Source: Mycobacteriales bacterium (GTDB lineage Bacteria; Actinomycetota; Actinomycetes; Mycobacteriales; SCTD01). Taken from it: 64,000 bases of DNA. The stretch spans positions 62,001 to 126,000 of the forward strand of contig JBBDWV010000016.1 in assembly GCA_040902655.1 (NCBI GenBank). Reading direction: 5' to 3'. The translations under genes were made by a program, and so were the position numbers. Position 1 is the stretch's first letter; each line of letters opens with the position of its first letter. Below, piece by piece: positions 1 through 64,000 of the stretch. Below the pieces are notes generated by a model. That model was not told the origin of the DNA. It saw only the letters and a list, made by a program, of their open reading frames with translations, and made no database searches.

Positions 1-2
1 AC

Positions 3-344
3 AACATCGTGGCGGCCTCGGCCACGGTCGGTCTGATCGGCCGCGAGGGTGACCTCATCCGCAAGACGGTGCTGCCGACGATCTACTACTGCCTGCTGGC
101 AGGAGGGTTGTCCCTGGTGGCGATCTACGGCCTCGGGGTGAACCTCAGCACGCTGTGGCTGCTGGTCCTGCTGGGCGCGATCGCCGGGCTGATCGTCGGC
201 ATGCGGCGCTCGCCCGGACGGCCCAACCCCGAGCTGGTGGGCGCCGGCTCGGCCGGCCCGGACACCGGCGACGGCCGGCAGCACACCGACAGCGAGCACA
301 CCGACCTGGTGCCGGATCCGGGCAAGAACCCGGACCGCGACTGA
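3..344 (+). CDS. lctP: L-lactate permease, C-terminal end (5' truncated by window)
   Basis: The frame is open from the first bases of the window, so the gene begins upstream. The visible stretch N-I-V-A-A-S-A-T-V-G-L-I-G-R-E-G-D-L-I-R-K matches the conserved C-terminal block of LctP-family lactate:proton symporters. Two hydrophobic segments follow, then a polar cytoplasmic tail of about 45 residues rich in Gly, Asp and His. It faces the lutABC lactate-oxidation operon and ends 10 bp from the lutC stop, so uptake and oxidation of lactate are neighbours. The family call rests on a short fragment plus this context. Confidence 0.8.
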   Translation, partial: NIVAASATVGLIGREGDLIRKTVLPTIYYCLLAGGLSLVAIYGLGVNLSTLWLLVLLGAIAGLIVGMRRSPGRPNPELVGAGSAGPDTGDGRQHTDSEHTDLVPDPGKNPDRD

Positions 345-354
345 GAACCGAGCC

Positions 355-972
355 TCAGTCCTCCACGACCACCACTTCGAGCCGGCGGGGGCCGTGCACA
401 CCCTCGACCCGCTCCAGCTCGATGTCACTGGTCGCCGACGGCCCGCTGACAAAGGTCAGCGGGCGCAGCGGGTCCAGCCGCGCCAGCGCCTCCGGGACGG
501 TGCCGACGATCTGCCCGACCGGCACGACGCAGACGTGCAGGTCAGGCACCAGCGTCACGGCGCGCCGGCCCTGGTCGGGCGAGCCGTCCAGCACCAGCGT
601 GCCGGTCTCGGCGATCGCCACGGCGCAGGCCGTGACCACGGCCCCGGTCCGGTCCAGGGCCTGCACGTCCAGTGGCGGGTCGTCCACGACAGCCCCCGGG
701 ACCCAGTCGGCAGGAAGGCCCGGCGGCACGACCACCGACGGCGACCCGTGCTCGGCCAGTGCCGCCGCGACGGCCTGCGGAACGGCCTCACGGGAGGCCC
801 GCCGCACGCCGGCACGGTAGTCACGCAGCCGGTCCTCCAGCAGCTCGACCAGCTCGGCAGCGCCGGGGAGGTGGTCGCCGGCGGGCCGGTAGTCCCGCGG
901 CACCGACGGCACCTCGGGGTCGGCGCCGAGCGCGCTGCGCACCCGGGCCAGCACCTGTTCGCGGGCGCTCAT
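355..972 (-). CDS. lutC: LutC, LUD-domain L-lactate utilization protein
   Basis: 205 residues with the LUD domain (Gly-rich A-E-T-G-T-L-V-L-D near the middle) typical of LutC/YkgG. LutABC oxidises L-lactate to pyruvate on the cytoplasmic side of the membrane. The start M-S-A-R-E-Q is chosen because its ATG overlaps the lutB stop by 4 bp (ATGA); a start 18 bp upstream would extend further into lutB. It is the last gene of the minus-strand lutABC operon and converges on the lactate permease gene. Confidence 0.9.
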   Translation of the reverse strand: MSAREQVLARVRSALGADPEVPSVPRDYRPAGDHLPGAAELVELLEDRLRDYRAGVRRASREAVPQAVAAALAEHGSPSVVVPPGLPADWVPGAVVDDPPLDVQALDRTGAVVTACAVAIAETGTLVLDGSPDQGRRAVTLVPDLHVCVVPVGQIVGTVPEALARLDPLRPLTFVSGPSATSDIELERVEGVHGPRRLEVVVVED

Positions 973-2453
973 CCGCGCTCCCGGGCCCACCAGTCGCGGA
1001 AGGTCTCCTCCGGCGGTACGGGCAGCTCACGGCTCGAGGTCCACCTCGCGAGGGGGAAGGGCAGGGCCGGCAGCCGCCCGGACCGGCGGGCCAGCAGCCG
1101 CCCGATGCGGCTGGCGCGCTGCGCGCGTACCCACCGCTTCGATCGGGCCATCGTCCAGGCCGCCGCGGCCATCGCCACCGCCTCGGCCGACGGGACCGGG
1201 TGCTCCTCGGCCCGCGCCTCGACGTGCTGCGCCCGGAGCTCGACCAGCAGCCGCGGGATGTCGATCTTGACGGGGCAGGCGTCGAAGCAGGCGCCGCAGA
1301 GGCTGGAGGCGTAGGGCAGCGAGGCGTTGTCCTGCACCCCGGTCAGCTGCGGCGACAGCACCGCGCCGATCGGTCCGGGATAGACCGAGCCGTACGCGTG
1401 TCCCCCGGTCCGCTCGTAGACCGGGCAGACGTTCAGGCAGGCCGAGCAGCGGATGCAGTGCAGCGCGGAGCGACCGACCTCGTCGGCGAGCGTCGCGCTG
1501 CGGCCGTTGTCCAGCAGCACCAGGTGCAGCTCCTGCGGGCCGTCGCCGGGAGTGACGCCGGTCCAGGTCGAGGTGTACGGGTTCATCCGCTCGCCGGTGG
1601 AGGAGCGCGGCAGCAGCTGCAGGAAGACCTCGAGGTCACGCCAGGTCGGCACCAGCTTCTCGATGCCCATCACCGTGATGAGCGTCTGCGGCAGCGTCAG
1701 GCACATCCGCCCGTTGCCCTCCGACTCCACCACCGCGAGAGTGCCGGTCTCCGCGACCGCGAAGTTGGCGCCGCTGACGGCGACCCGGGCGGACAGGAAC
1801 TTCGCGCGCAGGTGCCGCCGCGAGAGGGCCGCCAGCTCGGCCGGGACATCGCTCAGGTCGGCCGGCACCTCGGTGCCCAGGCCAGGCATCTCGCGCCGGA
1901 AGATCTCGCGGATCTCGGCCCGGTTGCGGTGGATCGCCGGGACCAGGATGTGGCTGGGCCGGTCGCGACCCAGCTGGACGATCAGCTCGGCGAGGTCGGT
2001 CTCCCACGCGGCGATCCCGGCCGCCTCCAGGGCCTGGTTGAGCCCGATCTCCACGGTCGCCATCGACTTGACCTTCACCACCTCGTCGGCCCCGGTGGCC
2101 TGCACCAGCGAGGTGACGATCCGGTTGGCCTCGTGCGCGTCGCGGGCCCAGTGGACCGTCCCGCCGCGGGCGGTCACCTGCTCCTCCAGCTGCACGAGCA
2201 GCTCGGGCAGGCGGGCCATCGTGGCCGCCTTCAGGGCCGAGCCGGCATCACGCAGCTGCTCCCAGTCGGGCACCTCGTCGACCATCCGCTGGCGCTTGTC
2301 CCGGATGGTCCCGGTGGCCCGGCGGATGTTGGCCCGCAGCTGCGGGTCGGCGAGCGCCCGGCGGGCCGCAGCGGGGAACGGCTCCTGCTCGCGCAGCATG
2401 CCCACCCCGCGAGGAGCCCGCACGAGCGGCATGCCGAGGTGGACGGTGGTCAT
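969..2453 (-). CDS. lutB: LutB, iron-sulfur L-lactate utilization protein
   Basis: 494 residues. It has an N-terminal LUD-type domain with A-E-T-G-T-L-A near residue 235 and two ferredoxin-like clusters: C333-x2-C336-x2-C339-x3-C343-P and C386-x2-C389-x3-C393-P. This is the usual order for LutB/YkgF, the electron-transfer subunit of the LutABC lactate dehydrogenase. The start M-T-T-V-H-L-G overlaps the lutA stop by 4 bp. Upstream in-frame codons lie inside lutA and are not needed. Length is typical of the family. Confidence 0.92.
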   Translation of the reverse strand: MTTVHLGMPLVRAPRGVGMLREQEPFPAAARRALADPQLRANIRRATGTIRDKRQRMVDEVPDWEQLRDAGSALKAATMARLPELLVQLEEQVTARGGTVHWARDAHEANRIVTSLVQATGADEVVKVKSMATVEIGLNQALEAAGIAAWETDLAELIVQLGRDRPSHILVPAIHRNRAEIREIFRREMPGLGTEVPADLSDVPAELAALSRRHLRAKFLSARVAVSGANFAVAETGTLAVVESEGNGRMCLTLPQTLITVMGIEKLVPTWRDLEVFLQLLPRSSTGERMNPYTSTWTGVTPGDGPQELHLVLLDNGRSATLADEVGRSALHCIRCSACLNVCPVYERTGGHAYGSVYPGPIGAVLSPQLTGVQDNASLPYASSLCGACFDACPVKIDIPRLLVELRAQHVEARAEEHPVPSAEAVAMAAAAWTMARSKRWVRAQRASRIGRLLARRSGRLPALPFPLARWTSSRELPVPPEETFRDWWARERG

Positions 2454-3187
2454 GCGGGCTGCTCGGTCGCGGCCAGGATCTCGGCCAGGTGGACGGTGCG
2501 CGTGCCGGACCGCAGCCGGGCGAGCCCCCCGCCGATGTGCATGAGGCAGGACGAGTCCCCGGCCGTGCAGGCCTCGGCACCGGTGGACAGCACGTGCCGC
2601 ATCTTGTCGGCCAGCATGGCGGTGGAGGTGTCGGCGTTCTTGAGGGCGAAGGTACCGCCGAAGCCGCAGCACTGGTCGGCCTCCGGCAGCTCGACCAGGT
2701 CCAGGCCGCGCACGTGACGCAGCAGCCGCAGGAGCTTGTCGCCGACGCGCAGCAGCCGCAGCGAGTGGCAGGTCGGGTGGTAGGTGACGCGGTGCGGGTA
2801 GGCCGCCCCGACGTCCTCGACACCGAGCACGTCGACCAGCAGCTCGGACAGCTCGTAGATCCGCCCGGCCACCGCTTCCGCCCGCGCGGCCAGCCGGTCG
2901 TCACCTGCCCTGCGGGCCACCATGGCGTGCTGGTGACGGACGCTGCCGACACAGGACCCGGACGGCGCGACCACCACGTCGTACGGCTCGAAGACCTCCA
3001 CGTGGTGACGCACCAGGGGCAGCGCGTCGCGCTGGTAACCGCTGTTGACGTGCATCTGCCCGCAGCAGGTCTGCCGGTCGGGAAAGACCACCTCGTGACC
3101 GAGCCGCTCGAGCAGCGTGACGGTGGCCCGTCCGACGTCGGGGTAGAGCGTGTCGACCAGGCAGGTGACCAACAGCGCGATCCTCAC
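2450..3187 (-). CDS. lutA: LutA, CCG-motif (Fe-S) oxidoreductase subunit
   Basis: 245 residues with two CCG domains: T-C-C-G-Q near residue 42 and Q-C-C-G-F-G-G near residue 190. These bind [4Fe-4S] in LutA and related heterodisulfide-reductase-like proteins. The GTG start at V-R-I-A-L-L-V-T-C is preceded by a strong GGGAGGAG ribosome site, and LutA homologues begin with this strand. It is the first gene of lutABC. No regulator gene lies beside it. Confidence 0.9.
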   Translation of the reverse strand: MRIALLVTCLVDTLYPDVGRATVTLLERLGHEVVFPDRQTCCGQMHVNSGYQRDALPLVRHHVEVFEPYDVVVAPSGSCVGSVRHQHAMVARRAGDDRLAARAEAVAGRIYELSELLVDVLGVEDVGAAYPHRVTYHPTCHSLRLLRVGDKLLRLLRHVRGLDLVELPEADQCCGFGGTFALKNADTSTAMLADKMRHVLSTGAEACTAGDSSCLMHIGGGLARLRSGTRTVHLAEILAATEQPA

Positions 3188-3285
3188 TCGCTGCTCCTCC
3201 CGCTGCGGCGGCCCCTCCGGTGCTGGCACGGTAACGCGGTACGACGCGCGCACGCGGCCGGGCCGGTCCCGCGGCGCACGAGCGT

Positions 3286-4152
3286 TCAGACGGTGACCTT
3301 CGCGCGCAGGTCCTCGTACTTCGCCTCGCCGATGCCGGTCACCTCACGCAGCTGGTCGACGCTGGCGTAGCGGCCGTTCTGGGTGCGCCAGTCGACGATG
3401 CGCTGGGCCAGCACCGGGCCGATGCCGGGCAGCGCGTCGAGATCGGAGGCGCTCGCCGCGTTGAGGTCGAGCAGGGCCCCGGCGGCGGCACCGCCCCCAC
3501 CAGGAGGCGCGGCACCCGGGGGCGGCTCGACGCCGACCAGCACCTGCTCACCGTCGACCAACCTGCGGGCGAGGTTCAGCAGCCCGGCGTCGGAACCGGG
3601 CACGACGCCACCCGCCGCCCGTACCGCGTCGTCGACGCGACTACCGACCGGCAGCCGCACCAGCCCCGGCGAGCGGACCTTGCCCGCCACCGCGACCACC
3701 ACCTCGCCATCCGGGTGGGCCGACGGCTCGACCGAGGTGCCCGGCAGCGGCACGCCGGCCGCCTCGACCACCGGCACGACCACCTCCTGCGGCCGCCCGC
3801 GCAGCACCACCGCTCCCGCCCCCGACGCCGCCAGCAGCGCCACGAGCAGCAGCGCCACGGTCCCGCGGCGGCCCGGGTCCAGCCGCCAGCGAGGGCCGTC
3901 GAGCAGGTGGGCCCCGGGAGGACGGGCCGCCCAGGACCGCTCGCCGCCGTCGAGCTGCTCGTCGGGCAGGTCGCCGGCCGGGTCCAGCTCGCGCAGGTCC
4001 CCGGCCGGGTCCGTGTCACGCAGGTCCCCGGCCGGGTCCGGAACGACGTCGTCCCCCTCGTCCGGAGGCAGCCAACCCCGATCGGTCTCGGGCAGCAGCG
4101 CTGCCACCCGGGCGGCAGCGGCCGAGCCGTCGGGGCGAGAGCGCAGCAGCAC
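3286..4152 (-). CDS. comEA: ComEA-like DNA-binding protein (SLBB plus helix-hairpin-helix)
   Basis: 288 residues from a GTG start. The acidic cytoplasmic N-terminus contains a short tandem repeat of the form D-P-A-G-D-L (three copies, residues about 39-63). A TM helix (T-V-A-L-L-L-V-A-L-L-A-A) follows near residue 100, then an SLBB-like domain and a C-terminal double helix-hairpin-helix (L-D-L-N-A-A-S-A-S-D-L-D-A-L-P-G-I-G). ComEA binds incoming DNA outside the membrane during competence. No comEC lies next to it in this window. The start is uncertain because no good ribosome site is visible. Confidence 0.87.
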   Translation of the reverse strand: MLLRSRPDGSAAAARVAALLPETDRGWLPPDEGDDVVPDPAGDLRDTDPAGDLRELDPAGDLPDEQLDGGERSWAARPPGAHLLDGPRWRLDPGRRGTVALLLVALLAASGAGAVVLRGRPQEVVVPVVEAAGVPLPGTSVEPSAHPDGEVVVAVAGKVRSPGLVRLPVGSRVDDAVRAAGGVVPGSDAGLLNLARRLVDGEQVLVGVEPPPGAAPPGGGGAAAGALLDLNAASASDLDALPGIGPVLAQRIVDWRTQNGRYASVDQLREVTGIGEAKYEDLRAKVTV

Positions 4153-4227
4153 GTCCGGGACGGTAGGCAGCCCGGCGCCCCGACAGCCGCGGCCCGACCC
4201 ATCTGTGGAGGACCGTGGGCCTGTGGA

Positions 4228-4803
4228 TCAGGGCTCGACCCGGGGCACCCGGCGCGACTCGAGCCGGCGACGGACGTTCGGCTGGTGGCGGACCAGGATG
4301 ATGGCGGCCAGCCCCGCAGCCCACAGCACGTCCACCCGGACGACCACCGCCACCAGCAGAACGGCCAAGGCGGCGCACACCGACGCCAGAGTCATCCAGC
4401 GGGAGGCGGCCAGCACGACCACCCAGACCAGCAGCACGACCGGCGCCCAGAGTGGATGCGAGCCGAGGATCGCGCCGGCCGCCGTCGCCACGCCTCTGCC
4501 GCCGCGCCCGCGCAGGAACGGCGAGGTCACGTGACCCAGCACCGCCGCCAGACCCGCGATCAGTCCCGCCCGGTGGTCGATCGCCCCGAATCCCGCCGCG
4601 GGCAACGCACCCTTGGCCACGTCGAGCAGCGCGACGACCATCCCCGTACGCCGTCCCAGGGCACGGCCGGCGTTGGTGGCGCCCGGGTTGCCGGAGCCGA
4701 CGCTACGCAGGTCGACGCCGCGCCGGCTGGCGAGCAGGGTGGCAGGGGACACCGCCCCGACGGCGTAGCCGACGAGCAGCGCCAGGACCTCGGTGCCGCT
4801 CAT
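4228..4803 (-). CDS. plsY: PlsY, acyl-phosphate:glycerol-3-phosphate acyltransferase
   Basis: 191 residues with several hydrophobic segments and the three PlsY signature regions: G-S-G-N-P-G-A-T-N-A-G-R, G-H-V-T-S-P-F-L-R-G-R-G-G-R-G-V-A-T and a C-terminal R-H-Q-P-N-V-R-R. The enzyme transfers the acyl group of acyl-phosphate to glycerol-3-phosphate at the inner membrane, the first step of phospholipid synthesis. Its ATG overlaps the stop of the upstream degV gene by 4 bp, a lipid-linked pairing since DegV proteins bind fatty acids. Confidence 0.9.
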   Translation of the reverse strand: MSGTEVLALLVGYAVGAVSPATLLASRRGVDLRSVGSGNPGATNAGRALGRRTGMVVALLDVAKGALPAAGFGAIDHRAGLIAGLAAVLGHVTSPFLRGRGGRGVATAAGAILGSHPLWAPVVLLVWVVVLAASRWMTLASVCAALAVLLVAVVVRVDVLWAAGLAAIILVRHQPNVRRRLESRRVPRVEP

Positions 4804-5645
4804 CGGCGCGCGACGACCACTCCGAGCAGACCCGGCCCGACATGCGCCCCGACGACAGCGCCGACCTGCGAGACGTGGAGCTCGCCGACCTGCGGGATCC
4901 GCGCACGCAGGCGATCGGCCAGTGCTGCCGCCTTGTCGGCCGCAGCCAGGTGGTGCACCGCCAGGTCGACCGGTCCAGGACCGGCTCGTCCGACCGCGAG
5001 CTCCTCGAGCCGCGCCAGCGCCTTCGACGCCGTACGCACCTTCTCCAGCGGCGCGATCCGGCCGCCACTGACATGCAGCAGCGGCTTCACCGACAGCGCG
5101 GTCCCCAGCAGCGCCGCCGCCGCACCGATCCGGCCGCCCCGCCGCAGGTGCTCGAGAGTGTCCACGTAGAACAGCGTGTCGGTCCTGCCGGCGGTCCTGC
5201 GCGCGCTCGCCTCGACCTCGTCGACACCGGCGCCCCCCTGGGCCGCGCGAGCGGCGGCCAGCACCGAGAAGCCCAGCCCCATCGCGATGGACAGGCTGTC
5301 GACGACCCGTACCTCGATCCCCTCCGGCGCCACCTCGGCCGCGGCCACCGCCGCCGCGTCACAGGTCCCCGACAGCTCGGCGGACAGGTGCACCGACACC
5401 ACACAGGCGGAGCCGGCGGCACGGTAGGCCGTCGCGAACTCGCCCGGCGTCGGCCGTGACGTCGACACCTGCAGCCGCCGCTCGGCCAGCGCCGAGGCGA
5501 CGTCGCCGGGCGAGACCTGATCCCCCTCCGTACCGGTACGGCTGCCGAGCACGACGTGCAGCGGCACCACCCCGACGTCGTACTCCTCGGCCACGCCCTC
5601 CGGCAGGTAGGCCGTGCTGTCGGTGACCACCGCGACCGTGCTCAT
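4800..5645 (-). CDS. DegV family fatty-acid-binding protein
   Basis: 281 residues starting M-S-T-V-A-V-V-T-D-S-T-A-Y-L-P, the typical DegV opening. An S-R-P-T-P-G-E-F segment and the S-x-x-L-S-G-T-C motif that lines the lipid pocket follow. DegV (FakB-like) proteins bind free fatty acids for phosphorylation by FakA. No FakA kinase is adjacent. It is translationally coupled to plsY, which would use acyl-phosphate, so a role in fatty-acid activation is reasonable but inferred. Confidence 0.88.
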   Translation of the reverse strand: MSTVAVVTDSTAYLPEGVAEEYDVGVVPLHVVLGSRTGTEGDQVSPGDVASALAERRLQVSTSRPTPGEFATAYRAAGSACVVSVHLSAELSGTCDAAAVAAAEVAPEGIEVRVVDSLSIAMGLGFSVLAAARAAQGGAGVDEVEASARRTAGRTDTLFYVDTLEHLRRGGRIGAAAALLGTALSVKPLLHVSGGRIAPLEKVRTASKALARLEELAVGRAGPGPVDLAVHHLAAADKAAALADRLRARIPQVGELHVSQVGAVVGAHVGPGLLGVVVARR

Positions 5646-5687
5646 GAAGCGCAGGCTAGAGGCCGCGCGCAGGCTCCGGCGGCAGGG

Positions 5688-8198
5688 TCAGCTCGGCACC
5701 ACGTTGACCAGCCTCGGCGCCCGCACGATCACCGTGCGGACCTCCCGGCCCTCGAGCGCCTTGACGACGCCGTCGGACGCGAGCGCCAGCGCGCGCAGGT
5801 CGTCCTCGGAGATGTCCGGCGCGACCTCCAGCCGGTCGCGCAGCTTGCCGGCGACCTGCACGACACAGGTCACGGACTGCTCGACCAGCAGCACCGGGTC
5901 GGCGGTCGGCCAGCGGGAGTCGTGCACCGAGTCCCCCGCCTCCACGTCGTGCCCCAGCCGCGACCACACCTCCTCGGCGGTGTAGGGCGCGAAGCAGCCG
6001 AGCATCACCGCGAGCGCCTCGGCACCGTCCCGCAGCGAGGCCACGGCCGGCGTCGGCGTATCCGCCGCCTTGCGCAGCGCGTTGGTCAGCTCCATCAGCC
6101 GGGCGATGCAGACGTTGAGCCGCTGCGCCTCCACGAGCCGGGTCACCTCGTCGACGGTCCGGGCCACCACCCGGTCGACCGCCTCGTCGCGACCGCCGCC
6201 GCTCAGCAGCGCCACGTCCTCGGCGAGCCGCGCCACCCGGGCCAGGTACTTCACCGAGCCGGACGGCGACACGTCGGCCCAGTCGATGTCGTCCTCCGGC
6301 GGGCCGGCGAACACGACCGTCAGGCGCACCGCGTCCACGCCGTACGTCGTCAGCTCCTGGCCCAGGTCGACACCGTTGCCGAGCGACTTGCTCATGGCCT
6401 TGCCCTGGTTGATGACCTGCCCCTGGTTCATCAGCGCAGCGAACGGCTCCACGCCGTCGACCATGCCCATGTCGTGCAGCACCTTCATGAAGAAGCGGCT
6501 GTAGAGCAGGTGCAGGATCGCGTGCTCGACCCCGCCGACGTACTGCGCGACCGGCATCCACTCGCGCACGGCCGCCGGGTCGAATGGGCCGTCCTGGTGA
6601 TCCGGTGAGCAGTAGCGCAGGTAGTACCAGGAGGAGTCGACGAAGGTGTCCATCGTGTCGGTGTCACGCCGGGCCGCACCGCCGCACGACGGGCACGGCA
6701 CGTTCACCCACTCCTCGGCCGCCCCCAATGGCGAGGTGCCGGCCGGCTTGAGCGCCGCGCCGCGCAGGTCGGGAAGCCGCACCGGCAGCTGGTCGTCCGG
6801 CACCGGCACCTCGCCGCACGCCTGGCAGTGCACGATCGGGATCGGCGTCCCCCAGAACCGCTGCCGCGACAGCAGCCAGTCGCGCAGCCGGTAGTTGACG
6901 GCTCCCCTGCCACCGCCGCGCGCCTCGAGGTCGGCGACGATCCGCGCGATCGCCTCGTCCTTGCGCAGCCCGTCGTACGGGCCGCTGTTCACCAGCACGC
7001 CGTCACCCACGGTCGCGACTCCGGTCGCAGCCGGATCCGCGTCGCCGGTGTCGACGACGACCCGCACCGGCAGCCCGAAGGCGCGGGCGAAGTCGAGGTC
7101 GCGCTGGTCGTGTGCAGGCACCGCCATGATGGCGCCGGTGCCGTAGTCGGCCAGCACGTAGTCCGCCGCGTACACCGGGATCTGCTCGCCGGTCACCGGG
7201 TTCAGGGCGGTCACACCGAGGTCGACGCCGGTCTTGGGCCGGTCGGTGGACTGCCGGTCGATGTCGGAGAGCGTGCGGACCTGCTCGCGGTAGGCCTCCA
7301 GCGCCTCCCGCTGCGCCGGCGCGCACAGCTCCAGCGCCAGCGGCGCGTCGGCCGCGACGACGAAGAAGGTCGCGCCGTACAGCGTGTCCGGTCGGGTGGT
7401 GAACACGGTCACGCTCGTGTCGCCGGCTGCGCCCTCCCGGTCGGCCCGACCGACCAGGAACTCCACGTGGGCGCCCTGCGACCGGCCGATCCAGTTCTTC
7501 TGCATCAGCAGCACGCGCTCCGGCCAGGAACCGCGCAGCGACTCCATGTCCGCCAGCAGCCGGTCGGCGTACTCGGTGACCTTGAAGAACCACTGGGTCA
7601 GCTCGCGCTTGGTGACCTGCGCGCCGCACCGCTCGCAGGCCCCCTGCACCACCTGCTCGTTGGCGAGCACCGTCTGGTCCACCGGGCACCAGTTCACCGC
7701 CGAGGACTTCCGGTACGCCAGGCCGCGCTCGCGGAAACGCAGGAACAGCCACTGCGTCCAGCGGTAGTACTCCGGGTCGCTGGTGTGCAGCCGGCGCGAC
7801 CAGTCGAAGGAGATCGCGTACCGCCGGAACGACGCCGCCTGCGTCTCGATGTTGCCGTACGTGTAGGTGGCCGGGTGCTCGTCCCGCTTGATGGCGGCGT
7901 TCTCGGCGGGCAGGCCGAAGGAGTCCCAGCCGATCGGGTGCAGCACGTCGAAGCCGCGGCGCATCCAGTAGCGCGCCAATACGTCGCACAGGCCGTAGGC
8001 CTCCGCGTGACCCATGTGCAGGTCGCCGCTCGGGTAGGGGAACATGTCGAGCACGTACTTCTTGGGCGCGGCTGTCCCCGCCTTCTCGGCCATCCGGCCG
8101 GCGCGGTAGAGGTCGAGGCGGTCCCACACCGGCAGCCAGCGGTCCTGTACGGCGTGCGGGTCGTACGCCTGGCGTTCGGGCGCCGTCTCGGTCGTCAT
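5688..8198 (-). CDS. leuS: Leucyl-tRNA synthetase
   Basis: 836 residues with the class I motifs H-M-G-H (residue about 63) and M-S-K-S-L-G-N (the KMSKS loop). The Cys-pair zinc segment C-E-R-C-G lies near residue 180 and the connective-peptide editing domain is present, with T-T-R-P-D-T. The start [10 protein letters not shown] is chosen because homologues begin close to the Y-D-P segment; longer forms run into the intergenic region. Length is slightly short of but compatible with bacterial LeuRS. Not linked functionally to its neighbours. Confidence 0.97.
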
Positions 8199-8342
8199 GT
8201 GCGCCGATCCTACGCGGCGCCGGTCAGGCCTTCTTGATCCACGGGGAGTTCGAGGCGGTTGTCGCACCTGGATCCACCTCGAGATGCGCGTGGATCACCG
8301 GGGGAAGCGCCGCCCGTAGGCTCGAGCACGACAGGAGGACGC

Positions 8343-9407
8343 GTGACGGACACGGGCGGGTCCGCGGGGCGGCTGCGGGTGCTCTCCCCGTGGCAGGCGA
8401 TCTCGCCGCAGGCGAAGGCGCGCCGCAGGACGTGGTTCCTCGGCGTCGGCGCGCTGTTCGTCCTGGTCTCGCTGCCGTTCGGTTTCCCGACCGGCCGTGA
8501 GGTGGTCACCGGCTGGGTGCTGCTCCTGCTGCTGGCCGCCTGTGGCGGCGAGTGGCCGATCTGGCGCCGGTCGGTCGCCCGGGACTGGCTGCCGCTGATC
8601 GGCGTGCTGTTCCTCTACGACCTGCTGCGCGGCGTCGCCGACGAGGTCGGCGGCCGGCTGGTCGACCTGCCCGCGCTGCAGAACGGCAAGGCGGGCGCTG
8701 CGGGCACCGATCATGCCCACGTGCTGCCGCAGTTGCGGGCCGACGAGGTGCTGTTCGGCTGGCTGACCGGAGGCCCCGTGCCGACCGTCTGGCTGCAGGA
8801 CCGGCTGCACGTCGCGGGTGATGTCCGGTGGTACGACGTGCTGATCGTCCCGGTCTACATGTCGCACTTCGTCGTGCCGATGGCATTGGCCGTCGCGCTG
8901 TGGGTCACCCGTTACCACCTGTTCCGCCGCTACGTGTGGACCCTGGTCGCGCTGACGCTGATCACCCTGGCGACCTACGTGGTGTTCCCGGCCGCTCCGC
9001 CGTGGATGGCCGGGCTCAACGGCTACCTGCCGGAGGTCGCGCGGGTGGTGGGCGACACGCTGCGGGCGACCGGCATCGGGGAGGTCCGCAACGCCGTGGC
9101 GCGCGGCGAGGCGTACGCCAACGGCGTCGCGGCCATCCCCTCGCTGCACTCGGGCGTGCCGGTCATGGTGCTGCTGTTCAGCTGGCGGCTCGTCCGAGTC
9201 CGCACCCGCGTGCTGCTGGTCCTGTACGTCCTCGCCATGACCTTCACGCTGACCTACGCCGGCGAGCACTACGTCGTCGACGCCTTCGTCGGCTGGGGCT
9301 ACGCCGCGGTCGCCGTCCACGGCGTCGCCTGGCTGTTCCGCCGCAGGCAGGTGCCGGTGACCGCCGACGACGCCGAGGTGCTCGACGCGCTGGTCCCGCG
9401 GGCCTGA
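8343..9407 (+). CDS. PAP2-superfamily integral membrane protein (inositol-phosphorylceramide-synthase-like)
   Basis: 354 residues with about six TM segments and the PAP2 phosphatase signature A-I-P-S-L-H-S-G, followed by A-G-E-H-Y-V-V-D-A. The family acts on lipid phosphates or transfers phospho-head groups. The GTG start (V-T-D-T-G-G-S) sits 5 bp after a perfect AGGAGG; an upstream ATG at 8259 lacks such a site. Divergent from leuS with about 144 bp between them. The specific substrate cannot be read from the sequence. Confidence 0.83.
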   Translation: MTDTGGSAGRLRVLSPWQAISPQAKARRRTWFLGVGALFVLVSLPFGFPTGREVVTGWVLLLLLAACGGEWPIWRRSVARDWLPLIGVLFLYDLLRGVADEVGGRLVDLPALQNGKAGAAGTDHAHVLPQLRADEVLFGWLTGGPVPTVWLQDRLHVAGDVRWYDVLIVPVYMSHFVVPMALAVALWVTRYHLFRRYVWTLVALTLITLATYVVFPAAPPWMAGLNGYLPEVARVVGDTLRATGIGEVRNAVARGEAYANGVAAIPSLHSGVPVMVLLFSWRLVRVRTRVLLVLYVLAMTFTLTYAGEHYVVDAFVGWGYAAVAVHGVAWLFRRRQVPVTADDAEVLDALVPRA

Positions 9408-9531
9408 CACCGAGCGGCCGGCGCCGGCGCCGGCTCGCCCAGCGACACGGGCCCCTCGGGAGCGTGCGGAGGAGTTTGCGGGCCGGCCGCGGGGGCCACG
9501 TCCTGTGGTGGGACGACCCCGAGGAGGCACC

Positions 9532-10401
9532 GTGTTCTGGTCGACGCTGACCGGCAGGCTCGAGCAGGCCAAGGTTCTGGACCCGGTGGTCGAAAGCGTC
9601 GCGGGCGTCGTGCACGCGGCGCTCCCCCGCGGCCGGGTCAAGGACGCGCTGCACGGCACCTGGCTGGGCCACCAGCTGCACCCGCTGCTCATCGCCGGCC
9701 CGATCGGCCTGTGGTCCGGCGCCGTGCTGCTCGACCTGACCGCCGGTGAGGGCGGGCGCGACGCCGCCCGCCGGCTGGTCGGGGCGGGTGTGCTGGCCGT
9801 CGCGCCCACCGCCGCCTCCGGGCTGGCGGACTGGTCCGAGCTGGGCAGCGCCAAGCGGCCCAAGCGGGTCGGCCTCGTCCACGCGGCGGCCAACACCGCC
9901 ACCACGGTGCTGTACGCCGCCAGCTGGCTGGCGCGGCGCCGGGGCGACCACGCCGCGGGCCGCCGGCTCGCGCTGGCCGGCACGGCCGGCCTGGTTGTCG
10001 GCGGCTATCTGGGCGGCCACCTGTCCTACGCGCAGGGCGTGGGGGTCAACCGCAACGCCGACGAGCAGGTCGAGCCGCGCGACTGGACGGACGCCGCGGC
10101 GGCGGCCGACCTCGTCGACGGTCGTCCGTACCGCGTCGAGGTGCAGGGTCAGCAGGTCGTGCTGGTCCGCTCCGGCGGCCGGCTGCACGCCCTCGGCGCG
10201 ACGTGCGGCCACTGGGGTGCACCGCTCGAGGACGGCACCTTGGTCCAGGCGGGCGGTGACACCTGCCTCGAGTGCCCCTGGCACGGCAGCCGCTTCCGGC
10301 TCGCGGACGGCAGCGTCGCTCGGGGGCCCGCCACCTCACCGCAACGGTCGTACGACGTGGCGACCGTCGGCGAGCGCATCCAGGTCCGGGTCCACTCGTA
10401 G
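9532..10401 (+). CDS. DUF2231 membrane domain fused to a Rieske [2Fe-2S] domain
   Basis: 289 residues. The N-terminal half is a DUF2231-type membrane domain with four hydrophobic segments (H-Q-L-H-P-L-L-I-A-G-P-I-G near residue 50). The C-terminal 100 residues form a Rieske ferredoxin domain with C-G-H at about residue 222 and C-P-W-H at about residue 246, which ligate a [2Fe-2S] cluster. The GTG start (V-F-W-S-T-L-T-G) follows GAGGAGG. It is likely a membrane-attached electron carrier; its partner is unknown. It lies just outside the hydrogenase island. Confidence 0.85.
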   Translation: MFWSTLTGRLEQAKVLDPVVESVAGVVHAALPRGRVKDALHGTWLGHQLHPLLIAGPIGLWSGAVLLDLTAGEGGRDAARRLVGAGVLAVAPTAASGLADWSELGSAKRPKRVGLVHAAANTATTVLYAASWLARRRGDHAAGRRLALAGTAGLVVGGYLGGHLSYAQGVGVNRNADEQVEPRDWTDAAAAADLVDGRPYRVEVQGQQVVLVRSGGRLHALGATCGHWGAPLEDGTLVQAGGDTCLECPWHGSRFRLADGSVARGPATSPQRSYDVATVGERIQVRVHS

Positions 10402-10524
10402 CCCCCCGGGCTGATGAGCCTGCTGCGGCCCTGCTCCTCGCGGCGGCCGCCGGCGTACCCGCCGGGAATGCCGCCGGCCGACCGCGTTGTTGCACCGACA
10501 ACTTGACCTCGACGGAGAGACACC

Positions 10525-10698
10525 ATGACCCACGACGGCACCGACATCCTCGACCCGGCGACGGGTCTGACCCCGGCGAACCTGCGCGCCGCGGCGCTCA
10601 CGGCCTGCAACTACGCCACCGACGCCGAGGACGCGCGCTACCTGCTGGAGGCCCTCGGACTTCTTCAGGACCTGCGCCCGGACGCCCTGGCGAGCTAG
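10525..10698 (+). CDS. Small hypothetical protein (57 aa)
   Basis: ATG start with a weak GGAGAG site 8 bp upstream. The product is soluble, alanine- and leucine-rich, and mostly helical in appearance (N-L-R-A-A-A-L-T-A-C-N-Y-A-T-D-A-E-D-A-R-Y). I do not recognise a family. It is downstream of the Rieske-domain gene on the same strand and convergent with the last gene of the hyp operon. Codon use matches the neighbours, which supports it being real. Confidence 0.5.
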   Translation: MTHDGTDILDPATGLTPANLRAAALTACNYATDAEDARYLLEALGLLQDLRPDALAS

Positions 10699-10728
10699 TG
10701 CGGGCCTGTCGCCTCCAACCGAGGTGGC

Positions 10729-11103
10729 TCAGCCGCCGAGCTCCTCGATCAGCTGGCTGACCGCACGCAGCAGTTCGCCGTGGTCCGGCTCGTCGGCGTG
10801 CGGGTCACGCTGCCCGGCGGCGAAGGCCTCGGCAGCCACCGCGGCGGTGACGGCGGCGAACGCAGTGAACTGCCGGCCGACGACCTCCAGCATCACCGTC
10901 AGCGCCGGGACCGACTCCTCGCGTACGTGGCCGATGCCGCCGACCACGCGGGCCAGCAGGTCGTTCAGCGCCACCCCCGAGACGGCCCGCAGGCCGTCAG
11001 CGCCGGCATCGGCGTACATCGCCGTCAGCAGCGCGAGGGCAGCGCGGCGCGCGGCGGCGTCCTGCTCGGGGTCCGGCACCAGCTCGATCGAGATGTCCAC
11101 CAC
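10729..11103 (-). CDS. Hypothetical protein at the end of the hyp operon
   Basis: 124 residues from a GTG start 12 bp after the hypF stop, so probably co-transcribed with hypCDEF. It is alpha-helical in appearance and rich in Ala and Val, with an acidic C-terminus (D-P-H-A-D-E-P-D-H-G-E). It has no signal peptide, no cysteine and no motif I recognise. Position alone suggests an accessory role in hydrogenase maturation. Confidence 0.6.
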   Translation of the reverse strand: MVDISIELVPDPEQDAAARRAALALLTAMYADAGADGLRAVSGVALNDLLARVVGGIGHVREESVPALTVMLEVVGRQFTAFAAVTAAVAAEAFAAGQRDPHADEPDHGELLRAVSQLIEELGG

Positions 11104-11115
11104 GCCTGAAGCGTC

Positions 11116-13380
11116 TCAGGCCGGCGTCGCGGCCGCGACGGCAGCCTGACCGACGCTGATCGACCCGTCGTTGGGCGACAGCTGCTCGTGCTGCAGGACC
11201 CGCAGCCCGGCGCTGCGCAGCCGGGTGGCCAGCAGGTCGCTCAGCAGGACGTTCTGGAAGACGCCCCCGCTCAGGGCCACGGTGTCGACACCGGCCTGCG
11301 CGGCCTGCGCGACGGCCAGCGCGGCGGCACCCTCGGCCAGGCCGCGGTGGAATCCGGCAGCCATCACCTCCACCGGGAGACCTCGCCGCCGGTCCCCGAG
11401 CAGCGCGGCGAGCATCGGCGCCGGGTCGAGCGTGGCGTCGCGGATGTCGAACTCGTACTGCGGCACCGATCCCGGATCGGCTGTCCGCGCCACCGCCTCG
11501 AGGTCGACCGCAGCCTGTCCTTCATACGTCACGCAGGTACGCAGCCCCAGCAGGGCCGCGACCGCGTCGAAGAGCCGGCCCGCGCTCGAGGTCTCCGGTG
11601 CGCGACCGGACGCCACCACCGACAGGACGGATGCCCACCGCTCGTCCAGGCGCGGGCCGTGCTCGGCGGCGACGTCGGCTCCCAGGCTGCGGTGCAGCCA
11701 TGCCAGCGCCATCCGCCACGGCTCGCGGACGGCCGCATCACCGCCCGGCAACGCGACGGTGGCGAGATGGCCGACCCGGGTGAAACCGGTCAGGTCGGCG
11801 AGCAGGAACTCCCCGCCCCACAGCGTCCCGTCGGTCCCCAGACCCACGCCGTCGAAAGCGATCCCGAGGACAGGCGAGATCACCCCGTGCTCGGTCAGGC
11901 AGGCCGCGATGTGCGCGTGGTGGTGCTGCACGCCCAGCAGCGGCAACCCGCTCTCGGCGGCCCAGGCCGTCGACCGGTAGTCCGGGTGCAGGTCGTGCGC
12001 GACCACCGCCGGCAGCACCCCGCTGAGCGAGACGAGGTGCTCGACGGCGGCGACGAAGGCGGTGTACGCAGCCCACTCGTCGAGGTCACCCAGGTGCTGG
12101 CTGAGCACGAGCGAGCGGCCGCGCGCGAGCGCGACGGTGTTCTTGAGCTGGGCCCCCACCGCGAGCACGGGGCGGGCAGCCTCGACCGGCAGGCGTAGCG
12201 GCTGCGGGACCCAGCCCCGCGCGCGCCGCACCATCTGCACCCGCTCGCCCGGCAGGCTGCGCAGGATCGAGTCGTCGACCCGGACGTGGATCTCCCGGTC
12301 GTGCGACAGCAGCCCGTCGGTCATCGGGCCGAGCCGGTCGTGGGCCTCGTCGTCGCGGTGGACGACCGGCTCGTCGCTCTGGTTCCCGCTCGTCATGACC
12401 AGCGGCCGCCGGGCGGCGCCGAGCAGCAGCTCGTGGAGCGGGCTGGAGGGCAGCATCACGCCCAGGTCGGGCAGCCCGGGAGCCACCGCCGCCGCGAGAC
12501 CGGCCGCCGGAATACGGGGCGCGAGGACGATCGGGCGCCGCGAGGACACCAGGGCCGCCCGGGCCACGGCGTCCAACCGGCACAGTTGCTGCGCGCCGGC
12601 CAGGTCGCCGACCATGACCGCGAACGGCTTCTCGTCCCGCCGCTTGCGCTGCCGCAGCGCCTGCACCGCGGCCTCGTCGGTGGCGTCGCAGGCCAGGTGG
12701 TAGCCGCCGATGCCCTTCACCGCGACGATGCCGCCGCCGGTCAGGCAGGCCACGGCGGCATCCAGCGCAGCCGGTCCGTCCAGCTCCGCTCCGCCGCTGG
12801 ACCAGGTCAGCCGCGGCCCGCAGACGGGGCAGGCGTTCGGCTGGGCATGGAAGCGCCGGTCCGCCGGGTCGTCGTACTCCGCCTGGCACCGGGCGCACAT
12901 CGCGAAGGACGCCATCGTGGTCGCCGGGCGGTCGTACGGGACCGACCGGACGATCGTGTAGCGCGGGCCGCAGTCGGTGCAGTTGGTGAAGGGATAGCCG
13001 AAGCGCCGGTCGGCCGGATCGGCCAACTCCGCCAGACAGGCCGCGCAGGGCGCGACGTCGGCGCTGACCCGCACGTCGGTCGCGTCCCCCGGCGTGCTGG
13101 CGACGATGGTGAAACCGGTCCCGCCCTGTGGGGGGAGCACGGCGGCGTCGACGGCCTCGACGGCGGCCAGTGCAGGCGGATCGGTCTCCAGCGCGCGCTG
13201 CAGCAGGTCCAGCGCCGCGGCCGGACCCTCGACCTCCAGAACGACGCCCTGTCCGTCGTTGCCGACCCACCCGGCCAGGCCGAGCTCGACCGCCCGCCGG
13301 TAGACGAACGGGCGGAAACCGACACCCTGCACCGTGCCCCGGACAGAAAGGCGCCGACGCTCGACGGCGGGCAGGGGCAC
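11116..13380 (-). CDS. hypF: HypF, carbamoyltransferase of [NiFe]-hydrogenase maturation
   Basis: 754 residues, the usual HypF length. Order: acylphosphatase domain (V-R-G-T-V-Q-G-V-G-F-R-P-F), two zinc fingers (C-x2-C-x18-C-x2-C, twice, each ending C-G-P-R), YrdC-like ATP/carbamoyl domain, then a Kae1-like domain with H-H-H-A-H. HypF turns carbamoyl phosphate into a thiocarboxamide on HypE, the source of the cyanide ligands. The GTG start lies 2 bp after the hypE stop. Longer in-frame extensions lie inside hypE and are shadows. Confidence 0.95.
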   Translation of the reverse strand: MPLPAVERRRLSVRGTVQGVGFRPFVYRRAVELGLAGWVGNDGQGVVLEVEGPAAALDLLQRALETDPPALAAVEAVDAAVLPPQGGTGFTIVASTPGDATDVRVSADVAPCAACLAELADPADRRFGYPFTNCTDCGPRYTIVRSVPYDRPATTMASFAMCARCQAEYDDPADRRFHAQPNACPVCGPRLTWSSGGAELDGPAALDAAVACLTGGGIVAVKGIGGYHLACDATDEAAVQALRQRKRRDEKPFAVMVGDLAGAQQLCRLDAVARAALVSSRRPIVLAPRIPAAGLAAAVAPGLPDLGVMLPSSPLHELLLGAARRPLVMTSGNQSDEPVVHRDDEAHDRLGPMTDGLLSHDREIHVRVDDSILRSLPGERVQMVRRARGWVPQPLRLPVEAARPVLAVGAQLKNTVALARGRSLVLSQHLGDLDEWAAYTAFVAAVEHLVSLSGVLPAVVAHDLHPDYRSTAWAAESGLPLLGVQHHHAHIAACLTEHGVISPVLGIAFDGVGLGTDGTLWGGEFLLADLTGFTRVGHLATVALPGGDAAVREPWRMALAWLHRSLGADVAAEHGPRLDERWASVLSVVASGRAPETSSAGRLFDAVAALLGLRTCVTYEGQAAVDLEAVARTADPGSVPQYEFDIRDATLDPAPMLAALLGDRRRGLPVEVMAAGFHRGLAEGAAALAVAQAAQAGVDTVALSGGVFQNVLLSDLLATRLRSAGLRVLQHEQLSPNDGSISVGQAAVAAATPA

Positions 13381-13382
13381 GG

Positions 13383-14474
13383 TCAGCAGATGCGCGGGAG
13401 CGGGTCGCCGACGAGCATGTCGACGATCCGGGTGCCACCGAAGGCGGTCTCCAGCAGCACGATCCGTTCCGGCTCCGCCGCGATCCGGCCGATGACGGCA
13501 GCGTCGGCGCCCAGCGGGTGCTGCCGCATCGCGGCCACCGCGGCCTGCGCCTGGTCGGCCGGCACGACGGCGACGAGCTTGCCTTCGTTCGCGACATAGA
13601 GCGGGTCGATCCCGAGCAGGTCGCAGGCGCCGACCACCGGGCGGCGCAGCGGCAGGGCGGCCTCCTGAAGCACCACCGCGACCTCGGCATCGGCCGCCAG
13701 CTCGTTGCACACCGTCCCGACACCGCCCCGGGTGGGGTCTCGTAGCCAGCGGGTGTCCGGCGCTGCGGCCAGCAGGAGCTCGACCAGCTCACCGAGTGGC
13801 GCCGTGTCGGACTCGACGTCGGCCTCGAGGTCGAGGTCCCCGCGCGCGAGCATGACCGCGACCCCGTGGTCGGCGAGCGTCCCGCTCACCAACACCGCGT
13901 CACCCGGGCGCACCAGCTGCGCGCCCAGCTGGCGCTCCGCCGGGATCATCCCCACACCGGCCGTGGTGATGTAGAGGCCGTCGGCAGCACCGGTGTCCAC
14001 CACCTTGGTGTCACCGGTGACGATCGTGACGCCGGCCTTCGCCGCGGCCTCCGCCATGTCCGCGACGATCGCCTTGAGCTCCTCGACCGGGAAGCCCTCC
14101 TCGATCACGAACGCCGCCGACAGCCACATCGGGCGGGCACCGCACATCGCCAGGTCGTTGACCGTCCCGTGCACGGCCAGATGGCCGATCGAGCCGCCGG
14201 GGAACCGGCGGGGCTTCACGACGTAGGAGTCGGTGGAGAACGCCATGCGGTCCCCGGACGGCGTCACGAGCAGCGCCCCGTCGCCCAGCTGCTCGAGCTG
14301 CTCGTTGCGAAACGCCTCGAGGAAGACCGCGTCGATCAGGGCCGCGGACGCCTTTCCCCCGGCGCCGTGCGCGAGCGTGACGACATCGTCGGTCAACCGA
14401 GGGCGGCGCCGACGGAAGGACTCGACCCGCTCGAGCACCAGCTCCTGGCGGCCGTCCGCGGTCGGCGCCGTCAC
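13383..14474 (-). CDS. hypE: HypE, cyanide-forming dehydratase
   Basis: 363 residues of the AIR-synthase/PurM fold, with L-A-H-G-A-G-G-K near the N-terminus and D-P-T-R-G-G-V-G-T in the middle. The protein ends in P-R-I-C: the invariant C-terminal Cys that receives the carbamoyl group and is dehydrated to thiocyanate is present. The GTG start overlaps the hypD stop by 4 bp. It works with HypF upstream of transfer to HypCD. Confidence 0.96.
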   Translation of the reverse strand: MTAPTADGRQELVLERVESFRRRRPRLTDDVVTLAHGAGGKASAALIDAVFLEAFRNEQLEQLGDGALLVTPSGDRMAFSTDSYVVKPRRFPGGSIGHLAVHGTVNDLAMCGARPMWLSAAFVIEEGFPVEELKAIVADMAEAAAKAGVTIVTGDTKVVDTGAADGLYITTAGVGMIPAERQLGAQLVRPGDAVLVSGTLADHGVAVMLARGDLDLEADVESDTAPLGELVELLLAAAPDTRWLRDPTRGGVGTVCNELAADAEVAVVLQEAALPLRRPVVGACDLLGIDPLYVANEGKLVAVVPADQAQAAVAAMRQHPLGADAAVIGRIAAEPERIVLLETAFGGTRIVDMLVGDPLPRIC

Positions 14475-15610
14475 ACCGCCGCCGCGGCGAGACCCGCGGC
14501 CGTGCTGTGCAACCGGCCGAAGGTGTAGTAGGCCGCGCAGGCGCCCTCGGAGGAGACCATGCAGGTGCCGATGGGTGTCTCGGGCGTGCACGCCGTGCCG
14601 AAGACCTTGCACTCCCAGGGCTTGATGACGCCCTTGAGCACCTCACCGCACTGGCAGGACTTCGGGTCGGCCACCCGCACGCCGGGCACCTCGAACAGCC
14701 GCTCCGCGTCGTACGCCGCAAAGTCGTCGTTCAGAGCCAGCGCGCTCTGGGCGATGAAGCCCAGGCCGCGCCACTCGAAGTGCGGCCGCAGGGTGAAGAC
14801 CTGCTCCAGGATCCGGAGCGCAATCGGGTTGCCCTCATCGGTGACGACCCGGTTGTACTGATTCTCCACCTCACACCGGCCGTCGGCGTACTGCTGCAGC
14901 AGCATGACTACGGCCTGCAGGATGTCGAGCGGTTCGAAACCGGCGGTGACCAGCGGCAGGCCGTACCGCTGCGGGACGAAGTCGTACGGCCGGTTGCCGA
15001 TCACGGTACTGACGTGGCCCGGGCCGAGGAAGCCGTCCAGGCGCAGGTCCGGCGAGTTCAGAATGGCCTTGAGCGGCGGCACGATCGTCACGTGGTTGGA
15101 GAAGACGCTGAAGTTCTGCACTCCCAGCTCGCGCGCCCGCAGCAACGTCACAGCGGTCGACGGCGCAGTCGTCTCGAAGCCGACGGCGAAGAACACCACC
15201 TGCTTGTCCGGGTTGGCCAGGGCCAGCTTCAGCGCGTCGAGCGGGCTGTAGACCATGCGCACGTCGGCGCCGCGGGCCTTGGCCTCGAGCAGGCTGGAGG
15301 TGCTACCGGGCACTCGCAGCATGTCGCCGAAGGACGTGAAGATCATGTCGGGTCGCTCGGCCAGCGCGATCGCGTCGTCCACGCGCCCCATCGGGATCAC
15401 GCAGACCGGACAGCCGGGCCCGTGCACCAGCTCCACGGTGTCGGGGAGCAGCTGCTCGATGCCGTGTCGGTAGATGGTGTGCGTATGACCGCCGCACACC
15501 TCCATGAAGGCGTACGGCACGCCGCCTCGGCCGCCCTCGGCCAGCTCGGTGATGCGGCGGACCGCGACGCGCGCGGCCGCAGGATCGCGGTACTCGTCGA
15601 CGTACTTCAC
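14471..15610 (-). CDS. hypD: HypD, Fe(CN)2CO assembly scaffold
   Basis: 379 residues. It carries the C-G-G-H motif (M-E-V-C-G-G-H-T-H), G-P-G-C-P-V-C-V-I-P, G-F-E-T-T-A-P, and the C-terminal Cys set (C-Q-C-G-E, W-E-C-K-V-F-G-T-A-C, G-T-C-M-V-S-S-E-G-A-C) that holds the [4Fe-4S] cluster. HypD with HypC carries the Fe(CN)2CO unit. The ATG overlaps the upstream SIS gene stop by 4 bp, and hypE overlaps its own stop. Confidence 0.97.
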   Translation of the reverse strand: MKYVDEYRDPAAARVAVRRITELAEGGRGGVPYAFMEVCGGHTHTIYRHGIEQLLPDTVELVHGPGCPVCVIPMGRVDDAIALAERPDMIFTSFGDMLRVPGSTSSLLEAKARGADVRMVYSPLDALKLALANPDKQVVFFAVGFETTAPSTAVTLLRARELGVQNFSVFSNHVTIVPPLKAILNSPDLRLDGFLGPGHVSTVIGNRPYDFVPQRYGLPLVTAGFEPLDILQAVVMLLQQYADGRCEVENQYNRVVTDEGNPIALRILEQVFTLRPHFEWRGLGFIAQSALALNDDFAAYDAERLFEVPGVRVADPKSCQCGEVLKGVIKPWECKVFGTACTPETPIGTCMVSSEGACAAYYTFGRLHSTAAGLAAAAV

Positions 15611-16251
15611 AGGCCCTCCTGGGGCTCGAGACGATCCTGGACTCGCTGCCAGAGCGCATGGGCGAGCGCCGACTGCGCCTCCTGCGTCCGGTGCACACTC
15701 TGCCCCTCGACAGCGAGACAGTGCTGGAGATCGGCGCAGGTACCCATGGCCCCGCCGCCGTAGCCGGCCAGCCCGACGGTCAGCATCCCGGCTCGACGGG
15801 CCTGTGCGAAGGCGCGCAGCACGTTCGCAGACCCGCCGCTGGTGGACAGCCCCAGCGCGATGTCGCCGGCCCGGCCGTGCGCCATGAGCTGGCGGGCGAA
15901 CACCACCTCGACGCCGACGTCGTTGGACAATGCCGTCAGCACCGCCGGGTCGGCCGCCAGGGACCGCGCGGGCAGCGACCGGCCGGTCGTCGGGGAGACG
16001 AACAGCGCCGACATGCCCGCGGCGTCGGTGGCCGAGCCGCCGTTGCCGAAGCAGAACAGTCGCCCGCCGGCGGCGAAGGCCGCGGCCATGGCGTCCGCAG
16101 CGGCGTCGAGCACCGGTCCCAGCTCGACCACGGTACGGATGCGTGCCTGCGCGCTCTCCAGCGTCTTGGCCTGCGCCGAACGGGCGAGGTCGGCGAGCAG
16201 GGCCGTGGCGTCACGCTCGTCCGTGTCGAGCATCGGGTACAGGAAGCTCAT
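15607..16251 (-). CDS. SIS-domain protein, phosphoheptose-isomerase-like (GmhA family)
   Basis: 214 residues with F-C-F-G-N-G-G-S-A-T-D-A near residue 65, the sugar-phosphate binding loop of GmhA, and L-S-T-S-G-G-S-A-N-V near residue 140. GmhA isomerises sedoheptulose-7-phosphate. No heptose pathway genes are here; the gene sits in the hyp operon with 4-bp overlaps on both sides. It may have been recruited for hydrogenase maturation, which is inference from context. The partner SIS-HypC fusion immediately upstream supports this. Confidence 0.82.
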   Translation of the reverse strand: MSFLYPMLDTDERDATALLADLARSAQAKTLESAQARIRTVVELGPVLDAAADAMAAAFAAGGRLFCFGNGGSATDAAGMSALFVSPTTGRSLPARSLAADPAVLTALSNDVGVEVVFARQLMAHGRAGDIALGLSTSGGSANVLRAFAQARRAGMLTVGLAGYGGGAMGTCADLQHCLAVEGQSVHRTQEAQSALAHALWQRVQDRLEPQEGL

Positions 16252-16967
16252 GACGGGCCCGCCAGGCTGGTGATGGCCATGCCGGCGTGCACCACGAGCA
16301 GGTCATCGGGTGCTGCCGCTCCCACGAGCGAGAGGTCGACGTCCTCGAGCCCGTCGGCGGTGCGCACCCGCGCCGTGGAGCCCGACGCACTGACGACTTC
16401 CGCGAGGCGCCCTTCGTCGGAGCAGGTGATGCACACCGGGCCGTCGCAGTCGGCGGGCGGCACGAGCAGCCCCGCATGCTCGAGGCAGACGTGGGACAGC
16501 TCCCACAGCAGGTGATAGAGCAGGATGAAGCTGCCGTCGTGGGCGGCCGTCTGGTCGTCGGGCAGCCACAGGACGTGGTCGGCCGCGCCCGCCTCCGGTC
16601 GCTCTCCCGCGCCGATCCACAGCGTGGCCGCACCCCAGACCGGGGCCCGGCGGACGAGCTCGCGGGCCACCGGGTCCTGCGCCGTGGCGATGACCAGGAG
16701 CACGTCGCCGCTGCTCAGGTTGGCGCGCGCGGTCGGGATCAGCTGGTGCGACGAGAGCGCCACCGAGGCCAGCGCCGGCTTGCCGACGATGACCGGGTGC
16801 ACGAACTCCACCGCGACGTGCTGCGCGTGGTGCGGCCAGGCCGGTGACGCGCACCAGAGGGTGCCGCCCGCCGACAGCCGCCGCGCGAGCGCGAGCGAGG
16901 CCGCCGCGAGATCGTCGGCGAGGCCGCCCGACAGCCCGGTGGCGACGGCAGCCTCGGCCACACTCAC
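16248..16967 (-). CDS. SIS-like domain fused to a HypC-type domain
   Basis: 239 residues. Residues 1-150 resemble a divergent SIS domain (F-V-H-P-V-I-V-G-K-P, then E-L-S-H-V-C-L-E-H-A-G-L-L). Residues about 175-239 resemble HypC: C-I-T-C-S-D-E-G-R-L-A-E-V-V followed by D-D-L-L-V-V-H-A-G-M-A-I. True HypC needs an N-terminal Met-Cys; here the cysteines are internal, so it cannot act in exactly the same way. It lies between hypC and the SIS isomerase with 4-bp overlaps, so stoichiometric coupling is likely. Confidence 0.75.
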   Translation of the reverse strand: MSVAEAAVATGLSGGLADDLAAASLALARRLSAGGTLWCASPAWPHHAQHVAVEFVHPVIVGKPALASVALSSHQLIPTARANLSSGDVLLVIATAQDPVARELVRRAPVWGAATLWIGAGERPEAGAADHVLWLPDDQTAAHDGSFILLYHLLWELSHVCLEHAGLLVPPADCDGPVCITCSDEGRLAEVVSASGSTARVRTADGLEDVDLSLVGAAAPDDLLVVHAGMAITSLAGPS

Positions 16968-17281
16968 GACTGGCCGCCGGCGCCGACCGCTGTCCCTTCG
17001 AGGCCCTCGATCGCTGCCGAGTAGTCGTTGATCTCCTGCTCGTACATGTCGCCGAGCGCTTTGAGGGCGTCGAGCGTCTCGCGCGCCTCGGCCTCGTCGA
17101 TCTTGGCCATCGCGAAGCCGACATGGACGAGCACCCAGTCACCGACCTGCGCACCCCCGGGGCCGTCGAGCCCGATCAGGGACACCGAGACCTCACGGCG
17201 GACGCCCTCGACGTCCACCTTCGCGCGCTGCTGTGCCGGGTCGTTGATCTCGACGATCTGGCCCGGAATGCCGAGGCACAT
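16964..17281 (-). CDS. hypC: HypC, hydrogenase maturation chaperone
   Basis: 105 residues starting M-C-L-G-I-P-G-Q-I-V-E-I, the HypC signature in which Cys2 carries iron and contacts the immature large subunit. V-G-D-W-V-L-V-H-V-G-F-A-M follows at mid-length. The ATG has GGGAG 6 bp upstream. First gene of the minus-strand operon hypC, SIS-HypC, SIS, hypD, hypE, hypF, small unknown. The C-terminal 30 residues are longer and more acidic than in short HypCs. Confidence 0.96.
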   Translation of the reverse strand: MCLGIPGQIVEINDPAQQRAKVDVEGVRREVSVSLIGLDGPGGAQVGDWVLVHVGFAMAKIDEAEARETLDALKALGDMYEQEINDYSAAIEGLEGTAVGAGGQS

Positions 17282-17325
17282 GTCGCGCTCCCTTGTCAGT
17301 GTTCCTCCGACTGTAATCCCGTTCG

Positions 17326-17332
17326 GTAGATG
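17326..17332 (+). promoter_or_regulatory. GTAGATG half-site between hypC and the ATPase pair
   Basis: GTAGATG followed by TGTGG lies in the 101-bp divergent region, 45 bp from hypC and 51 bp from the next start. It matches the left arm of fuller palindromes at 27308 and 30688, but the right arm is not conserved here. Weak on its own; listed because of those copies. Confidence 0.3.
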
Positions 17333-17382
17333 TGTGGGGCCAGTAGCAAACAGAAAATCCGAGCCGGCCGTACAGTCCGCCC

Positions 17383-18144
17383 ATGCGACTGGCATTCGTG
17401 GGCAAGGGCGGTGCGGGCAAGTCCTCGTTGTCGGGCACCTTCGCCCGGTTGCTCGCCGGGACGGAGGAGCGGGTTCTCGCCATCGACTCCGACCCGATGC
17501 CGGGCATGGCCTTTTCCCTCGGGGCTCCGCAGAGCGACGCGGGGCTGCCCGACGAGGCCGTCGAGGAGTACGAAGACGACCAGGGCCGCCGGCGCTACCG
17601 GCTGCGCGAGGGGCTGACCGGGCCGGAGGCGGTCGAGCAGTACGCCGTACGCACGCCCGACGGCGTGCACTTCTTCCAGCTCGGCAAGGCCCGCGGGCCG
17701 AAGTGGACCAATCCGCGGCAGCACTTCGGTTTCCAGCGCGTGCTGGACGACCTGCCCGGCGACGGCTGGAGCATCGTCGGCGACCTGCCGGGCGGCACCC
17801 GTCAGCCGTTCCTGACCTGGGGCCGCTACGCCCAGACGTTCCTGGTCGTCGTCGAGCCGACGCCCGCGTCCCTGCTCACGGGTCGCCGGCTCGCCAAGCT
17901 CGCCGCGAGCGCCAAGGCTCCCCGTGTCGTGGCGGTCGCCAATAAGGTCCGCGAGCCGCAGGACGCCGCACGGGTTGCCGACCGGACCGGCCTCGAGGTG
18001 ATCGCCTCGGTTCCGTTCGATCATGCGGTCGGCGAGGCGGATCGTCTCGGCCGGGCGGTCCTGGACCACGATCCCGACGGACGGACCGTGACGGCGGTAC
18101 GGTCCCTTCTCGAGGTCCTGAGGAACGAGACGGAGCGCGTATGA
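17383..18144 (+). CDS. CooC/MinD-like P-loop ATPase without the CxC motif
   Basis: 253 residues. It has a deviant Walker A (K-G-G-A-G-K-S-S at 8-15) and V-L-A-I-D-S-D-P-M-P (switch/A' region). The CxC metal motif of CooC is absent; the corresponding region is an insert rich in charged residues. Closest relative in the window is the 29825-30619 product: both have a post-A' stretch ending in G-L-P-(D/E)-(E/A)-A and lack Cys there. Its stop overlaps the next ATPase start (ATGA), giving a two-gene pair. Divergent from hypC. A role in hydrogenase metal insertion or redox gating is inferred. Confidence 0.8.
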   Translation: MRLAFVGKGGAGKSSLSGTFARLLAGTEERVLAIDSDPMPGMAFSLGAPQSDAGLPDEAVEEYEDDQGRRRYRLREGLTGPEAVEQYAVRTPDGVHFFQLGKARGPKWTNPRQHFGFQRVLDDLPGDGWSIVGDLPGGTRQPFLTWGRYAQTFLVVVEPTPASLLTGRRLAKLAASAKAPRVVAVANKVREPQDAARVADRTGLEVIASVPFDHAVGEADRLGRAVLDHDPDGRTVTAVRSLLEVLRNETERV

Positions 18145-18875
18145 AGGTCGCCGTGGTCGGCAAGGGCGGATCGGGCAAGACGACGACCTCCGCCATCCTC
18201 GCCCGTACGTTCGCCCGCTCGGGCCGGACGACGCTCGCGCTGGACTGCGACAGCAATCCCAATCTCGGGATCTCCCTGGGAATCGGCGAGGACGCCACCG
18301 AGCAGCTGGTCGCGGTACGCGATGCGCTCGACGCGGGTGAGGAGCAGCACGCCACCTCGTCCGACGACCTGATGGACCGCTTCGGTGCCGACGCCCCCGA
18401 CGGGGTCCGGCTGGCGGTCGTCACCGCGATCCAGAATCCCGAACCAGGCTGTCCATGATGTGGCATCTCACCTGAGCAGTTGCTCGGGAAGCTGGCACGT
18501 CCGGACCGTGTGGTCATCGCCGACTTCGAGGCCGGCATCGGCACCGTGATGCGCCTCGATGCGCCGGTGGACGTCGTCGTGGTGGTGGTCGAGCCGACAG
18601 CCAAGTCGCTGGAGGTCGGCCGCCGGGCCGCCGATCTCGTCGCCGAGGGACATCTGGGACGCGTCGTGGTGACGGCGAACAGGGTCCGCGACGCGGAGGA
18701 CGAGGCGCGGGTCCGTGCGGCCTTCCCGGGCCTGGAGCCGGTGCTCGTCCCCGACGACCCGGCGATCGTCGACGCCGAGCGGCGTGGTCTCGCCCCGCTC
18801 GACGCCGCGCCGGGCTCTCCCGGTGTGCGCGTCCTGGTCGCCCTCGCCGAGAGCCTGGCGGCCGACGGCGGCTGA
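18141..18875 (+). CDS. CooC-like ATPase with in-frame TGA, candidate selenoprotein
   Basis: Read with TGA at 18456-18458 as selenocysteine, this is 244 residues. It has Walker A K-G-G-S-G-K-T-T (8-15), D-C-D-S-N-P-N-L-G (35-43), C104-P-U106-C107-G, and then D-F-E-A-G-I-G-T and the adenine region A-N-R-V-R-D. The two halves are in the same frame with no other disruption. The paralogue at 29082-29828 has C107-V-C109-C110-G at the aligned place, so TGA replaces the second Cys of the CxC motif. In CooC1 of Carboxydothermus this CxC (C112, C114) binds metal at the dimer interface. A hairpin follows at 18471-18488. Alternatives: recent nonsense mutation or sequencing error. The intact remainder and exact codon position favour recoding. 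selA, selB, selC and selD are not in the window. Confidence 0.72.
18471..18488 (+). other. Candidate bacterial SECIS hairpin after the TGA
   Basis: CCTGAGC (18471-18477) pairs with GCTCGGG (18482-18488): seven pairs including one U-G, closing a four-base loop A-G-U-U. The loop starts 19 nt after the TGA and has G at its second position. Known bacterial SECIS elements have an apical loop roughly 16-37 nt after UGA with a G among the first two loop bases, so the geometry fits. No folding program was run. Confidence 0.55.
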
Positions 18876-18906
18876 GCGCCGGGCCCCGGCGGCGAGCGAG
18901 CCGGGC

Positions 18907-18934
18907 ACCGCCGCGGCCGGCTGACCGCGGCGGT
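18907..18934. terminator. Bidirectional terminator hairpin between convergent ATPase genes
   Basis: ACCGCCGCGG and CCGCGGCGGT form a perfect 10-bp stem with an 8-nt loop, 31 bp after the selenoprotein candidate and 16 bp after the end of the opposite-strand ATPase gene. No clear T-tract follows, as is common in GC-rich actinobacteria. Confidence 0.6.
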
Positions 18935-18950
18935 CCCTGAGGCTCTCCCG

Positions 18951-19739
18951 TCAGCTGCGGGCGCGGGCGTGCGCCTTGTCGAGGGCGTCCAACACCTCGT
19001 CGAGGGCGACCTGCACGTCCGGTGCGACCGGCGTCAGGCCGACGGCGCCGGTCCGGTCCGCCGAGGCGACCTCGGGGTCGTAGGGCAGCACGCCGGCCAG
19101 CGGGATGCCCTCAGCGGCCAGCGCGTCGCGGAAGAACGCGACGTCGTCCGGCGTGCGTGCCTTGTTACCGAGCGCGAGCACCTCGGGGATGCCCAGCTCG
19201 GCGGCGAGCGCCGCGGTGCGGGACGCCGTCAGCACCGACTTGCGGGTCGGCTCGCAGACCACGAGCAGCACGTCGGCGTGCGCGAGCGTGCCACCGGAGC
19301 GGCTCAGGTGCTCGAGGCCGGCCTCCATGTCGACCAGCGCGAGCTCGACGTCCTCGAGCGCGTCGGCGAGCAGGCTGCGCAAGGTCGCGTGGCCACTGCA
19401 GGTGCAACCTGCGCCGGCCTCGGTCACCTTGATGGCCGACAGCAGGGTGGGGCCCGCCGGCGTCGGTCGGCCGTACTCCGTCAGCAGGTCGGCGGCGGAG
19501 GTGTTCCCGCCGGAACCGACGATGGTGGCCCGTGGGAGGACGGGGACCAGCTCGGTCTCTGCCAGCGACAGGCCGAGCGACAGGCCCAGGTTGGGGTTGG
19601 AGTCGGTGTCGATCGCCACGACGTGCCGGCCCCGCTCGGCGTACGCGCGAGCGATCAGCCCGGAGACGGTCGTCTTGCCGACGCCGCCCTTGCCCACGAC
19701 CCCGAGCTTGAGCTTGAGCTGGTTGGCGACAGTGGTCAT
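18951..19739 (-). CDS. CooC-like ATPase with CxC motif
   Basis: 262 residues. Walker A K-G-G-V-G-K-T-T lies at 17-24 and V-V-A-I-D-T-D-S-N-P-N-L-G follows. The CxC motif C112-T-C114-S-G-H matches even the numbering of CooC1, and V-D-M-E-A-G-L-E-H-L comes next. Start chosen at ATG 19739 with GGAGGA upstream. CooC proteins are nickel-dependent ATPases of CO-dehydrogenase maturation; no CODH gene is in the window, so a hydrogenase nickel role is the likely one (inference). Divergent from the NifU-like gene. Confidence 0.85.
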   Translation of the reverse strand: MTTVANQLKLKLGVVGKGGVGKTTVSGLIARAYAERGRHVVAIDTDSNPNLGLSLGLSLAETELVPVLPRATIVGSGGNTSAADLLTEYGRPTPAGPTLLSAIKVTEAGAGCTCSGHATLRSLLADALEDVELALVDMEAGLEHLSRSGGTLAHADVLLVVCEPTRKSVLTASRTAALAAELGIPEVLALGNKARTPDDVAFFRDALAAEGIPLAGVLPYDPEVASADRTGAVGLTPVAPDVQVALDEVLDALDKAHARARS

Positions 19740-19853
19740 GTGTTCCTCCTACGGAAGGGGCGGTAGTGGCGCGAATCACCTAGTAGCGTGAGCCAGGTAG
19801 TAGGAGGCACACTGCCAGGAGTGGGCCCGGGAGTCGACAGCTAGGAGCTGTGC

Positions 19854-19934
19854 ATGGTGTTTGCCTCGCTCATGAATGCGGTCGGGCCGCCCGTCGTCGA
19901 TCACGTCACGAAGGGCCGATCCAGCCGTGGCTGA
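19854..19934 (+). CDS. Possible 26-aa leader peptide before the NifU-like gene
   Basis: ATG with TAGGAG 6 bp upstream opens a frame M-V-F-A-S-L-M-N-A-V-G and ends at TGA 19932-19934, overlapping the GTG start of the next gene by 8 bp. The better ribosome site belongs to this frame, not to the NifU-like gene, so it may couple translation. Product function unknown; too short to judge coding potential firmly. Confidence 0.4.
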   Translation: MVFASLMNAVGPPVVDHVTKGRSSRG

Positions 19935-20496
19935 GTCGACTCCGGAGGTCAGCGTCGCGGAGACCCGTGGTGGCTCTCTTGCTGCGCTCGGTCCGCTGCT
20001 CGACCGCCTCGAGGAGCTGTTGGAGGACATCGAGGGGCTCGACGAGCAGGTGCGCAACCGCATCTTCGAGTTGCTCGACGGCGTCGACGCGGTGCACCGC
20101 CTCGCGGTGACCCGGACTGCGGAGGTCCTGGGCGAGGACCTGGAGCCGCTCCGGCGCAAGGACGTGGCCATCGACTGGCTGTTCGAGGCGTACGGCGTCG
20201 GCGTGAACGACAGCGAGGCGGCTGAGCAGGCGCTGGAGCAGATCCGCCCCTACCTGCATGAGCACGGCGGTGAGGTCGAGGTCCTGGGGGTCGAGCACGG
20301 AGTGGTGCAGGTCCGTCTCACCGGTGCCTGCTCCGGGTGCACGTCGGCCGGCGAGACGCTGCGTCACGGCGTCGAGGAGGCGCTACGGGAGAACCTGCCG
20401 GGCTTCGTCTCGATGGATGTCGCACCGGACGACGGCGCGGCGGCGCACCCGCCGCCGAACCAGGTGCTGCTGCAGATCACCACGCGGCCGGCCTGA
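19927..20496 (+). CDS. NifU-like Fe-S scaffold protein
   Basis: 189 residues from GTG (V-A-E-S-T-P-E-V-S). The N-terminal 95 residues are acidic and helical (E-E-L-L-E-D-I-E-G-L-D-E). The C-terminal part is the NifU C-domain: I-R-P-Y-L-H-E-H-G-G-E-V-E-V near 106 and G-A-C135-S-G-C138-T-S, which holds an assembling Fe-S cluster. It probably supplies Fe-S clusters to the hydrogenase small subunit. A longer start at 19876 is possible, but it has no good ribosome site. Confidence 0.85.
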   Translation: MAESTPEVSVAETRGGSLAALGPLLDRLEELLEDIEGLDEQVRNRIFELLDGVDAVHRLAVTRTAEVLGEDLEPLRRKDVAIDWLFEAYGVGVNDSEAAEQALEQIRPYLHEHGGEVEVLGVEHGVVQVRLTGACSGCTSAGETLRHGVEEALRENLPGFVSMDVAPDDGAAAHPPPNQVLLQITTRPA

Positions 20497-20508
20497 TCCG
20501 TTGGTGCG

Positions 20509-21006
20509 TCAGGACACCGCGGCCGCATGCTCGCTCAGCAGCCGCCGCACCTCGGCGACGGCGAACGGGACGGCTCTGGTCGTGACGGCGGACAGGCCTA
20601 TCCGCGGCTCCTCGGTGTCCGTCGTCTGGACGCCGATGAGCAAGCGGGTGGCGGGCAGCACCCCCAGCCCGAGCGCGACCATCATCGCCTTCTCGGGCGT
20701 CGCCAGGTGCATGTCGGCCAAGGTGTCGCGGCGCCGGTCGACGCCCAGCGTGTTGACGTCCAGGACGTCGGGTCGCTGCACGAGGACGGTGCCCGGCGGC
20801 CGGCCGAGATCCACCGCGTCGACGATCAGCAGCAGGTCGGCTCCCTCCCGCAGCAGCTCCTGCACCAGGTGGATGCCCCCGATCCCGATCTCCATCACCC
20901 GCACCCCGTCCGGCAGGGGTTCGTCGAGCAGCGCATGCGCGACAGCGGGACCGACCCCGTCGTCAGCCTTGAGGACGTTTCCGAAGCAAGCCACCACCGC
21001 GTTCAT
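20509..21006 (-). CDS. [NiFe]-hydrogenase maturation endopeptidase (M52 family)
   Basis: 165 residues. The start M-N-A-V-V-A-C-F-G-N-V-L-K-A-D-D-G-V-G is the M52 signature (G-N-x-L-x-x-D-D-G-x-G). I-V-D-A-V-D-L-G-R-P-P-G-T and D-M-H-L-A-T-P-E supply the other metal-site residues. It would cut the large-subunit C-terminus after nickel insertion. Only 18 bp separate its ATG from the divergent TPR gene, and it converges on the NifU-like gene, so its promoter must overlap the TPR gene start. Confidence 0.92.
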   Translation of the reverse strand: MNAVVACFGNVLKADDGVGPAVAHALLDEPLPDGVRVMEIGIGGIHLVQELLREGADLLLIVDAVDLGRPPGTVLVQRPDVLDVNTLGVDRRRDTLADMHLATPEKAMMVALGLGVLPATRLLIGVQTTDTEEPRIGLSAVTTRAVPFAVAEVRRLLSEHAAAVS

Positions 21007-21024
21007 GGGCGAAGGGTAGATCCA

Positions 21025-22251
21025 GTGGCACAGTCCGAGCAGGAGGTGCTCACCGCGCGCCTCACGCAGTACCCCGTGGATCGCTATCCGGTGCAGCACG
21101 CGACGACGCAGTTCCACCTGGGGTCGGTGCTGCTGCAGGCCGGCGAGACCGACCCTGCGCTGGCTGCGCTGACCATGGCACGCGAGATGTTCCGGAGCGC
21201 CGGCATGCGGCTGGAACAGGCCAAGGCGGCCGTCATGCTCGGCGCGGGTCTGCGCCTGGCCGGTCGGCTCGAGGAGGCGGCCGAGACCTTCTCCGCCGCG
21301 TCCACCGAGCTGGCCGACCTGGACTCGCCCCTCGAGCAGGCCGCTGCCGCGTACAACCTCGGGCTGGTCCGTCAGGACCTGGGTGACGTGGAGGCTGCCT
21401 GCGCTGCCTGGGCGCGCGCGATGGAGCTCTTCCTGGCCGCCAACTACCCGGCGCAGGCCGGTGCCGCCGCACGCGATCACGGTGCTGCCCTGCTGGCCGC
21501 AGGAAGAGCCGAGGAGTCCCTGCGCCTGCTCGAGGAGGCACTGACACTCGCCGAGCGAGCCGGTGACGAGGCAGGAGCCGGCATGGCGGCCAACGCGCTC
21601 GGGCTGGCCCAGATGGCGGCGGACGACCCCGCCGCCGCCGTGAAGTCGCTGCAGCATGCCCTCGGCGCGTTCCCGCGCAGCATCCGGCCCGCCGAGTACG
21701 CCATGGCCAAGGCGAACCTCGCCCTCGCGCACGAGCAGGCCGACGATCCCGCCCGGGCCCGGCTGGCGGCCCGGCAGGCCCTCGGCATCCCGAGTGCGGC
21801 AGCCCCGGTCCGGGCGCAGGCGCAGGCGGTGCTGAGCCGGCACCCGGGAAGGCCCGAGGACGATCTGCTGGCCGTCCTGGACGGCGAGGATCCGGAGCAG
21901 TGGCCCCGGGTGATCCGCGAGGAGGTGCTGCGGGTGAGCGAGTTGTCCACCGAGCACCGCTGCGCCCTGGTCAGCGGCTTCTTCGACGGCCTGCTGGTCC
22001 GGACGCCCGCGATGTACAACCTGGCCGAGAGCCTGCTGCAGGTCATCCTGGAGCTGCCACCACGCACCTACCAGCAGTTCGCGACGGCAATCGTCCAGGC
22101 CAGTGCGGACCGGCCGGAGCCGGACGACCAGCGCATCCGCGCGGTGCTGGCTTCGGCTCTGGCCAGGTTCGCGATCCCTCAGTGGCAGCGCCTGGTCGAG
22201 AGCCTCAACGCGGCGGCCACTGCGGAGGGGCAGCCGGCCACATGGCGATGA
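21025..22251 (+). CDS. TPR-repeat protein of the hydrogenase island
   Basis: 408 residues from GTG (V-A-Q-S-E-Q-E-V), with GAAGGG 8 bp upstream. Residues about 20-270 form helical pairs of tetratricopeptide type (A-A-A-A-Y-N-L-G-L-V-R-Q-D-L-G-D; G-A-G-M-A-A-N-A-L-G-L-A). The C-terminal 120 residues are a different helical domain. No signal peptide. Likely a docking or assembly protein for hydrogenase; the family role is not established. It overlaps the next gene's start. Confidence 0.8.
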   Translation: MAQSEQEVLTARLTQYPVDRYPVQHATTQFHLGSVLLQAGETDPALAALTMAREMFRSAGMRLEQAKAAVMLGAGLRLAGRLEEAAETFSAASTELADLDSPLEQAAAAYNLGLVRQDLGDVEAACAAWARAMELFLAANYPAQAGAAARDHGAALLAAGRAEESLRLLEEALTLAERAGDEAGAGMAANALGLAQMAADDPAAAVKSLQHALGAFPRSIRPAEYAMAKANLALAHEQADDPARARLAARQALGIPSAAAPVRAQAQAVLSRHPGRPEDDLLAVLDGEDPEQWPRVIREEVLRVSELSTEHRCALVSGFFDGLLVRTPAMYNLAESLLQVILELPPRTYQQFATAIVQASADRPEPDDQRIRAVLASALARFAIPQWQRLVESLNAAATAEGQPATWR

Positions 22252-23048
22252 ACGCCGATCTGAGCGTCGATGCCCTGGCGGATGTGCTGGGCGACCGGTC
22301 GGTGCGCAGCTACCCGGCTCTGCTCTCGACCGAGGCCACCGCCATGGCGTGGGCGCGCGAGGGCGCGCCCTCCGGCTCGCTGGTGGTGGCCGACTACCAG
22401 GCTTCCCCCCGCGGGCGTGGCGGGCTGCCGTGGATCGTCACGGCCGGTCACGGCTTGGGCTTCACGCTCATCGCCCGTCCCGTGCTGGCTCCGGAGCGGG
22501 AGGGCTGGCCGTACGTCACCTCGTTGCTGGCCCTGCACGACGTCCTCGGCGCGCGGAACACCGGCCTCACCTGGCCCGATACGGTGCACGGCCCGACCGG
22601 CGAGACACTGGCCTCCCTCGGCGTCTACGTCGAACTCGGCCCCTCACGCACGGAGTGGCTGACCATGACGGTGCTCGTCCAGGAGGCGACGCCGCCGCGC
22701 GACGGCCTGCTCGCCGAGCTGGTGCAGGCGCTGGAGGAGCGGCTGGCGGCGCCGCCAGGAGTGGTGCTCTCAGCCTATCTCGGCCGCTGCAGCACGCTCG
22801 GCCAGCAGCGCCGGGCCCGCCTCATCCCGATGGGCCCGGGCGGTCCCGAGGTCACCGGCGAAGCGGTCGACGTGCTGGCCGACGGGGCCCTGGTGCTGCT
22901 CACCGAGCGCGGCAACCGGGTGGCGATCCCACCGCAGAACCTCGGCATGCTGCAGGAGCCTCAGGGCGTGATCGAGATGCCGGCAGAACTCATCGGCCGG
23001 CCCGGCTTCGAGATCCCCGAGCAGCCCCCCACCACACCCGAGCCGTAG
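22242..23048 (+). CDS. Degenerate biotin-protein-ligase-like protein
   Basis: 268 residues. T-E-A-T-A-M-A-W-A-R-E-G-A-P-S-G-S-L-V-V then P-R-G-R-G-G-L-P-W follow the BirA pattern, and a C-terminal SH3-like segment (V-T-G-E-A-V-D-V-L-A-D-G-A-L-V-L) ends it. The motif that in BirA holds the catalytic Lys (K-L-A-G-I-L) reads G-E-T-L-A-S-L-G-V-Y-V-E, without Lys. It overlaps the TPR gene stop, so likely acts with it. Enzyme activity is doubtful. A second ATG at 22248 is equally possible. Confidence 0.65.
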   Translation: MAMNADLSVDALADVLGDRSVRSYPALLSTEATAMAWAREGAPSGSLVVADYQASPRGRGGLPWIVTAGHGLGFTLIARPVLAPEREGWPYVTSLLALHDVLGARNTGLTWPDTVHGPTGETLASLGVYVELGPSRTEWLTMTVLVQEATPPRDGLLAELVQALEERLAAPPGVVLSAYLGRCSTLGQQRRARLIPMGPGGPEVTGEAVDVLADGALVLLTERGNRVAIPPQNLGMLQEPQGVIEMPAELIGRPGFEIPEQPPTTPEP

Positions 23049-23055
23049 CCGTCGT

Positions 23056-23086
23056 CCGGCCGGGTCGTCCTGGACGACCCGGCCGG
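23056..23086. terminator. Bidirectional terminator between convergent genes
   Basis: CCGGCCGGGTCGTCC and GGACGACCCGGCCGG are perfect reverse complements around one T (effective loop about 5 nt). The hairpin sits 7 bp after the biotin-ligase-like stop and 5 bp before the end of the opposite-strand gene. Confidence 0.75.
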
Positions 23087-23091
23087 CACGC

Positions 23092-23868
23092 TCAGTGACC
23101 GACGGCCTCCACGGCCTCGAGCCGGTCCAGCTCCTCGATCAGCATCCACCACAGAGCCCAGTCACGCGGCTCCATCCCCTCGCTGCTGTTGGTGCTGCCG
23201 ATCGCCAGCTTCATCCGGTCCCGCAGGGCGAAGGTGTGGCCCCAACGGCCCTCCCGCTCGAGCAGCTCGAGCTCTCCGAGCAGCTCGCGCAGGGCGAGCA
23301 GGGCAGGCGAATCCTCCAGCCGGTCGCCGACGACCGTCGGTCGCAGGTCGTCGGCCAGCGCCAGCAGCGGCGCGCGGCGGACCTCCACCCGCACCAGGTC
23401 CAGCGCCACCTCGAGGGCGTCCTGCACCGAGGCGCTGAGCCCCTCACCCGTCGTGACGACCTCCGGCTCCACCTCGATCGCGATGCTTCGCGGGGGCAGG
23501 AAGCCGAGCGCCGCGGCGATCTCCACCACCAGGTCGGGATGGACATAGCCGGTCACCGCGTCGCCGACCAGCGCCTGGACGTGGGCCGGCGAACTCTGCG
23601 GCGGCTCGATCCGTGAGCGCACCACCGAGCCCGGCTTCCGCCCCCGCACGACCGCGCTCACCAGGACGAGCGTGGCCGGGCGAAGGTCCTCCAGCCGCTG
23701 GGCGACGGCCACCGCACCGTAGTGCAGCTCCTCGACCAGGACGCCCGGGCCGAGGTCCTCGCCCTGCAGTCTGTCGATCACCACGCGGCCCAGATCCAGA
23801 TCGCTCTGGTACAGCTCGCTGACGCCGCCCACCAGCACGGTCACAGGCTGACCCGTGGGGTCAGTCAC
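23092..23868 (-). CDS. Degenerate M52 hydrogenase-protease-like protein
   Basis: 258 residues from GTG (V-T-D-P-T-G-Q-P), overlapping the large-subunit stop by 8 bp. The first 150 residues align with the M52 fold: S-E-L-Y-Q-S-D-L-D-L-G matches the first motif and L-V-L-V-S-A-V-V-R-G-R-K-P-G-S matches I-V-D-A-V-D-L-G-R-P-P-G-T of the intact protease. The metal-binding Asp is replaced by Ser. A C-terminal helical domain of about 100 residues is added (R-D-W-A-L-W-W-M-L-I-E-E-L). Probably a chaperone or structural partner for the large subunit rather than a peptidase. Confidence 0.65.
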   Translation of the reverse strand: MTDPTGQPVTVLVGGVSELYQSDLDLGRVVIDRLQGEDLGPGVLVEELHYGAVAVAQRLEDLRPATLVLVSAVVRGRKPGSVVRSRIEPPQSSPAHVQALVGDAVTGYVHPDLVVEIAAALGFLPPRSIAIEVEPEVVTTGEGLSASVQDALEVALDLVRVEVRRAPLLALADDLRPTVVGDRLEDSPALLALRELLGELELLEREGRWGHTFALRDRMKLAIGSTNSSEGMEPRDWALWWMLIEELDRLEAVEAVGH

Positions 23869-25783
23869 CGCCACACGAGCAGGTGTTGACCTCACGCGTG
23901 ACCTCGCCGTCACCCGTGTGGGCGTGCGTGGTGCACGGCATGCAGGGGTCGAAACTGCGGATCGCCCGCAGCATGTCGATGCTCGTGAACGTCTCCGGGT
24001 TGGACAGGTCCTCGATCATCGGCGTGTTCATGACCGCCTCCTCGTACGCACCCGGCTGACCCCAGGGGTCGCGTGGTGAGGCGTTGATGGTCGAGGGTGT
24101 GGAGATCTGGTAGTTCGTGATCTTGCCCTTGTCCATCACGAGGTGGTGGATCAGCCAGCCGCGACCCGCTCCCCAGAAGCCGACCCCGACCTGCTCGTCC
24201 TGCGGGATCGCCTCCTCCAGCTGCACCGGGGTGAGCGCGGCCACCCGGCGCTCGCCGCGCTGGAAGAGCTTGTAGGCCTCGAACAGACTCTCCAGCGAGA
24301 CCAGCTGGCTGAACAGGTAGTGATAAGCGCGTCCGCGGTTGCGCTCCAGGGCGTTCCACTTGTCCGGGACGTGCCACTCGACCTCGCGCTCACCGGTCTC
24401 GCCCTTGGGGACGAGGAAGCGCATGCTGTGGCCGGTCGCCTCCATGTAGTCGCTGGCCGGCATCTTCTGCGCCAGCGCCGTGATGAGCAGCCGGGAGTAG
24501 CAGCCGGCCTCCATCACCCGGCGGTCCCAACGGGGCGCCGTGGACCAGGTGTACTTGTCCTTCCAGTCCCGGCCGCCGGGCTTGGGCAGGGTCCGCTTGT
24601 TCCAGGGGTGGTAGGGCGAGATGGGGTTGCCGAGCGGGTCGGTCGCGTAGCGCGAGGTGTGCGACGGCTCGTAGTAGGAGTGCTCGATGAACTCCTCCCA
24701 GCCGATGTTGATGTCGGTGAGCCGGGTGGTGACCAGCTTGCCGTCGAGCACGACCCCGGGTGTGGACCAGCGCTTCTCGCCCCACTCGTTGCAGTTCTCG
24801 TACTTGGCGTCGTAGGAGTAGGGGTCGTCCCAGAAGCCCAGGTCGATGTGGTTGGTTGCCCGGGAGCCCACCAGTCTGTAGCGCTCGTCCGCCTCGTAGA
24901 AGAAGGCCGGGATGTCGTCCCAGACGGCCATCATCCGCTGCGCGAAGTCGAACAGCCGACCCAGCTTGGAGTGGAACTCGTTCAGCGACTGCAGCGTCAC
25001 CGTCGTCGACACGCCGCCGGGCACGACGTTCTGCGGGTGCGGGAACTTGCCGGTCAGGATGACGACCTGCTCGCGGGACAGCCTGGTGAACTCCAACCCC
25101 TCGCGGTAGAGCGCACCGGTGAGCGGGTTGAGCGCGGTCATCAGGTCGGCCATGGTCTTGAAGCCGTGGATGTGCTCGTTGGGGCACTTCCAGCTCTCCG
25201 CCTTCGGCCACAGCTCGGGGTTGGAGTGCCGGATCACCGATTCGGAGTAGTCCGGGCCGGCCAGCAGGTAGAGGTGCAGCGGGTTGTCGTAACCCATCTC
25301 GGCGGCCTGCTCCATGTTGCGCACCACGATGCCCAGCGGCGGCGGCGAGATGCCCATCGCCATCTCGATGGCCTGCGCCGCGCAGTGCGCGTGCACGCCG
25401 CCGCACACGCCGCAGGCGCGCGAGGAGACGAAGATGGCGTCGCGCGGGTCGCGCCCCATCAGGATGAGTTCGTAGCCGCGGAACAGCGTGGCCTGGGCGT
25501 GCGCGTCGAGGTACTCGCCGTTGTCCAGGTCGGCCGTCACGTGGACCGCCAGCGCGCCCGCGATGCGGGTGACCGGGTCCATGTTGAGGTCCTTGATGTG
25601 CCCGTTGCGCGCGATGAGCCGATTGATGCGGTCCTCACGCTCGCGCTCGGTCACGCCGGCGGCGCCGAGCTGGCCGGGGATCTGGGGTTGGGCGACCGCG
25701 ACGTCGTACGGGTTCGGGATGCCCCCGCGCAGCGTCGCGTTGCCGCGCGCGTCGAACTGCACGGGCAGGGTCTTGAAGCACAT
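23861..25783 (-). CDS. [NiFe]-hydrogenase large (catalytic) subunit
   Basis: 640 residues. L1 motif R-A-C124-G-V-C127-G-G-V-H131 and L2 motif D-P-C614-M-P-C617-T-T-H620 give the four Ni-Fe cysteines; none is replaced by TGA. A 20-residue tail after His620, ending C-S-C-G-G-D, would be removed by the M52 protease. AGGAG precedes the ATG. Group 1 uptake type; by eye it resembles the actinobacterial high-affinity atmospheric-H2 enzymes (1h or its relatives), but subgroup needs a tree. Same operon as the small subunit 65 bp upstream. Confidence 0.95.
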   Translation of the reverse strand: MCFKTLPVQFDARGNATLRGGIPNPYDVAVAQPQIPGQLGAAGVTEREREDRINRLIARNGHIKDLNMDPVTRIAGALAVHVTADLDNGEYLDAHAQATLFRGYELILMGRDPRDAIFVSSRACGVCGGVHAHCAAQAIEMAMGISPPPLGIVVRNMEQAAEMGYDNPLHLYLLAGPDYSESVIRHSNPELWPKAESWKCPNEHIHGFKTMADLMTALNPLTGALYREGLEFTRLSREQVVILTGKFPHPQNVVPGGVSTTVTLQSLNEFHSKLGRLFDFAQRMMAVWDDIPAFFYEADERYRLVGSRATNHIDLGFWDDPYSYDAKYENCNEWGEKRWSTPGVVLDGKLVTTRLTDINIGWEEFIEHSYYEPSHTSRYATDPLGNPISPYHPWNKRTLPKPGGRDWKDKYTWSTAPRWDRRVMEAGCYSRLLITALAQKMPASDYMEATGHSMRFLVPKGETGEREVEWHVPDKWNALERNRGRAYHYLFSQLVSLESLFEAYKLFQRGERRVAALTPVQLEEAIPQDEQVGVGFWGAGRGWLIHHLVMDKGKITNYQISTPSTINASPRDPWGQPGAYEEAVMNTPMIEDLSNPETFTSIDMLRAIRSFDPCMPCTTHAHTGDGEVTREVNTCSCGGD

Positions 25784-25848
25784 AACAGCAGCTCCTGAGG
25801 TCAGGCCTGAGTGGTGCGAGAGGGACGTGCTGGGTGACGCGGGCTGGA

Positions 25849-27258
25849 TCAGACGCGGCTGCCGGAGCGCTTCCGCTTCCCGGGAGGGGCGATGACACTC
25901 GGGCTGCCCGGGTGGCTGCCGTCGGTCCCGTCGTCGGCGATCTTGCCCCAGGCCTCGCCGGAATGACGCGAGGTGTCGCTGAACAGGCGCATCCTGTCGT
26001 AGAACTTGTGGGCGACGTCCTGCACCAGCGTGGGCTCGTCCTTGTGGCGGGCGAACGCGGTGGGTGCGTCGCTCTCCCGATCCCAGCGGACCTCACGGTT
26101 GAGGTTGTCGTTGCTGAACTTGCGCAGCGGCCGGATCATGCTGCCGGTGATCCGCGACACGGTCGTCGAGGCCAGCGAGCCGGGCGGGCGCTTGTAGAAA
26201 GGCGTGAACTTGTCCGGGAAGCCCGGCATCGTGCAGCCGATGCAGGCGCCACCGGCGTTCATGCAGCCGCCGGCTCCCCGGATCGCCCCACGCGCGGTGA
26301 TGTTGCAGTTGACGACCGGACCCCAGCAGCCGACCTCGACCAGGCACTCCGGGTCGCCGAACTCGTGCGCGAAGGTGCCCTCCTCGTAATACGCACCGCG
26401 CACGCACCGGCGATGCACGGTCTCCCCGAACAGCCATGCGGGTCGGCCCAACTCGTCGAACTCCGGCAACGGGCCGAAGCCCTGCAGAAAGTAGAGGACC
26501 GCGGCGATCGTCTCGGTGAAGTTGTCGCCGATCGGCGAACAACCTGGGATGTTGACGACCGGCACGCCCAGGGTGGAGCGGTAGTCCTTGCCGAGGAAGT
26601 CCATCAGGCTCATCGCGCCGGTCGGATTGCCCGCCGCCGCCGGGATGCCGCCCCACGTCGCGCAGGTGCCGATCGCCACCATCGCCGCGGAGTTCTTGGC
26701 CAGCCGGGCGATCCACTCCGTGGTGCTCACCGCCCGCATCTGGCCGCCCGGCCCCCACGGCTCCTCACCAGTGGCAGACCAGTAGCCACCCTGCGAATGG
26801 GCGAGCACCTCGTCGGCGATGGAACCCTCGAGGATCACGACGTACGGCGCGTTCAGCGTGCCCTCGATCGCCTGCTCCGCCGCCACCAGGTAGTGCGGCC
26901 CGGACTCCATGTTGATGACCGGGTGGTGCAGGATCACGCGTGGAATGCCCGGGTGTGCACCCAGCAGAAGGCTCTCCACCGAGGGATTGGCCGCCCCGGT
27001 GACCGCCACGCTGCAGCCGTCACAGCTCATGCCGGCGAACCAGAAGGCGTGCACCTTCTCCAGCGGCCCGAACCGGGTCGCGGCGGTCGCCGACGCGGCC
27101 GGCGCCAGCATGTCCTCGGTCATGGCTCCGGTCGGCATGCCGAACTGGCCGATGTGCTCCAGATCGTGGAATCCGGTGATCGGGCCGAGCGTGTCGAGCA
27201 ACTCCTCTGCCGGCGTGCGAACCGCGACGTGGCGGGAACCGCCATTGCCCTTTGCCAT
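25849..27258 (-). CDS. [NiFe]-hydrogenase small (electron-transfer) subunit
   Basis: 469 residues. C79-D-G-C82 (proximal cluster), G-T-C-A-T-W-G-G, G-C-S-P-I-G-D-N-F, then the medial/distal Cys set in the C-terminal half (E-C-L-V-E-V-G-C-W-G, G-G-C-M-N-A-G-G-A-C-I-G-C). No Tat RRxFxK leader is visible at the N-terminus, so the enzyme is cytoplasmic or on the inner face of the membrane. No C-terminal TM helix; the basic tail K-R-K-R-S-G-S-R ends it. The first gene of the structural operon, divergent from a small regulator operon. Confidence 0.95.
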   Translation of the reverse strand: MAKGNGGSRHVAVRTPAEELLDTLGPITGFHDLEHIGQFGMPTGAMTEDMLAPAASATAATRFGPLEKVHAFWFAGMSCDGCSVAVTGAANPSVESLLLGAHPGIPRVILHHPVINMESGPHYLVAAEQAIEGTLNAPYVVILEGSIADEVLAHSQGGYWSATGEEPWGPGGQMRAVSTTEWIARLAKNSAAMVAIGTCATWGGIPAAAGNPTGAMSLMDFLGKDYRSTLGVPVVNIPGCSPIGDNFTETIAAVLYFLQGFGPLPEFDELGRPAWLFGETVHRRCVRGAYYEEGTFAHEFGDPECLVEVGCWGPVVNCNITARGAIRGAGGCMNAGGACIGCTMPGFPDKFTPFYKRPPGSLASTTVSRITGSMIRPLRKFSNDNLNREVRWDRESDAPTAFARHKDEPTLVQDVAHKFYDRMRLFSDTSRHSGEAWGKIADDGTDGSHPGSPSVIAPPGKRKRSGSRV

Positions 27259-27307
27259 CTGCTGCTCCTGTGTCAGGGACGGTTGTGCAGTGGGTCACAC
27301 CAAGGTC

Positions 27308-27328
27308 GTAGATGCACCATACACATAC
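27308..27328. promoter_or_regulatory. Palindrome of the GTAGATG-N7 type before the small subunit
   Basis: GTAGATG-N7-CACATAC, imperfect (5 of 7 in the right arm), 50 bp upstream of the small-subunit ATG and 58 bp from the divergent 27386 gene. It has the same arm and 7-nt spacer as the perfect site at 30688-30708, suggesting one regulator for both operons. Confidence 0.45.
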
Positions 27329-27352
27329 CGGACGGATTGCGTGTACCGTCCG
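27329..27352. promoter_or_regulatory. Second inverted repeat in the hydrogenase promoter region
   Basis: CGGACGG and CCGTCCG, 10 bp apart, directly abut the GTAGATG palindrome. Lies in the divergent region and could be a second operator, for example for the PadR-like or winged-helix protein encoded downstream. Confidence 0.4.
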
Positions 27353-27385
27353 ATCGCAGGGAATCTGGAGCAATCTGGAGGCGCC

Positions 27386-27520
27386 GTGAACGGCCCCGTC
27401 CTGGGCTACGTTTTGGACGCGGAGGCGGTCCGCGACCAGCTCTACGGCGTCCTCGCCGCCTGCACCGATTCGACGGGCCTGTCCAGCGTGGCGGCCGGTC
27501 CCGTACTGCGGAGGCACTGA
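27386..27520 (+). CDS. Small unknown protein (44 aa)
   Basis: GTG start with GGAG 5 bp upstream, ending 1 bp before the next gene. Product M-N-G-P-V-L-G-Y-V-L-D-A-E-A-V-R-D-Q-L-Y continues to V-L-R-R-H. No family recognised. Position as first gene of the plus-strand operon opposite hydrogenase suggests a regulatory or accessory role. Confidence 0.5.
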   Translation: MNGPVLGYVLDAEAVRDQLYGVLAACTDSTGLSSVAAGPVLRRH

Positions 27521-27521
27521 C

Positions 27522-27908
27522 ATGGATGAGCTCCACCCACCGAAGTCGGAGGCGCTGCGCGCCCTCTACTGGCGTAGCGAGATATTGCAGGTCATGTACT
27601 GGCTCCGTGGCGAGGGCCTCGGCGAGGTGGTCGACGCGGTGCTGCTCGAGCGCTTCCTGGGTGTCGAGGCCGAACTCGGCGTCGGTTACCTGGACCGGCT
27701 GGTCGTCGACGGCTACCTCGAGCTCTCGCCCGGTGGCTATGTGATGTCCGAGACGGGGCTGGCCGAGGGCAAGACGGAGTTCGCGCTGAGCTTCGCCGAC
27801 CTCACCCGGCCGGCGCACGGCGAGTGCAGCGCGGACTGCTGGTGCCAGAACTCCGTGGAGGAAGCCCTCGCGTGCGCGGCCGAGCGGTCGCCGGGGTCGG
27901 CCGGATGA
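27522..27908 (+). CDS. Winged-helix-like protein with C-terminal Cys motif
   Basis: 128 residues. The N-terminal 85 residues look like a small winged-helix domain (I-L-Q-V-M-Y-W-L-R-G-E-G-L-G, then L-V-V-D-G-Y-L-E-L). The tail carries H-G-E-C-S-A-D-C-W-C-Q, three Cys that could hold metal or Fe-S. Between the 44-aa gene and the PadR gene, with ATGA overlap into the latter. A metal- or redox-sensing regulator is plausible; not established. Confidence 0.6.
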   Translation: MDELHPPKSEALRALYWRSEILQVMYWLRGEGLGEVVDAVLLERFLGVEAELGVGYLDRLVVDGYLELSPGGYVMSETGLAEGKTEFALSFADLTRPAHGECSADCWCQNSVEEALACAAERSPGSAG

Positions 27909-28310
27909 CCGGCCAGGCCGAGGACGTCCCGATCGGGCTTCCCCGCAACTATCTGCGCCCGTGCCTGCTGCTGCTGCTGGCCGAGGGCACCTCGCACGGC
28001 TACGAGCTGCTCGACCAGGTGGGCAGTCTCGGGTTGGCCCGGGTCGCCCCGGGTGGGCTGTGGGGGGGGGGCGGGGGGCGCCCGGGGCGGGCTCTACCGG
28101 TGCCTGCGGGCGATGGACGAGGAGGGCCTGGTCCGCTCGACCTGGGAGCCGTCCGGATCCGGTCCGGCCCGACGCACCTACGAGCTCACCGATGAGGGCC
28201 TTGACTGGCTGCACGTCGTCGCCGGATCGCTGTCCGAGCTCAGCCGGGCGCTGACCAACTACCGCCGCCGCTACCAGCGCATGGCCGAGCAGCACGAGCC
28301 GGTCCGTTGA
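27905..28310 (+). pseudogene. PadR-family regulator with frameshift in a poly-G tract
   Basis: Frame 1 from ATG 27905 gives N-Y-L-R-P-C-L-L-L-L-L-A-E-G-T-S-H-G-Y-E-L-L-D-Q-V, a PadR winged helix. After a G10 run (28062-28071) the protein continues in the +1 frame: G-G-L-Y-R-C-L-R-A-M-D-E-E-G-L-V, then T-Y-E-L-T-D-E-G. The two halves together make one PadR protein. G-G-G-T-G-G-G-C-T at 28051 recurs as a near copy 34 bp later, which suggests a short duplication or assembly error. Ends in TTGA with the next ATPase. Could be intact if one base is miscalled. Confidence 0.65.
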
Positions 28311-29074
28311 GGCTCGCACTCGCCGGCAAGGGCGGCGCCGGCAAGACGACGATCAGCGCGACGCTGGCCCGGCTGGCCGCCCGGTCAGGCCTCTCGGTCG
28401 TGGCCATCGACGCCGACGCCAACCCGAACCTGTCCTTCGCCCTCGGTGTCTCGCCCGACCTGGCGGCCTCGCTCGGGCCCGTGCCCACCTCGATGGTCTC
28501 CCGACGGATCGGCGGCGCCGGACTCACCGAGCCTGTCGACGACATTTTGGAGCGCTACTCCGTTCTCGGACCGGACGGCGTGCGGCTGCTGGGCATGGGC
28601 GCACCGGCGCACGCGGACGAGGGCTGCCTGTGCTCGGCGCACGCCGTCGTGTCGTCCCTGCTCGAGGACCTCGGGTCGCCGGACCGGATGGTCGTCGTCG
28701 ACATGGAGGCCTCGCCCGAGCACCTCAGCCGCGGCACCGTCCGGCACGTCGACGCCATCTGCATGGTCGCCGAGCCCTACTACCGCTCGCTGGAGACGGT
28801 CCGCCGGATGGGCGAGCTCGTGGCGGAGCTGCCGGTCCAGCGGGTCGCGGTCGTGGCCAACAAGGTGCGCTCGTCGGCCGACGAGGCTGCGATCCAGGAG
28901 TTCTGCGACCGGCACGGCTTCGAGCTGGCCGGCAGCATCCCCTGGAGTGACGAGGTGGTGGCTGCGGACCGCCAGCGCGTGCCGGTCGTCGAGTGGCCGG
29001 GTGCCGAAGCCGTCGTGACCGCGGTCCAGGCGCTCGCCGAGCAGCTGGCCGTGACGACACCGGCCCGCTCGTGA
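28307..29074 (+). CDS. CooC-like ATPase with CxC motif
   Basis: 255 residues from TTG overlapping the PadR stop. Walker A K-G-G-A-G-K-T-T at 8-15, V-V-A-I-D-A-D-A-N-P-N-L, and C107-L-C109-S-A-H. V-D-M-E-A-S-P-E-H-L follows. Like the 18951-19739 product (C-T-C-S-G-H). CxC is the metal site in CooC. In the plus-strand operon with the small regulators, opposite the hydrogenase genes; a nickel-handling role for hydrogenase is inferred. Confidence 0.83.
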   Translation: MRLALAGKGGAGKTTISATLARLAARSGLSVVAIDADANPNLSFALGVSPDLAASLGPVPTSMVSRRIGGAGLTEPVDDILERYSVLGPDGVRLLGMGAPAHADEGCLCSAHAVVSSLLEDLGSPDRMVVVDMEASPEHLSRGTVRHVDAICMVAEPYYRSLETVRRMGELVAELPVQRVAVVANKVRSSADEAAIQEFCDRHGFELAGSIPWSDEVVAADRQRVPVVEWPGAEAVVTAVQALAEQLAVTTPARS

Positions 29075-29081
29075 CCTCGGG

Positions 29082-29828
29082 CTAGGACGGCCGCAGGTCG
29101 AGCCGGCCGGCCAGCTCGACGAGCGCGCGGACGGCCGGCGAGGACGGATCGACGTCGATCGGCGCGAGCCCGTCGCGGTCGGCCTGCGCGAGGGCCGGGT
29201 CGTCCGGCACGGCGACGGCCGGTAGACCGGTCAGCCGCGACAACCGCTCGACGTCGGAATCAGTGGCCCGGTTGGCGATGACGACACGTCGCCCGACGCC
29301 CATACCGGCGGCGAGTTCGCAGGCGCGGCGCGCCACCTCGTACGCCTTGGCGCTGGGCTCCGCGACCGCCACGACCAGGTCGCCGGGCTGCGGTCGCGCC
29401 CACATCAGGTCGTTGAGCCCGGCCTCGAGGTCGGCCAACACGATCCGGTCGTCGTGAGGCAGGTTGCTGAAGAGCTTGCGGGTGGTGTTGTGGGAACCGC
29501 AGCACACGCAGGCGCCGTCCAGCCGCTCGATCCGGCCGGAGATGAGCAGCCGCACCCCGTCCGGACCTGCGACGCCGTAGCGGGCCAGCAGGTCCTCCGG
29601 ATCGGGCTCCGGGTCGTTGTGCGTGTGCCCTGCATCGACCAGGCTGTTCAGCACGGCCGGCGCCGCCTCGGTGCGCTCCGGACCGAAGCCGAGGGTGATC
29701 CCCAAGGTCGGGCTCGGATCGCAGTCGAGCGCCACGACCGGATGTCCCGCCCTCGCGAGAGAGCGGGCCAGCACGCCGGCGACGGTGGTCTTGCCCGCGC
29801 CGCCCTTGCCGGTGACGACGATCTTCAT
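29082..29828 (-). CDS. CooC-like ATPase with CxCC motif
   Basis: 248 residues. Walker A K-G-G-A-G-K-T-T at 8-15, V-V-A-L-D-C-D-P-S-P-T-L-G, C107-V-C109-C110-G-S-H, then L-A-D-L-E-A-G-L. It is the Cys-containing form of the selenoprotein candidate: C-V-C-C-G against C-P-TGA-C-G. Its ATG overlaps the upstream 29825-30619 gene (4 bp), so this pair copies the 17383-18875 pair in gene order: Cys-less ATPase, then Cys/Sec ATPase. Confidence 0.85.
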   Translation of the reverse strand: MKIVVTGKGGAGKTTVAGVLARSLARAGHPVVALDCDPSPTLGITLGFGPERTEAAPAVLNSLVDAGHTHNDPEPDPEDLLARYGVAGPDGVRLLISGRIERLDGACVCCGSHNTTRKLFSNLPHDDRIVLADLEAGLNDLMWARPQPGDLVVAVAEPSAKAYEVARRACELAAGMGVGRRVVIANRATDSDVERLSRLTGLPAVAVPDDPALAQADRDGLAPIDVDPSSPAVRALVELAGRLDLRPS

Positions 29829-30619
29829 GCGCGCTCCAGGATGGTGGGGGTGGGCGTCACGGGGCGGATGTCCAGGAGCAGGTCGGCCAAGGCCTCCACC
29901 GCGAGCAGCGCCGGCGCACCGGGGCAGGCGTCCAGCGGAGCCCTGCCCTCCCGCTCGGCGGCGGCGACGGCGGGGTCGTACGGGATGCGGTGCTGCACCG
30001 GCAGGCCCCACCGCGTCGGATCACTGGCGCCCGGCAGGCTCTGCGCGGCGACGACGATGCGGGGCACGTCGGGGAACAGCGCGCACAGCCGCCGCGCCGT
30101 GTGGCACGAGCGCCAGGCCCCGGTGGCCAGCACCACCACGACCTCGGCGAAGCGGGCATAGCCTTCGTACGGCGTCGTGGGTCCGGCTTCGAGATCGGCG
30201 ACGACGTCCCACGGACCGTCCATCTCGTCGAGGAGCCGGCGCACCGTCCCCAGGGAGCGCTTCAGCTCGCTCTTGCCGTCGACGGTCGTGCCGATCTTGC
30301 CCGGGCTGAGGTACCGGACCCCGTCCGGCGCAGCTCGGCTCAGCGTCATGGCGCCGGTCGTGAGGTCCAGACCCGGAGCGGGACCCCAGCCGTATGCACC
30401 CCGCTCGACCTGCACCGTCGCCGCCTCCGGCAGCCCGTCGTCCGTGGGCGGGAGGCCGAGGCTGTACGCCAGACCCGGGTTGGAGTCGAGGTCGACGGCG
30501 AGCACGGATCGACCCCGGCGGGCGAGCGTGCGGGCCAGCGTGGCCGACAGCACCGACTTGCCGACGCCGCCGCTGCCGACGACGGCGACGCGCAGGGGCC
30601 GGTCGACGGCGTCCGTCAT
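29825..30619 (-). CDS. CooC/MinD-like ATPase without the CxC motif
   Basis: 264 residues. Walker A G-S-G-G-V-G-K-S-V with V-L-A-V-D-L-D-S-N-P-G-L-A following. It has V-A-D-L-E-A-G in the switch region but no CxC. Partner of the CxCC gene it overlaps; best match in the window is the 17383-18144 product. Its start is 69 bp from the perfect GTAGATG palindrome at 30688. Confidence 0.8.
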   Translation of the reverse strand: MTDAVDRPLRVAVVGSGGVGKSVLSATLARTLARRGRSVLAVDLDSNPGLAYSLGLPPTDDGLPEAATVQVERGAYGWGPAPGLDLTTGAMTLSRAAPDGVRYLSPGKIGTTVDGKSELKRSLGTVRRLLDEMDGPWDVVADLEAGPTTPYEGYARFAEVVVVLATGAWRSCHTARRLCALFPDVPRIVVAAQSLPGASDPTRWGLPVQHRIPYDPAVAAAEREGRAPLDACPGAPALLAVEALADLLLDIRPVTPTPTILERA

Positions 30620-30687
30620 GCGAGCCACACCCCTTCTGGCTATGTCGGGAGAAGCAGCGACCCTACGGGAGGAACTGCCGAGGGGCA

Positions 30688-30708
30688 GTAGATGTGCGCT
30701 GCATCTAC
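30688..30708. promoter_or_regulatory. Perfect GTAGATG-N7-CATCTAC palindrome
   Basis: GTAGATG TGCGCTG CATCTAC has 7-bp arms with a 7-nt spacer, between the divergent ATPase pair (start at 30619) and the BNR protein (start at 30747). The best of the set of similar sites at 27308, 35262 and 35294. Confidence 0.5.
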
Positions 30709-30746
30709 CGCCCGCGCGGCGGCCGCGATCACTAGGGTCTGAGGTG

Positions 30747-32276
30747 ATGACGGACCGGAAGAGCAGGCTCGGCCTGGCCGCCATGGCGCTCGGGCTCACC
30801 GCTGCCGTCGTCGCGGCGATGGCGCTGTTCGGGCGTGGGGGCGAGCCTGCTGTCGGCGCGAACGTCCTGGTGAACCCGGCCGGGCTGATCACGGTCAACA
30901 ACTCCCCCACCGTGGTGCGCCATCCCCGGGAGCCGGGGCACCTCGTCGTCGCCCACCGCATCGACCGGCCCGGGTTCTCGGCCCTGCTCGAGTGGAGTGA
31001 CGACGGCGGTGCCACGTGGCGGCCGACCACGCTGCCGCTGCCCGCGGGCACGGAGCCCTGCGCGGCCTCACCCGAGCAGGAACCATGTCCGTTCGGCCCC
31101 GACGTCGCCTTCGGCCCCGACGGCACGCTCTATGCGCTGTACGCGTCGTTGCAGGGCCGCGGCAACACGCCCGCGGCACTCTGGCTGGCAACCTCCTCCG
31201 ACGGCGGCAGGACGCTGGATGCGCCCGTGCGGGTGGCCGGTGAGCTGGCCTTCCAGCCACGGCTGGCCGTCGACAGCGACGGTACGGTGCACGCCGTGTG
31301 GCTGCAGGCGCAGGCGGTCGCCCTCAACCAGATCGTGGGCGCGGCTCAAATCGTGGCCGTGCGGTCGCAGGACGGCGGTCGTACCTTTTCCGAACCGGTG
31401 CCGGTCAGCGATGCCGGACGAGAGCGGGTCGGCGCCGCCAGCCCCGTTCTGGACTCCGAGGGGAGCCTCGTGGTGCTCTACCAGGACTTCAAGGACAACC
31501 GCAGGGACTTCAGCGGTCTCGAAGGGCCCGTGGCCGAGAAGCCGTTCGCCCTCGTCGTCACCCGGTCCGAGGACGGCGGCGCGAGCTTCGGTCAGGGGGT
31601 CGAGCTGGAGTCGGGTGTGGTGCCTGCCCGCCGGTTCCTCGTCTTCCTCCCTGAGTATCCGTCGATCGCACCCGGACCGGACCGTTCGCTGTACGTGTCG
31701 TGGGCCGACAACCGCAACGGCGACGAGGACGTCTTCCTGCGCCGGTCCCCGGACGGCGGTGCCAGCTGGTCCGAGCCCGTGCGGGTGAACGACAACACCG
31801 CGGGCGACGGCACGACCCAGTCGCTGCCCCGCCTGTCCGTCGCTCCAGGCGGTCGGGTGGACGTGCTGTTCCACGACCGGAGAGCGGATCCGGCTGACGT
31901 GCAGACCGAGGTCTTCCTCGCCTCGTCCGACGACCGGGGCGCGTCGTTCGGCAACCACCGCGTGTCGTCGGAGCCCTTCGACTCGCGGGTCGGGCCCACC
32001 TTCGGCTCGGATTACGGCACCGATGTCGGCACCCGCCTGGGCCTGACCAGCAACGACGACGGCGCCTTCGCCGTCTGGACCGACACGCGGCTGGGCGACC
32101 AGGACACCGGCCGGCAGGACATCTTCGCAGCCGCCGTCACGGTGGGAGGATCCGGCGGGCCGCGTCTCGGGTTGGCGCTGCTGGTGCCCGGCCTGCTGCT
32201 GATCGGGGCAGCCGTTCTCTGGTCGCAGCGTCGGCCGGGGCCCGCCGCTCGTCCGGCTGCCGGGACCCGCTCATGA
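30747..32276 (+). CDS. Secreted, membrane-anchored BNR/sialidase-like beta-propeller
   Basis: 509 residues. The N-terminal hydrophobic leader (L-G-L-A-A-M-A-L-G-L-T-A-A-V-V-A-A-M) is followed by several BNR boxes of the form S-x-D-G-G-x-x-W/F (W-S-D-D-G-G-A-T-W, S-S-D-G-G-R-T, S-P-D-G-G-A-S-W). A C-terminal TM segment follows (L-G-L-A-L-L-V-P-G-L-L-L-I). BNR boxes alone do not prove sialidase activity; no catalytic Asp/Tyr set is identified. Paralogue of 40930-42585. Overlaps the next gene (ATGA). Confidence 0.72.
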   Translation: MTDRKSRLGLAAMALGLTAAVVAAMALFGRGGEPAVGANVLVNPAGLITVNNSPTVVRHPREPGHLVVAHRIDRPGFSALLEWSDDGGATWRPTTLPLPAGTEPCAASPEQEPCPFGPDVAFGPDGTLYALYASLQGRGNTPAALWLATSSDGGRTLDAPVRVAGELAFQPRLAVDSDGTVHAVWLQAQAVALNQIVGAAQIVAVRSQDGGRTFSEPVPVSDAGRERVGAASPVLDSEGSLVVLYQDFKDNRRDFSGLEGPVAEKPFALVVTRSEDGGASFGQGVELESGVVPARRFLVFLPEYPSIAPGPDRSLYVSWADNRNGDEDVFLRRSPDGGASWSEPVRVNDNTAGDGTTQSLPRLSVAPGGRVDVLFHDRRADPADVQTEVFLASSDDRGASFGNHRVSSEPFDSRVGPTFGSDYGTDVGTRLGLTSNDDGAFAVWTDTRLGDQDTGRQDIFAAAVTVGGSGGPRLGLALLVPGLLLIGAAVLWSQRRPGPAARPAAGTRS

Positions 32277-32749
32277 GCGCCACCGGGCCCGGGGGCAGGG
32301 GTGCGCTGTCGTCCGTACGGGCGGCAGCCGTGCCGATGCTCGCCGGCGCAGGCGTGCTCCTCGGCACCTGGGCGCTGCTGCCGCGCTACCTCGGGCCGGC
32401 CCTCGAGCTGGGGCCCCGCGGGGACCAGCTGGAGTTCGTCGACCACACCGTGCCGGGAAGCATCGTGATCGTCCTGTCGCTCGCGGCCCTGCTCGTCGTA
32501 CGGCTGCCGAAGGCCGCGCCGCTGCTGTTCGGGATGGGGCTGGTCGTCGTGCTGGCCGGGCTGTGGATGGACGCCACGCACCTGCCGCTCGTGCTGCAGG
32601 CCCTGCGGGACCAGGCGCCCTGGCCGGCCACGCTGCATCACAGCCTGCCCGGCCTGGTCGTCCTGCTGTTCGGGATCGCGTGGTGCCTGGTGTTCCGGAC
32701 CGATCCCGACGAGCCGGTCGCGGGACCGGACGTCTCCGGACAGGACTGA
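32273..32749 (+). CDS. Small integral membrane protein
   Basis: 158 residues with four hydrophobic segments (M-L-A-G-A-G-V-L-L-G-T-W; I-V-I-V-L-S-L-A-A-L-L-V-V; L-L-F-G-M-G-L-V-V-V-L-A-G-L; L-V-V-L-L-F-G-I-A-W-C). It contains H-L-P-L-V-L and H-H-S-L-P in loops. Family unknown. Translationally coupled to the BNR protein; convergent with the solute-binding protein gene. Confidence 0.65.
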   Translation: MSATGPGGRGALSSVRAAAVPMLAGAGVLLGTWALLPRYLGPALELGPRGDQLEFVDHTVPGSIVIVLSLAALLVVRLPKAAPLLFGMGLVVVLAGLWMDATHLPLVLQALRDQAPWPATLHHSLPGLVVLLFGIAWCLVFRTDPDEPVAGPDVSGQD

Positions 32750-32769
32750 CCTACGGGGTCAGCGTGTGG

Positions 32770-34422
32770 TCAGCGCGACAGGAACACGCCGTGCCAGCGC
32801 TGGGCACCGCCGACTGCCGACGGCTCGAACTGCTCGAGTCGCGGCGAGACCAGCCAGGCGTTCGGCAGCGTGGCCAGCGGCAGGGCCACCACCTCCTCCG
32901 CGACGGCCACCTGGATGAATTCGGCCGCCAGCCGGCGCGCGGTCTCCGGTGAACCGGCCGTGTGGACCTGGTCGTACAGCGCGTCGGCGGCGGCACCCGC
33001 ACGAACCGTCCCGGAGACGGTCAGGTCCCCGCCGGGACGCACGGTGAAGAACCGGCAGAGGGCGCAGGGGTTCGCGTCCTCCTGTGACCGCACGTCGAGG
33101 AACAGGTCGAAAGAACCCGCGTTGACACGCTGCAGCGGCGTGAACCGATCAGCGGGATCTGCCGTCATGGAGGTCGCGATCCCGACGGCAGCCAGCTGCT
33201 CACGGATGGCGGCGGCAGCCACAGGCAGCCCGTCCGAGTCGCGGCGCACCAGCAGGTCCAGAGCCAACCGGTCCCCCTTCCGGATGCGGATGCCGCCCGG
33301 ACCCGGCAGCCAGCCGGCCCCCGTCAGCAACTCTTCTGCTGCCGCCACGTCGCGACGCTCCGGGCCTGCTGCGTCGGCTGCACCCAGCACGACGGGCGGG
33401 ATCACACTGTCCTCCGGCTCGCCGACGCCGGACCAGGCCGCCTCGGCCACGGCGGCTCGGTCCAGCGTGAGCGCCACCGCACGGCGGACGGCGTCCTCCT
33501 GCAGCGTCGACCACCGCCCGATCCCGCCCCGGTTGAACAGCAGCATCGCTGAACGCGCAGGTCGCGACACCACCCGCTGGTCGGGGCCGTCCGTCACGTT
33601 CGCCAGCAGGTCTGCGGAGACGTGACCCACCGCCTCGACCTCCCCCGTCGCGAGGAGCAGGCTGGCCTTCTCCTCCGCCCCGAAGCGGAAGGTGATCGAC
33701 GCGAGCTGTGGCGGCCCATCCCAGTAGTCGGGATTGGCCACGACCTCCAGGTCCAGACCCGGCGTGTAGGAAGAGAAGCGGAAGGGTCCTGTGCCGGTCG
33801 GCGTGGTCGCAGCGGTCCGGCCGTCCCCCGCCCGCGTGCCAGGAGCCTGCACGCCTGTCCGTGGGTTCGCCAGCTGCTCGGCCAGGCGGAGGTTGGGCTC
33901 GGACAACGCGATCGCGACGACATGCTCGTCGACCGCCGAGGACGAGTCGGCCTCGAGCCCCCGCGGCGCGCCGAGCCACCGGACACCTCCCCCGGGCGTG
34001 TCGGCGTCCGGGGACAACGCACGCCGCAGGGACTCCACGACCGCGGCTGCCGTCAGCGGCGTCCCGTCGTGGAAGCGGACGTTGCGGCGGAGTTCGAATC
34101 GCCACTCGGTGGGCGAGCGGGCCTCCCAGCTGACGGCGAGTCCCGGAGCGGTCCCGAAGCTCGGCGTCAGGCTGGTGAGCGTCTCGAAGATGCCGGGCGC
34201 AGGACCGTCGGCGAACAGCCCGAGCTGGGACGAAGCCGCACCCCTGCGCAGGAAAACGTCGTCTCCGACGGCGACCCGCAGATGCTGATCGGCGGCGCGC
34301 GGAACGGCTGCTGTCCGCGTCGAGGGAGCCGCCTGGGAGCAGCCGGCGATCAACAGCAGCGCGAGGGCCGCCACCACCCAGACCGGCGGGCGACCTGAGC
34401 GCAGGGGGACGGTCATCGGCAT
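32770..34422 (-). CDS. Family 5 extracellular solute-binding lipoprotein
   Basis: 550 residues. The leader A-L-A-L-L-L-I-A-G-C-S is a lipobox, followed by the SBP_bac_5 fold (F-E-T-L-T-S-L, A-L-S-P-D-A, G-T-G-P-F, peptide-type). This family serves oligopeptide and nickel/metal transporters; no permease or ATPase gene is next to it, so the transport partner and ligand are unknown. Two close ATGs (34422, 34416) are possible starts. It lies downstream of the 34532-35119 gene after a hairpin. Confidence 0.8.
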   Translation of the reverse strand: MPMTVPLRSGRPPVWVVAALALLLIAGCSQAAPSTRTAAVPRAADQHLRVAVGDDVFLRRGAASSQLGLFADGPAPGIFETLTSLTPSFGTAPGLAVSWEARSPTEWRFELRRNVRFHDGTPLTAAAVVESLRRALSPDADTPGGGVRWLGAPRGLEADSSSAVDEHVVAIALSEPNLRLAEQLANPRTGVQAPGTRAGDGRTAATTPTGTGPFRFSSYTPGLDLEVVANPDYWDGPPQLASITFRFGAEEKASLLLATGEVEAVGHVSADLLANVTDGPDQRVVSRPARSAMLLFNRGGIGRWSTLQEDAVRRAVALTLDRAAVAEAAWSGVGEPEDSVIPPVVLGAADAAGPERRDVAAAEELLTGAGWLPGPGGIRIRKGDRLALDLLVRRDSDGLPVAAAAIREQLAAVGIATSMTADPADRFTPLQRVNAGSFDLFLDVRSQEDANPCALCRFFTVRPGGDLTVSGTVRAGAAADALYDQVHTAGSPETARRLAAEFIQVAVAEEVVALPLATLPNAWLVSPRLEQFEPSAVGGAQRWHGVFLSR

Positions 34423-34457
34423 CCGCCCATCCTTGCCCACCTGGCGGTCGTCGGGCA

Positions 34458-34493
34458 CCAGAACGGGCGCCCCTTGCGGGACGCCCGTTCTGG
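34458..34493. terminator. Hairpin between the AYAC gene and the solute-binding gene
   Basis: CCAGAACGGGCG (34458-34469) and CGCCCGTTCTGG (34482-34493) form a perfect 12-bp stem with a 12-nt loop. On the minus strand it follows the 34532 stop, so likely terminates or attenuates reading into the SBP gene. Confidence 0.6.
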
Positions 34494-34531
34494 TTGCTCT
34501 TCACCCGCCTGAGAGCGGGCCGTTCGATCGA

Positions 34532-35119
34532 TCAGTTGTTGCGGACCTTCGCCGGAACCGGAGCCTCCTGGCGACGCGCCTGGCGGCTGAAGGCGACGAA
34601 GCCGGCAGCAAACAGGGCGAGGCCGAGCGCACCGAGGCCGACGGTCAGGGCGAGGATGCCGCTCCCGTTGCCGCCACTGACGGCCGGGGTCTGGGTGCCC
34701 TGCGGGGCGAGAACGGACTCGCCGTTGGCGCCGAGGATCTGGAACGCGGCGCGAGCCGGCGTGCCGTAGGCGTCGACACCCTTGTCCAGCTGGGTCGCCA
34801 GGACGACGTAGTAGCCCGCCTGACCCTCCGGCACCTGGAACGACGCCGAAATGTTACCGGCGGCGTCCGGGACGGCCTTGCCCAGCAGCGGGCCGTCCGC
34901 GCCGTTCCAGTGCAGCTCGACCGGCATCGGCACGTCGCCGGCGCCCCTGGGGGTACGGAACGAGGAGCCGGTCACCGTGACGTTGTCGCCGACGTTGCCG
35001 CTGGCGGTGCTCAGGTTCAGGGTGGCGAGGTTGGTGCAGGCGTAGGCCACCCCGCCGAACACCATCATCATGGCGACGAGGGCACCGAACACCGTCGTCG
35101 TCTTCTTCTGCACTGCCAT
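34532..35119 (-). CDS. Secreted AYAC-type Ig-like protein with C-terminal anchor (paralogue 1)
   Basis: 195 residues. Signal peptide ends V-A-Y-A-C-T-N, an Ig-like domain follows (V-G-D-N-V-T-V-T-G-S-S-F) with G-T-P-A-R-A-A-F-Q-I-L, then Gly-rich linker, a TM helix (L-A-L-T-V-G-L-G-A-L-G-L) and a basic tail. The Y-A-C could be lipidated, but the lipobox is weak. It resembles 42677-43237 in every block. Function unknown. Confidence 0.68.
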   Translation of the reverse strand: MAVQKKTTTVFGALVAMMMVFGGVAYACTNLATLNLSTASGNVGDNVTVTGSSFRTPRGAGDVPMPVELHWNGADGPLLGKAVPDAAGNISASFQVPEGQAGYYVVLATQLDKGVDAYGTPARAAFQILGANGESVLAPQGTQTPAVSGGNGSGILALTVGLGALGLALFAAGFVAFSRQARRQEAPVPAKVRNN

Positions 35120-35261
35120 GAGCGTTCCTCCGGTTGTGGTGAAGCCGGGCGGCTGCCCAGTCTGCGGTCCGCAGCGGGTGGAGCCGACATGGCCTCCGCT
35201 CCTGCGATCGATGCTCAGGGTCGCAGAGAGCGCAGCTGCTGGCAATAGGTGTGTTTCTACA

Positions 35262-35312
35262 TATATGTCAGGCACATCTATATGCGCACCGCCTATATGT
35301 CGGGGACATCTA
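35262..35312. promoter_or_regulatory. Two tandem TATATGTC-N3-(G/C)ACATCTA sites
   Basis: Copies at 35262-35280 and 35294-35312, 32 bp apart (about three helical turns), upstream of the 34532-35119 gene (start at 35119). On the other strand each reads TAGATG-N7-CATATA, matching the palindrome at 30688-30708. Suggests the same DNA-binding protein. Confidence 0.45.
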
Positions 35313-35691
35313 GTTTTGCCCGCTCCACCTGCTCTTTTCCTGTTCAGGACACTGACCCGGCGGCCGCAAGGCTTGTTCAGTGGACGGCGTGCCGCGTCGG
35401 GATCTTGTGCTGGACAAGACGGACGCCAGGCGCTCCTGAGCGCTGAAAGGCCGTGCAGATCAGCTGCGTGACACGCCCTCCGCACGAGGCGGCGGCGGTT
35501 CCCCGCACGGGGCGCAAGGGCGCTGAAAATCACGGAGCGGGTGCTGGGACCGGTGTCGCTCCGGCGGAACGCGACACGGAGCGGGAGCCAGGGAGTGTCC
35601 GGTCCGACCCGGGCAGGTCGACTTTCCGGTCGGGTTCAGAGAAAAGCCGCCAACGGGAGGCTGCCTGGTCGCGTGTCGCTCCGGAGATGTA

Positions 35692-35755
35692 TGTGCTGTC
35701 GGGAGGTGTACAGCACAGGTCAACAATCCCGGAAATTTGACCTGCGGTGTACACC
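35692..35755. repeat. Nested inverted repeats
   Basis: GGTGTACA (35705) with TGTACACC (35748) encloses CAGGTCAA (35716) with TTGACCTG (35737), all perfect. A third pair TGTGCTGT (35692) with ACAGCACA (35710) is an overlapping alternative hairpin. Could be a large operator, a recombination site, or an RNA switch. Confidence 0.6.
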
Positions 35756-35798
35756 CGCTGTGCGGCGCATGTGTCGACCGCAGGTCGATGGCGCGCCG

Positions 35799-35839
35799 AC
35801 CCGCACCCGCACCCGCACCCGCACCCGCACCCGCACCCG
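35799..35839 (+). repeat. Hexamer tandem repeat ACCCGC
   Basis: About seven consecutive copies of ACCCGC with no interruption. Length is likely variable between strains by slippage. No gene lies over it. Confidence 0.8.
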
Positions 35840-35875
35840 AGGAGCAACCCCGCGCTCCTTGCCCTCTCCCTCACA

Positions 35876-35939
35876 TGATCAACGCCGGGTAACCACCCCA
35901 TCGCCTGCACGAAAATCCGAGGAAGCCTGGCGTTGATCA
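35876..35939. repeat. 11-bp inverted repeat TGATCAACGCC
   Basis: TGATCAACGCC at 35876-35886 and its exact complement GGCGTTGATCA at 35929-35939, 42 bp apart. The core GTTGATCAAC is itself palindromic. Possibly a dispersed REP-type repeat, which needs a genome search. Confidence 0.6.
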
Positions 35940-36010
35940 ACGACCGGAACGACGAGTCCCTGCGCCCGCGACCGCGGCGCGGGCGGACGACGGTCGGCGA
36001 CAGGCCTGGA

Positions 36011-36113
36011 CGCTTCCGTGGAGCGCCTGCACGCTTCCGTGGAGCGCCTGCACGCGTCCGTGGAGCGCCTGCTCGCTCACGTGGAGAGCCTGCACGCTCC
36101 CGACGTGGAGCGG
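36011..36113 (+). repeat. 21-bp tandem repeats
   Basis: Four full copies and a partial one of a 21-bp unit (CGCTTCCGTGG then AGCGCCTGCA), diverging toward the 3' end. One frame reads the heptad A-S-V-E-R-L-H, coiled-coil-like, but there is no start or ribosome site to make it a gene. Confidence 0.7.
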
Positions 36114-36232
36114 CGGCCAGCCCCGACCAGACCCGCAGCCGTCCTGCAGCAGTCCCGCCTGCCGAAAACCCGCAGGCACCGGCCAGCAACGTGCCACCCG
36201 GATGATCGTGCGCTGGCGAAGGCAGGCCGCAG

Positions 36233-37480
36233 CTAGGCCGCCGTGACCCTCGTCAGGAACTGCGTGATGCGCGCGATGGCCTCGGCCGAGCGCTCGCGGG
36301 TCGGCGCGACGCCGATGTTGTCGTGCGCATGCTCGGCGTCGGCGATCGGCGCACCCTGCACCAGCAACGTGGGGCCGGCGTCGCCGGCTACGAAAGCCTC
36401 GTCGGCGGAGAGGGCGCCGCGAAGGGCGGACTCGTCGGCCGCGGTGACGAACGTGGCGACGCCGCCGCGTACGACGAGTGCTGGGATGTCGACCTCGCGG
36501 GCCAGGGCGACGGGCTCGAGGGAGAAGATGTCGGTGAGATATTCCTGCCGGCCGGCTGGGAAGAAGCCGGCGAGCGACGCGGGGATGTCCGCCGGCAGCT
36601 TGCCGTCCTCGAGCAAGCTGGCGACGACAACGCGCAGCCCGGCAACCTCCTCGCCGCGATGAGCCGAGCCGGCGAAATCGTCGGCAAGGACTTCCACGAA
36701 GGGACGCCCCGGGACGGAGATCAGGCCCAGGCCGCGAATGCGCGGCTCCTGGTCGGCCAGCTGCATCGCGACCAGCCCACCCTCCCCGTGCCCCACGACC
36801 GCGATCCGCTCCGGGTCGACCTCGGCGCGCTGGGCCAAAAACTCTACGGCAGCGGCCGCGTCACTCACCAGATCCTCGAAGCGGAGCGGTTCGCTCTCCG
36901 GGAGCACGCTCTGACCGGTCCCCCGCTTGTCGTAGGTCAAGGTAACCATCTCCGACTCGGCGAACGCCTCGCTCAGCTCGCGGTAGAGGTTGTCCGGGAC
37001 ACCGCCCTCGGCGACCACGCCGTTGCGGTTCGTCGGGCCGTAGCCGGCGAGGATGACGACGCCGGCCAGCTTCGAGCCGGACGCCGCCCCCTCGGGGAGG
37101 GCGAGCGCCCCGGCGAGCTTGAGGTCGTCCGCCCCCTCGAACTGCACTGTGCGCAGGGCGGCTCCGCCCTGCAGGATGGGCGCGGTGGCGCGGGTGGAGC
37201 CGCCCGAGCCGTCGGAGCTCAGGTTGGTCGCCACCAGCACGAGTGCGACCAGCGCAGCTCCGCCGCCGGCCGCCCAGATCAGCCGGCGCCGGCGCGCAGC
37301 GGTCGCGGCCTTTTCGCCCGGACGGCCGATGCAGGCGGAGCACTTGACGCCGACGCTCGTCGGCACGACACAGTCCCGGCAGACCCCCGCGCCACAGCGC
37401 GCGCAGCTGGTGACCGCCGGCTTGCGCCCGTGCCGGGTGCAGGTGCGGCTCAGCTGCTCGGGTGCAGGCGTGGTGGTCAT
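36233..37480 (-). CDS. Zinc-finger/TM-anchored alpha/beta hydrolase
   Basis: 415 residues. N-terminal B-box-like zinc finger (C-T-R-H-G, C-A-R-C-G, C-R-D-C, C-S-A-C), a TM helix near residue 75, then an alpha/beta hydrolase with G-H-G-E-G-G as the nucleophile elbow; the central residue is Glu rather than Ser, so catalysis is not assured. D-K-R-G-T-G-Q-S is the usual D-x-R-G-x-G-x-S. Its ATG overlaps the ftsH stop by 1 bp. Likely acts outside the membrane. Confidence 0.72.
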   Translation of the reverse strand: MTTTPAPEQLSRTCTRHGRKPAVTSCARCGAGVCRDCVVPTSVGVKCSACIGRPGEKAATAARRRRLIWAAGGGAALVALVLVATNLSSDGSGGSTRATAPILQGGAALRTVQFEGADDLKLAGALALPEGAASGSKLAGVVILAGYGPTNRNGVVAEGGVPDNLYRELSEAFAESEMVTLTYDKRGTGQSVLPESEPLRFEDLVSDAAAAVEFLAQRAEVDPERIAVVGHGEGGLVAMQLADQEPRIRGLGLISVPGRPFVEVLADDFAGSAHRGEEVAGLRVVVASLLEDGKLPADIPASLAGFFPAGRQEYLTDIFSLEPVALAREVDIPALVVRGGVATFVTAADESALRGALSADEAFVAGDAGPTLLVQGAPIADAEHAHDNIGVAPTRERSAEAIARITQFLTRVTAA

Positions 37481-39402
37481 CAGGGGACGAGCGTCGCGGA
37501 GCCGGAATTCGCGCTGTGGACGGGGAGCAGCAGGGCGTCGAGCAGCTCGCCCTCGAGCGTCTCGTGCTCCATCAACGCCTTGCCGACCGCTTCCAGCGCG
37601 CTGCGCTGGGCGAGCAGGACGTTGCGCGCCCGCTCGGCCGCATCGGCCAGCACTTGCTGGATCTCCGCGTCGATCTCCGAGGCGACGCGCTCGGAGAAGG
37701 CCTGGTTCAGCAGGCCCTCCTTCATGTTGGCGTTCTGCAACGCGTGCGCCGAGAACGCGCCGAGGGAGGACCCCATGCCGAACTCGGTGACCATCCGGCG
37801 GGCGAGCAGCACGGCAGAGTCGAGGTCGCCGGCGGCACCGGTCGACAGATCGCCGGTGATGATCTCCTCGGCCGCTCGACCGCCGAGCAAGGCGGTGATC
37901 CGGTCGAGCAGCTGGGCCCGCGTGATGGAGGTCTGGTCGCCGTCGTTGATCCACCAGGTGAACCCGCCACCGTGGCCGCGCGCGACGATCGACAGCTTGC
38001 CGACGCGGTCAGTGCCGGGCAGGGCCGTGGCGACGACGGCGTGGCCGGCTTCGTGGTAGGCGATGCGCAGCCGGTCCTGCGGGGACAGGATGCGGGACTT
38101 GCGCTCGGGACCGGCCACGAGCCGCTCGATCGCCTCGCTGAAGTGCGACTGCTCGATGATCGCAGCGCCGCGCCGGGCGGCGAGCAGGGCCGCCTCGTTC
38201 ACGACGTTGGCCAGGTCGGCGCCGGAGAAGCCGGCTGTGCGCTTGGCGATCTGGGCGATGTCCACGCCGTCCGCGAGCGGCTTGCCGCGGGTGTGGATGC
38301 GCAGGACACCTTCTCGTCCGTTCACGTCCGGACGCTCCACGGCCACCCGGCGGTCGAAGCGGCCCGGCCGCATCAGGGCGGAATCCAGGATGTCCGGCCG
38401 GTTCGTCGCGGCCAGCACGACGACGCCAATGCCGGACTCGAAGCCGTCCATCTCGACGAGCAGCTGGTTCAGCGTGGCCTCCCGCTCGTCCGTGCCGCCC
38501 ATCGAGTGCGTGCTGCGACCGCGACCGACCGCGTCGAGTTCGTCGATGAACACGATGCAGGGCGCTGCGGCCTTGGCCACCTTGAAGAAGTCCCGGATGC
38601 GCGCGGCTCCGACACCGACGAAGATCTCGACGAAGTCCGAACCGGAGATCGAGAAGAACGGCACCTCCGACTCCCCCGCCAGGCCTCGCGCGAGCAACGT
38701 CTTGCCGCAGCCAGGGGGGCCGGTCAGCAGGATGCCCTTGGGTACGGAGGCGCCCATGGCCAGGAAGCGGTCCGGGTTCGACAGGTAGTCACGGACCTCG
38801 ACGAGTTCCTCGATGGCCTCGTCGACGCCGGCCACGTCCGAGAAGGTGATCTTGGCGTCACCGCCCTCGAGCCGTTTGCCCCGCGACTGGCCGAAGGCGG
38901 TGAACCCGTCACCGCCCCGGCCGAATGCGAGAAAGAGGATGAACAGGCCGTCGATGATGATCAGGGCCGGCAGCAGCATGCTCACCGGCATCACGAGGTT
39001 CTTGAGCGGCTGCTGCTTGACGGAGTACGGCACGCCGGCGTCCTCGAGAGCGCTGGTGAGGCGTGCGAAGATCGTCTCGTTCTCCCCCGAGTAGGCGACC
39101 CAGAACTCGCCGCCGTCGTAGGTGCCGATCATCCGGTTGTCCGTCTCGAGGATCTTGGTCTCCGCGATCCGGCCCTGGCGGAGCAGCGCGGTGAACTCGT
39201 CGATCCGCAGCTCCTCGCCGGCTGTGCGGGGGTTGGACCAGTAGAGGATGAGGGCGTAGAAGGCGATCAGCAGGGGCAGCGCGAGCAGGCAGAGGACGAG
39301 CGCCCGCTTGCGGTTGTTCCGCTGCGGGTCCTCCTCAGCCGACGGCTTCTGGCCGTCGCCGTCCTGCTCTCGCCGACGTCGGGCGCTACCCAGCATGGCC
39401 AT
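37480..39402 (-). CDS. FtsH-type membrane AAA+ metalloprotease
   Basis: 640 residues. N-terminal TM, a short extracytoplasmic domain, second TM, AAA+ with G-P-P-G-C-G-K-T (Walker A), F-I-D-E-L-D (Walker B), and the zinc protease motif H-E-A-G-H. FtsH degrades membrane and short-lived proteins. It lies between two zinc-finger/TM proteins in one operon and there is another FtsH at 47657, so it may be specialised rather than the housekeeping copy. Confidence 0.92.
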
Positions 39403-39420
39403 GTCTCTCCCTCGGTCGGT

Positions 39421-40806
39421 TCACGGAACGTACCTTTCTGCGCAGCTCTGGGCGATCGGCGCCGCTCCGGGGAACGCTGCGTCGCCGGCGGCCACGAGTA
39501 CGCTGCCGTCCTCGAGCAGGACCGCCGCCTGCTCGCTCCGGGGACAGGACATGTCGCCCGCCGGCCCCCACTGTCCCACCGCGCCGGCGGTGAAGTCGAA
39601 CACTTCGGCGCTGGTGAGAGAACGCCTCGTACCGCGCTGGACGGACTCGCCGCCGGCGACGAGCACCCGGCCGTCCGCGAGCCGGGTCGCGGTGTGTCCG
39701 GTGCGGGTTCCGCCCATCGGGGCGACCCTGCTCCAGGTGCCGCCGGGCGCGTTGAAGACCTCGGCGCCGGCCAGCGAAAGGTCTGCACCCTCGCCCCCCG
39801 CGCCCCCGGTCACCAGGACCGCGTCGTCCTCCAGGAGCACCGCCGCGTGGTTGGCCCGCGGCTCGCTGAGGCTGGTCGAGCCGACGAAGGCGCCGGCAGC
39901 AGCGTCGTAGATCTCGGTGGAGGCAAGCGGCGCCGTCGCATTGGTGCCGACGGAGCCGAGCCCACCCACGACCACGACGCGACCGTCGCGGACACGGGTG
40001 GCGGTGTGCTCGAAGCGCGCCGAACCCATCGATCCCGTGGCTGACCACGCTCCGGTTGCGGGGTCGTACAACTCCGCGGACGGGGTGGCGCGGATGGTCT
40101 GGCCACCCGCTGCCGACTCCGCCGACTCGAGCGTGCTGCCTCCTGCGGCGAGCACCCGCCCGTCGTCGAGCAGCGTGAGGGTGTGGCCGAGCCTTGGAAC
40201 GCTCATCGGCTGGACGGACGACCACGACCGGGCGCCCGGGTCGTAGACCTCGGCCGAAGCCAGCGGGTTGCCCTCGGACAACCCCCCGGTGACGAGCACC
40301 CGGTCGTCCTGCAGGAGCACCGCCTGATGGCCGCGGCGGGGCGCGGAAAGTGGTCCGACACGTTCCCAGCTGTCGGCGCCGGGATCGAAGACTTCGGCAG
40401 CGTCGATCGCCAGCGCCCCGACGCCGCCGCCGGCGACCAGCACCGTGCCGTTCCGCAGCACGACGGCACTGGCCGTACCGCGGATGGCCGACAGCGCCGG
40501 CAGGTCGCTCCACGTCCCGACCGGCTCGGCGACGGCACCGGGCCCCTCCTGTGACGGTCCCGGGCGGAGCACCAGAAGGACCACCACCAGCGCCCCCACA
40601 GCCAGCGCTGCACCCATCAGGAGGAGCGGGCGCCGGCTGCGCATCGGCGTCGTCGAAGGCTGAGAAGCGGCCGGCGCCGCACAGGTCGCGCATTTCAGAC
40701 CCACCTCGGTGCGGGTCATGCACTTGGGGCAGAGCGGCCGATCACAGTCGACACAGCTGAGGCGCGTGGCCTCCCCATGCGTCTCGCAGCGACGGGCTTC
40801 TGTCAT
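39421..40806 (-). CDS. Zinc-finger/TM-anchored kelch-repeat propeller
   Basis: 461 residues. N-terminal B-box-like zinc site (C-E-T-H-G, C-V-D-C, C-P-K-C, C-A-T-C), a TM helix near residue 65, then six or more kelch repeats (D-G-R-V-L-V-A-G-G; T-A-T-R-V-R-D-G-R-V-V-V-V-G-G). Shares its zinc-finger/TM plan with the hydrolase in the same operon. Start could be 6 bp upstream. 18 bp before ftsH. Confidence 0.75.
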   Translation of the reverse strand: MTEARRCETHGEATRLSCVDCDRPLCPKCMTRTEVGLKCATCAAPAASQPSTTPMRSRRPLLLMGAALAVGALVVVLLVLRPGPSQEGPGAVAEPVGTWSDLPALSAIRGTASAVVLRNGTVLVAGGGVGALAIDAAEVFDPGADSWERVGPLSAPRRGHQAVLLQDDRVLVTGGLSEGNPLASAEVYDPGARSWSSVQPMSVPRLGHTLTLLDDGRVLAAGGSTLESAESAAGGQTIRATPSAELYDPATGAWSATGSMGSARFEHTATRVRDGRVVVVGGLGSVGTNATAPLASTEIYDAAAGAFVGSTSLSEPRANHAAVLLEDDAVLVTGGAGGEGADLSLAGAEVFNAPGGTWSRVAPMGGTRTGHTATRLADGRVLVAGGESVQRGTRRSLTSAEVFDFTAGAVGQWGPAGDMSCPRSEQAAVLLEDGSVLVAAGDAAFPGAAPIAQSCAERYVP

Positions 40807-40929
40807 CACCATCTCGCAGTTCCACCCCGCTCTGACCCCGGTCGCCACGGCCCGGACGAAAGCCTCATCATGCCCGAGGCCCCCTCACCGACGGCGTGTC
40901 CGCCGTCGGAGCGAGCAGTGGAGACCTGC

Positions 40930-42585
40930 TCACGCCGTCGCAGGCGCAGCGGGCTCTTGGCGACGTCGGCGCGCCAGCTGGGACGCGAGGAATAGGGCGA
41001 TCCCGGCCACCGCCAGGCCGCCGAAGACGGCAGCGACGATCGGCAGGACGGAGGTCCCCGTCCGGATCCGGGAGAACTGCGCCACGGCGCCGAAGTTGTC
41101 CTGCGTCTCGTTGAGGTTGTCACCCAGGCGAGGGTCCGCCCAGCCGAACGCGGCGTACTCGTTGGCCGACGCCACACCGGGTGGCTGCCGGATGTCGGAG
41201 TTGAAGCTGATGCCGAGGGAGAAGTCGATCGGCTGGTCGGTCACCTGGATGTTCTTCGCCCACGTCTTGCCGCCGTCCGTCGAGTAGGAGTAGCGGACGT
41301 GGAAGTGGTAGTCGGTCGTGTCGCGATTGTCCTGCCACACCGCGTCCACCCGGCCGTTCGGCGCCACGGAGAGCTGAGGATAGAAGCTGGTGTACTGGTC
41401 GGCCGGATCGTCATCGTCGATCGCGACGGGCTCGCTCCAGGTCTCTCCCATGTCCGTCGAGCGGTACAGCACGATGTCGGCCACACCGGAGCTTTCGGCG
41501 GTCTCGGGTGTCGCGGCCTGGATGGCGAGGAACGTGCCGTCCGGCCCGCCCTCAGGCGTCCAGCCCATGCCCGTCTGCGCGCCGGTCCCGGTGAAGACGG
41601 GCGGACCCAGCGTGGTGACCGTCCAGGTCTTGCCCTGGTCGGTCGAGCGGCCGACGAGCATCGGCAGGGCGTGGTAGCTCTTGCCGGGCAGCTTGACGTC
41701 GAACGGCGTCCGGGAGTCGGCGACGACCAGCACCACCCCGTCGTGGGCGGTGAGGAACGGGCGGCCGAAGCTCGTGCTCATGATCAGCGGATAGTCCTTG
41801 CCGGCGACGGTCTGGGTCACGTCCACGAACTCGTTGACGTTCACCTGCTCGAAGGTGTCCCCGCCGTCAGTGGAGGTGGCGACGACCACCTCTGAGTTGT
41901 TGAGCGGCGAGTCCTCCGGGATCTTGAGGTAGCGCTGGCTGTAGCCGACGTGGATGACGTCCTCGGACCCGGCGGTGTCGACGGTCAGATCGGTGACACC
42001 GGAGACGGTAGGGATCGGGTCGGTCTTCCCGCGGTTGTCGACCACCGTGCTCGACGACCAGCTCTCGCCCCGGTCCGTCGACTTCGACAGGATCACGCTG
42101 ACGTTGCCCTCACGAGGACCCTCGCCCGGGCCGTACCCGAGCGTCACGTAGTAGAGCGTGCCATCGCTCCCCCACGCGAGGTGCGTCTGACCGGTGCCCG
42201 AGGTGTTGATCGTGCAGTTCGGGTACTCCGCCGGAGAGGGGCTGGTCTCCAGGATGCGCCAGCTGGCACCCGCGTCCTCCGAGCGCATCAGGTAGCAGAG
42301 CCGGGAACGCAGGTCGGCGGTCGCCGCGAAGATCAGCCGGGGATCGTCCGGGTCGGCCAGCATCGAGGTGGGACCGGTGAACGCCCGCACGGGCGTGAGC
42401 TTGTCGTCCTTGGTCATGTGCACGGCCTCGGTCAGCCGCTGGATGTCGGCGTCCTGGTCGGCGAAGGTGGCCTGCTGGAAGCTGTACGACGTGGGTTCCT
42501 GGCCCGGCTGCTCGGTGGCTGTTGCCAGCCCCGGAGCCATCGTCATCACGGCGAACGCGGCGGTGACCGCTACTGACCTGCGCAT
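40930..42585 (-). CDS. Secreted, membrane-anchored BNR-repeat protein (paralogue 2)
   Basis: 551 residues. Signal peptide (A-V-T-A-A-F-A-V-M-T-M-A-P-G-L-A-T-A), BNR boxes (S-E-D-A-G-A-S-W, S-T-D-R-G-E-S-W, S-T-D-M-G-E-T-W, S-T-D-G-G-K-T-W) and a C-terminal TM (V-A-A-V-F-G-G-L-A-V-A-G-I-A-L-F) with a basic tail. ATG 42585 is preferred because GAGGAG lies 8 bp upstream; ATG at 42600 precedes it. Pairs with the AYAC protein just upstream. Confidence 0.72.
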   Translation of the reverse strand: MRRSVAVTAAFAVMTMAPGLATATEQPGQEPTSYSFQQATFADQDADIQRLTEAVHMTKDDKLTPVRAFTGPTSMLADPDDPRLIFAATADLRSRLCYLMRSEDAGASWRILETSPSPAEYPNCTINTSGTGQTHLAWGSDGTLYYVTLGYGPGEGPREGNVSVILSKSTDRGESWSSSTVVDNRGKTDPIPTVSGVTDLTVDTAGSEDVIHVGYSQRYLKIPEDSPLNNSEVVVATSTDGGDTFEQVNVNEFVDVTQTVAGKDYPLIMSTSFGRPFLTAHDGVVLVVADSRTPFDVKLPGKSYHALPMLVGRSTDQGKTWTVTTLGPPVFTGTGAQTGMGWTPEGGPDGTFLAIQAATPETAESSGVADIVLYRSTDMGETWSEPVAIDDDDPADQYTSFYPQLSVAPNGRVDAVWQDNRDTTDYHFHVRYSYSTDGGKTWAKNIQVTDQPIDFSLGISFNSDIRQPPGVASANEYAAFGWADPRLGDNLNETQDNFGAVAQFSRIRTGTSVLPIVAAVFGGLAVAGIALFLASQLARRRRQEPAAPATA

Positions 42586-42676
42586 CTTGCGACTCCTCAT
42601 TCATCTGTTGCCCTGCCGTGTCTGACAGCGGGCAGGGCCGAGCCGGCCCCGCTGCGGGAAGCGAGAGTGTGACGTG

Positions 42677-43237
42677 CTACGCGGGAGGGGGACCGTCCGA
42701 CCGGCGCTCGGCCGGTGAGCGACGGTTCACCAGGGCCGCGAGGAGCAGGGCGGCGGCGGCGACGGCAAGGCCCACCAGGAGGAGCACCGGCCAGCTCGAA
42801 CCGGGCCCCATCTCGACGGAGGCGGCACGCACCGCCGGCACAGCGGCGGCAGGCGCCTCGGTACCGACGAAGATGGCGGCCCGGGCCGGGGCGCCGGAGT
42901 TCATGTGGTGATAGACCTGGTTCGCCAGGATCACGTGCTCGCCGGGCTCGACGTCTGCCGGGATGGTGACCGGCACGTTGAACTTGCTGGTCATCGTGGA
43001 CTCCGGCGGCGGAATGGTGGCCAGCAGCGGCCCGTCGAGCGAGTCGAGGCGCAGCTCCACCGGCTCGTCGCTGGCGAAGTCGGCACCGAAGACGTTCACC
43101 GTGCCGCCGGGCTCCACGGTGGAGACGTCGGTCTTGATGGCCATGACCGCCACACAGGCGTACGCGATCGCGGCCGGTGCCAGCAAGGCCGCCGAGAGCA
43201 GGGAAGGAATGACCCAACGAAGGGTTGATCTAGTCAT
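42677..43237 (-). CDS. Secreted AYAC-type protein with C-terminal anchor (paralogue 2)
   Basis: 186 residues. Signal peptide ending A-I-A-Y-A-C-V, Ig-like fold (V-E-P-G-G-T-V-N-V-F-G-A-D-F), G-A-P-A-R-A-A-I-F-V-G, a TM helix (V-L-L-L-V-G-L-A-V-A-A-A-A-L-L-L) and a basic tail. Same plan as the 34532-35119 product. It is first in the run AYAC, BNR, kelch, FtsH, hydrolase. Confidence 0.68.
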   Translation of the reverse strand: MTRSTLRWVIPSLLSAALLAPAAIAYACVAVMAIKTDVSTVEPGGTVNVFGADFASDEPVELRLDSLDGPLLATIPPPESTMTSKFNVPVTIPADVEPGEHVILANQVYHHMNSGAPARAAIFVGTEAPAAAVPAVRAASVEMGPGSSWPVLLLVGLAVAAAALLLAALVNRRSPAERRSDGPPPA

Positions 43238-43324
43238 GTCGCGGAAGATAGCAACATTCGAGAAATGCCGCGGTAAGTGTTGAACGCACCTAGTGCGGCT
43301 TTCGGAACGGGCGGTCACTGCGAA

Positions 43325-43340
43325 AACACCTACCGGTGTT
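43325..43340. promoter_or_regulatory. AACACC-TACC-GGTGTT palindrome
   Basis: Perfect 6-bp arms around 4 bp, in the 267-bp divergent region between the AYAC gene and the ArsR gene. Candidate operator; no known consensus matched. Confidence 0.4.
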
Positions 43341-43470
43341 CATCGCCCACCTGCCTCTCCGGCCGGACTGGCGCCGCTGCCGGTCCGGCTCGCATCGAGC
43401 GGGATCCGGCCAGCCTGAGGTCCAGGCCACCGTGGGCATGCACCGACGTGCGGGACTTCCTGCGGTGCTT

Positions 43471-43484
43471 GCATGCACGTATGC
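43471..43484. promoter_or_regulatory. Imperfect palindrome just before the ArsR start
   Basis: GCATGCACGTATGC, 10 of 14 bases symmetric, ends 20 bp before the ATG. ArsR/SmtB proteins usually bind such palindromes to control their own operon. Weak. Confidence 0.3.
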
Positions 43485-43504
43485 GCATGGGTACTGTCGA
43501 GCCG

Positions 43505-43843
43505 ATGAGAGATCCGGCACGGTACGAGCCGGCAGTCGAGCTGCTCAAGGCGTTGGCCGCCCCCGTGCGGCTTGCCGCCGTCGAGGAGCTGACCCACGGG
43601 CCGCGCTGCGTGCACGAGCTGGTCGAGCTGCTCGACGTGGCCCAGCCGCTGGTGTCGCAGCACCAGAGGGTGCTGCGGGCCGCGGGGCTGGTGACCGCCG
43701 GCCGACGCGGTCGAGAGGTGGAGTACACGCTGGCCGACGACCACGTCGTCCACGTCGTCCTCGACGTCCTGCGGCACGCCGACGAGCCACGCCCGTCCTC
43801 TTCCGACCCGACCGACGAGCAACCCCACGAGGAGCCAGCATGA
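43505..43843 (+). CDS. ArsR/SmtB-family winged-helix metal sensor
   Basis: 112 residues. L-L-K-A-L-A-A-P-V-R-L-A-A-V-E-E-L near residue 15 and V-A-Q-P-L-V-S-Q-H-Q-R-V-L-R-A-A-G-L, the ArsR recognition helix. D-D-H-V-V-H-V-V-L-D-V-L near the C-terminus resembles the Zn-binding helix (D-x-H-x10-H) of SmtB/CzrA-type sensors; this is read by eye. ATGA overlap with the His-rich gene supports zinc sensing. Confidence 0.78.
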   Translation: MRDPARYEPAVELLKALAAPVRLAAVEELTHGPRCVHELVELLDVAQPLVSQHQRVLRAAGLVTAGRRGREVEYTLADDHVVHVVLDVLRHADEPRPSSSDPTDEQPHEEPA

Positions 43844-44145
43844 CCGCCACCGACCACCGCACCCACGACACGCACGACGCGCACCGCCACGGCGAGGGCT
43901 GCGGCCACGTCGCGGTGCGCCACGACGAGCACACCGACTATCTGCATGACGGCCACGTGCACGCCGAGCACGACGACCACTACGACGAACACGAGCTCAC
44001 CCAGCACGTGCAGGCCGAGGAGCACAGCGGGCACGAGCACCGCGACGGCTGCGGGCACGAGGCCGTCTCCCATGGCGACCACACCGACTTCGTCCACGAC
44101 GGGCACCGGCACGCTGCCCACGCCGGGCACTACGACGAGCACTGA
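43840..44145 (+). CDS. His-rich metal-binding protein with internal duplication
   Basis: 101 residues, close to one third His. Two copies of about 35 residues: H-G-E-G-C-G-H-V-A-V-R-H-D-E-H-T-D and H-R-D-G-C-G-H-E-A-V-S-H-G-D-H-T-D, each followed by (Y/F)-(L/V)-H-D-G-H-(V/R)-H. No signal peptide. Likely binds zinc or nickel as a store or chaperone under ArsR control. Its metal is not certain. Confidence 0.72.
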   Translation: MTATDHRTHDTHDAHRHGEGCGHVAVRHDEHTDYLHDGHVHAEHDDHYDEHELTQHVQAEEHSGHEHRDGCGHEAVSHGDHTDFVHDGHRHAAHAGHYDEH

Positions 44146-44218
44146 GCCGACCAGGCGGACCGCCGTCGGCAGGGCTGCCAACTGTGCAACCGCACGCTCC
44201 CCGAGGCGGCACCACTAT

Positions 44219-44242
44219 TGATAATGAGATCTGTTTTCGTTA
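44219..44242. promoter_or_regulatory. AT-rich Fur/Zur-like site before the small secreted protein
   Basis: TGATAATGAGATCTG then TTTTCGTTA, an AT-rich island in a GC-rich genome, 49 bp before the ATG. Shares TATTGATAA with the site at 47411-47427 on the opposite strand. Resembles Zur or Fur operators only loosely. Confidence 0.35.
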
Positions 44243-44290
44243 GAGTGCGACATGTCGGGCATCCGGCCCGACCCGTACAAGGAGAAACAC

Positions 44291-44479
44291 ATGCGTCGTA
44301 CTCTGCTGCTCGCCGTCACGGCCGCTGCTGTCGCAGCCGCCGCCCCAGCCGCCACCGCCTCGTCCTGCTCGGGCGGCATCACCGGCCCCGCCAAGCCCAT
44401 CGTCCACTCGCTCGAGAAGCCGGTCGAGGGCACGCCGGCGGCTGACGCCATCCACACCGTGGAGTGCAACCTGCCGTAG
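44291..44479 (+). CDS. Small secreted protein (62 aa)
   Basis: Signal peptide M-R-R-T-L-L-L-A-V-T-A-A-A-V-A-A-A-A-P-A and cut near T-A-S. Mature part of about 38 residues with one Cys near each end (S-S-C-S-G-G, V-E-C-N-L-P), so a disulfide is possible. AAGGAG 9 bp upstream. No family recognised. Placed behind an AT-rich site and before a strong terminator, so a single-gene unit. Confidence 0.65.
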   Translation: MRRTLLLAVTAAAVAAAAPAATASSCSGGITGPAKPIVHSLEKPVEGTPAADAIHTVECNLP

Positions 44480-44492
44480 CAGCACCGGTTCT

Positions 44493-44524
44493 GACGGCCC
44501 CGTGGCAGCAGCCACGGGGCCGTC
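44493..44524. terminator. Strong bidirectional terminator
   Basis: GACGGCCCCGTGGC and GCCACGGGGCCGTC form a perfect 14-bp stem around AGCA, between the small secreted gene and the convergent VWA gene. Confidence 0.85.
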
Positions 44525-44535
44525 TGCATTCGGCG

Positions 44536-47397
44536 TCACTCCCGGCGGCGCCGTCGTCCACCGACGGCCGGCGCTGTGACAGGAACACTGGAGCGACGTC
44601 GTTGCGCGAGCAGGTGCGCTGTCGCGGCCGCCGCGGCCGCCGCACCTCCCGTCAGCGGCACGGCGGCCAGAGGCACGTCCCGCTGCGCCGACGTCCCCGC
44701 GTACGCCTCGGCCTGCCCCCGCGCCCTCTCCTGGGGCGCACCGGCCAGCCCGGCGCTGCCGTGCCCGACGGCACCCGGCACCTGCCCCGGGACAGCTCCG
44801 CCTGCTCCCGCGGCCGCCCCGGCGCCGGCCCCGGCCCCGGCTCCGGCAGCGGCACCCGCCCCTGCGGGAAGCGGAACCGGGGCCGGGACCTGCACGGCCG
44901 GCGGCGGCGCGGCCGGTGGAGCGGCGGCCACGGCCGCAGCCGGTCCGGCGTCGGACGGGGCGGCCTGCGCGCCAGCGGGCCCGTCCGCCGGCGGCGGCCC
45001 GGCTGTGCCGCACTGCATCTGCGCCACGGCAGTCGCCACTGCGGCACCGCCGGCGATCGCCTCCAGCTTCGCGGTGACCGGCGCGTCGGCGGCGCCCAGG
45101 CAGCGCGCGGCCACGGTGAACGAAAACGTCCCACCCGCCCGCAGGTCGACCTCGTCGTACCGCTCGGCGACCGTGACCTCGAGCAGGTCGGCCGGCGCGG
45201 ACGGCCGCAGCGCCACAGCGCCGCGGGCATCCAGGGCCCGCAGCAGCGCCTGGACCGGAGCGCCGACCGGCACCTCCCCGTCCTGCTCGACCGCCAGGCA
45301 GACCAGCGGGTCGCCGGCACGCAGGTCCGGCGTGCCGTCGCCGTCGCAGTCGACGCCGCCGGCCGGTGCCAGCGCCCCGCTGCCAGCGGAGAACCGGTCG
45401 AGCTGGACCCGCAGCAGCGCATGCTGCTCGACGCCGCTGAGCCGGTCGCCGCCGGCCCGGGAGGCGCCGTCGCGGTGCGCGACCTGGATGCCGACGTGCT
45501 GGACGGCGGCCGCGCGCAGCGCTGAGATGACGGCGTCCTCCGAGGGCTCGCCGGGCGTCGTCGGCGTCCACGGCTCGTCGGTCAGGTGCAGCACGACGCG
45601 CAGCGCGTCCTCCCGGAAGCTTGCGGCCTGGTCGGGCCGGACGACCTCCCGGCCGTCGACGACGAGTCCTTCCCCGGTGACCGCCTGGTAGAGCGCGCTG
45701 CGGTGCGCCTCCTCCCCTCCGCGGGTGGTGACGGTGCGCAGCTGTCTCTGCAGCTCCCGCCCGGGCGACGCGAGGTCGACCAGGCGGCGGTAGCGCTCCG
45801 GGCTCTTGTCCCAGAACTCGCCCAGCCCGACCCGCAGGTCGACTCCCTCGCCGGCCAGCGCGGTCACCAGTTCCTGCAGGCCGCACGCCAGCCCGTCGGC
45901 AGCCGACTTCATCGAGTCGGAGGTGTCCAGCAGCACGAACAGGTCCAGTGCCCGCGCGGCGCCCGACAGCTCGAGCAGGTACTCCTGGGCACCGACGCCG
46001 GCGGCGTCCGGTCTCAGCGTCGTCTGCGACGGCGTCAGCTCCGCCGTCGGTGAGCGCACCGGCGGCGGCGCCAACACCGGCGCGTCGGAGCAGGCCGCCG
46101 GCGGCGGCGGGAAGAGGCCGTCATCGACAACGGCCGCACCGGTGCCGTCATCGACCGTCGGCGGCACGATGCGACCGGCGGCGGGCGGGTCGTACACCAC
46201 GTACCGGTCCGGGCCGGCCGGCGTCGACAGGCTGCTCGAGTGCAGGTGCACAGCCGGGTCCAGCGTGCGGTCGACGGCCGCACCCAGCAGGGGATGCCCG
46301 CGGCCGTCCATCACGTCGACCCACGTCCCGCGCGGGCCATCGAACAGGAACAGCGCCCCCGGACCGGTGTAGCCGCTGGGGAAGTTCGGCCCCAGGTCCC
46401 GCGTGGCCAGGACGAGCTCGTCGCCGTCGCGGCCGACGGCCAGCGACTCCGGCACGCCTTCCAGGCCCAACCTGGGCAGCTCCCCCACCGCGCCGTCCCG
46501 CCGCACCTGGTACACCGCGCCGGAACCCGGACCGACCGCGGTGTTCAGCGAGCCGGTCCCGACCACGACCGTGGTGCCGGCGGAGTCGCCGCCCGCCGGA
46601 TGGACGGCGAGCCCATGCGTCCAGCGCAGCTGGTTGCCCTCGAGCAGGGTACGAAAGGTCAGGCCGCCGTCATCGGTGGCGGCCAGTCCTCGACCGGCGA
46701 CCGCGGCGTGGCTGCTGCGCTCGGGATCGACCCCGATCCGGTGGGTGAAGACGTCGGGGGTTGCGGCGGACTCGCGCCGAATTCCGGGCAGCGGCCGGAA
46801 CGACGCCCCGCCGTCGTCGCTACGGGCGGCCACCGTCCCGCCGGCCAGGCCGGCCGCGACCGCGTACACGACGTCAGGATCGCCTGGCGCCGGCGCCACC
46901 AGCACCGGCCCGGCGAACGGCAGCGCCGCCAGCACGAACTCCTGCCCGGGACCGCGCCGCGACAGCAGCCGCCCCCCGTTGGCGACCTCGCCCAGCACCC
47001 GATCCCGCACGGTCACGTGCAGTCGACCGGTGGGCTCGGGACTGTCCGGGACCACCAGCGCGGTGATCGTCGTCGTCGGGCCGGCCGCATCCACGGTCAA
47101 CAATGGCGCCCAGGTGCAGCCGGCGTCGGTGCTGACCGCGACGCGGGTCGGGTCGGCCAGGTAGACCGTGCGCGGGTCGGCAGGCTCCACGGCATGCGCC
47201 ACCAGCGGCCCCGGCAGCAGGTCGTCCGGCTTGTCCACCGACCGGAAGGCGCCGTCGATCTGGTGTGCCGTCTGGCAGGCCGCTGCCCGGACGGGTTCCG
47301 CCGACGGAATTCCCGCGAGCGACACCGCCCCGACCACGACGGCCAGTCCAACGGGCCAGGAGCGGCGGGCGCCACGTGCGTACAAGGTATGTGTCAC
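44536..47397 (-). CDS. Large secreted VWA-domain protein with propeller-like N-terminus
   Basis: 953 residues. Signal peptide ends A-E-P-V-R-A-A-A-C. Residues about 45-450 show propeller-like repeats (S-D-D-G-G-A-S-F). VWA domain near 480 with MIDAS D-T-S-D-S-M-K. Later residues hold an Ala/Gly/Pro-rich spacer (alternating G-A-G-A) and a basic end after an Ala-rich hydrophobic segment, likely a membrane anchor. GTG start. Related in plan to the BNR proteins nearby; partner unknown. A Fur-like site lies just upstream. Confidence 0.72.
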   Translation of the reverse strand: MTHTLYARGARRSWPVGLAVVVGAVSLAGIPSAEPVRAAACQTAHQIDGAFRSVDKPDDLLPGPLVAHAVEPADPRTVYLADPTRVAVSTDAGCTWAPLLTVDAAGPTTTITALVVPDSPEPTGRLHVTVRDRVLGEVANGGRLLSRRGPGQEFVLAALPFAGPVLVAPAPGDPDVVYAVAAGLAGGTVAARSDDGGASFRPLPGIRRESAATPDVFTHRIGVDPERSSHAAVAGRGLAATDDGGLTFRTLLEGNQLRWTHGLAVHPAGGDSAGTTVVVGTGSLNTAVGPGSGAVYQVRRDGAVGELPRLGLEGVPESLAVGRDGDELVLATRDLGPNFPSGYTGPGALFLFDGPRGTWVDVMDGRGHPLLGAAVDRTLDPAVHLHSSSLSTPAGPDRYVVYDPPAAGRIVPPTVDDGTGAAVVDDGLFPPPPAACSDAPVLAPPPVRSPTAELTPSQTTLRPDAAGVGAQEYLLELSGAARALDLFVLLDTSDSMKSAADGLACGLQELVTALAGEGVDLRVGLGEFWDKSPERYRRLVDLASPGRELQRQLRTVTTRGGEEAHRSALYQAVTGEGLVVDGREVVRPDQAASFREDALRVVLHLTDEPWTPTTPGEPSEDAVISALRAAAVQHVGIQVAHRDGASRAGGDRLSGVEQHALLRVQLDRFSAGSGALAPAGGVDCDGDGTPDLRAGDPLVCLAVEQDGEVPVGAPVQALLRALDARGAVALRPSAPADLLEVTVAERYDEVDLRAGGTFSFTVAARCLGAADAPVTAKLEAIAGGAAVATAVAQMQCGTAGPPPADGPAGAQAAPSDAGPAAAVAAAPPAAPPPAVQVPAPVPLPAGAGAAAGAGAGAGAGAAAGAGGAVPGQVPGAVGHGSAGLAGAPQERARGQAEAYAGTSAQRDVPLAAVPLTGGAAAAAAATAHLLAQRRRSSVPVTAPAVGGRRRRRE

Positions 47398-47410
47398 CGC
47401 TGCACCTTAC

Positions 47411-47427
47411 GACAACGGTTATCAATA
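47411..47427. promoter_or_regulatory. Fur/Zur-like 7-1-7 site before the VWA gene
   Basis: On the minus strand TGATAAC-C-GTTGTCG: 5 of 7 arm bases symmetric, and TATTGATAA shared with the 44219 site. 13 bp from the VWA start. Suggests metal-dependent repression. Confidence 0.35.
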
Positions 47428-47656
47428 CTGGCTCGGAGTCGGCACCCACGGACGGGACCCGGCAGGCGCTGCAGCGCCCCTTGTCTGTCTGCTGGGCCGA
47501 TCCTGCGCCGGAGCGCGTGATGCCATTGAGAGTCGTTTCCATGTAGCCTCGCTGCGCGGCACATCCGCTCGTTCGCCCGCTACCTCCTGGGAGCCGCACG
47601 TGAAGAGCGGCACCACGACAGGTACGCCGCCACCACAAGACCTGGAGCCCCACGCG

Positions 47657-49552
47657 ATGACCACCCGACTCGCCCGACTCGTGCCGCGGAACCCGGTCAC
47701 CCTCCTGAGCGCCTCCCTGGTACTGCTGCTGGCCCTGGTCGCCGCCGCGTTCACCGCCACCGCCCCCCGGTCTCCGGGCCTTGAGCTGACGCTCGACCGG
47801 CTCACGGCACTCGCGGCGGAGGAACAGGTCGCCGTTGCGGCCCTGCGCGACCAAGAGGCAAGGGTCGAGGGCCGGCTGGACGACGGAACCAGGTTCTGGA
47901 CCGGCTACCCGGCCAGCGACAGCGCGACCGGGCAGCTGCTGACCACGCTCACAGACAGCGGCGCGCGGGTTCGGGTCGACGCCCAGGCGGGCCAGGCCAC
48001 GATCCGGCTGCTCGCGACGGTGCTGCTGCCGCTGGCGGTGCTGGCCAACCTGTTCGCGCTGCTGTTCGTCGGGCTGCGCGGCGGCGGGCAGGGTGACGTC
48101 GCCGCCTTCGGCACGGTACGGGGCGGCAAGGGCGCCCGCACCGGCGCTCCGCCGCGGGTCACCTACGCCGACGTGGCGGGCGCCGACGACGCCGTCGAGG
48201 AGTTGCGGGAGGTGGTCACCTACCTCACCGATCCCGGCCGGTACGCCGCGCTCGGTGCGCAGCCGCCCAAGGGTGTGCTGCTGCTCGGCCCACCCGGCAC
48301 CGGCAAGACGCTGCTGGCCCGAGCCACCGCCGGCGAGGCCCAGGTGGCGTTCTTCTCCGTCAGCGGCGCGGAGTTCGTCGAGTCCCTCGTCGGCGTCGGC
48401 GCGGCCCGAGTGCGCGACCTGTTCGCGGCCGTACGGGCGGCCGCCCCGGCGATCCTGTTCATCGACGAGGTCGACGCCGCTGGGCGCCGGCGCGGCTCCG
48501 GCGAGGCCGGCGGCGGGTCCGACGAGCGCGAGCAGACGCTCAACCAACTGCTCGTGGAGATGGACGGTTTCGAGGTCAGCAGCGGTGTCGTGGTCATGGC
48601 CGCCACGAACCGGGCCGACGTTCTCGATCCCGCGCTGCTGCGGCCGGGCCGGTTCGACCGACTCGTCACCGTCGACGCCCCCGATCTCGCCGGCCGCCGG
48701 CGCATCCTCGAGCTGCACGCCCGCTCCATCCCGCTCGGGCCGGACGCCGACCTCGGACTGCTCGCCCGCCGTACGCCCGGCTTCACCGGCGCCGACCTGG
48801 CCAGCGTGGTCAACGAGGCTGCACTACTCGCTGTCCGCGACAGCCGCGCCGAAGTCCGTGGCGACGACCTCGCCCTGGCCGTGGACCGGGTTCGGCACGG
48901 CACCGGCAGCCGCGGTCGCGTGCTCTCCGACGACGAACGCCGCCGCATCGCCGTCCACGAGGCGGCGCACGCCGTCGTCGTCACCGCCACCGGTGGTGAC
49001 GTCGACAAGGTCTCGGTGCTGGCCCGCGGTGACCGGCTCGGCGGCGTGCGGCTACGCAGCGAGGACGCCGACGCCGCGGTGCTGTCCGCCGGGCAGCTGC
49101 GGGTCCGGTTGGTGCGCCTGCTCGGCGGCACGGTCGGCGAACATGTCGTGCTGGGCGACGGCTCCACCGCCGGCGAACTCGACCTGCAGCGCGCCACCGG
49201 CCTGGCCCGCGACCTGATCGCCCGCTACGGGCTGTCCGACGCCGTCGGTCCGGTGCGGCTGCTCGCCCCCGACGCCGACGCCTACCTGGGCGGCGGCGCC
49301 CGGCTCGGACCGATCGGCCCGTCCACCGTCGACGTCCTCGACGCTGCCGTGCGCCGCACCGTCGAGGACGCCGCCGCCGCCGCCGAGCGTCTCGTGGGCA
49401 CTTACCGGAGGACCCTCGATGCCCTCGCCGCGGCACTGGTGGAGGCCGAGCACGTCGAGGGCCAGGCCCTGGCCGAACTTCTGGCACCCGTGCGCCCGGC
49501 GGCGCCGGGCCCGCCGATGCGCACCCGGCGCCGCTCCGTCACCATCGGCTGA
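47657..49552 (+). CDS. FtsH-type membrane AAA+ metalloprotease, second copy
   Basis: 631 residues. TM near residue 20, short extracytoplasmic domain, TM near 125, AAA+ G-P-P-G-T-G-K-T and F-I-D-E-V-D, then H-E-A-A-H where the classical motif has H-E-A-G-H; both His and the Glu are kept. Start chosen at [11 protein letters not shown] 47600 is an alternative. Divergent from the VWA gene, across a 259-bp region holding the Fur-like site. The peptidase end is more diverged than in the first copy. Confidence 0.88.
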
Positions 49553-49577
49553 TGTCGCGGTCCGGCAGCGGCAGTGG

Positions 49578-50270
49578 TCAGATCGCCATGGCAGCTCGCA
49601 CCGCAGCGCCGGAACTGCTGCCTCCTTCACCCGTCACGCTGACCCGTCCCGACTCCAGGACGTAGTACCGGCTGGCGGCGCTCAGCGCGAACCCGACGTG
49701 CTGCTCGACGAGCAGCACGGACAGCCCGCCTCGGCGGGTCAGCGAGAGGACGGCCTGCTGGATCTCCGTGACGACACTGGGCTGGATCCCCTCGGTCGGC
49801 TCGTCCAGGACGAGCACCCGGGGCCGTGTCATGAGTGCCCGCGCGATGGCCAGCTGCTGCCGCTGGCCACCCGACAGCAGGCCGGCTCGGCGGCTCAGAA
49901 GTGCGCGCAGGGCAGGGAACAGGTCGAGAGCCTCGTCGGTGCGAGCACGAGCGTCGCGGGTGCCATCGGCGATCAGCTGCAGGTTCTCGCCGGCGGTCAG
50001 CTGGGGAAACGACTGTTGCCCCTGCGGCACATAGGCCAGGCCCCGCCGCACGCGCTGGTGCGGTCGCAGCCCGCTGACGTCCTCGCCGTCGAGCAGGACG
50101 ACGCCCCGGCGCGCCGGAAGCAACCCGACAGCGGCCCGCAGCAGCGTCGTCTTGCCCGCGCCGTTGTGGCCGAGCACCGCGGTCACCCCGTCGGTCGGGA
50201 CGGCGAGGTCGACGCCGTGCACGACCTCCGTGCGTCCGTAGGCGACGTGCACGCCGCGCAGCTCAAGCAC
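49578..50270 (-). CDS. urtE: UrtE, urea ABC transporter ATP-binding protein
   Basis: 230 residues. Walker A G-H-N-G-A-G-K-T-T, signature L-S-G-G-Q-R-Q-Q, Walker B V-L-V-L-D-E-P-T. Short LivF-type ATPase. GTG start overlaps the urtD stop by 1 bp. Last gene of urtABCDE; the order and the urease genes upstream make urea the likely substrate rather than branched amino acids. Confidence 0.92.
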   Translation of the reverse strand: MLELRGVHVAYGRTEVVHGVDLAVPTDGVTAVLGHNGAGKTTLLRAAVGLLPARRGVVLLDGEDVSGLRPHQRVRRGLAYVPQGQQSFPQLTAGENLQLIADGTRDARARTDEALDLFPALRALLSRRAGLLSGGQRQQLAIARALMTRPRVLVLDEPTEGIQPSVVTEIQQAVLSLTRRGGLSVLLVEQHVGFALSAASRYYVLESGRVSVTGEGGSSSGAAVRAAMAI

Positions 50271-51058
50271 TAGGTCACCTCCACGGCAGCGCGGGCCTCG
50301 TCGGGTGCGTCCGGTGGCGTGGCCGCCTCGCCAGGACCGAGATAGACCTCCTGCACCCTGGGATCGGCCTGCACTTGTGCGTAGGTCCCTTCCGCCAGCA
50401 CCTTTCCGGCCGCGAGCACGGTGACCGAGTCTGCATACTCGCGGAGGAACTCCATGTCGTGCTCGACGACCACCACCACGTGGTCGCGCCGCACCCTGCG
50501 GAGCAGGTCGCCGGTCTGCGCGCGCTCCTCGACACTCATGCCCGCCACCGGCTCGTCGAGCAGCAGTACCGTGCCGTCCTGCACGAGCAACATGCCGATC
50601 TCCAGCCACTGCTTCTGACCGTGCGCCAACTCCCCGGCCTTTTGGTCGCGCAGCGCCGTGAGACCAGTTGTCGCCATGGCCGCCTCGACGGCCTCGGGCA
50701 CCGCACTGCGCGCACGCAGCAGGGTGCGCCAACGGCGCGACGAGCCCGCTGCGATGTCGAGGTTCTGCAGCACCGTGAGCTCCTCGAAGACGCTGGCCGT
50801 CTGGAACGTCCGTCCGATCCCGGCTCGGGCGATCTGATGTTCCTTCTTGCCGAGCAGCTCCACGCCGTCGAGCCTCGCGGAACCGGTGGCCGGGGCCAAG
50901 CCGGTGATGGCGTCGACCAGGGTCGTCTTGCCGGCCCCGTTCGGCCCGATGAGGAAGCGCAGGTCCCCCTCGAGGACGGTCAGGTCGACGCCGTCGACAG
51001 CGACGAACCCGTCGAAGACCACGCGCAGGCCACGTACCTCGAGGTAGTCGCGGCTCAC
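50270..51058 (-). CDS. urtD: UrtD, urea ABC transporter ATP-binding protein
   Basis: 262 residues. Walker A G-P-N-G-A-G-K-T-T, L-A-H-G-Q-K-Q-W (the UrtD signature variant), Walker B V-L-L-L-D-E-P-V-A-G-M. LivG-type ATPase. GTG overlaps the urtC stop by 4 bp. Confidence 0.92.
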   Translation of the reverse strand: MSRDYLEVRGLRVVFDGFVAVDGVDLTVLEGDLRFLIGPNGAGKTTLVDAITGLAPATGSARLDGVELLGKKEHQIARAGIGRTFQTASVFEELTVLQNLDIAAGSSRRWRTLLRARSAVPEAVEAAMATTGLTALRDQKAGELAHGQKQWLEIGMLLVQDGTVLLLDEPVAGMSVEERAQTGDLLRRVRRDHVVVVVEHDMEFLREYADSVTVLAAGKVLAEGTYAQVQADPRVQEVYLGPGEAATPPDAPDEARAAVEVT

Positions 51059-52257
51059 TGTGCGTCTCCCGTCCGTACGGACACCGGCATGGCCTGCGGC
51101 CCTGGGTCGTCGACCAACGGCGGACCGTCCTGACCCGCTCCGGCGAAGGGGTCCGGCTTCCCACCGCTGTCGTCGGCCGTCGGGCGTGGCCGGCGGCGCC
51201 ACAGCATCTGCGCGATTGACCCCAAGCCCCCGGGCAGGAAGGCCACGACGACGATGAACAGCAGTCCTTGCAGGTAGATCCAGACCGACTCGTACCGTGC
51301 CGAGAGCTCGCTGCCGGCGTACGAGACGGCGAGCGCCCCCAGCACCGGCCCCAGCAGCGTCGCCCGGCCCCCGACGGCGACGCCGATGAGGAAGCCGATG
51401 GAGGGGACGACCCCGACGTTGTTCGGGGAGATGATGCCGACGACGGGCACGAACAGCGCACCCCCGATCGCGGCGAACACCGCGGCGACCGCGTAGGCGA
51501 CGACCTTGACGACAGCAGGGTCGTAGCCCAGGAAGCGCACCCGCTCCTCCCCGTCGCGCACGGCCGTCAGCAGCTCTCCGAACCGGCTGCGCATCAGCTG
51601 GTGCACGACGGCCACCATGGCGACCAGCAGCCCGGCAGTGATGAAGAACAGCAGCTGCCGGTTCACCGGGTCGCTGAGCGAGTAGCCGAAGAACTGCCGG
51701 AAGTTGCTCAGCCCGTTGGAGCCGCCGATGGTGTTCTGCTGGCTGACCAGCAGCAAGGCGAAGGCACCCGCCGAGGCTTGCGACAAGATGGCGAAGTACG
51801 CGCCCTTCACCCGCCGACGGAAGATCGACAGGCCGAGCAACAGGGCCAGCAGGCCGGGCACCGCCACGATCCCGACGACGGCCACAACCGGATGACGGAA
51901 GAGCTCCCACCACCACGGCACGCCGCTGCCGGTCACCATGAAGCTGGGACGCCCGCCGGGACCGGCATCGCTGAGCTGCAGGTGGATGGCCATGATGTAC
52001 GCACCAAGACCGAAGAACAGGCCTTGGCCCAGGGTCAGCATGCCGCCGCGGCCCCATGCCAGTCCGATGCCGACGGCGACCATCGCCAGGCACAGGAACT
52101 GGGTGAGCAGCCGCAGACGGAAATCCGAGAGCAGGGCCGGTGCGCCGACGAACAGTATGACCACGGCCAGGCCGTAGCCGCCGGCCACGGCGAGTCGCCG
52201 GTTCCAGTTGCCCTCGGCGGCCGTCGGCTGCTCGGCGGTTGCTGTCCGCCCGGTCAC
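51055..52257 (-). CDS. urtC: UrtC, urea ABC transporter permease
   Basis: 400 residues, LivM-type with about ten TM segments (L-T-Q-F-L-C-L-A-M-V-A-V-G-I-G-L-A-W-G-R-G-G-M-L-T-L-G-Q-G). C-terminal tail is long, polar and Pro/Asp-rich. GTG overlaps urtB by 4 bp. Confidence 0.92.
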   Translation of the reverse strand: MTGRTATAEQPTAAEGNWNRRLAVAGGYGLAVVILFVGAPALLSDFRLRLLTQFLCLAMVAVGIGLAWGRGGMLTLGQGLFFGLGAYIMAIHLQLSDAGPGGRPSFMVTGSGVPWWWELFRHPVVAVVGIVAVPGLLALLLGLSIFRRRVKGAYFAILSQASAGAFALLLVSQQNTIGGSNGLSNFRQFFGYSLSDPVNRQLLFFITAGLLVAMVAVVHQLMRSRFGELLTAVRDGEERVRFLGYDPAVVKVVAYAVAAVFAAIGGALFVPVVGIISPNNVGVVPSIGFLIGVAVGGRATLLGPVLGALAVSYAGSELSARYESVWIYLQGLLFIVVVAFLPGGLGSIAQMLWRRRPRPTADDSGGKPDPFAGAGQDGPPLVDDPGPQAMPVSVRTGDAQ

Positions 52258-53138
52258 ACGACGCTCCTGGTTCGGACGCTGAACAGGCCCTGGGGACGGA
52301 TCTGCAGGAAGGCGATGACCACCACCAGCAGCAGCACCTTCGCGGTGCTGACCGACTGCGAGTACGCGAAGGCCGCTTGCAGCAGTCCCAGCCCGAACGC
52401 CGCGATGACGGCGCCGCGGATCTGGCCGATTCCGCCCGCCACGACGACCAGGAACGCGTCGACGATGTAGGTGGACCCCATGTACGGCTGCGTCGAGGCG
52501 ATGAGGGTCAGGGCCACGCCGGCCATCCCCGCCAGACCCGAGCCGACGAAGAAGGTCACCCGGTCGGTGCGGCGGCTGTTGATACCCGAGGTCTCGGCCA
52601 AGCCCCGGCTCTGCACCACGGCCCGGATCCGGCGTCCCAGCGAGCTGAACCGCAAGATCAGGCTCATTGCCGTGACGGACGCGACCGCCAGGACGACGAT
52701 GAACAGCCGCCCCGTCGTGAAGGGCGTGCCCAGGACCTCGACGTTGCCCTGCAGCCACGAGGGCGCCCGCACCTCGACCGCGGGCGCCCCGAACACGTCC
52801 CGCGCCAGCTGCTGAAGCATCAACGAGACACCCCACGTCACCAGCAGCGTGTCCAGGGGGCGGGCGTAGAGCCGGCTGATGAGGCTGACTTCCAGCAGCA
52901 CGCCCAGCAGGCCCCCGACGAGGAACGCGAGCGGCAGCGCGACGAGCAGGGACAGGCCGGCGCTGCTGAACACCTGCTGCACGACGAAGGCGGTGTAGGC
53001 ACCTGCCATGAGGAACTCGCCGTGCGCCATGTTGATGACGCCCATCTGCCCGAACGTCAGCGTCAGGCCGAGTGCGATGAGTAGCAGCACGGAACCCAGG
53101 CTGATACCGGCGTAGAGCTGCCCGAGTACGACGTCCAT
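52254..53138 (-). CDS. urtB: UrtB, urea ABC transporter permease
   Basis: 294 residues, LivH-type. G-L-T-L-T-F-G-Q-M-G-V-I-N-M-A-H-G-E-F near residue 25 is the family signature. It starts 3 bp after the urtA stop. Forms the membrane channel with UrtC. Confidence 0.93.
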   Translation of the reverse strand: MDVVLGQLYAGISLGSVLLLIALGLTLTFGQMGVINMAHGEFLMAGAYTAFVVQQVFSSAGLSLLVALPLAFLVGGLLGVLLEVSLISRLYARPLDTLLVTWGVSLMLQQLARDVFGAPAVEVRAPSWLQGNVEVLGTPFTTGRLFIVVLAVASVTAMSLILRFSSLGRRIRAVVQSRGLAETSGINSRRTDRVTFFVGSGLAGMAGVALTLIASTQPYMGSTYIVDAFLVVVAGGIGQIRGAVIAAFGLGLLQAAFAYSQSVSTAKVLLLVVVIAFLQIRPQGLFSVRTRSVV

Positions 53139-53141
53139 TGG

Positions 53142-54431
53142 TCAGCTCCCGCAGTAGGTCTTGTCCTTCTGGATGCTCTGGGCCCACGGGTATGTCTCGA
53201 GGCACGGGTCCGGCTCGATCGGACTGTCGGATGACCACACCGTGTCGATGAGCCCCTGCCGGTTGACCCGGCCGATGAGCGCCGTCTTGGCGATGTGGTG
53301 GTTGTCGCCGTTCACGGTCACCTGGCCTCCAGGGGCGTCGAAGACGACGCCGCCCGCGGCCTCCTGCAGCGCTGCGACCTCGAAGGAACCGGCCTTCTCG
53401 ACCATGCCTTTCCACAGGTAGAGCGAGGTGTACGCGGCCTCCATGGGGTCACTGGTCACGGCATCAGCCCCGTACTTCGCCTTGAACGCGGCAACGAACT
53501 TCTGGTTCTGCGGGCTGTCGACCGTCTGGTAGTAGTTCCAGGCGGTGTACTGGCCGGCGAGCTTGTCGACGCCCACCCCTGGGACCTCCTCCTCCGCGAT
53601 CGAGACGGACAGCACCGGCATGGTCTCGGCGTTCAGACCGACGTTCGCGTACTGCGAGAAGAAGCTGACGTTGGAGTCGCCGTTGAGAGTGTTGAAGACG
53701 GCGTCCGCTCCGGAGCTGCGGACGCGGTTGACGATGGTGGGGACGCCCTCCACGGAGCCGAGCGGCTCGTAGTCCTCGCCGACGATCTCGATGTCGTGCT
53801 CCTCGGCGTACGCCTTGATGATGGCGTTGGCCGTCCGGGGGAAGACGTAGTCGCTGCCGACGAGGTGCAGCGACGTCACGTCCAGCTCGTCCTTGAGGTA
53901 GTCCAAGGCCGGGATGATCTGCTGGTTGGTCGTCGCGCCGGTGTAGAAGATGTTCTCGGAGGCCTCGAGGCCCTCGTACTGCACGGGGTAGAACAGCAGC
54001 CCGTCGTTGTTCTCGAAGACGGGGAGCATCGCCTTACGACTGCTCGACGTCCAGCCGCCGAAGACCGCGGCGACGCAGTCGCTCTGGAGGAGCTTCGTCG
54101 ACCGCTCGGCAAACACGGTCGGCTCCGAGGCGCCGTCCTCGGTGACCGCCTCGATCTGCTTGTCCAACACCCCGCCGCCGGCGTTGATCTCTTCGATCGC
54201 CAGCTCGAGCGAGCGGCGGACCGTCGTCTCGCTGATCGACATCGTTCCCGACATCGAATTGATGAGCCCCACCTTGACCGAGTCGCCAGAGGTGTCGACG
54301 CACGAGCTACCGCTGAGGGAGCCGGCGTTGTCCAGGTCACCGACGCGACTGCCACCGCACGCACTGACGGCCACCATGAGCGCGGTGAGGACGAGGGGGA
54401 CGAGGAGAGGGCGGTGTCGAGGGGTGTACAT
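53142..54431 (-). CDS. urtA: UrtA, urea-binding lipoprotein
   Basis: 429 residues. Lipobox A-V-S-A-C-G-G, then V-G-L-I-N-S-M-S-G-T-M-S-I-S-E-T, typical of UrtA rather than LivK. AAGGAC ribosome site. First gene of urtABCDE; 157 bp after ureD, so it may have its own promoter. Confidence 0.93.
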   Translation of the reverse strand: MYTPRHRPLLVPLVLTALMVAVSACGGSRVGDLDNAGSLSGSSCVDTSGDSVKVGLINSMSGTMSISETTVRRSLELAIEEINAGGGVLDKQIEAVTEDGASEPTVFAERSTKLLQSDCVAAVFGGWTSSSRKAMLPVFENNDGLLFYPVQYEGLEASENIFYTGATTNQQIIPALDYLKDELDVTSLHLVGSDYVFPRTANAIIKAYAEEHDIEIVGEDYEPLGSVEGVPTIVNRVRSSGADAVFNTLNGDSNVSFFSQYANVGLNAETMPVLSVSIAEEEVPGVGVDKLAGQYTAWNYYQTVDSPQNQKFVAAFKAKYGADAVTSDPMEAAYTSLYLWKGMVEKAGSFEVAALQEAAGGVVFDAPGGQVTVNGDNHHIAKTALIGRVNRQGLIDTVWSSDSPIEPDPCLETYPWAQSIQKDKTYCGS

Positions 54432-54588
54432 GTCGTCCTTCGGAGTCGGGCGCGCCGGAGCCACCGCCGAGGTGCGGAGGCGCGACGTGCCGTTGACGCC
54501 TGCGCGTGCTCGCGAGGCGGTCTGGCGTGGTGCGGCGGACGCTAGGAAGCGCAGGTTTCAGCTGTCGTCAATTTCCGTGAACGCGGTG

Positions 54589-55338
54589 TTACACGGACGT
54601 CGCATGCTGCAGGTCGGCGCATTTCGCCAGGAACACAGCGACCGCTCGCGACGCCGAGACCGTGTCGTCGCCGAGCCAGCTGTAGAGCACGCCAGGGCCG
54701 GCGAGGTCCAGGACCTCACCTCCTTGCACCCTGCCGTCGTCGAGGTGTGGTTTGGCGCCGACGACGAGCGCCGCCACGAGCACCCGCGCCCCGCCGGTCG
54801 TCGCCGGCCCGTTCCAGCCGTCGTGCGCGCCGGGCCCGATGTCGAGGTCAGTCGACAGCAGCGGCTCATGCCCGACGGTGACGCGCCAGCGGGAGCGGTA
54901 GCGGCCAGGTGTCTCGCCGCAGCGTCCGAGGACCGCCGTCTCGACGAGCACGGCCGACCCCGTCTCCGCGACCCGGACGTCCAGGTCGACGTGGTGCTCG
55001 GCGCCGGCGGTCACCACGGTCGGCTGCGGTTGCCAGTGCAGGTGCGCGCCGGGACCCACGTCGACGTCCACTGCGGCCCGCGAGATGCGGTCGTGCACGC
55101 CCGGCTGTGCGATCTGGGCGGCCGCCGAACCGACCCGAAGCCGAGCTCCACGCTGCACGGCCAGCTCCAAGCGGGTGGTGTCACCACCGAGCGGACCGAA
55201 CGCCGAGGCCACCAAGGTGAGGCCGTCCACGGTCTCGCGCACCGACAGCGGGACCGCGGAGCGAACAGTGGTGAGGCGGGTGCGGCCATCCACATCACGG
55301 GCTACGGCGCGGGCGACGGCGTCGAGCGCCACCGTCAA
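54589..55338 (-). CDS. ureD: UreD, urease accessory protein
   Basis: 249 residues. Beta-rich UreD/UreH fold with [10 protein letters not shown] and [11 protein letters not shown] start overlaps the ureG stop (TTGA); a GTG lies 6 bp inside. UreD, UreF and UreG form the complex that loads nickel into urease. Sequence conservation in the family is low, so the context helps. Confidence 0.85.
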
Positions 55339-56030
55339 CCGACGAGGTGCGCTGCTGCGGCACGCCAGCTCTGCCGCTGCTGCTCCACCCACTGAGCCAC
55401 AGCGGTCGCCCCCGGGTCGTCGGTGAGGCTGGTGAACAGCACCGGCGCACCTCGGCGCATCCGCTCGGCGTCGCGCGACATCACCGACAGGTCGGCACGG
55501 ACGCGGCCGGCGAGATCGGTCTTGTTCACGACGAGCAGGTCCGAGCCGGTGATGCCCGGTCCTCCCTTGCGGGGCACCTTGTCTCCGCCGGCGACGTCGA
55601 TGACGAACAGCTGGACGTCGACGAGCCCCCGGCTGAAGGTCATCGTCAGGTTGTCGCCTCCGCTCTCGACGAGCACCAGGTCCAGTGGGGACAACTGCAG
55701 CTCGAGCTCTTCGACAGCGTCGAGGTTGGCGCTGATGTCGTCCCGGACCGCGGTGTGCGGACAGCAGCCGGTCTCGACCGCGGTGACGCGTTCGGGCGCG
55801 ATGGTGCCGCTGCGGCGCAGGAAGTCCGCATCCTCCGTCGTGTAGATGTCGTTGGTGACGACTGCGAGTTGGACGGTCGGGCCGAGGGAGCGGCACAACG
55901 CCGCAACGAGGGCGGTCTTGCCGCTGCCGACAGGACCGCCGATCCCTACCCGGAAGGCGCGCACGCCGGCCGACGGGCGCCCCTCGGCGGCGAAGCTGCC
56001 GAACTCGTCGTGGTGCGGGGAAAGATGCAC
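55335..56030 (-). CDS. ureG: UreG, urease accessory GTPase
   Basis: 231 residues. P-loop [17 protein letters not shown] (the Ni-binding C-P-H), E-S-G-G-D-N-L, and N-K-T-D-L. The GTG start is chosen because GGAGG lies 5 bp upstream; the longer form starts in ureF. GTP hydrolysis drives nickel insertion. Confidence 0.95.
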
Positions 56031-56043
56031 GGGACCTCCGAGA

Positions 56044-56738
56044 TCAGGATGCGAACAGGCGGACATCGGCGCGGACGTGGGCCTGCGCCAGCAGGTCGAG
56101 CAGGGGTGCGGAGGCCGCAGGCAGCTCGGCCGCCAGATCGGCGCACGCCGCACCCTGCTGCGCGACGGCGTCGACGGCGGGGGACAGTGCGGCCAGCAGC
56201 GCGGTGACGCCGAGCGGGTCGAGCCCCAGCAGTCGCACCGCTGCGGACGCCGGGCCGCTGACTGCGGTACTGGCAGAGAGTGCTGCTGCGGCCGCGGCGC
56301 CTCCGCCAGCCGCGACGACGACCACGCCCAGCGCCAGCGGTGCGTGCGGGCGGTCGCCGACGAGGCCGAGGGTGGGCGACGGCCACGCCGCCGCTCCGGC
56401 CCTCAGCAGCCCGCGGCCCTGTGCCCGCGCTGCAGCTCGGGCGGCGGCAGAGGGGGTTCGGGCGTCCAGCTCTCGGTCCAGCGCGAGCAGCGCCGCGGCG
56501 ACGTCTGCTCTGCCGGCCAGCACGATCGTGGAGGCCCGGGCGGCAGCCGCCGCAGCGACGAGCCCCGTGGTGTGCAGGCGGCCGGCGAGAAAGCGACTGA
56601 GCGTCGTCTCGTCGTGCACCGTGCCAGCGTCGACCGCCGCGGCGAGGCCACCGCTGTGGGCATGGGCGCCGACGGGCAGCCGGGAGTCCGCCAGCAGCAG
56701 CATTGCCGCCGGCAGGCCGACCCCGCTCAGTGCCTGCA

Positions 56739-56739
<1 letters not shown>
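56044..56739 (-). CDS. ureF: UreF, urease accessory protein
   Basis: 231 residues, all helical and very Ala-rich; [17 protein letters not shown] is the UreF opening motif. ATG overlaps the ureC stop by 1 bp. It activates UreG in the UreDFG complex. Confidence 0.9.
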
Positions 56740-58456
<1,717 letters not shown>

Positions 58457-58460
<4 letters not shown>

Positions 58461-58774
58461 GACCGGCCGTCCAGCGGTCCGCTCGAGTCGATCTGCAGTC
58501 CCGGCACGACGCGGTTCCCGCCGAGGGGCACGAGCTCCACCTCCATGTCGATACCGGGCTCGAACCGCACCGCCGTGCCGGCGGGAACTGCGAGCCGCTG
58601 GCCCCAAGCCGCTTCGCGATCGAAGTCGAGTGCTGCGTTCGCCATAGGGAAGTGGAAGTGGCTGCCCACCTGTACGGGCCGGTCCCCGGTGTTGACCACC
58701 CGGAGCATCGTGACCGGACGACCGGGGTTGAGCACCACCTCGCCGTCGCCGACGAGCACGTCACCCGGCTTCAC
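58457..58774 (-). CDS. ureB: UreB, urease beta subunit
   Basis: 105 residues: [13 protein letters not shown] and [15 protein letters not shown], the UreB signatures. GTG overlaps the ureA stop by 4 bp. Non-catalytic structural subunit. Confidence 0.96.
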
Positions 58775-59076
58775 GCGATCGGCCGGTGCACGGTCACGAG
58801 CTTGGTGCCGTCCGGAAACGTGGCCTCGACCTGCACCTCGTCCACGAGGTCGGCGACACCCTCCATGACGTCGTCGGAAGTCAGCACTGCACGTCCCGCG
58901 TCCATGAGGTCGGCCACCGACCGCCCATCGCGCGCGCCCTCGAGAACGAACGAACTGAGGACTGCGACTGCCTCCGGGTGGTTGAGCCGGAGTCCGCGCG
59001 CTCGGCGGCGCGCTGCCAGATCGGCGGCGTACGAGAGCATCAGCCGTTCCTGCTCATGAGGACTGAGGTGCAACAC
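58771..59076 (-). CDS. ureA: UreA, urease gamma subunit
   Basis: 101 residues, the normal UreA length: [11 protein letters not shown] near the start, L-N-H-P-E-A-V-A near 35. GTG chosen with GAGGCT upstream. First gene of ureABCFGD. No ureE in the window. Confidence 0.95.
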
Positions 59077-59417
59077 GGAGCCTCTCTGGTGGCGGGATGC
59101 CCCCGACACTGCCCGTCCTACGTGTCCTGCGGGTTGCGCGCGTGTTGTCGACGTGTGACATGAGGCCACCCTGTCCTGCGTCCGGTCCTCAGGAGCTGCC
59201 CGAACCACTCGGGGAGCTCCTGATGGCGCAGGGCACGGCGACGGTCCTCCCCGCCGAGGTTGCCGATGCGCGAGCTGCTGGATTCGCGCCGGTCCCCGAC
59301 GACCGCTACGTCAGGGCAGACCCAAGGTTCGCTGCTCGGCGTGCGGAGAACCGCGCTGGCACCAACAGACGGCTCAGGGCGTCCCCTCGAAGGAGAGAAC
59401 GCCCTGGTCGTACCGGG
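59077..59417. other. Promoter region upstream of urease, no gene seen
   Basis: About 340 bp between ureA and tRNA-Ala. No convincing gene, although short open frames exist. A nitrogen-responsive (GlnR-type) site was looked for and not found convincingly. Confidence 0.5.
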
Positions 59418-59490
59418 TGGAGCTGAGGGGACTCGAACCCCTGACCCCCACACTGCCAGTGTGGTGCGCTACCAGCTGCGCCACAGCCCC
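59418..59490 (-). tRNA. tRNA-Ala (anticodon GGC)
   Basis: 73 nt on the minus strand with acceptor GGGGCTG/CAGCTCC, anticodon stem CCACA/TGTGG enclosing C-T-G-G-C-A-G, so the anticodon is GGC. T-arm G-G-G-G-T-T-C-G-A-G-T-C-C-C-C is canonical. CCA is not encoded. Confidence 0.95.
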
Positions 59491-59506
59491 GTGGCCCTGC
59501 GATCAG

Positions 59507-60211
59507 TCACCTTACAGGCTCGGCGTCCGGACTCTGCGGCGCGCTGCCGACGGCGCGACCGCCCAGGTCGTGCAGGCCCTCGACGGTGCCGACCATCGGT
59601 CCGAGGCCGGTGTTGTGCCGCTCGAGCCGCCAGCCGAGGTCGCCCTCGACGAGCACCGACCAGCAGGTGTTGCCGAGCGGCGCCAACCGCCCCCAGACCT
59701 CGGGCGGCAGCTCCAGCAGCATCCCGAGCGCCGCCCGGGCGGTGCCGCCGTGGGTGACCGCGACCAGCGTCCCTCCCGACGGTACCTCCGGCAGGTACGC
59801 CCGCAGACATGCCGCTGCCCGCTCCCCCGCCTGCCGGTAGGTCTCTCCGCCGCCCCGCGGGGTATCGAGGCCGGAGCGCCAGGCGCGGTGCTCCTCCGGG
59901 AAGCGCTCCCGCACCTGCGCCGAGGTCAGGCCCTGCCAGCACCCGAAGTCCAGCTCGCGCAGCCGGGGGTCCGACACCGGCGACAGCCCGGCAGCCTGTG
60001 CGAGCGCCAGCGCCGTGTCACGGGCGCGTACCAGGTCGCTGGTGACCACAACGGCCGGCGCCGACCCAGCGAGCACCTGCGCGGCGGCGAGCGACTGCGC
60101 CCGGCCGACCGCGTCGAGCGGCGTGTCGAGCTGGCCCTGGATCCGGCCCGCGGCATTGTCGCCGGTGCGCCCGTGCCGGAGCAGGACGAGCCGGCGGGAT
60201 CCCTCGGTCAG
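59507..60211 (-). CDS. Histidine phosphatase (phosphoglycerate-mutase-like)
   Basis: 234 residues. L-V-L-L-R-H-G-R-T is the phospho-His site, then the acid/base E-L-D-F-G and T-H-G-G-T near 150. The likely start is CTG overlapping the rsfS stop (CTGA); no ATG, GTG or TTG lies near enough without a long overlap. The substrate is unknown. Downstream of rsfS in the nadD operon. Confidence 0.85.
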   Translation of the reverse strand: MTEGSRRLVLLRHGRTGDNAAGRIQGQLDTPLDAVGRAQSLAAAQVLAGSAPAVVVTSDLVRARDTALALAQAAGLSPVSDPRLRELDFGCWQGLTSAQVRERFPEEHRAWRSGLDTPRGGGETYRQAGERAAACLRAYLPEVPSGGTLVAVTHGGTARAALGMLLELPPEVWGRLAPLGNTCWSVLVEGDLGWRLERHNTGLGPMVGTVEGLHDLGGRAVGSAPQSPDAEPVR

Positions 60212-60609
60212 GACGAGCCGGCGACGCGGCGGCCGGCGCTGCGCTCGACGTCGCGGTCGGTGAAGGGGATGGCGGGGCAGTCCTTCCACAACCGCTCCAG
60301 GGCGTAGAAGACGCGCTCCTCCTCGTGCTGGACGTGCACGACGATCTCGCCGAAGTCGAGCAGCACCCAGCGGCCCTCCTGTGCCCCCTCGCGCCGCACC
60401 GGCTTGCTGCCCAGCTCGCGCAGGCGGTCCTCGATCTCGTCGACGACGGCCTTGACCTGCCGGTCGTTCGGTGCGGAGGCCAGCAGGAACACGTCGGTGA
60501 TGACCAGCTGTTCACTGACGTCGAGCAGCAGGATGTCGCTGGCGAGCTTGTCGGCGGCGGCCTGTGCGGCGGCCAGCCCCAGCTGCACGGCGTGCGGGGA
60601 GGCGGGCAC
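60208..60609 (-). CDS. rsfS: RsfS, ribosomal silencing factor
   Basis: 133 residues: D-I-L-L-L-D-V-S, I-T-D-V-F-L-L-A-S-A-P-N-D-R-Q, W-V-L-L-D-F-G-E-I-V-V-H. Binds L14 of the 50S subunit in slow growth. GTG start. Lies in the usual nadD - LytR-type - rsfS order. Confidence 0.95.
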   Translation of the reverse strand: MPASPHAVQLGLAAAQAAADKLASDILLLDVSEQLVITDVFLLASAPNDRQVKAVVDEIEDRLRELGSKPVRREGAQEGRWVLLDFGEIVVHVQHEEERVFYALERLWKDCPAIPFTDRDVERSAGRRVAGSS

Positions 60610-60655
60610 GGGCTCTTCTCTCGTCGACGTCGGAACGTGCAGGATACGTCCCGGG

Positions 60656-61858
60656 TCAGGCGCGGAAGTCGGCTCCTACGAGGACCACCACGTCCGCCAC
60701 CGTCCCGAAGTCCTGCGTCACGACGCTGGTCGGCGGCACGCCGATGGCCTGCGCCACCCGCTCCCCCAGTGCCTGCGCCTCCGGAGTGGCCTCCCGCACC
60801 AGGATCTGGGTGGCCGGGTGGCCGAAGGTGGGGGCATTACGTGAGCCCACGAACACGAAGCCGGCCGGCGTCAGCTTCTTGCGCACCGCCTCGCCGAGGC
60901 CGGGCGTGCCGACCCCGTTGAGGACGAGCACGCGGTTGCCGCCCTCCCGCACCCCCGCCGGGACCGAGCCGGCGAACAGCCGGTCCACCACCGCGGTAAG
61001 CCGCTGCGCATCGACGCGGAACGCCGTGACGCCGCCGCCGGGGTCGATCGGGACGACCGGCAGGGTGTCGTACTGCATCTGGCCGGCCTCGTCGTCGGCG
61101 GCCAGGGCGAGCAGGAATTCGGCCAGTGCCTCCGGTTCGAGCGTCGACACCGACCGCTGGCCCAGGACCTGGAGGTGCGCCGCGAGCTCCGCCGCCGTGC
61201 GTGGCAGCACGTTGACCAGCCCGTCGAGGACCTCCTGCAGCCGGGCCAGCCGGGCCTGCTCCTGCTCCTCCGGAGCCAGGTAGCGCAGGAACTCGACCGC
61301 CTGCGCGCCGTCGAGGTTCTGTGCGCCGGCGCTGAGCACCACCGTCTGACCGCGCACCACCGGGACATCGACGTCGACCGGCACCCCGCCGAGCGCATCG
61401 ACCAGCTGCGCGAACAGGGGCGTCGTCAGGATCCAGCCCTCGTCCACGGTCACGCCCATCAGGTCCGACAGCGCATCCCGCGAGCCCTGCGGCGGCACGG
61501 TGGCCAGCGCCCGGCCGAACGGCAGCGACCCGCTGCCCGGCACCGTGACGAGAACCTGCGGCGGTACGAGCAGCGCCGCGCCGGCCGGCCCCTCGCTGTC
61601 GTGCGCGAGCAGCGCGCTGGCCGCCGCCGCGCCGTTCTCGCCCTGCACCTGCAGCAGCAGCGTCCGCTGCGTGCGCACCTCAGCAGACGGCCCGCCCGGC
61701 GGCTCGGGCGCGTCGCTGGCCAGGTAGACCGCGAAGGCCGCCGCCAGCAGCGCCAGCACCGTCACCAGGGCCGCGACCAGCTGCCGCCGCCGCCGGCGCC
61801 GGCGCCGGCGCAGCTCCGCGCGGCGGCTGCCGCGGCTGCCGGGCACGACCTCCGTCAC
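60656..61858 (-). CDS. LytR-type membrane protein with LytR_C domain
   Basis: 400 residues. Very basic N-terminus, one TM ([16 protein letters not shown]), an LCP-like domain, and a C-terminal LytR_C domain ([14 protein letters not shown]). The LCP domain lacks the Arg/Asp phosphate-binding pattern I would expect, so ligase activity is doubtful. GTG overlaps the nadD stop. Confidence 0.75.
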
Positions 61859-62448
61859 GACCCGCCCCGGTAGAGGGAACGCTTCTCGATGTACTGCACG
61901 ACGCCGTCGGGAACGAGGTACCACACCGGGTGACCGCGGCTGACCCGCTCCCGGCAGTCGCTGGAGGAGATGGCCAGCGCCGGCACCTCGAGCAGCGTGA
62001 CGGCCCCGGCGGGGAAGCTCCCGAGGTCGACGGGCGCGTAGCCCGGCCGGCTGACGCCGACGAAGTGCGCCAGCTCGAACAACCCCTCCGCGCCGTGCCA
62101 GCCGAGGATCTGCGCCAGCGCGTCCGCCCCGGTGATGAAGAACAGCTCGGCCGGGTCGATCGCCCGGTGCATGTCCCGCAGGGTGTCGATGGTGTACGTG
62201 GGACCGGCCCGGTCGACGTCGGTGCGGCTGACCGAGAAGCGCGGGTTGCTCGCGGTGGCGATGACCGTCATGAGATAGCGGTCCTCGGCCGGGCTCACCT
62301 CACGGTGCGCCTTCTGCCACGGCGTGCCCGTGGGGACGAACACGACCTCGTCGAGGGCGAATTCCGCGGCCACCTCGCTGGCCGCCGACAGGTGCCCGTG
62401 GTGGACCGGGTCGAACGTCCCGCCCATGACCCCGATGCGCCTGCCCAC
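61855..62448 (-). CDS. nadD: NadD, nicotinate-nucleotide adenylyltransferase
   Basis: 197 residues. [14 protein letters not shown] (nucleotidyl-transfer motif) and [11 protein letters not shown] start (V-G-R-R-I-G-V) is preferred; an ATG 51 bp upstream would add a poorly conserved extension. NAD synthesis. Confidence 0.95.
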
Positions 62449-62536
62449 GCAGCGGGAGCCTAGCGACCCCGGCTGCCAGAGGGGGTGGGACCGATTCATC
62501 CTTGACTACCTAATGATCGTAGGACATCCTCCGAAC

Positions 62537-63208
62537 ATGCCTTCGCAATTGGCTCCACGTGCCGACCGGCGGCACCTGCGCCGCGCGGAGACCATCGAGC
62601 AGATCGTCCTCGTCGCGGTCGAGGTGATGGCCGAGCAGGGCGTGGCGGGTCTGTCGCTGGGCGAGGTGGCTCGCCGCATCGGCATCCGGCCCCCGTCGCT
62701 CTATGTCTACTTCGATTCCAAGCATGCGGTGTACGACGCCGTGTTCACCCGTGGCTGGCGCAGCGTCGCGGCGGCGATGGAGCAGCTCGGGCCACCGGAG
62801 GAGGGCACGGACCTACCGGCATACGCCCTGGAGATGGCGCGGACCTTTGTCCGCTGGGCAGTGCAGAACCCGGTCCACTCCCAGCTCATGGGCTGGCGAC
62901 CGGTCCCCGGCTACGAGCCGTCGGCCGAGGCGTACGAGCCCGCCGTCGCGGTGCTGGAGCGATCGCTCGAGGTCATCACGCAGCTGCAGTCGCTGGGCCT
63001 GTTCCACGCCGACGTCCCCACCGAGGAGCTCATGCGCGGCTGGACGGTGCTGATCAGCGGCGTGATGACCCAGCAGCTCGCGAACGCACCAGAACAGTCC
63101 TTCGAGACCGGCACCTACACCTCGATGCTGCCTCAACTGGTGCAGATGTTCCTGGCGCACTACGCGCCGGACACCCACACACCGGCCTGCGGGGAGGGGA
63201 AACCATGA
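62537..63208 (+). CDS. TetR-family regulator
   Basis: 223 residues. Helix-turn-helix G-L-S-L-G-E-V-A-R-R-I-G-I-R-P-P-S-L-Y-V near residue 40. C-terminal domain of WHG/TetR_C type. CTACCTAATGATCGTAGG just upstream is a possible operator. ATGA overlap with the next gene, so probably controls it. Confidence 0.9.
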   Translation: MPSQLAPRADRRHLRRAETIEQIVLVAVEVMAEQGVAGLSLGEVARRIGIRPPSLYVYFDSKHAVYDAVFTRGWRSVAAAMEQLGPPEEGTDLPAYALEMARTFVRWAVQNPVHSQLMGWRPVPGYEPSAEAYEPAVAVLERSLEVITQLQSLGLFHADVPTEELMRGWTVLISGVMTQQLANAPEQSFETGTYTSMLPQLVQMFLAHYAPDTHTPACGEGKP

Positions 63209-63993
63209 CCGAGCAAGCGAATGCGCCCACCGAGCGCGCGCACGCGACCACTGCACGCCGTCCCGCGCTCGACCGCCACGTCGCGATGCGCCTGGCGGCG
63301 ACCGAGTACGAACGGGTATCTGTCCAGCTGGCGTCGCTGTCGCCTGAGGACTGGACCAGGCCGAGCGGCTGCCCGCCGTGGGACGTGCGCGCGTTGGCGA
63401 CGCATGCCCTCGGGATGGCGCAGATGGCCGCCTCGCTGCGCGAGCAGCTGCGCCAGATGCGCAAGGCCAAGCGGGCCGGCGGCATCTTCATCGACGCACT
63501 GACCGGGCTCCAGGTCGACGAGCACCGCGACCTGTCACCGCAGCAGGTCCGCGACCGGCTCCGTCAGGTCGGGCCGCGCGCCGCGAAGGCACGACGGCGT
63601 ACGCCCGGCCTCGTCCGGCGGAGAACCATGCCGGACGAGCAGCCGCTCGGCGGTCGGCCGGACAGCGGCACCGAACGCTGGACGTTCGGCTACCTCGTCG
63701 ACGTCATCCTCACCCGCGACCCGTGGATGCACCGGACCGACATCGCCGCGGCAACCGGGCGGCCGCTCGAACTCACCGCCGAGCACGACGGGGTGCTCGT
63801 CGCGGACGTCGTCCAGGAGTGGGCCGCGCGGCACGGCTCCCCGTGCAGGCTCATCCTGACCGGCCCGGCCGGCGGCAGTTGGACGTTCGGCGCCGGCGGT
63901 CCCGAGATGGGGCTCGACGCCGTCGAGTTCTGCCGGATCCTTGCCGGGCGCGGCTCCGGCGAGGGGCTGCTCGCGACCGAGGTCCCCTTCTGA
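63205..63993 (+). CDS. Maleylpyruvate-isomerase-family (DinB-like) enzyme
   Basis: 262 residues. W-T-R-P-S-G-C-P-P-W-D-V-R-A-L-A-T-H near 50 is the MDMPI N-domain motif with metal-binding His; R-D-P-W-M-H-R-T-D near 170 supplies another. Mycothiol-dependent in many actinobacteria. Substrate unknown; coupled to the TetR gene. Confidence 0.82.
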   Translation: MTEQANAPTERAHATTARRPALDRHVAMRLAATEYERVSVQLASLSPEDWTRPSGCPPWDVRALATHALGMAQMAASLREQLRQMRKAKRAGGIFIDALTGLQVDEHRDLSPQQVRDRLRQVGPRAAKARRRTPGLVRRRTMPDEQPLGGRPDSGTERWTFGYLVDVILTRDPWMHRTDIAAATGRPLELTAEHDGVLVADVVQEWAARHGSPCRLILTGPAGGSWTFGAGGPEMGLDAVEFCRILAGRGSGEGLLATEVPF

Positions 63994-64000
63994 GCGCTCG

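Follow-up and report, generated by a model that had tools for sequence, protein, structure and literature searches.

An in-frame stop at the metal site of a CooC-like ATPase

The question raised by this locus is whether a TGA codon lying at the metal-binding motif of a CooC-like ATPase gene ends the protein or is read as selenocysteine (Sec). In the window, i.e., the whole stretch of 64,000 nucleotides that was analyzed, the frame opening with ATG at 18141 meets TGA at codon 106 and runs on through 138 sense codons to a terminal TGA at 18873 to 18875, which confirms the in-frame TGA noted in a first-pass annotation. The features of the gene are as follows.

18141 to 18875, plus strand: predicted Sec-containing CooC-like ATPase (244 residues, U106), assigned from its Walker A motif, CbiA/MinD-NifH-type domain and match to CooC1
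18450 to 18452, plus strand: Cys104 codon (TGT), first motif position, occupied by TGA in 38 relatives (U-x-U)
18456 to 18458, plus strand: putative UGA Sec codon in place of the second Cys of the C-x-C metal motif; 64 distinct loci have a stop here
18471 to 18488, plus strand: predicted bacterial SECIS hairpin CCUGAGC-AGUU-GCUCGGG, apical loop 18478 to 18481, with an invariant core and covariation

TGA is a common terminator in the window, where it closes 54 of the 62 predicted genes; the one at 18873, which ends the ATPase gene, is an ordinary stop. At 72% GC, the chance of an open stretch of 139 codons after the internal TGA is about 0.1 by base composition. The open frame by itself is unremarkable, and the excess over chance lies in the recurrence of the stop in 64 loci and in the conserved hairpin.

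Translated through the TGA, the motif reads G-C104-P-[TGA]-C-G. The read-through product contains a CbiA/MinD-NifH-type domain and a deviant Walker A motif, GKGGSGKT, whose K8 is, together with K13, invariant among 62 aligned proteins; residues 104 and 106 are solely C or U in the same set. Its best match in a sequence search of the PDB was CooC1 (3KJE; E=2.8e-11, about 23% identity), and in the alignment C112-Y-C114 of CooC1 stands opposite C104-P-U106, so that the C-x-C motif appears to be present with Sec replacing one Cys. The TGA thus falls opposite Cys114, at the second Cys of the pair, where the first-pass annotation had placed it. In CooC1 of Carboxydothermus hydrogenoformans, C112-x-C114 is the site that binds metal at the dimer interface; CooC inserts nickel with ATP in the maturation of carbon monoxide dehydrogenase (CODH). 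An AlphaFold model of the Sec-ATPase (pLDDT 91.6), compared with the PDB by Foldseek, ranked MinD first and CooC1 second (TM-score 0.73), with nitrogenase Fe proteins close. The protein has the signature lysine and the MinD/CooC-type P-loop fold by which the CooC family is recognized. No model of NCBIfam release 20.0 scored above its cut-off against it, and the plasmid collection that was searched gave no match.

Homologues have Cys in place of the stop, namely 14 members of the family itself and paralogues encoded in the window. The nearest of the latter (29082 to 29828, minus strand; 48% identity) reads A-C-V-C-C-G, as had been reported.

Selenocysteine machinery of the host genome

The host genome (3.56 Mb, 97.9% complete) contains tRNA-Sec with a UCA anticodon (76 bits) together with SelA, SelB and SelD, the full set that a bacterial selenoprotein calls for; selB and tRNA-Sec were the genes whose absence, according to the first-pass annotation, would speak against Sec. 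SelD itself (G000:C5:157722-158645) has an in-frame TGA at the usual Sec, or active-site, position, and the formate dehydrogenase alpha subunit FdhA (C45:78410-79159) has one at the usual Sec site. With this machinery and the TGA-bearing SelD and FdhA genes, the host decodes Sec, and its selenoprotein set would comprise at least the CooC-like ATPase, SelD, FdhA and a second CooC-like ATPase, described below.

Stop codons and tRNA anticodons among relatives

A search of 299 genomes within the order found close orthologues in six others (76 to 81% identity), every one of them with a stop at this same codon. The two congeners have TGA; the other four genomes, from a different family, have TAG, and tRNA-Sec has the anticodon CUA in each of them. 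In three of these four, the protein is the same as in records of Geodermatophilus chilensis, Blastococcus mobilis and Modestobacter sp. A wider scan of 84,980 named genomes yielded 80 loci. With each locus counted once and five duplicates removed, there were 26 C-x-U, 38 U-x-U and 14 C-x-C forms, i.e., 64 distinct loci with a stop at the motif; locus L144, which appears frameshifted, is excluded from these codon counts yet is among the 34 genomes of the selA tally given below. The L144 orthologue (about 8001 to 8941, in an Acidimicrobiales metagenome-assembled genome, or MAG) retains the hairpin sequence. The hosts belong to the Geodermatophilaceae, Nocardioidaceae, Pseudonocardiaceae, Sporichthyaceae, Acidimicrobiia, Euzebyaceae and Egibacteraceae, and the family also reaches MAGs labelled Gemmatimonadales and Chloroflexi. 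Among relatives that can be grown in culture, Blastococcus saxobsidens DSM 44509 and Modestobacter sp. DSM 44400 have the UAG form and Pseudonocardia kunmingensis DSM 45301 has the UGA form.

The stop codon and the anticodon go together. All five distinct TAG genomes have a CUA tRNA-Sec. ARAGORN resolved the tRNA-Sec of 24 TGA genomes, each with UCA, as in the host genome; the TAG form occurs in Geodermatophilaceae, only where tRNA-Sec has CUA. Since codon and anticodon change together, decoding as Sec is all but settled. Pyrrolysine was considered and rejected because "tRNA-Pyl" in ARAGORN output is a label for the CUA anticodon, and the Geodermatophilaceae molecules so labelled score as tRNA-Sec.

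A single base separates TGA from TGC or TGT, and a nonsense mutation, a pseudogene or a base-call error at a Cys codon could in principle give the same picture. The stop, however, stands at one codon in 64 distinct loci, whose downstream halves are intact and conserved rather than decayed, and it is common to independent genomes, which excludes a base-call error; the hairpin is conserved as well, and the matching tRNA-Sec anticodons refute this reading, to which we give next to no credence. Readthrough with an ordinary amino acid, or a deliberately truncated product, might be proposed on the grounds that TGA, the usual terminator of the window, could be leaky in this context, but the sole other residue at position 106 is Cys, TAG appears only alongside a CUA tRNA-Sec, and selA is absent from 8 of the 14 Cys-form genomes, so that we consider it highly improbable. 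In the Sec-form genomes selA was matched in 32 of 34, versus 6 of 14 for the Cys forms, a difference for which Fisher's p = 3e-4 is to be read as indicative because the genomes are related. The two Sec-form genomes that lack a selA match (L091 and L115) are both MAGs, one of them of 1.6 Mb.

In a quick tree, computed with the motif columns kept in (stops entered as X), Sec forms are among the deepest branches, and at least 13 state changes are counted among C-x-C, C-x-U and U-x-U; support for the deep nodes is moderate and the long branches L136 and L140 are uncertain. From this depth and number of changes, the Cys forms look largely derived.

A conserved SECIS hairpin

The predicted hairpin has a 7-bp stem and an AGUU loop and starts 12 nt 3' of the TGA, inside the coding sequence. 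Alone it folds with -10.6 kcal/mol, at a codon-to-loop spacing of 19 nt, and the 45 bases from the TGA onward fold with -19.9 kcal/mol (z -2.7). Published constraints for bacterial SECIS elements are a loop of 3 to 9 nt with G in the first two positions, a stem of 4 to 16 bp, a distance of 16 to 37 nt from the codon and a minimum free energy at or below -7.5 (PMC13188914), and the hairpin lies within them.

Its core, GAGCAGTTGCTC (codons GAG-CAG-TTG-CTC), is invariant in all 69 Sec-form sequences. Of the Leu codons in the window, 4% are TTG, yet TTG is fixed in the Sec-form hairpin; at the same Leu codon it is found in 2 of 14 Cys forms. When 59 distinct sequences were compared, pairing held in 98.3% of pair cells, and both sides had changed in the outer pair (C-G/G-C) and in pair three (C-G/U-G/U-A). 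There are 33 two-sided cells, compared to a shuffled mean of 15.5; none of 500 shuffles reached 33, and versions of the hairpin slid along the sequence pair at about 50% or less. In the Cys forms many of the pairs are broken, and the hairpin is decayed in most. L071 (2320 to 3051), a Cys form with TGC, still has the complete hairpin, although selA had no match in its genome; it is likely to be a fossil of recent Sec loss.

Taken together, the Sec machinery, the covariation of codon and anticodon and the hairpin make it nearly certain, in our judgment, that UGA106 is decoded as Sec. As far as sequence can tell, the product is a full-length selenoprotein, and its family is new among selenoproteins but belongs to an ATPase kind already known.

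Two Sec codons, and further Sec-containing subfamilies

The first-pass annotation underestimated the case: neither the TAG codon with its CUA tRNA-Sec nor the forms described here were part of that account, which had asked whether homologues carry Cys or TGA at this codon. In 38 relatives (loci including L088, L091, L094, L096, L098 to L103, L105, L107, L109 and L111 to L113) two TGA codons lie six bases apart, giving U-x-U. No second hairpin was identified in the U-x-U genes, and the first UGA and the loop of the shared hairpin are 25 nt apart, within the published range of 16 to 37 nt; one hairpin may serve both UGA codons.

A second subfamily is represented in the host genome itself:

G000:C26:9357-10100 (L151 5377 to 6101), minus strand: second putative Sec-containing CooC-like ATPase, G-S-G-[TGA]-T-G

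This gene is stand-alone, outside any hydrogenase cluster. Its TGA is common to nine genomes, with a conserved hairpin around GTCACGGTYCGTGAC; in the Cys orthologues L159 and L206 the hairpin loop is altered. Two congeners have Cys paralogues of this type of ATPase. Another CooC-like subfamily, L148 and L218, reads G-[TGA]-L-C (U-x-C), and the L148 gene adjoins hydrogenase genes. These two subfamilies were examined in less depth than the main family. With several subfamilies carrying TGA at the motif, the C-x-C site appears to be a repeated place for Sec.

Gene neighborhood and hydrogenase maturation

The Sec-ATPase gene lies among hydrogenase and hyp genes and further ATPase paralogues:

11116 to 13332, minus strand: HypF (TIGR00143, 751 bits)
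13383 to 14474, minus strand: HypE (TIGR02124)
14471 to 15610, minus strand: HypD (TIGR00075)
15607 to 16251, minus strand: SIS-domain protein within the hyp cluster (PF13580)
16248 to 16961, minus strand: protein with a C-terminal HypC-like domain, within the hyp cluster (PF01455)
16964 to 17281, minus strand: HypC (TIGR00074)
17383 to 18144, plus strand: partner CooC-like ATPase lacking C-x-C, its gene sharing an ATGA overlap with the Sec gene
18951 to 19739, minus strand: CooC-like ATPase paralogue, C-T-C (Cys form)
19876 to 20496, plus strand: protein with a NifU-like Fe-S scaffold domain (PF01106)
23861 to 25783, minus strand: [NiFe]-hydrogenase large subunit, keeping Cys (DPCMPC)
25849 to 27258, minus strand: [NiFe]-hydrogenase small subunit
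28307 to 29074, plus strand: CooC-like ATPase paralogue, C-L-C (Cys form)
29082 to 29828, minus strand: CooC-like ATPase paralogue, C-V-C-C-G (Cys form)
29825 to 30619, minus strand: ATPase paralogue without C-x-C

The partner ATPase has an orthologue directly upstream of the Sec gene in nearly all relatives, and hyp or hydrogenase genes are near the Sec gene in many of their loci. The large subunit of the hydrogenase, weighed as another possible Sec protein, was rejected: it has no in-frame stop and keeps Cys. No Ni-CODH gene (cooS) was found beside the Sec-ATPase gene in the locus neighborhood. A urease-like cluster (54589 to 59040, named from sequence reading) adds another nickel-dependent system to the window, with ABC-transporter-like genes (49578 to 54431) upstream of it.

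Two maturation proteins are absent from most genomes tested. HypA was over the cut-off in 1 of 20 genomes, with a weaker match in a second and none at all in 18, and HypB (TIGR00073) was over the cut-off in 1 of 14. The best HypB match of the host genome, below the cut-off, is the UreG-type gene of the urease cluster (55371 to 55937), and the Sec-ATPase gave no over-cut-off match to TIGR00073.

A probable role in nickel insertion

We propose that SelB and tRNA-Sec(UCA), directed by the hairpin within the coding sequence 12 nt downstream, would place Sec at UGA106, giving a CooC/MinD-type ATPase with Cys-Pro-Sec where CooC1 has its metal-binding C-x-C. This ATPase would mature the [NiFe]-hydrogenase of the same cluster by ATP-driven insertion of nickel, standing in for the missing HypA/HypB pair. 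Sec may be a nickel ligand, as the first-pass annotation had suggested, and a selenolate would be a softer and more easily re-reduced one. The absence of HypA and HypB from most genomes tested, the nickel insertion by CooC and a report that an ATPase replaces the HypB GTPase in Thermococcus (PMC9164220) favor a role of the dimer-interface site, C-x-U or U-x-U, in inserting nickel. Sequence supports the Sec decoding, the hairpin, the position at the metal site, the link with hydrogenase genes and the lack of HypA/HypB in most genomes tested. The nickel role draws on homology and neighborhood, and nickel as the metal, its delivery to the hydrogenase and the benefit gained from selenium all stand as suggestions; we regard the explanation as a whole, Sec decoding with nickel insertion, as probable. 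Against the nickel role, the cluster also encodes several CooC paralogues of the Cys form, which could act as the nickel chaperones in its stead, and the fold resembles MinD and nitrogenase Fe protein just as well.

The closeness of nitrogenase Fe proteins in the Foldseek ranking makes an Fe-S or redox role the main rival. The protein would then be a selenoprotein and a NifH/MinD-like ATPase but no nickel inserter, its C-x-U site holding an Fe-S cluster or performing thiol-selenol redox chemistry, for example as an electron donor to the HypCD scaffold or in reductive activation of the hydrogenase. A NifU-like gene recurs in the cluster among relatives, and most known selenoproteins are redox proteins (PMC13188914), both in keeping with such a role; on the other side, the nearest solved protein by sequence with matching Cys positions is CooC1, and the lack of HypA and HypB in most genomes tested leaves nickel insertion without an assigned protein. 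We consider the redox role rather unlikely and prefer nickel insertion.

A broader proposal, the parts of which we hold jointly and with evenly balanced confidence, is that CooC-like ATPases are an unrecognized selenoprotein superfamily in which Sec has come repeatedly to the first, second or both motif positions (C-x-U, U-x-U, U-x-G, U-x-C), with one hairpin serving two UGA codons and selenolates inserting nickel into hydrogenases independently of HypA/HypB.

Comparison with known systems and significance

The Sec-ATPase is similar to CooC1 in being a P-loop ATPase with the deviant Walker A lysine and paired Cys ligands (C112/C114 aligned with C104/U106), but in its family Sec replaces one or both Cys, and its gene is beside [NiFe]-hydrogenase and hyp genes rather than CODH. 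It would fill the same step as HypB and the Thermococcus ATPase, and like them it is a P-loop NTPase, with a metal site that would control the oligomer state, but it is outside the HypB family and has Sec at the metal site, and HypA too is missing in most genomes. In [NiFeSe]-hydrogenases Sec is likewise linked to a nickel enzyme; there it is in the hydrogenase, whereas here it is in an accessory ATPase.

We know of no earlier Sec-containing CooC/MinD-type ATPase, in agreement with the first-pass annotation, and a search of open-license papers for a Sec-containing CooC returned nothing relevant. A catalogue of 119 prokaryotic selenoprotein families of May 2026 (PMC13188914) includes no CooC/MinD-type ATPase and no U-x-U motif; it lists a U-x-x-U motif and a CobW-related selenoprotein of cobalamin synthesis (NF041053, UxxC), which is also a Sec-containing member of an NTPase metallochaperone family but is a G3E GTPase with a different motif. 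The UAG-encoded selenoproteins reported from Geodermatophilaceae, namely FDH, a UGSC protein and AhpC (PMC5330540), share the TAG codon and the CUA tRNA-Sec, but a CooC-like ATPase is not among them.

If our reading is true, this would be the first Sec-containing CooC/MinD-type ATPase known to us, and U-x-U would be a metallochaperone site of two selenolates. It suggests a selenium chemistry of metal delivery rather than catalysis, and points to hydrogenase maturation without HypA/HypB. The family, with its UGA, UAG, Cys, single-Sec and double-Sec forms, offers a naturally replicated system for asking what selenium buys. Standard annotation easily mis-calls such genes as truncated, and a maturation step of environmental hydrogen oxidizers may therefore have stayed hidden.
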